A DNA stretch of 29,650 nt from positions 1 through 29,650 of IMG/VR virus record IMGVR_UViG_3300035661_000263. One strand, written 5' to 3'. Each line of letters begins with the position of its first letter. Positions within the stretch are counted from its first letter, which is position 1. Below are positions 1 to 29,650 of the stretch, piece after piece. The notes beneath the pieces are model-generated. The model made no database searches, was not told the DNA's origin, and saw nothing but the letters and a program-made list of their open reading frames with translations. The position numbers were made by a program, and so were the translations under genes. This DNA is from a virus.

Positions 1-125
1 TCAAACATCCACAGAGAATCAGAACAGTTCTTTCGAATAAATGAAAGCAACTGATCATCTGCTTTCATTGGTTCAGCAACTATAGGTGTTACTTCAGCTT
101 CAAGAAAGGTTTTGAATGAGATCAT
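1..125 (-). CDS. ART-like internal protein, N-terminal fragment (cut by window edge)
   Basis: The first 41 residues of a minus-strand gene can be read from an ATG at 125 to the window edge. It opens with MISFKTFLEAE, the same leader as the neighbouring ART-like genes, and continues with a helix containing KNCSDSLWMF. That segment matches the helix before the YRG strand in its paralogues, for example KDALWML in the next gene and KENCSWFL in the gene at 15359. The catalytic part lies outside the window. The array therefore continues to the left. Assignment rests only on the leader and this helix. Confidence 0.6.
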   Translation of the reverse strand, partial: MISFKTFLEAEVTPIVAEPMKADDQLLSFIRKNCSDSLWMF

Positions 126-162
126 TTCTTTTTATAGTCTCTTAAACAATGATTGTAGTCAA

Positions 163-999
163 TTAACATGACTTTAAAAACTCACGTATTACTTTTTCAT
201 CTGTATAAAGATACCACGTTTTGTAGTTAATTAACATAACCTTACCACCTACCCATACTTCTGAATCTTTTGGAAGTGGTCTTGGCAAAGTTTTTGTTGT
301 GTGCACCGTAAAGCCAGTTTCTTTTGGAGAATACGCTCTCCATATTTCTTCCAAAAATATGTTTTTATATTTTTCAAGATCACTTTCATTCAGATTAAAT
401 TCTTCTTTAAATTTTTTTATTGCTTCTGGATCATTATTTTTAAGTCGTCTATCAAAATCTTTTAAACCATTTAAACTATCATCTATATCAGCCAAACTAA
501 ATTTGAGATTGAAATATTCAATTTTCCGTCTAACACCAAACAATGTAATGTATGTGTCCCAAATATCTTTTCTGTTTATCATTCCAATCTTTATGCCATC
601 ATAAGGAATCATCACGTAAGTTTTAGTTTTATCATTAAAAACATAATCATTGGCAGTTTCATAGTTTGTCGATCCAATGAAAGATCGAGACCTCTTTGGA
701 AAATCCTTATAGTCAGGGTGATTATCAAGAATCACTGTATAGTAATTATAGGTATTTTGACTTTTTCGCATCGTGGCACTAGGATCTACTGTAGCAAATC
801 CCGTTGTAATTGATAATTTAGGATCGCCACGATAAAATGGAGTATCATCTTTTAGCATCCAAAGTGCGTCTTTGGCATGTTTTCTAAGTTCTTCAAATGC
901 ATTCTCTATATCTAGAGAGATATATTGAGGTTCTTGTTTAATTGCAGCTTCATCAAGTATTAGAAAATCTTTAAAAGATAAATGATCTTTTATTATCAT
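163..999 (-). CDS. ART-like putative internal head protein, group A
   Basis: 278 residues. A leader with LSFKDFLILDE at 7-17 is followed by AA, which fits a [LI]-x-E prohead-protease site. Candidate ADP-ribosyltransferase landmarks are FYRGD (Arg57), RSRSFIGST (Ser110-Thr111, an STS-like strand) and SEVWVGGKVML (Glu247). Between them lie the group signatures RKSQNTYNYY, YKDFPKRS, MIPYDGIKIGM and SPKETGFTV. The usual ExE of Arg-specific enzymes is replaced by D-S-E. Its ATG overlaps an out-of-frame TGA left by the upstream paralogue (ATGA), so the genes were probably coupled. No strong ribosome binding site is visible. The ART assignment is by motif only; the target is unknown. Confidence 0.62.
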   Translation of the reverse strand: MIIKDHLSFKDFLILDEAAIKQEPQYISLDIENAFEELRKHAKDALWMLKDDTPFYRGDPKLSITTGFATVDPSATMRKSQNTYNYYTVILDNHPDYKDFPKRSRSFIGSTNYETANDYVFNDKTKTYVMIPYDGIKIGMINRKDIWDTYITLFGVRRKIEYFNLKFSLADIDDSLNGLKDFDRRLKNNDPEAIKKFKEEFNLNESDLEKYKNIFLEEIWRAYSPKETGFTVHTTKTLPRPLPKDSEVWVGGKVMLINYKTWYLYTDEKVIREFLKSC

Positions 1000-1095
1000 A
1001 ATATTTTAGAATTGAAGTTAAGTTTGTTAGTTGTGTGACGAACATTTTGCATTTTAGAAGCGAACCAAGGTAAATTGTTATAATCTTTACGATAG
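998..1095 (-). other. Vestigial 3' coding segment of the upstream ART-like gene
   Basis: After the stop of the gene at 1096-1935, another frame encodes NYRKDYNNLPWFASK and runs on to a TGA that overlaps the next ATG at 997-999. The intact paralogue at 1986-2888 ends with NYRKDYNNLPWFAPKK in frame. This stretch is therefore the former C terminus, put out of frame by a small indel near 1096-1105, where about two bases are missing relative to the paralogue. Confidence 0.75.
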
Positions 1096-1935
1096 TTAAG
1101 ATTGGTTTTTAAAAAACTTATATGTTTCATTTACCATTTTATTCCACATTTCCATATCAATTAGCATAACCTTACCACCTACCCATACTTCAGAATTTGG
1201 AAGAGGCCTTGGTAATGTTTTTGTTGTATGTACTGTAAAGCCTGTTTCTTTTGGAGAATATGCTCTCCATATTTCTTCCAAAAATATGTTTTTATATTTT
1301 TCAAGATCACTTTCATTTAACGTAAAAGCTTCTTGGAACTTTTTTATTGCTTCTAGATCATCGTTCTTAAGGCATTTATCAAAGTCTTTTAAGCCTTTTA
1401 AACTTTCATCTATACCCATTCTTTCAAACATGGTATTGATATAATCAATACCATGCGTTTTACCAAATATTGTTATTTCTGTGTGCCAGATATCTTTGTT
1501 GTTTACCATTCCAATCTTTACACCATCATAAGGAATCATGGCATAAGTGTTATTATCAAAAATACTATAATCCCTAGCAACATAATAATCTGTTGATCCA
1601 ATGAAAGATCGAGACCTCTTCGGAAAATCTTTGTAACCAGGGTGATTATCAAGAATCACAGTATAATAATTACTGGTATTTTCGCTTTTTCGCCTTGTAG
1701 CACTGGGATCTACTGTAGCAAATCCCGTCCGCATAGCAACTACGATATTATCACTGCTATCACCACGATAAAGCGGAGTATTATTTTTTATCATCCAAAG
1801 CGCATCTTTAGCGTACTTGTTTAGTTCTTCAATCGCGTTCTCTATCTCTACCGAGATATATTGAGGTTCTTGTTTAACCGCTGCTTCATCAAGTATTAGA
1901 AAATCTTTAAAAGATAAATGATCTTTTTTTATCAT
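1096..1935 (-). CDS. ART-like putative internal head protein, group A (frameshifted C terminus)
   Basis: 279 residues and a close paralogue of the gene at 163-999. The leader LSFKDFLILDE at 7-17 is followed by AAV, giving a possible cleavage after Glu17. ART-like landmarks are LYRGD (Arg57), RSRSFIGST (Ser114-Thr115) and SEVWVGGKVML (Glu249, preceded by N-S instead of E-x). The protein ends abruptly at FFKNQS. The next 98 bases encode, in another frame, the C-terminal tail still present in its neighbour, so the 3' end has suffered a frameshift. The catalytic landmarks lie upstream and are intact. A weak TACAAATA lies 30 nt before the start. Confidence 0.62.
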   Translation of the reverse strand: MIKKDHLSFKDFLILDEAAVKQEPQYISVEIENAIEELNKYAKDALWMIKNNTPLYRGDSSDNIVVAMRTGFATVDPSATRRKSENTSNYYTVILDNHPGYKDFPKRSRSFIGSTDYYVARDYSIFDNNTYAMIPYDGVKIGMVNNKDIWHTEITIFGKTHGIDYINTMFERMGIDESLKGLKDFDKCLKNDDLEAIKKFQEAFTLNESDLEKYKNIFLEEIWRAYSPKETGFTVHTTKTLPRPLPNSEVWVGGKVMLIDMEMWNKMVNETYKFFKNQS

Positions 1936-1985
1936 AGTGTTTCAGAATTGAAGTTAGACACTGTTATTTGTACTAACATTTTGAA

Positions 1986-2888
1986 TTATTTTTTAGGAGC
2001 GAACCAAGGCAAATTGTTATAATCTTTACGGTAGTTAAGACCATTCTTGTTAAAAAACTTGCGTGTTTCATTTACCATGTTAAGCCACATTTCATAGTCA
2101 ATTAACATAACCTTACCACCTACCCACACTTCAGAAGCTGGAAGAGGCCTTGGTAAAGTTTTTGTAGTGTGCACTGTAAAACCTGTTTCTTTTGGAGAAT
2201 ACGCTCTCCATATTTCTTCCAAAAATGTCTTCGAGTATTTCTCAACTTCTTCATCAGTTAATTTAAAGATTTTTTTGAATCGCTCCACAGCGCGTTCATC
2301 TCCGTGTTTGAGCAACTTATCAAAACCCTCAAAGATTTTTATGTTCTGTGCTGGTTTTTTTAAAATGTTATTAAAATCTTCATTGGCAAATTCAAATGTA
2401 CTTTGCTTTCCGAATAAAGTTATTTTCACGTACCATATATCTCTTTCATGCACCATTCCAATCTTAGCACCATCGTATGGAATCATTATAAAAGGGCGGT
2501 TAGTGTCGTCATCAACATTAATAAAGTCTGCAGCAATTTCTTCTTTTGTCGCACCTATGAAAGAACGTGATCGTTTTGGAAAATCTTTATACTCTGGATG
2601 GTTGTCAAGAATTACGGTGTAATAATTAAAATTATCTTGGCTTTTACGCTCTGTAATACTTGTGTCTACATTAACAAACCCCGTTTGTTTCAATGTTGCA
2701 TTTAATCCTGGATTCAAGTCACCACGATAAAGTGGAGTATTTTTTTGCAGCATCCAAAGAGCACCTCTAGCATGCTCATTTAGTTGTTCAATCGCATTTT
2801 CTACCTCTACTGGTTCATAGTGTGGTTCCTTTCCAATAGCGGCCTCATTAAATAAAAGAAATTCGATGAAGGATGTGTACTTTGTCAT
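1986..2888 (-). CDS. ART-like putative internal head protein, group A
   Basis: 300 residues. The leader is more diverged (SFIEFLLFNE, then AAI). ART-like landmarks are LYRGD (Arg55), RSRSFIGAT at 106-114 and SEVWVGGKVML (Glu253, preceded by A-S). Unlike the two genes downstream it keeps a full C-terminal tail, NYRKDYNNLPWFAPKK, and so shows what the ancestral group A C terminus looked like. The bases after its stop stay open in frame up to a TGA overlapping the next ATG, so even this gene may have been shortened by a point change to TAA. Twenty bases separate it from the upstream paralogue. Target unknown. Confidence 0.62.
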   Translation of the reverse strand: MTKYTSFIEFLLFNEAAIGKEPHYEPVEVENAIEQLNEHARGALWMLQKNTPLYRGDLNPGLNATLKQTGFVNVDTSITERKSQDNFNYYTVILDNHPEYKDFPKRSRSFIGATKEEIAADFINVDDDTNRPFIMIPYDGAKIGMVHERDIWYVKITLFGKQSTFEFANEDFNNILKKPAQNIKIFEGFDKLLKHGDERAVERFKKIFKLTDEEVEKYSKTFLEEIWRAYSPKETGFTVHTTKTLPRPLPASEVWVGGKVMLIDYEMWLNMVNETRKFFNKNGLNYRKDYNNLPWFAPKK

Positions 2889-2908
2889 ATTATTTCAAAC
2901 TAAATTAA

Positions 2909-3901
2909 TCATTTCTGCTTAAGAGCATCTCTCATGTCATCCCACATATCCACATCAATTAACATAACCTTACCACCTACCCACACTTCTGTGTCGACAT
3001 ATTTTCTTGGCAAAGTTTTCGTTGTATACACTCTAAAGCCTGTTTCTTTTGGAGAATATGCTCTCCATATTTCTTCCATAAACCTTTTTGAGTATTTAAG
3101 TGCTTCTTTATTAGTTAGATCATAAGCTTTTTTTAGATTTTCTATTGCAAATCTATCACCACTCTTAAGTAACTTATCAAAATCCTCAAAGCTTTTTATG
3201 TTTGGATTTATCCCCATGCGTTTAAAAGGACGATTAGCCCGCTCAAAATCCATGCTCATAGTATGATTAAAAGGTGATATTCTTACGCCCCAAATGTCCC
3301 TTTCGTTTACCATTCCAATCTTTACATCATCATAAGGAATCATTATTAAAGGTTTATTAAGACCTGAATAATGCTGAGCAATAACTAAATTTGTTGTTCC
3401 AATGAAAGATCGAGACCTCTTTGGAAAATCCTTATAGTCAGGGTGATTATCAAGAATCACTGTATAGTAATTACTAGTATTTTCGCTTTTTCGCCTTGTA
3501 GCGCTGGGATCTACTGTAGCAAATCCTGTCTTCATAATATCTTCGATATTATTACTTCTATCACCACGATAAAGTGGTCTATTTTCATACAACATCCAAA
3601 GTGCATCTTTAGCGTGTCTGTTTAATTCTTCAATTGCTCGTTCAACTTCTAACGATTGATACTGTGGTTTCTTCCCAACAGAAGCTTCATTAAGTGAGAG
3701 AAAATCTTTAAAAGATAAATTTTCTCCCAACCCCATCATCCTTTTAGTAATGCCCATCCGAAGTGCCCAGTACCGTTCATCCTTCTTATCATAAGGATAT
3801 TCTGCATCAACAATTTCCTTTGCCTTATTCCACAGATGTTCTGCTCTTTCGACAGAAATCTTAGCCTGTTTTGCTAGATGTTTTAGCGCTGAAGACGGCA
3901 T
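2909..3901 (-). CDS. ART-like protein with extra N-terminal helical module, group A
   Basis: 330 residues. It differs from its paralogues by about 58 residues before the leader. This part is predicted helical and basic, beginning MPSSALKHLAKQAK and containing AEHLWNKAKEI and YWALRMGITKRMMGL. The leader motif NLSFKDFLSLNEAS then appears internally at 61-74, so a cut after Glu72 would remove the module and the leader together. ART-like landmarks are LYRGD (Arg112), RSRSFIGTT and TEVWVGGKVML (Glu305, preceded by D-T). I have an impression of similar N-terminal modules in other large-myovirus proteins but cannot name a family. The long start is supported by the in-frame coding character of the module. 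Confidence 0.6.
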   Translation of the reverse strand: MPSSALKHLAKQAKISVERAEHLWNKAKEIVDAEYPYDKKDERYWALRMGITKRMMGLGENLSFKDFLSLNEASVGKKPQYQSLEVERAIEELNRHAKDALWMLYENRPLYRGDRSNNIEDIMKTGFATVDPSATRRKSENTSNYYTVILDNHPDYKDFPKRSRSFIGTTNLVIAQHYSGLNKPLIMIPYDDVKIGMVNERDIWGVRISPFNHTMSMDFERANRPFKRMGINPNIKSFEDFDKLLKSGDRFAIENLKKAYDLTNKEALKYSKRFMEEIWRAYSPKETGFRVYTTKTLPRKYVDTEVWVGGKVMLIDVDMWDDMRDALKQK

Positions 3902-3902
3902 A

Positions 3903-4715
3903 TTATTTTTTAACGTAATTAATTAAGGTAACCGGGTCAACTCTAAAAGCATTAACTGCGTAATACTTATCGCATGAGATCATGATCTCATTATCTTCGT
4001 ATTCTGAAGATAATGCGTCTTTAAGACCAGTATCATACTTCCAAAGATCATTGTGTTTAATAAAACTCTTAACAAACTGTATCCATGGGCTTTCTCTCTC
4101 ATCAGCAATATTAATACCCTTTTTATCAGCCCATTTAAGAAACAGATCATATCTCTTTTGAGATTCAGCGTATGCATCAGGATATTTCTTCTTTAGAAAA
4201 GCAAAGAACCTTTTCCTAAGCTTATCGCTGAAATTAGGATTAAATGAACTCGTTAAAGTTTTATGTATGATTGGACTTATATAGAAGTCATCAGCTGGGT
4301 CTGCTGTTTGGTCTGACCAAGCATAGTTGAAATTTCCAATTGGAAAAATCATATACGCATTGCCATATTTTTCGGTTTGACGAATATCACCGATAACAAA
4401 CAAAGAAGTTGACCTCAGTGGTTCACCAATATCTGATTTGAATTTTTCATTCAATGTATCATGTAACCATTTAGGAGAATCAAGTGGTATTCTGTCAGTT
4501 CTAATTGTGCCTATATACATTATATCATCAAGTTTTTCATTAACTGGCTTCAAATACCCGTTCGATCTATTAACATGTATACCACGATAAACTACCTTTC
4601 CACCACTTTCATTCAAAAATAGTTGACAATCACGCTTGATAAGATTGGCAATATACATCAAATCTTCATCATCAACGTTCGTGTTCTCTAAAATAAATTG
4701 TTTGAAAGAAATCAT
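3903..4715 (-). CDS. ART-like putative internal head protein, group B
   Basis: 270 residues starting with the clear leader MISFKQFILE, then NT, a [LI]-x-E site after Glu10. Landmarks are KRDCQLFLNES, VVYRG (Arg44), RSTSLFVIGD at 101-110, MIFPIGNFNYAWSD and DNEIMISCDKYYAV (Glu243). Group B shares with the genes at 5552 and 15359 a Cys in the first helix, the phrase FPIG/FPKG and a G/D-N-E catalytic-Glu context, and is only distantly like groups A and C. The ART fold is inferred from the order and spacing of YRG, the central Ser/Thr strand and the final Glu strand. One base separates it from the next gene. Confidence 0.58.
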   Translation of the reverse strand: MISFKQFILENTNVDDEDLMYIANLIKRDCQLFLNESGGKVVYRGIHVNRSNGYLKPVNEKLDDIMYIGTIRTDRIPLDSPKWLHDTLNEKFKSDIGEPLRSTSLFVIGDIRQTEKYGNAYMIFPIGNFNYAWSDQTADPADDFYISPIIHKTLTSSFNPNFSDKLRKRFFAFLKKKYPDAYAESQKRYDLFLKWADKKGINIADERESPWIQFVKSFIKHNDLWKYDTGLKDALSSEYEDNEIMISCDKYYAVNAFRVDPVTLINYVKK

Positions 4716-4738
4716 TTTGAATTAAGGTTCATATAGAA

Positions 4739-4785
4739 TTAATGGCGTGAAAATTGCAATTAAAAGCAAGTTTGCACGCCATTAA
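4739..4785 (-). promoter_or_regulatory. Long imperfect RNA hairpin between KOW-like and ART-like genes
   Basis: An 11-bp perfect stem (4739-4749 with 4775-4785, TTAATGGCGTG/CACGCCATTAA) continues after a one-base bulge into a further 8-bp stem with one mismatch (4750-4757 with 4766-4773) and an eight-base loop. Downstream on the minus strand there is only a weak T-run, so this is not a textbook terminator. It could be a processing or stabilising hairpin upstream of the ART-like gene starting at 4715. A second short palindrome (TGCTTAAA/TTTAAGCA, 4802-4818) lies right behind the preceding stop codon. Confidence 0.55.
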
Positions 4786-4818
4786 AACTTAGAAGTTTGT
4801 CTGCTTAAATTTTAAGCA

Positions 4819-5454
4819 TTACTTTAAATTACCCCAATTGTCCTTAACGTATTCTTCTGCTTCTTCAGGATCAAAGAATGGTCCTTTAATTTCTACACCA
4901 TCATCATCATAATCTTTATGAATCCATGTCATAACTTGATCTGGAGTAAGATAACCCATGTAGGTTGACCCCCAATTATAGTGTGGTCTACCTTTATACT
5001 TCTTTTCATACCATTTATTACCATCTTCTTTAGTCACCTTTCCAATCCACGAACGCCCGTCTTCTTCTTCATAAAATGCAACGTAGAATGTATTTACATC
5101 GTCGTCATCGTCATCGTCATCTACATCTTCATTTACGCGATCTTCATCATCATCTTCATCGTCTTCTTCATCGTCTATTTTAGTAACATTTGATGAATGG
5201 AATGATGCGAGAGAACCATCTTTAAGTTTAACAATAACAAACTTCTTTTCAAATCCAAAATTTTTAACAGTTCCTGTTTCACCAGAGTGTACAACATTTC
5301 CAATAATCTTTACTAAATCACCTTCTCTAAGATCAGAGGAATCATTTTCAAACACCCCGCGCGCAGATCGACTGGAATAAAACTCATCTCTGGGATGAGA
5401 TGACTGTTGTTTTTTTGTTTCAAGAAGCTGAACTAGGTTTTGAATAAGTTTCAT
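4819..5454 (-). CDS. KOW/SH3-like acidic protein, possibly virion-internal
   Basis: 211 residues. The N terminus MKLIQNLVQLLE, then TK, is a loose version of the cargo leader. Residues about 40-92 look like a KOW/SH3-type barrel: EGDLVKIIGNV, SGETGTVKNFG, FVIVKLKDGS. A nearly unbroken Asp/Glu run follows (about 93-120) and then a C-terminal aromatic-rich domain (FYVAFYEEEDGRSW, YNWGSTYMGYL, FFDPEEAEEYVKDNWG). It has its own candidate late promoter 33 nt before the start. The acidic linker could mimic nucleic acid or serve in packaging; this is speculation. No enzyme motif was seen. Confidence 0.6.
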   Translation of the reverse strand: MKLIQNLVQLLETKKQQSSHPRDEFYSSRSARGVFENDSSDLREGDLVKIIGNVVHSGETGTVKNFGFEKKFVIVKLKDGSLASFHSSNVTKIDDEEDDEDDDEDRVNEDVDDDDDDDDVNTFYVAFYEEEDGRSWIGKVTKEDGNKWYEKKYKGRPHYNWGSTYMGYLTPDQVMTWIHKDYDDDGVEIKGPFFDPEEAEEYVKDNWGNLK

Positions 5455-5486
5455 TTAGAACTCCAAAAATGATTAGGTTAACTAAT

Positions 5487-5494
5487 TATTTATT
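5487..5494 (-). promoter_or_regulatory. Candidate late promoter (AATAAATA)
   Basis: Minus-strand AATAAATA, 33 nt before the start codon at 5454. It resembles the T4 late promoter TATAAATA and has the same spacing as the motifs before 14089 and 26425. It would drive the KOW-like gene and the group A/B genes below it. Confidence 0.5.
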
Positions 5495-5551
5495 GAAAAA
5501 AATGCATATAGCCATCAATAGCAAATTAGTTACGTTTATTTTGAACAAATC

Positions 5552-6196
5552 TTACAAGGTCTCAAGGAATGGTTTAACAATATCAGTGAAAACATACCCG
5601 CCCAGCTTGAAAGCATAGAACCTTTCACATTTTACGTGAATCTCGTTTCCTGATTTAATGCACTCAATAAGTTTTTCATTATGCAACCAATGCATGTGCC
5701 GCATCTTACTTACTAAATAATCTGTTGCATTATTTAAGCGCTTTTCATATGGTAGATTCCTTGATGTGTTTGTCATCTGCACGAACACCCGCGAATGCCA
5801 CCCAGTTATATCACTTAAGTCTTGATCTAGACCACACAACCATTCAAATTTTCCAATCGGGAAAATAACGAGAACACCATCAAATGTTTTTCCATATACG
5901 TACGCATCATTAACGTTTCCAGTAGTAAAAAGCCAGTTTCTTGCCGGCCCACCGAACATATCTGTGAATAGCTTATTAACTTGAGTGTGCAAGTACACAT
6001 CAGAATCTCTAGGCTTAGCGCGTTCTTTAAAGTTACGAATTTCCCAATCACCTTTTGGATAACGCATAGTGCCATGATATAATAAATGCTGTCCTTTACT
6101 ACCTTTTAGTTGTTCTAACATGAATGCGCAGTCTGTTTTGAACCGCTCAAGATCAAATGTTTTCCCCTCAGTTATGAATTGCTTAAATGATATCAT
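5552..6196 (-). CDS. ART-like protein with YHGT in place of YRG, group B
   Basis: 214 residues from MISFKQFITE. I chose this ATG over the one 12 bases upstream (MVQI) because it restores the leader and overlaps the kinase stop codon as TAATG. A [LI]-x-E site follows (ITE, then GK). The first-helix Cys (TDCAFMLEQ), WLFTTGN, FPIGKFEW and GNEIHVKCERFYAF (Glu185) place it in group B. Where paralogues have YRG it has LLYHGT (His41). YHGT is the form seen in diphtheria-toxin/PARP-type (H-Y-E) ADP-ribosyltransferases, although the rest of the protein follows its R-S-E-like sisters. Either the chemistry differs or the protein is inactive. It is the shortest complete family member here. Confidence 0.55.
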   Translation of the reverse strand: MISFKQFITEGKTFDLERFKTDCAFMLEQLKGSKGQHLLYHGTMRYPKGDWEIRNFKERAKPRDSDVYLHTQVNKLFTDMFGGPARNWLFTTGNVNDAYVYGKTFDGVLVIFPIGKFEWLCGLDQDLSDITGWHSRVFVQMTNTSRNLPYEKRLNNATDYLVSKMRHMHWLHNEKLIECIKSGNEIHVKCERFYAFKLGGYVFTDIVKPFLETL

Positions 6197-6948
6197 TATT
6201 TGTACCAACCATCTACTTTTTTAGCAAGAACATCAAATGGAATTATTTCTGGTGTTAGATACTTTTGGTTCTTAGCTTTCATTTGTTCAAGTGTTCTCTT
6301 ACCGATTGGGTTCTGAATTTCGGAATTAAAAAATTGCTGAGTGGCATTGAATGCAGCAAGCATTTCTGAATCATCCAGAACATCAGAATCATTCTCAATC
6401 TGTTTGAAAAATTGCACCTTTGATTTTAAGTAATCAGCATTTTCCTTGTTACGTGAATCAACAGCACGAATGAATTCGGTATCAACATGACGCCCTGTTT
6501 TTTTGGCGCGTTCTTCTGCTCGTTTTAGTGCAGTTTCTAATGACGTGTGCACGAACACGATACCTACATCATAACCAAGAGATTCTAAAATACCAATTCT
6601 ATGAAGAATATTTGACACATCATTGGACGTGCCGTCAATAAAGAGAGGAAGCATCCCGTTTAGATACTGTGTGAGGCTATTCTTTGTTACACGGTGCGTA
6701 GTATCTCGGAATTCATGCCATGTTTCTGACTTAATTTCTTTTTTCCACTTGGATGCAAGAAATTCTGCGGCAATATCTGTATTAACAACCTTTGGATTAA
6801 TTTGACCTTTAAGCTGTTTGATAGTATAGCTTTTTCCAGCGCCAGGCAAACCAATAACAAAGATGGCCTTGAAAATACCTTTGTCATTGATGCTTTCATC
6901 AAGATATTGTTTAAAAGAAATAACTGGTTTATCTTTCATGTTTATCAT
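6196..6948 (-). CDS. Zeta-toxin-like P-loop kinase with cargo leader
   Basis: 250 residues. After a short lead, residues 9-19 carry VISFKQYLDES, the same leader with a [LI]-x-E site as the ART-like neighbours. The body is a P-loop kinase: Walker A GLPGAGKS at 33-40, KVVNTD about 53-58, FIDGTSND after strand 3, and an Arg-rich lid (ALKRAEERAKKTGRHV). This order is typical of zeta toxin and polynucleotide-kinase-like small-molecule kinases. The substrate could be a nucleotide sugar, a nucleotide or an RNA end; the sequence does not decide. A modest ribosome binding site (AAAGG) precedes it. Its stop overlaps the next start (TAATG), implying coupling with the YHGT protein. Confidence 0.7.
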   Translation of the reverse strand: MINMKDKPVISFKQYLDESINDKGIFKAIFVIGLPGAGKSYTIKQLKGQINPKVVNTDIAAEFLASKWKKEIKSETWHEFRDTTHRVTKNSLTQYLNGMLPLFIDGTSNDVSNILHRIGILESLGYDVGIVFVHTSLETALKRAEERAKKTGRHVDTEFIRAVDSRNKENADYLKSKVQFFKQIENDSDVLDDSEMLAAFNATQQFFNSEIQNPIGKRTLEQMKAKNQKYLTPEIIPFDVLAKKVDGWYK

Positions 6949-6979
6949 CGTACAATTTAACCTTTTTCATTTTAACGGT

Positions 6980-8032
6980 TTAAGAATTATTATTTTTAGC
7001 TTTTTGTTTGAGTATCTCTAACCTTAAAGTCTCATATACATAACCATTAATTTGAACACCACTTTCTTCAAGTTTAATAAGCATACGTGCGAATATTGGT
7101 AATGTCATTGCTATACATTTACCTGAAAACCAACATTCAACATTCCTACCAAGCTGGTTGCCGTATTTTACAAGTGTAAGACCAGTAGATTCTGGTGTCA
7201 TTATCTCAGACGATAATGCCGTAAATCTATTGTTATCCGTTGATTTGAATATCTCGTAAACATGCTTTAAACTGGTTGAAGATGTTGTAAATCTACCTGC
7301 AGCTATTTCCTGTTCTAGTGTTTTTAATGTATCTATTTTTGATGAAAGATTTATCAATATATTATGTGCTGCACCAAAATCATCATATAGTTGCTGAAAC
7401 TTACTATCTTTAAATTTTAAAGATTTTTGTGTAACAAAAATATCCCACCTAAGCATGAGTCCTTCAGGTGTCAACTTTTCTAATTGGTTGTTAATACTAT
7501 TAACATGAAAAAATTTATCATTTACCCTTTCTATACCTGAAGATATAAGAAACCTAGAAATATCAAGCATATGATTTGGGTAATCACTAAAAATAGACGA
7601 ATTAATTTTTTGATGAAAAAAATCTTGCTCTTTTGAAACTGCCAAATTTGCACCATCAAATGGAATCATTACATAAACTTGACCATAAATAGTAGCTACA
7701 TATTTATCTGTAACACAAATAAATGATTTACTTCTATCAGGAAAATCTTTCATCTTTGTGGATGCAGAAAGCATCAATTGATATAGATTATCAGTATCTT
7801 TAGAGGTTCTTTCACCAGTTGATGAATCCATTATTAAAAAATCATCATCACCAGGTTTTTCTTCAAACCCACGATAAATTACACCACCGTTTTGAATGGC
7901 TTTTAAGCCGTCTTTTGCATATTCATACAATAAAGATATAGCATCATCACTATCTATTTCATTGACAGCCCATTTTTTAATTACTGCTTCGCTGATATTT
8001 TGCTCAGTGAGATATTGCTTGAATGTAATCAT
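6980..8032 (-). CDS. ART-like putative internal head protein, group C copy 4
   Basis: 350 residues with leader MITFKQYLTE, then QN (cut predicted after Glu10). Landmarks are VIYRGF (Arg54), MDSSTGERTSKDT, KDFPDRSKSFICVT (about 95-108), MIPFDGANLAV, TPESTGLTL and NVECWFSGKC (Glu299). The phrases xDSSxxxRxS, KDFPxRSxSFI, IPxDG and [ST]Px[ES]TGx[TV] are shared with group A, so the groups are homologous despite low overall identity. It has a longer insert than group A before the catalytic Glu, with a helical stretch around 200-245. It is the most diverged of the first three tandem copies and ends in a Lys/Asn-rich tail. Confidence 0.6.
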   Translation of the reverse strand: MITFKQYLTEQNISEAVIKKWAVNEIDSDDAISLLYEYAKDGLKAIQNGGVIYRGFEEKPGDDDFLIMDSSTGERTSKDTDNLYQLMLSASTKMKDFPDRSKSFICVTDKYVATIYGQVYVMIPFDGANLAVSKEQDFFHQKINSSIFSDYPNHMLDISRFLISSGIERVNDKFFHVNSINNQLEKLTPEGLMLRWDIFVTQKSLKFKDSKFQQLYDDFGAAHNILINLSSKIDTLKTLEQEIAAGRFTTSSTSLKHVYEIFKSTDNNRFTALSSEIMTPESTGLTLVKYGNQLGRNVECWFSGKCIAMTLPIFARMLIKLEESGVQINGYVYETLRLEILKQKAKNNNS

Positions 8033-8033
8033 C

Positions 8034-9122
8034 TTACATACCTGAATTATGTCTTATTTTTTTCTTTTCTTTTAAAATTTCTTCTTCCATTGCATCTTTT
8101 ACAAATAGATGAATAGGAAATTCTTGTTTTTCTAACTCAATAAGTATACGTGCAAACATTTGTAATGTCATCACTATACATTTGCCTGAAAACCAGCATT
8201 CTACATTCTTATTAAGTGGTTCACCGTACTTTACAAGTGTAAGATCAGTAGATTTCGGTGTCATTATTTCAGATGACAGAGCTGTAAATCTATGGTCCTT
8301 TGTTGATTTGAATATCTCATAAACACGCATTAAGCTAGTTGAAGATGATGTAAATCTGCCTGCAGCTATTTCTGGTGCTAACTTTGCCAGTGTTTTTACT
8401 GTAGATGATGAAAATTGATTTATTGGCACACTAATTTTAGATGAGATAGGTTTATAGTGAATATAATCATACATCTGTTGAAATTTTTCATTCTTAAATT
8501 TCAATGATTTATGGTTAACGTAGATATCCCAGTTAAGTAAAAGCATTTCTGGTGATAGCTTTTTTAGGTCATTATCAATTTTAGTTGCATCAACAAATTT
8601 TCCAAATTTAGATGTTTCTGCACCTGAAGCAATAAGAAATCTGGAAATACTATACATATGATTTGGATCATCTTTAAAGATAGGTGATTTAATTAGTTGG
8701 TCATAAAAATCTGATTTTTTTGATACTGCTAAATTTGTGTTATCAAATGGAACTATAACATAAACGCGCCCATATGATCTTGCAGTATCTTTATTTGTAG
8801 TACAGATAAATGATTTACTTCTATCAGGAAAATCTTTCATCTTTGTAGAAGCAGAAAGCATCAGTTGATATAGATTGTCTGAATCTCTTGAGGTTCTTTC
8901 ACCAGTTGATGAATCCATTATAAAAAAGTCATGTTTACCTCTTGGTTTTTCCGCAAACCCACGATAAATTACACCACCGTTTTGAATGGCTTTTAAGCCG
9001 TCTTTTGCATATTCATTCAATGTAGATATAGCAGTGTCAACATCTACTCCGTCAACAGACCATTTTTTAATTACTGCTTCGCTGATGTTTTGCTCAGTGA
9101 GATACTGCTTGAATGTAATCAT
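8034..9122 (-). CDS. ART-like putative internal head protein, group C copy 3
   Basis: 362 residues and very similar to the copy at 9166-10260 through most of its length. It has the leader MITFKQYLTE followed by QNISEAVIKKWSVD, VIYRGF (Arg54), RGKHDFFIMDSS, DFPDRSKSFICTT, VPFDNTNLAV and NVECWFSGKC (Glu308). The variable segments are around 205-245 and the last 15 residues; the catalytic landmarks are conserved. This is the pattern expected when targets diverge after tandem duplication. A single base separates it from the next copy, and no promoter or terminator intervenes. Confidence 0.6.
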   Translation of the reverse strand: MITFKQYLTEQNISEAVIKKWSVDGVDVDTAISTLNEYAKDGLKAIQNGGVIYRGFAEKPRGKHDFFIMDSSTGERTSRDSDNLYQLMLSASTKMKDFPDRSKSFICTTNKDTARSYGRVYVIVPFDNTNLAVSKKSDFYDQLIKSPIFKDDPNHMYSISRFLIASGAETSKFGKFVDATKIDNDLKKLSPEMLLLNWDIYVNHKSLKFKNEKFQQMYDYIHYKPISSKISVPINQFSSSTVKTLAKLAPEIAAGRFTSSSTSLMRVYEIFKSTKDHRFTALSSEIMTPKSTDLTLVKYGEPLNKNVECWFSGKCIVMTLQMFARILIELEKQEFPIHLFVKDAMEEEILKEKKKIRHNSGM

Positions 9123-9165
9123 TTTATATTAAAACTAAAAACATTAGATTTTTACATAAACCATA

Positions 9166-10260
9166 TTATGTTTTATTATGATTTATTATTTTTTTCTTTT
9201 CTTTTAAAATTTCTTCTCCCATTGCATCTTTTACAAATGAATGAATTGGAAATTCTTGTTTTTCTAACTCAATAAGTATGCGCGCAAACATTGGTAATGT
9301 CATTGCTATGCATTTACCTGAAAACCAACATTCTACGTTCTTATCAAGTGGGTAACCATATTTTACAAGCGTAAGATCAGTAGATTCTGGTGTCATTATC
9401 TCAGATGCCAGAGCGGTAAATCTATGGTTCTCAGTTGATATGAATATCTCATAAACACGTAATACTCTTGATAAGGATGCTGTAAATCTGCCCGCAGCTA
9501 TTTCCGGTGCTAACTTTGTCAGCGTTTCAATCGTTGATTTTGAAAATTGCTTTAATGGAGATTTGACGTCAGGTGGGATTGGTTTATAGTTAATACCTTC
9601 ATACATCTGTTGAAATTTTTCATTCTTAAATTTCAAAGATTTTTTAATAAAATTAACGCAAATATCCCAGTTAAGTAAAAGCATTTCTGGTGATAGCTTT
9701 TTTAGGTCATTATCAATTTTAGCTGCATCAACAAATTTTCCAAATTCAGGTTTACCTACCCCTGAAGAAACAAGAAACCTAGAAATGTTATACATACGAT
9801 TTGGATTATCTTCGAAGATAGGTGATTTAATTAGTTGGTCGAAAAAATCTGATTTTTTTGATACTGCTAAATAGGTGCCATCATATGGCACCATTACATA
9901 AGCATGTCCATATGATCTTGCAGTATCTTTATTTGTAGAACAAATAAATGATTTGCTTCTATCAGGATAATCCTTCATCTTTGTGGATACAGAAAGCATC
10001 AACTGGTAAAGATTATCAGTATCTTTTGACGTCCTTTCACCAGTTGATGAATCCATTATAAAAAAGTCATGTTTACCTCTTGGTTTTTCTACAAACCCAC
10101 GATAAATTACGCCACCATTTTGAATGGCTTTTAACCCATCTTTTGCATATTCATTTAATGTAGATATAGCAGTATTAACATCTACTCTATCAACAGACCA
10201 TTTTTTAAACACAGCTTCGCTGATGTTTTGCTCAGTGAGATACTGCTTGAATGTAATCAT
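9166..10260 (-). CDS. ART-like putative internal head protein, group C copy 2
   Basis: 364 residues. Leader MITFKQYLTE then QNISEAVFKKWSVD, VIYRGF (Arg54), DYPDRSKSFICST, VPYDGTYLAV and NVECWFSGKC (Glu310). It is nearest to the copy at 8034 and shares long DNA identities with it at both ends, including the C-terminal coding stretch ILKEKKKI. Forty-three AT-rich bases separate the two copies. The start codon context has only a weak purine stretch, as for most genes of the array. Confidence 0.6.
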   Translation of the reverse strand: MITFKQYLTEQNISEAVFKKWSVDRVDVNTAISTLNEYAKDGLKAIQNGGVIYRGFVEKPRGKHDFFIMDSSTGERTSKDTDNLYQLMLSVSTKMKDYPDRSKSFICSTNKDTARSYGHAYVMVPYDGTYLAVSKKSDFFDQLIKSPIFEDNPNRMYNISRFLVSSGVGKPEFGKFVDAAKIDNDLKKLSPEMLLLNWDICVNFIKKSLKFKNEKFQQMYEGINYKPIPPDVKSPLKQFSKSTIETLTKLAPEIAAGRFTASLSRVLRVYEIFISTENHRFTALASEIMTPESTDLTLVKYGYPLDKNVECWFSGKCIAMTLPMFARILIELEKQEFPIHSFVKDAMGEEILKEKKKIINHNKT

Positions 10261-10263
10261 GAT

Positions 10264-11334
10264 TCAACTTTGATCATCTTGTTTAATTTCTTGTTTTATA
10301 TCATTTACTATTGTCGGATCAACGTCATATCCTTGTTCTTCAATCTTATCTATAATTTGCGCAAACAATGGTAAAGAAATAACCATGCACTTACCGGAAA
10401 ACCAGCACTCATTTCCTACAGTAAAATCTTCACTACCATAGTATCGATTTTTAAGATGTAAAGAAGTTGGCGTCATTATTGTAGATGATAGCGCAGTAAA
10501 TCGTTCATTTTTTGTTGATTTAAATAGTCTATAAACGCGTGATAATTCACTTGAATATATTTTACATCTACGTGCAATTATTTCCTGTTCCATCTTCTCT
10601 ATGATTTTTACTTCGGATGGTGAAAGTGTTGCATGTTTAAATAGATTAAAATCATCATACATTTTTCCGATTTCTTTATTCGTAAATTCCAAAGAGTCTC
10701 TATATCTAACAAAGATGTCCCAACGAACTATGAGATTTTCAGGTGAAAATTTTTCTAGATAATTATTAATTTCATCAGCGCTAATAAACTTTTTATCTAT
10801 TTGTTTTACTCCTGTTGAAATAAGAAAATTAGAAATATCTTCTTGCATCGTACCTACACTACCTTCGTAGATAGATGTATAAATCGGAGTGTTTAAAAAA
10901 TCTCTATGCTCTGATACTGTAATCTTAATTCCATTAAACGGCACAATCACGTAAGGATGACCATATAATTTAGCAGTGTCTATGCTGCCCGCAACACAGA
11001 TAAGTGATTTACTTCTGTCAGATAAATTTTTCATCTTTGTTGATGTTGAATACATCAGTTGATAAAGATTATCTGTATCTTTAGAGGTTCTTATGCCTGT
11101 TGAAGAATCCATTATCAAAAAATCACCTTCAGTAGGTTTAGTTGCAAACCCACGATAAAGTATGCAATTATAATTGCTTATTGCTTTCTTCCAATTCTTT
11201 GAATGTGTGTTCAGTAATGATATAGCAGTATCAACATCTATTTTTGCATCAGTTTTATTGATATCCCAGTGCTTAATTATTTTTGTTGCTTCATGGATGT
11301 CTTGCTCAGTGAGATATTGCTTAAATGTAATCAT
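10264..11334 (-). CDS. ART-like putative internal head protein, group C copy 1
   Basis: 356 residues, the most diverged group C member and the one next to the terminase gene. It has the leader MITFKQYLTE then QDIHEATKI, ILYRGF (Arg61, shifted by an insertion of about seven residues), LSDRSKSLICVAGS, VPFNGIKITV, TPTSLHLK and NECWFSGKCMV (Glu309, preceded by G-N). It has the best ribosome binding site of the array (AAGGAG, 5 nt before the ATG). Its ATG overlaps the last codons of the terminase gene by four bases, so its translation is tied to the head-packaging operon. Confidence 0.6.
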   Translation of the reverse strand: MITFKQYLTEQDIHEATKIIKHWDINKTDAKIDVDTAISLLNTHSKNWKKAISNYNCILYRGFATKPTEGDFLIMDSSTGIRTSKDTDNLYQLMYSTSTKMKNLSDRSKSLICVAGSIDTAKLYGHPYVIVPFNGIKITVSEHRDFLNTPIYTSIYEGSVGTMQEDISNFLISTGVKQIDKKFISADEINNYLEKFSPENLIVRWDIFVRYRDSLEFTNKEIGKMYDDFNLFKHATLSPSEVKIIEKMEQEIIARRCKIYSSELSRVYRLFKSTKNERFTALSSTIMTPTSLHLKNRYYGSEDFTVGNECWFSGKCMVISLPLFAQIIDKIEEQGYDVDPTIVNDIKQEIKQDDQS

Positions 11335-11789
11335 TTTAACTCCTTTGAAGTATCATCAACCGTGATCATTTTCAAAATTTCATTTCTATCAGCAATTAGA
11401 ATGTTATTGGTAGTTTTACCACCACCATTTGCATATGGTACAAATGATTGATTTGCACGCTTACGATCCGTTTTTACTTTTGCGCGACTATTTGCGGCAC
11501 TTAATGCTATATTTAAGAAATTGGCTGCTACTTCTGCATTTCTTGCAGCATATCGTGGCTCAATAACCTCGAGATAACTTTGTTGTGCTCTGTATGCTTC
11601 CATGGCCGCATCATAAACTTCATCTATCCTTTTTTCAACAAGAACATCATCGGCATCCTTATGATCTACAGGTGGGCCCTCTGATTGTTCTATTTGCGCA
11701 GGAACTTGCGCCATACCATATTCAGCTTCAATGTCAATATCAGCGCTTTCACGCATGTTAAACACGTCTTCAAGTGGGTTTTTAATCAT
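11331..11789 (-). CDS. Probable terminase small subunit (gp16-like)
   Basis: 152 residues. The acidic N terminus (DIDIEAEYGM) is followed by a central helical region (AARNAEVAANFLNIALSA), then KVKTDRKR, a short linker and NNILIADRNEILKMI. This order of acidic arm, long helical oligomerisation region and a C-terminal motif ending in a hydrophobic N-x-I-L-I...I-L-K-M pattern resembles T4 gp16, which binds DNA and regulates the large terminase during headful packaging. T4 gp16 is of similar length. Position beside gp4-like genes agrees. Start and preceding stop overlap as ATGA, and three GGAACAAGA repeats upstream supply its ribosome binding site. The large subunit is not in the window. Confidence 0.55.
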   Translation of the reverse strand: MIKNPLEDVFNMRESADIDIEAEYGMAQVPAQIEQSEGPPVDHKDADDVLVEKRIDEVYDAAMEAYRAQQSYLEVIEPRYAARNAEVAANFLNIALSAANSRAKVKTDRKRANQSFVPYANGGGKTTNNILIADRNEILKMITVDDTSKELK

Positions 11790-12271
11790 TTTCTTGTTCC
11801 TCTTGTTCCTCTTGTTCCAATAGATCCTTTTGATCTTCTAGTTGATGGGCGCTTTAAAGCTGCACCAAAGAGTTCACGTTCTGTTACTATTCTGAACCGC
11901 GCGCCAATTGCCTTTGCTAATCTTTCAGCAGCTTGCCATTTTGCAGCATTTCGTGCAAGCATTAGACGATCATATGTCGACTTAGCTTCACTCATTAATG
12001 ATTCTTTTAGTGGTTTTATCTCCACGATCTCAATCGTATTATTATTGTACTGAACTAAAAAGTCTGGCCAATAATTCTTAACCTGACGTGTGATTGGATC
12101 TTTGTATGTAATATTTAGATTTCTGGGTTCACTATACCACTTTGCTACATTAATAGAGTTATCAAGAGCTCGCATGTAAGCAAGCTCCCATGTTGAACGA
12201 GCAACAATTCGTCGAGCATCCCCAGCGTACTTAGCTGGATTTCTTGGAATGAATATCAGACTTTCTGCCAT
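11786..12271 (-). CDS. Head completion nuclease-like protein, second copy (gp4-like)
   Basis: 161 residues. FIPRNPAKYAGD at the N terminus, RSTWELAYMRALD, VAKWYSEP, YWPDFLVQY and IEIVEIKPLKES give the E...D...ExK arrangement of a TnsA/PD-(D/E)XK-like nuclease, as in T4 gp4 (gp50.65 region), which acts in head completion. It is a paralogue of the gene just upstream and overlaps it by 41 bases. The C terminus runs into three 9-bp repeats encoding GTRGTRGTRK. Catalytic-type Asp and Glu-x-Lys are present, so it may be active. The start with MAESLIFIPRNP aligns with the sister protein. Confidence 0.68.
   Translation of the reverse strand: MAESLIFIPRNPAKYAGDARRIVARSTWELAYMRALDNSINVAKWYSEPRNLNITYKDPITRQVKNYWPDFLVQYNNNTIEIVEIKPLKESLMSEAKSTYDRLMLARNAAKWQAAERLAKAIGARFRIVTERELFGAALKRPSTRRSKGSIGTRGTRGTRK
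11792..11818 (-). repeat. Three tandem GGAACAAGA repeats at the gp4-like/terminase junction
   Basis: On the minus strand GGAACAAGA occurs three times head to tail, ending 2 nt before the terminase ATG. The repeats encode the GTRGTRGTR tail of the gp4-like protein and also present repeated AGAGGA ribosome-binding sequence to the next gene. Such a short repeat is prone to copy-number change. Confidence 0.85.
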
Positions 12272-12707
12272 TCTTTACTTTCTTTTGACCTTGATGAAAA
12301 ATGCTTTTTTCAGTTAGAACTCTAAATTTCATTCCACGTTGTTCGCAAAAAATAGAAGCCGATTTCCACTTTGCCTCATTTACTATTAGTGCGTCCTTTG
12401 ATCTTTCACTCTTTGCGTGGTGTTGATCTGATTCATGAAGTGGTTTAACTTCTACTATCTCTTTCAAAAGATTACCATCCTTATCAAGATATTCAACGAA
12501 GAAATCTGGAAAATAACGATGTACCTTGTTATCTAAGGGATTAAGATAAGGAATCACGATCTCTTCTGAACCCCAATGAAGAACATCAGGGTGGCTGTCA
12601 AAATACTTCATGACCTGTGATTCCCAAAGCGAGCGAAAAAATATGTTGGTTGAATCACCAACATATTTGGATGGATTTTTTGGTATAAATCTTCCGTACA
12701 CTGCCAT
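12231..12707 (-). CDS. Head completion nuclease-like protein, first copy (gp4-like)
   Basis: 158 residues. GRFIPKNPSKYVGD, RSLWESQVMKYFD, VLHWGSEE, IPYLNPLDNKVHRYFPDF and IVEVKPLHES match the T4 gp4 head completion protein pattern, including PDF and ExK of a PD-(D/E)XK-like core (TnsA fold). It stabilises filled heads before tail joining in T4. It is followed, with a 41-base overlap, by a second gene of the same family. The basic tail (KKVKNGRKSDIHSKKSS) is absent from the sister. The ribosome binding site is weak. Confidence 0.72.
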   Translation of the reverse strand: MAVYGRFIPKNPSKYVGDSTNIFFRSLWESQVMKYFDSHPDVLHWGSEEIVIPYLNPLDNKVHRYFPDFFVEYLDKDGNLLKEIVEVKPLHESDQHHAKSERSKDALIVNEAKWKSASIFCEQRGMKFRVLTEKSIFHQGQKKVKNGRKSDIHSKKSS

Positions 12708-12775
12708 ATGTATTAAACTTTTTGAAAGCTTTTTCTATAAACACGTGTCTCTTGTGTGTTGTAAAAATAACTTCT

Positions 12776-14089
12776 TTAGTCAATAAAATAGTCTATATCA
12801 TTAGAACGTGTTTGACGCGTAAGATTAACAACCTGTGATGATGGAACAGAGTTATCATTAAGTGGCGCTACAGATGGAAGTGCTAATCCCTGTGTCATAC
12901 CATAACTAATGCTAGACAAAGTTCTATTTGCTGCTTCTCCTAGCGCTCCTGAATCAGATATAATTGAATTACTTAAAGTACCACCAAATTGCATATTACC
13001 CATGGTGCGCCTGATAGGATTGGTATTACTAGTCTGAAATATTTGTTGATTTTGATGAATGAAAGTGTTAATAAACGAATTCTTTACACCACCTGGAGAA
13101 ACTTGCTGGCCTCCGTAAAGCACTGTACCGCCTACACTATAATCACTAAGAATATCATACGTCATCACCGCTTTTGGTGGTCTAGAACTATTTAAAGCGC
13201 TTTGCCCAGTTTGAAGATATAATGTATCAAAGTCAAAGGAACACGTGATTGTATTTGGTGTCCCACCATTTTCATGATCTTGGTCACCATCAGATATGCT
13301 TGTAATTTTTGGGTTTGTAAATACGAACTCGTTTACTTTAACAGGATCAGGAGATCCCATTTCAACGTAGTACTGATGAATAATTATCTGTGACAAAATA
13401 TCTTTCTTATCACCAGGCAATGGGCTACGAAAAGAAGTATTTAAACTTGTAGGTTCATTTAAAAAGGTGAACCCATATTCGTTAAGTTGTGCATTACTAT
13501 CTTGTTCTCGCCTTGCAGCTGGAATAAGCAACATTCTGTAAATGTTCATGAAATCAAGAGCCTTGTTTCCAATATCATCATAAAAAGTAAGACTGATTTC
13601 TTTATGTCGTATTTGCTTCAGTACTTTTGTTCTGAAGTTATACATATTAACTTCTTCATAATCAAGTTCAACTGTAGGAAGATCAATTTGCTTAACTGAA
13701 AAGTCCAAACTTCTCATTAGAGCAGAAAGATCAGTTCCATTCAAAGATGATGCATATTCAATCATCTCAGGGAAAAAACTAAATGAAATCTTAAAGAGAA
13801 ACTTGATTTTTGGCGCATTTGAGATTGAACCCATTGCACGTGAAGCGTTTTGCGCTGCATACCGTGTTGAATCCCAAATACCTGGTGATGCTAAACTAGC
13901 TGCTTGATCGGCCGTAACCCCATTATCATTTTGAAGTGATGAATTAAGTGCGTCTGATTGTCCTCTGTTGCTGAAAATACTTCCCAAAGATCTATCCGCA
14001 TCACCTTGAACAGCAGCACCAAATGCCTTGAAAGCCTGTGCTTCAAGACCAATTCCAGCAGATTTAATAATTTCAGATATATCTTGCAT
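12776..14089 (-). CDS. Tail-tube-like / baseplate tube-junction protein
   Basis: 437 residues. Residues about 95-290 look like a tail-tube fold: a hydrophobic strand (FLFKISFSFF), VKQIDLPTVELDYEEVN, RTKVLKQIRHKEISLTFYDD, then NYG-type strands and ITCSFDFDTLYLQ. The N-terminal 90 and C-terminal 140 residues are low-complexity and rich in Ser, Asn and Gln (NTFIHQNQQIFQTSN). In T4-like phages the tube-fold baseplate proteins are gp54 and gp48; which of these, if either, is equivalent here is undecided. It follows a terminator and has its own candidate late promoter 33 nt before the start, so it heads the operon leading through the nucleases and terminase to the effector array. Confidence 0.55.
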   Translation of the reverse strand: MQDISEIIKSAGIGLEAQAFKAFGAAVQGDADRSLGSIFSNRGQSDALNSSLQNDNGVTADQAASLASPGIWDSTRYAAQNASRAMGSISNAPKIKFLFKISFSFFPEMIEYASSLNGTDLSALMRSLDFSVKQIDLPTVELDYEEVNMYNFRTKVLKQIRHKEISLTFYDDIGNKALDFMNIYRMLLIPAARREQDSNAQLNEYGFTFLNEPTSLNTSFRSPLPGDKKDILSQIIIHQYYVEMGSPDPVKVNEFVFTNPKITSISDGDQDHENGGTPNTITCSFDFDTLYLQTGQSALNSSRPPKAVMTYDILSDYSVGGTVLYGGQQVSPGGVKNSFINTFIHQNQQIFQTSNTNPIRRTMGNMQFGGTLSNSIISDSGALGEAANRTLSSISYGMTQGLALPSVAPLNDNSVPSSQVVNLTRQTRSNDIDYFID

Positions 14090-14121
14090 AAAACACTGTG
14101 TCTTAAAATAAAGTTATGATG

Positions 14122-14129
14122 TATTTATT
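14122..14129 (-). promoter_or_regulatory. Candidate late promoter (AATAAATA)
   Basis: Minus-strand AATAAATA 33 nt before the start at 14089, directly behind a strong terminator. It is the likely main late promoter for the tube-like, nuclease, terminase and effector genes downstream. Confidence 0.55.
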
Positions 14130-14147
14130 ACTAAATCGTACTTAATA

Positions 14148-14175
14148 AATAAAGGACTCCGAAGAGTCCTTTATT
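14148..14175 (-). terminator. Intrinsic terminator with UUCG loop
   Basis: A 12-bp perfect stem (14148-14159 with 14164-14175). Read on the minus strand it is GGACTC-TTCG-GAGTCC flanked by A/T pairs, with a C(UUCG)G tetraloop and a following U-rich run. It closes the tail tube / Ser-rich transcript. On the plus strand the loop would be CGAA. Confidence 0.9.
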
Positions 14176-14200
14176 TTGTAAAGATGGGATATAGAGTATC

Positions 14201-14659
14201 TTAGGAAGGCGATGAACCTGATGATGAATCAGACGATGAACCTGATGATGAATCAGACGATGAACCTGATGATGAATCAGACGATGAACCTGATGATGAA
14301 TCAGACGATGAACCTGATGATGAATCAGACGATGAACCTGATGATGAACTTGATGATGAACCTGATGATGAACTTGATGATGAACCTGATGATGAACTTG
14401 ATGATGAATCAGGCGATGAACTTGATGATGAACTTGATGATGAACTTGATGATGAACTTGATGATGAACTTGATGATGAATCAGGCGATGAACTTGATGA
14501 TGAACTTGATGATGAATCAGGCGATGAACTTGATGATGAACCACTTGATTGGGCAACCCAGTCAACACGCCAATCAGCTTTAGCATCTTCTTTCCAATCT
14601 GTGTTCCAGTCGTGTTTAACACCTGGTATATTAGCAAACATGTCAGAAATATTAGGCAT
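14201..14659 (-). CDS. Serine-rich repeat protein behind tail tube
   Basis: 152 residues. A short unique head with MPNISDMFANIPGV and three Trp-containing repeats (DWNTDWKEDAKADWRVDW) is followed from about residue 38 by Ser with spaced Gly, Asp and Pro. The last part is an eight-residue repeat GSSSDSSS, at least five times. GGAGAAAG placed 4 nt before the ATG and the position 12 nt after the tail tube stop, in the same transcript, make this frame the real one. No domain is recognised. A flexible, possibly glycosylated or decoration-linked protein is one reading; repeat-length variation is expected. Confidence 0.7.
   Translation of the reverse strand: MPNISDMFANIPGVKHDWNTDWKEDAKADWRVDWVAQSSGSSSSSSPDSSSSSSSSSSPDSSSSSSSSSSSSSSSSSSSSSSPDSSSSSSSGSSSSSSSGSSSSSSSGSSSDSSSGSSSDSSSGSSSDSSSGSSSDSSSGSSSDSSSGSSPS
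14205..14541. repeat. 24-bp (3/12-bp sub-period) tandem repeat tract
   Basis: About 335 bases built from GATGAACCTGATGATGAATC-type units. The left half has regular 24-base units. The right half mixes 12- and 15-base variants with GAACTTGAT and a recurring TCAGGCGAT. It encodes the GSSSDSSS repeats on the minus strand. Confidence 0.9.
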
Positions 14660-14671
14660 ATCTTTCTCCTA

Positions 14672-15262
14672 TTAGAGGCTACCATTAAGAGCAGTACCGT
14701 ATCCCTGACCTGTAAGCTCTTGACGCGCATGATCATAGCGAAGTTGCACTGTGATCGTAGATGCATCAGATGCTGAGTAGTCAAGGTCACCATAGTCTGC
14801 GGACTGAATGAAGCATCCTTCAATCCTCCAACGTTCTACGACACCTTCATTACCATCAAGTGCCTCTATAATGGTACCAAACTTGTAATCAGATCCAGTT
14901 GCAGCAGAATTTAACCATTGACCCGGAAGGTCAGCGCCAATAAGACGCTCTTGAGTTTCAAGCTGACCTTGAATTGCATAAGAAGCTAAACCGGTAATAT
15001 CATCTTCAATTGTAAGAGAAATTGGTTCCCACGAGTGCTTACCAGCTATGTATGCAACTGAGTTATAGCGATGAATAGGAACTTCTTCAAATGATAAATT
15101 TGGGCGTGTGATAGTTGTTGCTTGACGAGTGATATCGCGCGATGAAGCACCTGGCACAAGACGTGCAAGTCCTACGAATGTCACCTGCCAGCGATATTTT
15201 TGCTTAGGATGCAGTATACCAAAACCTGCACCTGGAATACCCATCTGTGATAGAGTAGCCAT
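14672..15262 (-). CDS. 19: Tail tube protein (gp19-like)
   Basis: 196 residues; T4 gp19 has 163, and large-myovirus relatives are somewhat longer. FGILHPKQKYRWQVTFVGLA opens the first tube strand. It is followed by TRPNLSFEEVPIHRYNS, the conserved loop and strand of T4-type tube subunits, then WEPISLTIEDDI, FGTIIEALD, WRIEGCFIQS and TITVQLRYDHA. It forms hexameric rings that make the inner tail tube inside the sheath. An excellent ribosome binding site (AAGGAG, 5 nt before the ATG) fits high expression. It is separated from sheath by an endonuclease gene, a broken gene and an ART-like gene, unlike T4 where 18 and 19 are adjacent. Confidence 0.9.
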   Translation of the reverse strand: MATLSQMGIPGAGFGILHPKQKYRWQVTFVGLARLVPGASSRDITRQATTITRPNLSFEEVPIHRYNSVAYIAGKHSWEPISLTIEDDITGLASYAIQGQLETQERLIGADLPGQWLNSAATGSDYKFGTIIEALDGNEGVVERWRIEGCFIQSADYGDLDYSASDASTITVQLRYDHARQELTGQGYGTALNGSL

Positions 15263-15317
15263 TATGTCTCCTTCTTTTGTCTGTTCTAAGTGTCAATTAC
15301 CGTTGCCAGTATATCTT

Positions 15318-15325
15318 TATTTATC
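15318..15325 (-). promoter_or_regulatory. Candidate late promoter (GATAAATA) for tail tube
   Basis: Minus-strand GATAAATA, 56 nt before the tail tube start. It is farther away than the common 33 nt, leaving a longer leader that ends in the strong ribosome binding site. Confidence 0.45.
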
Positions 15326-15358
15326 AGGAAGTCAGATAAATCAAGCACCGGGGTAGAG

Positions 15359-16249
15359 CTATTTCAATTTGAACAGAATATAATCGTAAATTTGAGATAT
15401 TAGGGAAAAATTTCTATTTTTAAAATTACTATTTTTTTCTTCCTCTTTTTTAATTTCTTCAAGTACTAATGTTTCAGGAATTAAGTAGTATCCATCAGAT
15501 TCATAAAACGCAATTTCATTGCCAGAAGAAATTGCATCTGGTAACCGTTTACAGTTTAAATACAATTCAAGTCCTGTTTCCTTTAATCCTTGGCGTAGTA
15601 CTTGATATGGGTCACTATCTTTTGAAGGAAAAATTCCTTTTAATCTCGTTTTTTTAACAACCTGTTCAGTGATTTCACTGGCATCACCTGTTAAATCATG
15701 TACCCAATTCGTGGGTTCTGACTTATACAATGCATTTAATTTATCAAAAATAATAGCAAGTTGTTCTTCATCAGCTTTTTTTAGAGAACAGTTTTTAACT
15801 AGTGTTTCATAGATGTCAGCTTGCTGTTCAACTGAATCAATAATGTGCGGCGACCATGCCCATTTTGATTTGCCTTTTGGAAAACAGAACATTACCTGGC
15901 CAAATGCTTGTGCAAATGATTTGTCACCGGTAGCAAAGAAAGATCTTTTTCTAATGTCACGGATTTCATACGCGGCATCAAGCATAGAATTAAAAACAAA
16001 ATTAAATTCCCGTGATGAATCTTTAGGTTTTCTATCAAATGGTTGTGGTGTCCAGGAAATTGTATCTGTGTTAACACGTTGAACTTTGTTAACATCAACG
16101 CGTATTTTACCTATCCCCCTAAACATAGGTTCACCACGTGATTCGTTTAAAAACCAACTACAATTTTCTTTGATTGCTTTTAACCCTTCTTCAAAGGTAA
16201 AAGTCATTTCTTGTTGTTCATTAAGAAGAAAAGATTTGAATGTAATCAT
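15359..16249 (-). CDS. ART-like putative internal head protein, group B, isolated copy
   Basis: 296 residues with leader MITFKSFLLNE, then QQ (a [LI]-x-E site after Glu11). KENCSWFLNES, PMFRGIG (Arg44), KRSFFATGD, FPKGKSKWAWS and SSGNEIAFYESDGYYLI (Glu245) make it a group B relative of the gene at 3903. A Lys/Glu-rich stretch and a hydrophobic end (SLISQIYDYILFKLK) follow the catalytic-type Glu. It sits in the tail region, 4 kb from the main array, next to a broken gene and a homing-type endonuclease, so it was probably moved or inserted here. Target unknown. Confidence 0.58.
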   Translation of the reverse strand: MITFKSFLLNEQQEMTFTFEEGLKAIKENCSWFLNESRGEPMFRGIGKIRVDVNKVQRVNTDTISWTPQPFDRKPKDSSREFNFVFNSMLDAAYEIRDIRKRSFFATGDKSFAQAFGQVMFCFPKGKSKWAWSPHIIDSVEQQADIYETLVKNCSLKKADEEQLAIIFDKLNALYKSEPTNWVHDLTGDASEITEQVVKKTRLKGIFPSKDSDPYQVLRQGLKETGLELYLNCKRLPDAISSGNEIAFYESDGYYLIPETLVLEEIKKEEEKNSNFKNRNFSLISQIYDYILFKLK

Positions 16250-16267
16250 TACGCTAAGTTTTCTAAT

Positions 16268-16602
16268 TTATGTTGCGCGATAGATTGTTGAAATAACAGA
16301 ATCCCATTCACCAAGCAAGTGTGTATCTTCAGGATTGAACACAGTGCGCGTATTTTCGGCCCATTGGGCAGGCTCTTTGATAAAGGTAATTGGGTTGTCA
16401 TCAGAGAACGTAAAAACTGGATTTGCAATATTCATCAGTCCATATTTTCCCTGATAAATTTCGGCTAATCTATCAGCCATATCAACTAATGCCTCACATA
16501 AAGATCATTGAGAGCCATATGTATGGAAAATGACCGCGCACGCAGGTGAAGTCTATGAGCGATATCACGGGCAGCAAATAGTTGAGAGATGATTGTTTCC
16601 AT
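16268..16602 (-). pseudogene. Frameshifted small helical phage protein (DUF5856-like)
   Basis: Two adjacent frames belong together. Codons from 16602 give METIISQLFAARDIAH, then RLHLRARSFSIHMALNDLY, and hit TAG at 16486. The overlapping frame continues EALVDMADRLAEIYQGKYG and runs to 16268. The join near 16493 needs a one-base deletion (or two-base insertion) to be undone; no classical slippery heptamer is evident. The reconstructed protein of about 112 residues looks like a compact helical family common in large myoviruses, which I recall as DUF5856. A late-promoter-like motif still lies 34 nt before the first start, so the break may be recent or a sequencing error. Confidence 0.72.
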
Positions 16603-16634
16603 AGCTACATTTTATTGAATGATGTGGGTATTAT

Positions 16635-18245
16635 CTATTTATGATTATTAGCACACAATATCCATTTTGTTGTACCACAGTCCCATATTCTGTCATAGCC
16701 TTCTTGTTGCATGATTTCCCATTCAGATAAGGTTAAGTCTAGTGTTTTACCAAAGATTTTCTGTAATCGGTGTTTCATAAAGTTAGATCGGTGCTTTCTT
16801 ATTTTCTTTGAACTTTTCATATCAACGTAAAAGTAAGATGGACCAGATTTTGCTGCCTCAATGAATCCAATGCTTTTATAAACGCCACCAGCTGACCATC
16901 TGTTATCTGAATATGAAATTATGTCCATTCCGTTAGGATTTAAGTATGTTTGAAAATACTTTATGAATTTACTTGCTATGCCTGGAGAATGTATTCCAGC
17001 AGCAAGCGCGAATCGGTTCAATTCAATTTGTGACCCATCTCCACCTTTTGTGAAGTTTGTAGGACTAAATGTCATAACCGCGATTAATTCATTTTCATGA
17101 AAAGCACCAAGGCTTATTTTTGCTCTGTCTGCGCCTTGAATATGATATGTGTTTAAAAAATCATTTTTCACATTAAATGGAATTTGTTCAATTTTGCATT
17201 TTCGCGCGCCAATTATCTTACCTTTTATACCTAAAATATGACGTAGTCTATCTTTTACTATATTTTGCTGGAAATCCCATTCATCTTCAAATATTGTTAT
17301 TAGACGAATGCCCTTTTCCAAACACATTAAATATTTTTCATATTCTCGCCGTGCTTTAACATTGCTTTTTGCTGATACACCTTCTGTATGCCAGTATATA
17401 CCACAAAATTCTATTGCTATTTTCCTTGATGGCAGATATACGTCTAGTTCATAAGGAAAAATTTCTGATCTATTTCCACTTTTTATTTCTTCATCACCAA
17501 CAAGCGAGCGAACATATTCTAAAAGCTCTAACTCTTTAGCTGACTTAGTTTTAATTCTAGGATTACAAGATGGGCAAATGCCACTTTCAACAGCGTGTCC
17601 TAACTTAATTTGCGAATTTGAGAAATAGCCCATTCCAAATGAAAATACATAATGGCACTTGTTGCATCTAAAATTTAGACGTGTACCTGTTTTAGCAGAT
17701 TGCTCTCTATCTAAAAACTCTAAATTTTCCTGCTTGCATAGCTCTTGTATTTTTGAGATAAACCTTTTTCGTGCCCAGTTGTTTTCTCCTGATAAAGAGT
17801 CAGATATCCTTTTCCTAGCATTCTCACTTAAGTGCTTTCCAAGCATTGGCGGAACATATGTGCCATTCATCTTTTTGATTTTGATGGCTTCTGACAACTT
17901 GTTTTTAACTGAATCAGTCATCTTACCAACCATTGCTTTTTTAGTGGCTTCTGAAATTTTTTGTTTTTGTTCTTCAGTTCTTGTTTTTCCCTTTAAATGT
18001 GGTTTTGGTTTACCTGACATTGATTCAGAAAGCCTTTTATTTGGACCAGTTGAAACGCCCTTATTCCATGCTGGCTTTCCAACTTTGGAAGCTGCTATTT
18101 TATTCTTTGTTTCAGCAGACTGCACTCTTAACACGCTTTCTGGATATTTAGCTTTATAATCCGCAGCAGTTAAACCGTGTTTTTTCAAGTGCGATGGTGA
18201 GATCATTGACGGGTGTTCATACCCGCAAACCATACATGTAAGCAT
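16635..18245 (-). CDS. EDxHD/Vsr-type homing endonuclease with MucR-like finger
   Basis: 536 residues. An N-terminal C4-C7-H19-H23 finger with HGLTAADYKAKYP resembles MucR/Ros fingers. NUMOD3-like DNA-binding segments follow (KPAWNKG, about 56-110, and GKHLSENARKRISDSLSGENN, 136-156), then a four-Cys ribbon (C194, C197, C224, C227). The nuclease core has YELDVYLP (E266, D268), IAIEFCGIYWH (E279, H286) and FEDEW (D321), as in Vsr-like EDxHD enzymes such as I-Bth0305I. A C-terminal domain from about 345 is shared with the endonuclease at 21071. A free-standing homing enzyme inserted behind the sheath terminator. AGGAG lies 13 nt before the ATG. Confidence 0.78.
   Translation of the reverse strand: MLTCMVCGYEHPSMISPSHLKKHGLTAADYKAKYPESVLRVQSAETKNKIAASKVGKPAWNKGVSTGPNKRLSESMSGKPKPHLKGKTRTEEQKQKISEATKKAMVGKMTDSVKNKLSEAIKIKKMNGTYVPPMLGKHLSENARKRISDSLSGENNWARKRFISKIQELCKQENLEFLDREQSAKTGTRLNFRCNKCHYVFSFGMGYFSNSQIKLGHAVESGICPSCNPRIKTKSAKELELLEYVRSLVGDEEIKSGNRSEIFPYELDVYLPSRKIAIEFCGIYWHTEGVSAKSNVKARREYEKYLMCLEKGIRLITIFEDEWDFQQNIVKDRLRHILGIKGKIIGARKCKIEQIPFNVKNDFLNTYHIQGADRAKISLGAFHENELIAVMTFSPTNFTKGGDGSQIELNRFALAAGIHSPGIASKFIKYFQTYLNPNGMDIISYSDNRWSAGGVYKSIGFIEAAKSGPSYFYVDMKSSKKIRKHRSNFMKHRLQKIFGKTLDLTLSEWEIMQQEGYDRIWDCGTTKWILCANNHK
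16636..16643 (-). promoter_or_regulatory. Candidate late promoter (CATAAATA)
   Basis: Minus-strand CATAAATA 34 nt before the first start of the broken DUF5856-like gene. It overlaps the stop region of the upstream endonuclease and would also serve the isolated ART-like gene. Confidence 0.5.
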
Positions 18246-18276
18246 TTAGATGTTACTCCTAATCGTAGTAATGCTT

Positions 18277-18284
18277 TATTTAAT
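18277..18284 (-). promoter_or_regulatory. Weak candidate late promoter (ATTAAATA)
   Basis: Minus-strand ATTAAATA 32 nt before the endonuclease start at 18245, between it and the sheath terminator. It differs from the other motifs at its third base, so confidence rests mostly on the spacing. Confidence 0.3.
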
Positions 18285-18300
18285 AATGTAATTGAACATA

Positions 18301-18327
18301 AAAACAGGTCCTAAAAGGACCTGTTTT
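18301..18327 (-). terminator. Intrinsic terminator behind tail sheath
   Basis: A perfect 12-bp stem (AAAACAGGTCCT, 18301-18312, with 18316-18327), a three-base loop and a following T-run on either strand. It lies 20 nt beyond the sheath stop and would end the gp15-sheath transcript. Confidence 0.9.
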
Positions 18328-18346
18328 TATCAAGATTATGCCATAA

Positions 18347-20194
18347 TTAATGGTGTGACATTGTAGCACCAGTGCTTAACACACGGATTGGAATGTAAAT
18401 ATATTCTACCGCTTTAACTGGCTTGATAGCAACATCTAAATAAAGCTCATTACGATTAATTCTATCAGGCGTATTATTTGATTCATCACAAAGTGTTACA
18501 AAATCATATAATCCACGCTTAGCTAAAACATCGTTAAGTAATCCATCTGCCATCGCCTTAATGTTATCACGCGTCACCTTATCATTAGGTTCAAAAACAA
18601 ATGGGAATGCACCTTTACGTAACTGACGCTTTAAGAACATAATGAGACGGACAACGTTAACTCTGTTTAAAGATGAATCTGCACCATAGGATGTTTTTTG
18701 CCCCCAAACAAGCAAACCACGTCCTGGGAAAAAGACAAGTGAGTTAATGTTCTTATTGAACTCATACAGATTGTCACGCTGACCTTGGTTAAGATTAACC
18801 TCAACAAAAGTTGCTGGTGTACCAAGAGTACCTGTCACATAACCAACTTGTGAAACACCAGTTACAACACCACGGCGAACGCCGGCTGGGGCAAACCAAA
18901 CATATGCTTGAATATCGCTGTAAGCGTATGTGCGAGCCGCAATACCAGAAGGTGCAACACAGACATTACGACCATCAAGGTTAGAAGCCAAACCCCATGG
19001 GTAGTAGTAAGCAACATTCATTGAATTTACGCGCTCAGATGTAAGTGACCAAACAGCAACTTGTTCTGGGGTTTTATTCACTGGTGTGTCAGCAATAACA
19101 AACGCTTCATCATTAACAGTTGTGGACAATGCAACCATTTCGTCAACTACCTCATGGTACCCTGGACAAACAATCAGGTTGTACTCATAAATTTCAGAGC
19201 GAACCTCAGTATTACTATTGATTTCAGCTTGCAACGCAGTTACAATAGAAACTCTCTTAGCTGCATCATTAGCACCAAGTGGGTTAAAAAGATGAACATC
19301 TGTAAGAACAACAGTGAACGTATCACCGGTAGCAAATGGAATTGAACCAGCATTAATTGTAAAGTTGAGCGTGTTTACATCAAATGGAACACCAACTGTA
19401 CCAGAACCTTCAAAACCTAGCACGGATCCATTGACATCAAAAGTAGTTGGGCTGGTAAAAGTTACAGTAACTGTTTCTTGAACAGCATTTACACCTGGAA
19501 CAATGTTTACCATCGTTCCATTACCGGTTCCAACAAAAGATGTAGGTTGCCATATTAGGTTAAACTCAATGTAATCGTTGGCAACAAATGGGGTTGTCCC
19601 TGATACTACTGTAAAGTTTACCTTTGAAGATGTGAATGGAACGTTAACTGTACCAGTTCCAATAATACCAGACTCTGAACCTTGTACAGTGAAGCTTGTT
19701 GAGCTTATCATAACCACCGTGATCTTTTCTGGTTTAACAAAAATAGAAGGAACAGTAATATTAACAATAGAACCATCACCAACACCAATTAGAACTGGTG
19801 TATCATGTGTTGGAATTCCAGCACTAATGAATGATTGTGCTTCGTCGCTAAGGTCAATATTGGCACGAACAACATAAGCTTTATTACCTACTCCCAGGAA
19901 CTGGTTTAAGGCAAATAAGCCGTATTCATTACGTGCATCACCATGATATTCATTACCAGAAAGATCACTCCAGAAATAAGGAATTCCATAAAGCTGCACG
20001 CTTTGTCCAATAGAGGTAACTGTACGAACAACACTGTGCTCATATGTTCCTTGTGCTGGGGTAATACCGTTAGGTTGAAGCTTACCTTTTCTAGTTGCTA
20101 TGAAAAACAACGGAACAGTAGGCGCTTCGGCTGGTATGTAAAATGATTCGTCAATAATTGTTACACTTACACCTGGGCTAACTAATGATGCCAT
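18347..20194 (-). CDS. 18: Tail sheath protein (gp18-like) with tandem inserted beta modules
   Basis: 615 residues (T4 gp18: 659). The N terminus LVSPGVSVTIIDESFY and the C-terminal half (ARTYAYSDIQAYVWFAPAG, RGLLVWGQKTSY, FVFEPNDKVTRDN, CDESNNTPDRINRNELYLDV, IKPVKAVEYIYIP) are typical of contractile sheath subunits. Residues about 134-213 and 221-299 form two copies of a beta-rich module, each with G-x-G-[ND]-G, a PFxxxxxNFT-type strand and a PFxxxDxF strand; they probably sit on the outer sheath surface. A related module occurs in the gp14-like protein. A strong ribosome binding site (AAAGGAG) precedes the start. Confidence 0.93.
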   Translation of the reverse strand: MASLVSPGVSVTIIDESFYIPAEAPTVPLFFIATRKGKLQPNGITPAQGTYEHSVVRTVTSIGQSVQLYGIPYFWSDLSGNEYHGDARNEYGLFALNQFLGVGNKAYVVRANIDLSDEAQSFISAGIPTHDTPVLIGVGDGSIVNITVPSIFVKPEKITVVMISSTSFTVQGSESGIIGTGTVNVPFTSSKVNFTVVSGTTPFVANDYIEFNLIWQPTSFVGTGNGTMVNIVPGVNAVQETVTVTFTSPTTFDVNGSVLGFEGSGTVGVPFDVNTLNFTINAGSIPFATGDTFTVVLTDVHLFNPLGANDAAKRVSIVTALQAEINSNTEVRSEIYEYNLIVCPGYHEVVDEMVALSTTVNDEAFVIADTPVNKTPEQVAVWSLTSERVNSMNVAYYYPWGLASNLDGRNVCVAPSGIAARTYAYSDIQAYVWFAPAGVRRGVVTGVSQVGYVTGTLGTPATFVEVNLNQGQRDNLYEFNKNINSLVFFPGRGLLVWGQKTSYGADSSLNRVNVVRLIMFLKRQLRKGAFPFVFEPNDKVTRDNIKAMADGLLNDVLAKRGLYDFVTLCDESNNTPDRINRNELYLDVAIKPVKAVEYIYIPIRVLSTGATMSHH

Positions 20195-20228
20195 CTATGT
20201 GTCTCCTTTAGAGTATTTTTGATTCTTA

Positions 20229-20249
20229 CCAGCGCACCTTTAGCACTGG
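20229..20249 (-). promoter_or_regulatory. Leader hairpin in the sheath mRNA
   Basis: A 7-bp stem with one G-U pair (CCAGTGC/GCGCTGG on the minus strand) and a seven-base loop lies between the candidate sheath promoter and the ribosome binding site. It may stabilise the abundant sheath mRNA; no more can be said. Confidence 0.4.
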
Positions 20250-20262
20250 CCTTTTGACATAA

Positions 20263-20270
20263 TATTTATG
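20263..20270 (-). promoter_or_regulatory. Candidate late promoter (CATAAATA) within a palindrome
   Basis: Minus-strand CATAAATA 69 nt before the sheath start, embedded in a 9-bp inverted repeat with a 3-nt centre (TTGACATAA/TTATGTCAA, 20254-20274). The repeat may also act as a weak terminator or processing hairpin behind gp15. Confidence 0.45.
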
Positions 20271-20296
20271 TCAAGTTCAGGTTTTGGAGCCAGAAT

Positions 20297-21070
20297 TTAA
20301 GTGTTTTCTGGCCCTCTAGATGTAACAATCGTTTTACCAAAATCGCCATAATCATACCCAGCTTTAAATGGAACAAGCTCTCCATTTTCATCAAACTCAT
20401 TAATCTGAAATCCGTCGAGCTCACCAAGCTGAATTATGATCTTACGTACAAGCTCGTCTCGAATATCTACTGGGGCAGAAATATAGATTGGAATATCAAA
20501 CGTAAGAGACCACATGAGCACTCTTCTATCACCGCCAGGTGGATAATTTTCCTCATTATTAATTCCTGTCAATTCAACAGTAGTGATTTTTGTCCAATCA
20601 AATGCTGCATCAGATGTTTGAATTTGAAGAGCAGGGTCAAATAATACTAAAATCTGTTCAAGTATCTGATGAAGCTGCTGTGTGTTAGAAGCATACATTG
20701 AAAGCTCTACGCTCATAATATATGGAATTGGCATAACACGCACAACAGTTCTTAAATCATCTGGGTAAACCCCACCAGCTGGAAGAAATACCCGACGATC
20801 TACAACTCCAATTCCTTTTTTATTTGGTGATAAAGATATGCTTGAAATAGAAGCAGCCATTATTGGTAAAGAAAATGGTTTGTTCTGGGTGTTTCCAGCT
20901 TGAAGAGCTGCAACAACACGATCACGGCTACCAACTGTGATAGGTACCGTCATGAACTCAGGTTCATTACATTCACCCTTCCCAGTTTTAACTTTTAGAC
21001 CAGCAAAAATGTTACAAAATTGCAATAAATAAGATCGGAGCTGACCTTCATAAAAATAATCTGTTATCAT
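20297..21070 (-). CDS. 15: Tail sheath terminator / tail completion protein (gp15-like)
   Basis: 257 residues (T4 gp15: 272). ITDYFYEGQLRSYLLQFCNI near the N terminus, followed by FAGLKV, EFMTVPITVGSRDRVVA, MPIPYIMSVELSMYASN, QILEQILVLFDPALQI and RRVLMWSLTFDIPIYI, reproduces the gp15 pattern block by block. The protein caps the finished tail at the head-proximal end and joins tail to neck. Its ATG directly abuts the ATG of the opposite-strand endonuclease (CATATG, 21068-21073). Its ribosome binding site (AAGGAAAT) therefore lies inside the endonuclease coding sequence, and no separate promoter is visible; it could be read from upstream through the antisense gene. Confidence 0.9.
   Translation of the reverse strand: MITDYFYEGQLRSYLLQFCNIFAGLKVKTGKGECNEPEFMTVPITVGSRDRVVAALQAGNTQNKPFSLPIMAASISSISLSPNKKGIGVVDRRVFLPAGGVYPDDLRTVVRVMPIPYIMSVELSMYASNTQQLHQILEQILVLFDPALQIQTSDAAFDWTKITTVELTGINNEENYPPGGDRRVLMWSLTFDIPIYISAPVDIRDELVRKIIIQLGELDGFQINEFDENGELVPFKAGYDYGDFGKTIVTSRGPENT
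21024..21031 (+). promoter_or_regulatory. Possible late promoter (AATAAATA) for plus-strand endonuclease
   Basis: Plus-strand AATAAATA about 40 nt before the endonuclease ATG, inside the gp15 coding sequence. It may be chance in AT-rich coding DNA. Confidence 0.25.
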
Positions 21071-22768
21071 ATGATTTCCTTAAAAGAACAATTTCCTTAC
21101 GAATACGAAAAGTGTGTTAGTGTGATTAATGCGCATCCTAAGATTCGGGCAGCCGAGCTAGCCAAGTTAGAAAACTCTGAAGCATTTAAATATTTATCAG
21201 ATTTTGAAAGCAATCTGCAAAAGGCAAGAGCATTAATTTCTAATTTTCGTACTTGGCCAAAATGCCCAGTATGTAATAAAAGAGTCACATTTTTCAATGA
21301 CTTTTCAAAAACATGCAGCAAATCATGCTCTTCTATTTTGACCGCAAGTAATAGATCAAAAAAACAAGAAGCTAAAAATGCGGGCAAAATTGCTTCTATT
21401 TTGCAGGATCTTGCTAAACTTGGGATTACTCCAAAAGTTGTACCAACGTTAATAACACAAAAAGTAGAATGGATACATTTTGATCATTCATTTAAAAGAA
21501 GTCTTTATGCGGGGGCATGGTTAGCTGGTTGCCCAATTTGCAACAGAAAAAAACAAGTATCAGATGCATCAAAAACGAGATGGAAAAAATGGAAAAACAA
21601 TAATACTGAAAAATGGACGCATTCAGAATCAACAAAAGAAAAGATACGAAAAACTGTCCGTGAAAAATATGGATGTGATAATGTTTCTCAAAACCCCAAT
21701 GTAAAAAAGAAAATTAACTTAACTTATAGAGCGAATTACATTGAAAAAGTTGTACCAAAACTTTTAAAAGAAATTAAAGAACATTATAATGTTGTTCCAG
21801 TTGGGCAACATGACTATTCAGATAGCGGAAAAAAGCATGAATGGGTGCATATTGACTGTGGTCGCCATTTTTTTCACTATCTTAATTATGGTGGGCCCAC
21901 GCAATGTCCTAATTGTAGACCTAAGTCAACTCCTGAAGAAAGCTTATTTGAATTCTTATCGCAGTACGCAAAAGTAGAAAGGGGTCGTCGTGACCTGTTA
22001 TTACCATCTAAAAAGGAAATAGATATTTGGCTACCAGACTATTCACTTGGAATAGAATTAAATGGTGTGTATTGGCATTCAACTAAAAAAGAATATACAC
22101 CATTGCTTGAAAAAACAAAGCTTGCCGAAAAAAATAATATACAGCTTCTTCACATATGGGATTATGAATGGGCGGTAAAACGACCTATTATTGAAAATAT
22201 AATTCTATCTAAACTTGGAAAGACAAAAAAGATTTTTGCACGTAAATGCACAATTGAAATTGTTGATTCAGTTGTTGCTAAAAATTTCTATGAAGAAAAT
22301 CACATTCATGGAAAAAGTAATAGGCATACCCATAATATAGCGTTAAAAATGGATGATGACATCGTGTTCATGACATCTTTTGGAAGACCTCGCTTTTCAA
22401 AAAATGCTGAGTGGGAAATTATTAGAAGTTGTTCTAAAATTGGGTATACAGTGTTGGGTGGATTTGGAAAATGTCTGTCGTATTTTAGATCAAAATATAC
22501 TGGAAGAATAATAACATATGCAGACAGACGCTTTTTTGATGGTCATTCTTATAAAAAGCTTGGTTTTACAATGATTGCAGATAGACAACCAAACTATTAC
22601 TATGTAAAAGGAACTAATGTATTATCAAGAATGGAATGTCAAAAACACAAGCTCGTGAAAATACTGGGAAATGCTTTTGATCCATCACTAACAGAAGAAC
22701 AAAATATGTTAATAAATGGTTGGCATCAAATTAAAGATTGTGGTGTCTCTACTTGGGTGTTACCTTAA
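21071..22768 (+). CDS. EDxHD/Vsr-type homing endonuclease, opposite strand
   Basis: 565 residues. Zinc-binding pairs CPVCNK/CSKSC (C65, C68, C82, C86), CPIC (C154, C157) and CPNC (C280, C283 region) surround a NUMOD-like segment (KYGCDNVSQNPNVKKKI, 199-215). The nuclease core is EIDIWLPDYSLGIELNGVYWH with E316, D318, E329 and H336, plus Asp364 in IWDYEW. The C-terminal domain (ARKCTIEIVDS, EENHIHGKS, ITYADRRFFDGHSYKKLGF, PNYYYVKG) matches that of the endonuclease at 16635. It is the only long gene on the plus strand. Its first codon touches that of gp15, so the element seems precisely fitted against an essential gene. No good ribosome binding site is seen. Confidence 0.78.
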   Translation: MISLKEQFPYEYEKCVSVINAHPKIRAAELAKLENSEAFKYLSDFESNLQKARALISNFRTWPKCPVCNKRVTFFNDFSKTCSKSCSSILTASNRSKKQEAKNAGKIASILQDLAKLGITPKVVPTLITQKVEWIHFDHSFKRSLYAGAWLAGCPICNRKKQVSDASKTRWKKWKNNNTEKWTHSESTKEKIRKTVREKYGCDNVSQNPNVKKKINLTYRANYIEKVVPKLLKEIKEHYNVVPVGQHDYSDSGKKHEWVHIDCGRHFFHYLNYGGPTQCPNCRPKSTPEESLFEFLSQYAKVERGRRDLLLPSKKEIDIWLPDYSLGIELNGVYWHSTKKEYTPLLEKTKLAEKNNIQLLHIWDYEWAVKRPIIENIILSKLGKTKKIFARKCTIEIVDSVVAKNFYEENHIHGKSNRHTHNIALKMDDDIVFMTSFGRPRFSKNAEWEIIRSCSKIGYTVLGGFGKCLSYFRSKYTGRIITYADRRFFDGHSYKKLGFTMIADRQPNYYYVKGTNVLSRMECQKHKLVKILGNAFDPSLTEEQNMLINGWHQIKDCGVSTWVLP

Positions 22769-22834
22769 TTCATGGCTTTTTTGAAAAACAAGTAATTTTC
22801 ATAATAAGGTAAAATTTTCTATATGTTTAGTTAA

Positions 22835-24424
22835 TCATATACGATATGTTGTCTTAAAGGCATTACGATCTATATTCAAAATACTATTATTATCGTAAGA
22901 CTCGTTTTTAAAAAACTCATCAACGTCATTTGACTTAATATCAAACTCTTTTGCTTTTCGTTTAAACCAAATAAGTTCTTTAATCGTGAGATCAGAATTG
23001 ATGTTTTTAACAGCAGCAAGCGCTCGAATCATTAGTGAAATTAATGCTCTACGTTTACTATGAACATCACTATTCATATCATAAATTTGACCTAGTGTCC
23101 TCTTAGTAACAAAGGTAGGAATAAGCTTAACAATTCTACTTAATTCACTTGGAATATGTGGTGATGTTGCAGTAGAATTATCATTCACATCAAACGCGTT
23201 ATTAAACAACTTAACTAATTTCTTTACATATTCTTGTCGTTCAGCTGATGGATCACATGCAATTTCGACAGCAGTTACAAAACGAAGCACAAGTTTCTTT
23301 AATCTGTCTATATCACGTTCATATCCTGTTCCACCTGCAGCTCTGAATTCAACATATTCATTTCCATTAGATAGTTTTCCAAAATTTACACTGTAATACT
23401 TATCAGAACTTAGGTAACGTTCTGCAATTCTTTTCATCTGGTCAAAACCACGTGGAAACTTTCCATTTTCTTTTATTTTTTCAATAAGAGTCTTTAAATG
23501 TTCTTCGGCATATGTGTTACCAATCCTATTGAACAACTCAAGTGAATATTTTTCACCCATGAAAAGAGCTAATTTGAGGAGATCTATTTTTTCACTTATA
23601 TCAGGAATACTAACATTAACATGAAATCCAGTTGAGCTATTGGTTTTTAACCCATTTTTCTCATCACTGATAAATTTACAAACAGCTTCCATATCTGAAA
23701 GAGCTTTTGAAAGATTTTGCGGAGGTGATACTATTTCTAATCCTATACCACTACTATTAATCGAAGTGTCTGGTTCAATATACCAAGCATTTAATGATTT
23801 TTTTCTTTCATGGTATTCTCTGTAAACAACAACTTTAGCATTAACAATTTTTTCGAGTGCATCAGCAAGAGTGTTAGCCACACTTGAAGAATCACTATGA
23901 TCATCTCCTTCAGCATAAATCAATGAATTAGCTATATCTTGCCACCCATATTTTGGTATTAAATTATATCTGCTTGAAAAATATGCACGATCACCTTCAA
24001 ATTCTTTGTCTAACCACGTTTCAAATGTGAGATCAGGATCGTAATTTTTTTCCCATTCGCGTTCAGCTTTTTTCCGGGCGGCTTCTTCGTTATCATCCTC
24101 ATCATCGCTGTCTTCAAGAAAGTCCATCCAATTCGAATAAACAAATTCATCTTTTAAGTCTGCTTTCCAGTTTTCATAATCTCTTTCGATGGTATGCCAA
24201 ACGTTGCGCGGCGCATCAAACCATTCAATAAAATCATCAAGAGTAACAAAATCTGAAATATCTAGTATTTCTCTATCGTCATTTTTTGAAAAATATGGCG
24301 AATTAGGTTCTACTGATATTTCAAATTCAAATCCTACACGCGCAACATCACCTAGTCGTTTTTCCGTATCGCTAAATGTAGCCATGTTCATGGCCTTTTC
24401 TGAGAGAAAATCAAGTAATTTCAT
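22835..24424 (-). CDS. Amidoligase-like enzyme, possible head cargo
   Basis: 529 residues. Motifs come in the order of the putative amidoligase (glutamine-synthetase-like, COOH-NH2 ligase) family: RVGFEFEI (29-36), WYIEPDTSI (214-222), GLEIVSPP (228-235), TGFHVNVS (265-272) and EYVEFRAAGGTGYE (356-369). Such enzymes form amide bonds using ATP. A strongly acidic insert (about 104-125) is unusual. The N terminus MKLLDFLSE, then KA, is a loose version of the cargo leader with an L-x-E site. It lies between gp14 and the plus-strand endonuclease, with which it is convergent across 66 bases lacking a clear terminator. Substrate unknown; cell wall or protein tagging are both possible. Confidence 0.62.
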   Translation of the reverse strand: MKLLDFLSEKAMNMATFSDTEKRLGDVARVGFEFEISVEPNSPYFSKNDDREILDISDFVTLDDFIEWFDAPRNVWHTIERDYENWKADLKDEFVYSNWMDFLEDSDDEDDNEEAARKKAEREWEKNYDPDLTFETWLDKEFEGDRAYFSSRYNLIPKYGWQDIANSLIYAEGDDHSDSSSVANTLADALEKIVNAKVVVYREYHERKKSLNAWYIEPDTSINSSGIGLEIVSPPQNLSKALSDMEAVCKFISDEKNGLKTNSSTGFHVNVSIPDISEKIDLLKLALFMGEKYSLELFNRIGNTYAEEHLKTLIEKIKENGKFPRGFDQMKRIAERYLSSDKYYSVNFGKLSNGNEYVEFRAAGGTGYERDIDRLKKLVLRFVTAVEIACDPSAERQEYVKKLVKLFNNAFDVNDNSTATSPHIPSELSRIVKLIPTFVTKRTLGQIYDMNSDVHSKRRALISLMIRALAAVKNINSDLTIKELIWFKRKAKEFDIKSNDVDEFFKNESYDNNSILNIDRNAFKTTYRI

Positions 24425-24526
24425 TAGGTAAAAATTCCCTTATATCAAATACAACTGTCATTATCAAATAGTTATCATTGTAGGATGCAAAAGTATGTTT
24501 TTCTTTTACAATAAGATGAGTTGAAG

Positions 24527-26425
24527 TTATATTGTTTTCTTTCCTAACCCTTGTTTAGTATTAGATTGCAAAATATCTCGTACAGATGGTTTGTGAGAGC
24601 TGTACTGTCCACGGCGATCTGTTTCCATGTAGATCCAACGATTCTTCAAAGCTGAAAACCTGTAAAGACGTGGTGGAATCTTTGTTTCTGGCGGATAGTA
24701 CAATCTGAAATAATCACCATCAGAAACTGTAGAAATATCTGGTAGCGCGAAGCCCTCACCATAAGGTTCCCCATTTGGTGGTAAACCATCTTCAATATAG
24801 ATATTTTGAGCTCCACCAGGTAAAGGTATTGGGTCTGGGGCCTTAGGTTGACCTTTAGCGTTTGGAGCTGCTTGCTTAGGTGGAAGTGGTGAACCAACAG
24901 TAGAACGCTGGTCATCTGAACCAGTTTCAGGTACTCTACTTGCAGCTTCTTTTTGTATCTCTTCTGTTTGAGTTAAAGGAGTAACATCAAGTTGTTCCCC
25001 AACACCATCAGCTAGAATTGAATCAGGAATAAGGTACTTCTGTGTGTCAAGCGTACCAAAAATATCTCGCGTCTCTTGAGATGGAAGCGCTTGCTGTGCT
25101 TGAAAACGATACAAAACTGGGTTCCACTGTGGGCCAAATCCTTCTGATGCCCAGCCAGTGTCAGTGACTTCTAAGAACTTCCTAATTGGACGAAGATTAT
25201 GATCATACTGCATCTCAGGAATAACTTCTATGATGTCACCAACAACAATAGGTCTACCAAGTGTCTGCACCATCGTGTTAAACGAGGTGGTGAAGTTATA
25301 TTGATCAAGTATGTTTATACCAAACTTTGCTAGATCGGATACAGAATCAGTTGGGTTGTATTGCACCTTTAGAAGGAATGGAACCTTAGCATAATCACGA
25401 TCTCTATTTTCATTGAAGAAAAGATCTTGAATATTGTTGATATCTGTTGGCGCTGAATCAAGAACATCTAGAGCTAGCACTTCCCAATTTCCTGTTCCTG
25501 TGAATAATGTTGGAACAAGCCTAACAGCTTTTACGTATAATTCTGATTGGAAATTAATTGTTTGTGGAAGTGGTGATTGAACTAAATTGTAAATTCCTAC
25601 TCTTTTCCAAACATAGTTGATAGCTATTGTAAACATATCGTTTACAGTAAACGGAATTGAGCCTGCATTGATAGTAAAGTTTATAAACGTGCTAGAAAAT
25701 AATTTCCCTACAGCAGCGACACCAAGAGAAACAGTGGTGCCATTTGGCATAGTTGCAAAGACAATGAATGTTGTTGGCGAATTTGCTACTGCTGTAACTA
25801 TGCTCTGAGTAGTATCTGATCCAAGACTATTGATAGAAAGAGTTCCATTACCAGTTCCGCTGAACAAGGTTGAACCAACTTCACATGAACCATCAGTAAT
25901 CTCAGCTCGTACTTGCTTAGCCCAAAAATTAGGAATAGATGACTGTGTGATTTGTAGAGCTGCAACCTTCTTCCAATTTGGTTTCTCTGGTTCATATTCT
26001 GAACCACCAGTTGGAATAGTCTTTATACCAAAGTCAGCACCAACATACGCATTTCCAGCAACACTTGCCCCAGTTTGAATAGAACGCCATGGTAATGAAC
26101 CAGAGTTTATTCCAGAAGCAGGATATCCTGGAAAAGCCGTAGAAGCGAAGATGCTTGCTTCAGTTAAAAGCGAACCATTCCCTTGTTCATGGACTCCTAG
26201 CAGCTTATAGACATTTATTGGCGCACCACTTATGCTTAGTGATTCAGCAACATATGATTCTTGGCGTTTTTGATCAGTTTGCTGGCAAAAATCGGGGTTG
26301 ATAGAGTTAATCTCCCATTGCCCAATGCAAAGATCAGCTGGAACAAACGGTTGATTTACCGGCGTTATTTCATTGTTTGGATTATTAAGGCTACCACCGC
26401 CATCTTCACAAGGTAATGTTGCCAT
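24527..26425 (-). CDS. 14: Neck protein (gp14-like), enlarged
   Basis: 632 residues against 256 in T4 gp14. Early YVAESLSISGAPINVYKL matches the gp14 VAES motif. Late RPIVVGDIIEVIPEMQYDHN, then RKFLEVTDTGW and PVLYRFQAQ, matches the gp14 block that defines a pocket between two strands. About residues 120-335 are extra and include a beta module with GTGNGTL and INFTINAGSIPF (188-270) related to those in the sheath. A Pro-rich linker (about 500-545) and a final domain (DYFRLYYPPETKIPPRLYRF) follow. gp14 joins gp13 in the head-tail neck. A candidate late promoter lies 33 nt before the start, and a GAGAAAAG ribosome binding site is visible. Confidence 0.68.
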   Translation of the reverse strand: MATLPCEDGGGSLNNPNNEITPVNQPFVPADLCIGQWEINSINPDFCQQTDQKRQESYVAESLSISGAPINVYKLLGVHEQGNGSLLTEASIFASTAFPGYPASGINSGSLPWRSIQTGASVAGNAYVGADFGIKTIPTGGSEYEPEKPNWKKVAALQITQSSIPNFWAKQVRAEITDGSCEVGSTLFSGTGNGTLSINSLGSDTTQSIVTAVANSPTTFIVFATMPNGTTVSLGVAAVGKLFSSTFINFTINAGSIPFTVNDMFTIAINYVWKRVGIYNLVQSPLPQTINFQSELYVKAVRLVPTLFTGTGNWEVLALDVLDSAPTDINNIQDLFFNENRDRDYAKVPFLLKVQYNPTDSVSDLAKFGINILDQYNFTTSFNTMVQTLGRPIVVGDIIEVIPEMQYDHNLRPIRKFLEVTDTGWASEGFGPQWNPVLYRFQAQQALPSQETRDIFGTLDTQKYLIPDSILADGVGEQLDVTPLTQTEEIQKEAASRVPETGSDDQRSTVGSPLPPKQAAPNAKGQPKAPDPIPLPGGAQNIYIEDGLPPNGEPYGEGFALPDISTVSDGDYFRLYYPPETKIPPRLYRFSALKNRWIYMETDRRGQYSSHKPSVRDILQSNTKQGLGKKTI

Positions 26426-26457
26426 TATACTTTTCTCATTATTCTAAAATCATCTTA

Positions 26458-26465
26458 TATTTACA
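26458..26465 (-). promoter_or_regulatory. Candidate late promoter (TGTAAATA)
   Basis: Minus-strand TGTAAATA 33 nt before the gp14-like start, within the 105-base gap behind gp13. Confidence 0.45.
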
Positions 26466-26530
26466 ACATAATAAAGATTGTATGTAGAGCTTTAGCCACA
26501 TTTTATTAAAGAAATGCTACAAAACATTAG

Positions 26531-28402
26531 TCAGCCAATCATGAACGCGGTGTTACCAAAGTTTACGCCCCCATTTCCAACTTCATAGTCAAGAATCTGA
26601 CGTAGAAGTTCTGTTTGTTTTTCACTTGCTATCGATAAAAGTTCTGCACCATTTAGAGTAATACCACCATTAGGACCTGGAAGGGTACCATACTTAGAAC
26701 GAATCATACCTAACGTTTCAATCAATTCAGATTCTGCCCATCCCTGAAGCCACTGTTTTGCCCAACGATCCACAAGAAGTTCTTGCTCAGTGCGTTCAAC
26801 AACAACTTCAAGAACAACACGTTCCTCTTGATTAACTAGACGTCTTAAAATGGTAAGCTGTCGTGATACTTCATCCCACGTAAAAACAAGGTCACCAGCA
26901 AAGATTCTATCGAATTGTTCTGAAAGTTGTTGAAATAAATGAATTGATGTTAAATCAATCATCTCACCTTGAAACAACTGATTAAAAAATGCTTGTGCAT
27001 AAAGACCTGTATCTGAAGAAAAACTATTCAAACCTAACATATTAACACGATGAACCTTAATAACATTTACGATTCTGTCCGTTTTATTACGTGGGTCATT
27101 TAGATAGTATGTTGTTTGTCCTTGCTTTAATGTTATTAGGATGTGACAATGTGCGTACGCATTATCCGATCTCTGCCTAAACGTATCAAGTGCATTATCA
27201 ATAGCGATTTGAAAATGCTCCTCAGAAAGTTCAACGCACACCTGAGGGTACCCTAACTGATGCTTAAGAACATTTATAAGACGCAAACGTTCACTTGGTG
27301 AACCATCAGTACCTACACCAAGTCTATCAGATGTTGGTGAACCTTCACTGTCTGTGTCGGCTTTAGTCCAGCTGGTTCCATCCCATACAAGTAGGTCACG
27401 CTTGCTAGAATCATAGAAGAAATCTCCAACTTGTGGAATATTTGGGTCAACTGTTCCATACGCTGGATCTCCAATGCTAATAGGGTACCAGGTTAAACCA
27501 CCATCACTTGACACTTGCATCAAGTCAGGCGTTGGGGAAAACCATCCACCTAATGTATAAACTTGGAGAAGAACTGTTGATGGACCACCAACAGTTGGTT
27601 TAAGTGTTAGATGTATAAACTCGCCAATTGTTGGTGTTGTTGGATAATCCCCAGATACAGTTGCTCCAGCATATGGCACCCAGCTAGCTCCAAGCTTTAC
27701 TCGAGTATTTGATGAATTACAAACAACCCATGTATGACCGTCAAAGAATTTAAGGTTTTGATCAGTTTCATTAAAGAACAAATAGTTAATACCGATTGGC
27801 GGCCTAATTCCTACTGGAATAGTCTTATCTGTAGCTACAACCCATGCCTGTAATGATGCATTCCAAACAAATACATTGTTTGAAGAAGGCTCATAGTATA
27901 CTTGACCATTGTAAGGGTTCTCTGGTGCTATATTAGAGCGTGGAATCGCTCCTGCATACGTTTGGAAACCCTTATCAAATAGTGATGTCTCAACAGGATA
28001 TGATTGTTTACCAATCGTGTAGTACTGTAGAGCATTTGATGCTGCATGAATGGACGCATAGTATAACTTATTGGGATCAATGTTAAAAACATCAACCGAA
28101 GTTTGGTTGACATTATCCCCAAAGAACCCGTAAAATGCTGCAACAACGTGCGCGTTTCCAATTTTATCAGCAGGTGCAGCCCAATCTGTAGACGCGTGAT
28201 ATCTTGTTCCGTCAACTGGAAATTCTTCTGGTGTAAACTTTTGTTCAGATAATAGAACAACAGCTCCATCATAGACAAGCGAAGGAGATGGAATATTCCA
28301 TGTCAATCTTATAGATGTCGGTGTTAACTTTGTTACCGTGATGTTTATAAGACGGCCATCAATCCAAAGTTGATGAGATGTAAGTTGAATTTGATCTGAC
28401 AT
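26531..28402 (-). CDS. 13: Neck protein (gp13-like) with large N-terminal extension
   Basis: 623 residues against 309 in T4. The last roughly 250 residues (from RLRLINVLKHQLGYP through VELSEEHFQIAIDNALDTFR, YYLNDP, FDRIFAGDLVFTWDE and WAKQWLQGWAESELIETLG) are a gp13-type neck protein. The N-terminal part begins with a fibronectin-III-like domain (LTPTSIRLTWNIPSP, KLYYASIHAASN, about 25-145). It continues with at least three short motifs ending in a Trp strand (NVFVWNASLQAWVV, LKFFDGHTWVV, LLVWDGTSW). The extension probably projects from the virion neck and may bind a surface or decorate the collar. A candidate late promoter lies 32 nt before the start. Confidence 0.78.
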   Translation of the reverse strand: MSDQIQLTSHQLWIDGRLINITVTKLTPTSIRLTWNIPSPSLVYDGAVVLLSEQKFTPEEFPVDGTRYHASTDWAAPADKIGNAHVVAAFYGFFGDNVNQTSVDVFNIDPNKLYYASIHAASNALQYYTIGKQSYPVETSLFDKGFQTYAGAIPRSNIAPENPYNGQVYYEPSSNNVFVWNASLQAWVVATDKTIPVGIRPPIGINYLFFNETDQNLKFFDGHTWVVCNSSNTRVKLGASWVPYAGATVSGDYPTTPTIGEFIHLTLKPTVGGPSTVLLQVYTLGGWFSPTPDLMQVSSDGGLTWYPISIGDPAYGTVDPNIPQVGDFFYDSSKRDLLVWDGTSWTKADTDSEGSPTSDRLGVGTDGSPSERLRLINVLKHQLGYPQVCVELSEEHFQIAIDNALDTFRQRSDNAYAHCHILITLKQGQTTYYLNDPRNKTDRIVNVIKVHRVNMLGLNSFSSDTGLYAQAFFNQLFQGEMIDLTSIHLFQQLSEQFDRIFAGDLVFTWDEVSRQLTILRRLVNQEERVVLEVVVERTEQELLVDRWAKQWLQGWAESELIETLGMIRSKYGTLPGPNGGITLNGAELLSIASEKQTELLRQILDYEVGNGGVNFGNTAFMIG

Positions 28403-28433
28403 TTATCAGGCCCTAAAAATTGTTACATATGTG

Positions 28434-28441
28434 TATTTATG
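28434..28441 (-). promoter_or_regulatory. Candidate late promoter (CATAAATA)
   Basis: Minus-strand CATAAATA 32 nt before the gp13 start, just behind the epimerase stop. Confidence 0.55.
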
Positions 28442-28445
28442 ATTC

Positions 28446-29357
28446 TTAGTCGTGTTGACACCCCATATGAATCCAATTACGAATGTGGGTCAAAACATCT
28501 ATTTTAGGTGCCCACCCTTCTGGCCAAAGAGTAGTATCAGCTTTTGTCAATGGCGGATCACCCGGTCTAGCAGGTTGAGGATCAACAGTTAAACCTGCTT
28601 CGCTAAATTCTTTAATTATGTCATTTACTGAAATATGCCCTGTTCCAGACCCAAGTTCATAAACTGGTTTAAATGTGTTTTGCTGCACATCACGCATGAC
28701 AAGAATAATTCCCTGAACTACATCTAAGACGTGTGTGTAATCGCGTCGATTTTCACCTGTGCCAAAAAGTGGAAGTGGTGTTTTAGTTCTTAAAGCAGTC
28801 TTGCATCTTCTGATTAGTGTAGTATAATTGCCATTATCTTTTTCACCAGGACCATACACGTTGAACAGGCGTACATTAGTTGCTTTTACATTAAAAGTTT
28901 CTCTATATGTGTTAATAATCTGTTCACCCATCTTCTTACTAAGGGCATAAGGGTTCTTATCACAATCAGCCCACACTACTGAACTGCTTGAAATGTTGAT
29001 AAGAGGAATGCCTGCTTTTCTACAGTATTCTGCAGCAAAAATAGTTGAATTAACATTGTTCTTAATGACACGCGCCGGCGCGTTCAGCGATATGCCTACT
29101 CTAGGAATAGCAGCTAAATGAATAACAAGATCATATTTTACAGGATCGCCTAAGATATCACGAAGATTAGCAGTATCAAATTGAATCATTCTTTGTTCAA
29201 AGAACAAAGAACAATCTTGAGGATAGAAAAAATTAGCATGACAAGGGACGCTTGCATCATAATCTACTACAGTAACGCTGTAGCCAAGATCAATTAGTGA
29301 CATTACTAAATGTTGGCCAATAAATCCCTGACCACCAGTTACGAGTATATTGTTCAT
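28446..29357 (-). CDS. NAD-dependent nucleotide-sugar epimerase/dehydratase (extended SDR)
   Basis: 303 residues, the normal length for the family. TGGQGFIG (7-14) is the NAD-binding glycine motif. VVDYD marks the acidic end of strand 2, HLAAIPRVG the strand-4 motif, SSSS (123-126) the catalytic Ser and YALSK (Tyr137, Lys141) the catalytic pair. VRLFNVYGPGE and RRDYTHVLDVV are typical of UDP-sugar epimerases and dehydratases such as GalE. The exact substrate cannot be read. Next to neck genes it may make sugars for virion or DNA glycosylation, or alter host surface glycans. Start codon context is weak. Confidence 0.85.
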   Translation of the reverse strand: MNNILVTGGQGFIGQHLVMSLIDLGYSVTVVDYDASVPCHANFFYPQDCSLFFEQRMIQFDTANLRDILGDPVKYDLVIHLAAIPRVGISLNAPARVIKNNVNSTIFAAEYCRKAGIPLINISSSSVVWADCDKNPYALSKKMGEQIINTYRETFNVKATNVRLFNVYGPGEKDNGNYTTLIRRCKTALRTKTPLPLFGTGENRRDYTHVLDVVQGIILVMRDVQQNTFKPVYELGSGTGHISVNDIIKEFSEAGLTVDPQPARPGDPPLTKADTTLWPEGWAPKIDVLTHIRNWIHMGCQHD

Positions 29358-29366
29358 TTTGATAAG

Positions 29367-29374
29367 TGTAAATA
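29367..29374 (+). promoter_or_regulatory. Candidate late promoter (TGTAAATA), plus strand
   Basis: Plus-strand TGTAAATA ending 20 nt before the LysM-like ATG, in the 37-base gap between divergent genes. The leader is shorter than for the minus-strand genes. Confidence 0.35.
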
Positions 29375-29394
29375 AAAATATCTAAGGAGGATGT

Positions 29395-29625
29395 ATGAAA
29401 GATAGACCAAAAACAATTGACCACTTATTTATGCCAGGCGAAACAGTTGTCGCGGCCATAAAAAAGTACAATTTTTATGATGTAACTAATGATGAAATGA
29501 AAATTCTTTTAGAGCAGTTCAAGCACTGTAATCCAGACTTGCAGATACCTAGACCTGGAATGGCGGTTCTTATTCCTATCTTAGCACGACATCAAGAAAG
29601 AGCATTTTGTAAAAAAACACAGTAA
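29395..29625 (+). CDS. Small LysM-like protein
   Basis: 76 residues. MPGETVVAAIKKYNF, then a helix, then CNPDLQIPRPGMAVLIP follows the LysM plan (GdTl-x-x-Ia-x-x-y ... NP-x-x-x-I-x-pG-x-x-l-x-IP), giving one domain over about residues 13-63. LysM domains bind peptidoglycan or, in phage baseplate proteins such as gp53, serve as structural modules. A very strong ribosome binding site (AAGGAGG, 4 nt before the ATG) supports the start. No signal peptide. It is divergent from the epimerase. Confidence 0.65.
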   Translation: MKDRPKTIDHLFMPGETVVAAIKKYNFYDVTNDEMKILLEQFKHCNPDLQIPRPGMAVLIPILARHQERAFCKKTQ

Positions 29626-29650
29626 AAATTTACTAGTGTGGTTGCTTAAC

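Follow-up and report, generated by a model that had tools for sequence, protein, structure and literature searches.

In phage T4, the first ten residues of the internal protein IPIII are enough for packaging; targeting resides chiefly in residues 4 and 7 and processing in residues 8 and 10, and the prohead protease gp21 cuts after the motif L/I-x-E (PMC9026906). In the T4 record, ipII and ipIII both start with MKTYQEFIAE and ipI with MKTFKEF. A hypothetical T4 protein, gp61.1 (NC_000866.4, 18966-19130, minus strand), starts with MKTFKEFIKE, which fits the capsid-targeting pattern, and judged by this start it is possibly an unrecognised internal protein. Such leaders are already known in T4, as are amidoligases in phages. 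In Agrobacterium phage Atu_ph07, 131 virion proteins are encoded mostly by CDS 31-76, 170-215 and 284-329, and 29 proteins of CDS 31-76 were detected in particles (PMC6102473). Here we describe a locus in which an amidoligase gene within a myophage neck and tail block carries a capsid-targeting-like leader.

The ORF lies at 22835-24424 on the minus strand of the 29.65 kb stretch of viral DNA that we analysed (the window); it has an ATG start and encodes 529 amino acids. Residues 182-381 match the Pfam family Amidoligase_2 (PF12224) with 35.4 bits (E 1.3e-8), above the curated cut-off of 22 bits, which was the profile check that an earlier note on this DNA had proposed. The five motifs that the note had read in amidoligase order are all present on the minus strand: GFEFE (residues 31-35, 24320..24334), which holds the ExE metal motif, EPDTSI (residues 217-222, 23759..23776), EIVSPP (residues 230-235, 23720..23737), GFHVNVS (residues 266-272, 23609..23629) and EFRAAGGT (residues 359-366, 23327..23350), which holds the ExR motif. 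An alignment search found relatives encoded in 337 candidate stretches of viral contigs, of which 80 were retained. Across 22 aligned viral sequences, 16 of which also match Amidoligase_2, the residues G31, E33, E35, D219, S221, E230, R300, K342, N347, E359 and R361 are invariant; His268 is retained in the leader-bearing clade, whereas some remote relatives have Gln at this position. In PHROGs the protein falls into a family without a name, an NCBIfam search gave no match, and the C-terminal helical region (residues 397-529, 22835..23236) matches no Pfam family above its cut-off.

An AlphaFold2 model built with the 22-sequence alignment has a mean pLDDT of 82.3, falling below 50 in residues 1-8. 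Its top Foldseek match is glutamine synthetase (E 9.6e-3), and all 50 entries listed by VIA-align 2 are glutamine synthetases, the best Z, 12.3 over 203 aligned residues at 4.2 A, being that of 4bax_A. The predicted glutamine-synthetase-like catalytic fold spans residues 13-396 (23237..24388, minus strand), beginning directly after the leader and containing a mostly helical insertion at about residues 55-180. The match starts at about residue 100 of glutamine synthetase, and the N-terminal domain of that enzyme is therefore left unmatched. The two proteins agree in the fold of the catalytic domain and resemble each other in the order in which acidic, His and Arg motifs follow one another, but their sequence similarity is not significant: an amidoligase profile found no match among the sequences of solved structures, and an hhalign comparison with E. 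coli GlnA fell short of significance, so the relationship rests on fold and motifs. The matching of single conserved residues to individual glutamine synthetase residues is something that we infer. In a comparison with viral structure models, the highest-ranking matches that bear a name are amidoligases, one of them the Atu_ph07 homologue. Profile, predicted fold and conserved ligands together bear out the amidoligase identity claimed in the earlier note; the metal- and substrate-ligand motifs, whose loss would have counted against it, are retained across the 22 sequences. We think it likely that the protein is an active ATP-dependent ligase.

With Amidoligase_2 proteins of phages and bacteria the ORF shares the profile match, the fold and the order of motifs. 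Unlike the typical phage members compared, which have no leader, its clade has an N-terminal leader, and it adds the helical insertion, the helical C-terminus and a location in the structural operon. The note had called amide ligases unusual in a phage virion region. As such, these enzymes are not rare in phages; it is the place in the structural operon and the packaging leader that appear unusual. One 375 kb phage contig (L042) carries six amidoligase-like ORFs within 15.5 kb, without a leader of the type described below.

The leader, MKLLDFLSE, occupies residues 1-9 (24398..24424, minus strand), and a cut by a prohead protease is predicted after E9, where L-S-E fits the L/I-x-E cleavage motif of gp21. 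It is a nine-residue variant, one residue shorter than the T4 leader, and keeps F-L-x-E. The nearest relatives start, ahead of the domain, with MISFKQFLAE, MISFKQFLSE, MITFKQFLSE, MITFRQYLEE, MITFKEFLIE, MITFKEFLFE or MKIQYLFE. The orthologue leaders MISFKQFLAE, MITFKQFLSE and MITFKEFLIE agree with MKTYQEFIAE of T4 IPIII at residues 4, 7, 8 and 10, and six distinct amidoligase orthologues match exactly the pattern of aromatic residues at 4 and 7 followed by L/I-x-E at 8-10. Among five relatives the leader codons show 35 synonymous against 30 non-synonymous changes, and the next 20 codons, a linker, 36 against 118; the higher synonymous share in the leader indicates that the peptide is conserved. 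More distant amidoligases begin near the alignment column of Met12 (24389..24391, minus strand), and for this reason the leader seems to be an extension that was joined on ahead of that residue. Some LR huge phages start with MRKYSDKFLSQ or MKKYSEKFLNQ, which are leader-like starts in which the Glu is absent; these relatives can be read without alternative genetic codes. Two different amidoligases stand in tandem in L027 (7318-10988) and L024 (918-4588), with the leaders MKAKELYE and MKISDVSRNSDDLFE.

A loose version of the leader motif proved too weak, being found in 38/106 genes of the clade, 14/56 of T4 and 42/170 of remote phages. Because it failed to separate phages, we used a strict pattern, M..[FYW]..[FYW][LI].E, built on positions 4, 7, 8 and 10 of the T4 targeting sequence. 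Six of the 27 window genes begin with the strict pattern, as against none of 380 background genes; in a 50 kb stretch of T4 it picks out just ipII and ipIII among 56 genes, and in shuffled N-termini it occurs at 2.6e-4. The 18/100 genes found in relative loci are not an unbiased count, since a leader pattern was used to retrieve part of the loci, and two of them overlap. MKLLDFLSE itself fails the strict pattern, and its score of 20 against the T4 sequence is attained by 12 of the 380 background genes.

Unrelated proteins of this phage also carry leaders of this type, and all are encoded on the minus strand of the window. Four tandem paralogues at 6980..11334 each start with MITFKQYLTEQ, in the leader class of the amidoligase, and four more at 163..3901 have the leader-like starts LSFKDFLILDEA, SFIEFLLFNEA and LSFKDFLSLNEA. 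These eight paralogues, each of which begins in a leader-like way, belong to a single family, phrog_12810, and are arranged as two tandem arrays. Foldseek did not recognise the fold of this family; R..S..E-like motifs had made ADP-ribosyltransferases of the tandem paralogues (8034-9122 and others) a candidate reading, for which neither Pfam nor Foldseek, run with their model, gave support. A P-loop kinase of the Zeta_toxin/AAA_33 type (6196..6948) has the leader VISFKQYLDE, and its relative in L106 starts with MITFKQYLDE. In phrog_12810 this kinase and the array family appear to be united in one protein. Further leaders are MISFKQFILE (3903..4715), MISFKQFITE, read from Met5 (5552..6208), and MITFKSFLLNE (15359..16249). 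An AAA-type ATPase in L015 (12591-14144) has the leader MLSFIDFLAE, and ORFs of comparable size in L016, L021 and L057 begin in much the same way.

Atu_ph07 has a homologue of the amidoligase, gp196 (AUZ94978), with 33% identity over 55% of the query. Its number follows from a CDS count, and the portal (gp198) and prohead core (gp204) counted in the same way agree with the published numbering (PMC6102473). The gene lies inside the virion-protein cluster CDS 170-215, in an orientation opposite to that of the adjoining portal gene, and is like the window gene in its setting and in having a leader of the phage's own type, although the dialect is another one. A tandem array of ten genes in Atu_ph07 (gp53-62 in CDS accession order, within CDS 31-76) starts with M[RK]WxxLxE, its paralogues sharing the leader M[RK]WxQLTE, and the amidoligase there starts with MRW...LTE (MRWQDISSKKLTE). 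An M[RK]W start was found in 12 of 211 Atu_ph07 genes examined, among them the ten array genes and the amidoligase, against 2 of 1314 other genes. The amidoligase leader thus follows the dialect of its phage. Tandem paralogues in L019 that are related to the window ORF at 3903-4715 carry MKLxDLFE, and one of them MMTFKDFIAE, where the window copy has MISFKQFILE. With two leaders on one family, and a separate dialect in Atu_ph07, leaders therefore pass from one protein to another and go with the phage that carries them.

The closest described parallels are T4 IPII, IPIII and Alt. They share with the proteins described here a short leader at the N-terminus, which contains aromatic or hydrophobic residues and ends in L/I-x-E, the occurrence of one leader on unrelated proteins, and a T4-type prohead protease, which is present in relatives of our phage: the family PF03420 (S77) was found in Atu_ph07 and four relatives, and no protease gene was identified within the window, which is a fragment. 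They differ in that the cargo here is a ligase of glutamine synthetase fold, in that packaging is a prediction here, and in that leaders vary by phage (MITFKQFLxE, MKLxDLFE, M[RK]WxQLTE).

The neighbouring genes encode the tail tube (14672-15262), sheath (18347-20194), sheath stabiliser (20297-21070) and head-tail adaptor (26531-28402). In five relatives (L015, L016, L019, L021 and L057) the start of the amidoligase gene and the stop of the sheath stabiliser gene overlap, and next comes the sheath gene; in the window, the amidoligase lies upstream of the sheath stabiliser with a homing endonuclease in between. Two homing-endonuclease-like genes, at 21071-22768 (plus strand) and 16635-18245 (minus strand), adjoin the sheath and sheath stabiliser genes. 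On the minus strand, a Ser/Asp/Pro-repeat ORF (14201-14659) lies between two tail-tube-like genes and a nucleotide-sugar epimerase gene (28446-29357) adjoins the head-tail adaptor. No T4-type late promoter (TATAAATA) was present in the window.

On balance, we favour the view that the ORF encodes a glutamine-synthetase-like ligase of a T4-type giant myophage that is packaged in the head, trimmed by the protease, co-ejected with the DNA and active on the host. That it is packaged and processed we consider quite likely, and the earlier note's proposal of a packaged protein with an LxE leader is, as a prediction, well supported by the leader on unrelated neighbours, the T4 match of the orthologues, the dialects and the protease of the relatives. 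The enzyme would be made late, alongside the structural genes, to judge from its position; the nine-residue leader would, as the evidence strongly suggests, steer it into the prohead core, and a T4-type (S77) prohead protease would cut the leader off after E9. Since it carries a removable packaging tag, it is probably loaded into the particle and delivered into the bacterium with the DNA, as the internal proteins of T4 are. The trimmed enzyme would then be co-ejected into the host, where, as fold and ligands imply, Mg-ATP would activate a carboxylate as an acyl-phosphate to be joined to an amine in an amide bond; candidate acceptors are a host protein, a peptide or a small molecule. The enzyme would act as infection begins, ahead of any phage gene expression, in host takeover or counter-defence. 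That, once ejected, it has a target in the host we judge about as likely as not. An effector role through peptide tagging of host proteins, as the earlier note proposed, is possible. Wall modification, which the earlier note had also put forward, found no support, and a head-packaged protein delivered to the cytoplasm makes such a role less likely.

The leader might instead serve translation or an association with the membrane or the tail, in which case the unpackaged enzyme would work in the cytoplasm late in infection. Remote leaderless amidoligases do occur in phages outside structural blocks, for example in GR1, where the gene adjoins a gamma-glutamylcyclotransferase, a partner that was not recognised in the window. 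However, the match to the T4 targeting residues, the phage-specific sharing of leaders, the conservation of the leader and the S77 protease in relatives make this rather unlikely. It also seems unlikely that a packaged ligase works on the virion itself, cross-linking or tagging structural or internal phage proteins through amide bonds with no host target. In the relatives examined, the gene stands in the structural operon with the sheath stabiliser on one side and the sheath on the other, which would suit such a role, and a ligase of this type could in principle form isopeptide bonds, but the leader is common to many non-structural array proteins, including the P-loop kinase, and the chemistry needs ATP, a supply of which is absent from the mature head.

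Finally, the packaged protein could be catalytically dead and use its fold for binding or inhibition, in the manner of the T4 internal protein IPI, which acts as an inhibitor (PMC3012670). The replacement of His268 by Gln in some remote relatives is in keeping with this; the leader-bearing clade, however, retains His268 together with all the acidic and Arg motifs, and we regard a dead enzyme as quite improbable.

In open literature of incomplete coverage, we found no title or abstract on a head-packaged amidoligase. We tentatively suggest that giant T4-type phages load their heads with large, lineage-specific sets of enzymes by means of leader dialects, and that these sets include an amide ligase that tags a host target covalently, although we think it doubtful that the whole of this suggestion will hold. 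If it is true, it would reveal a head-delivered protein-modifying system beyond ADP-ribosylation that acts within the first minutes of infection, and would add a new chemistry to the repertoire of T4-style head-packaged proteins. It would also provide a sequence rule with which to predict head-packaged cargo in giant phages, most of whose virion proteins are without a function, and such a rule could be tested on existing virion proteomics.
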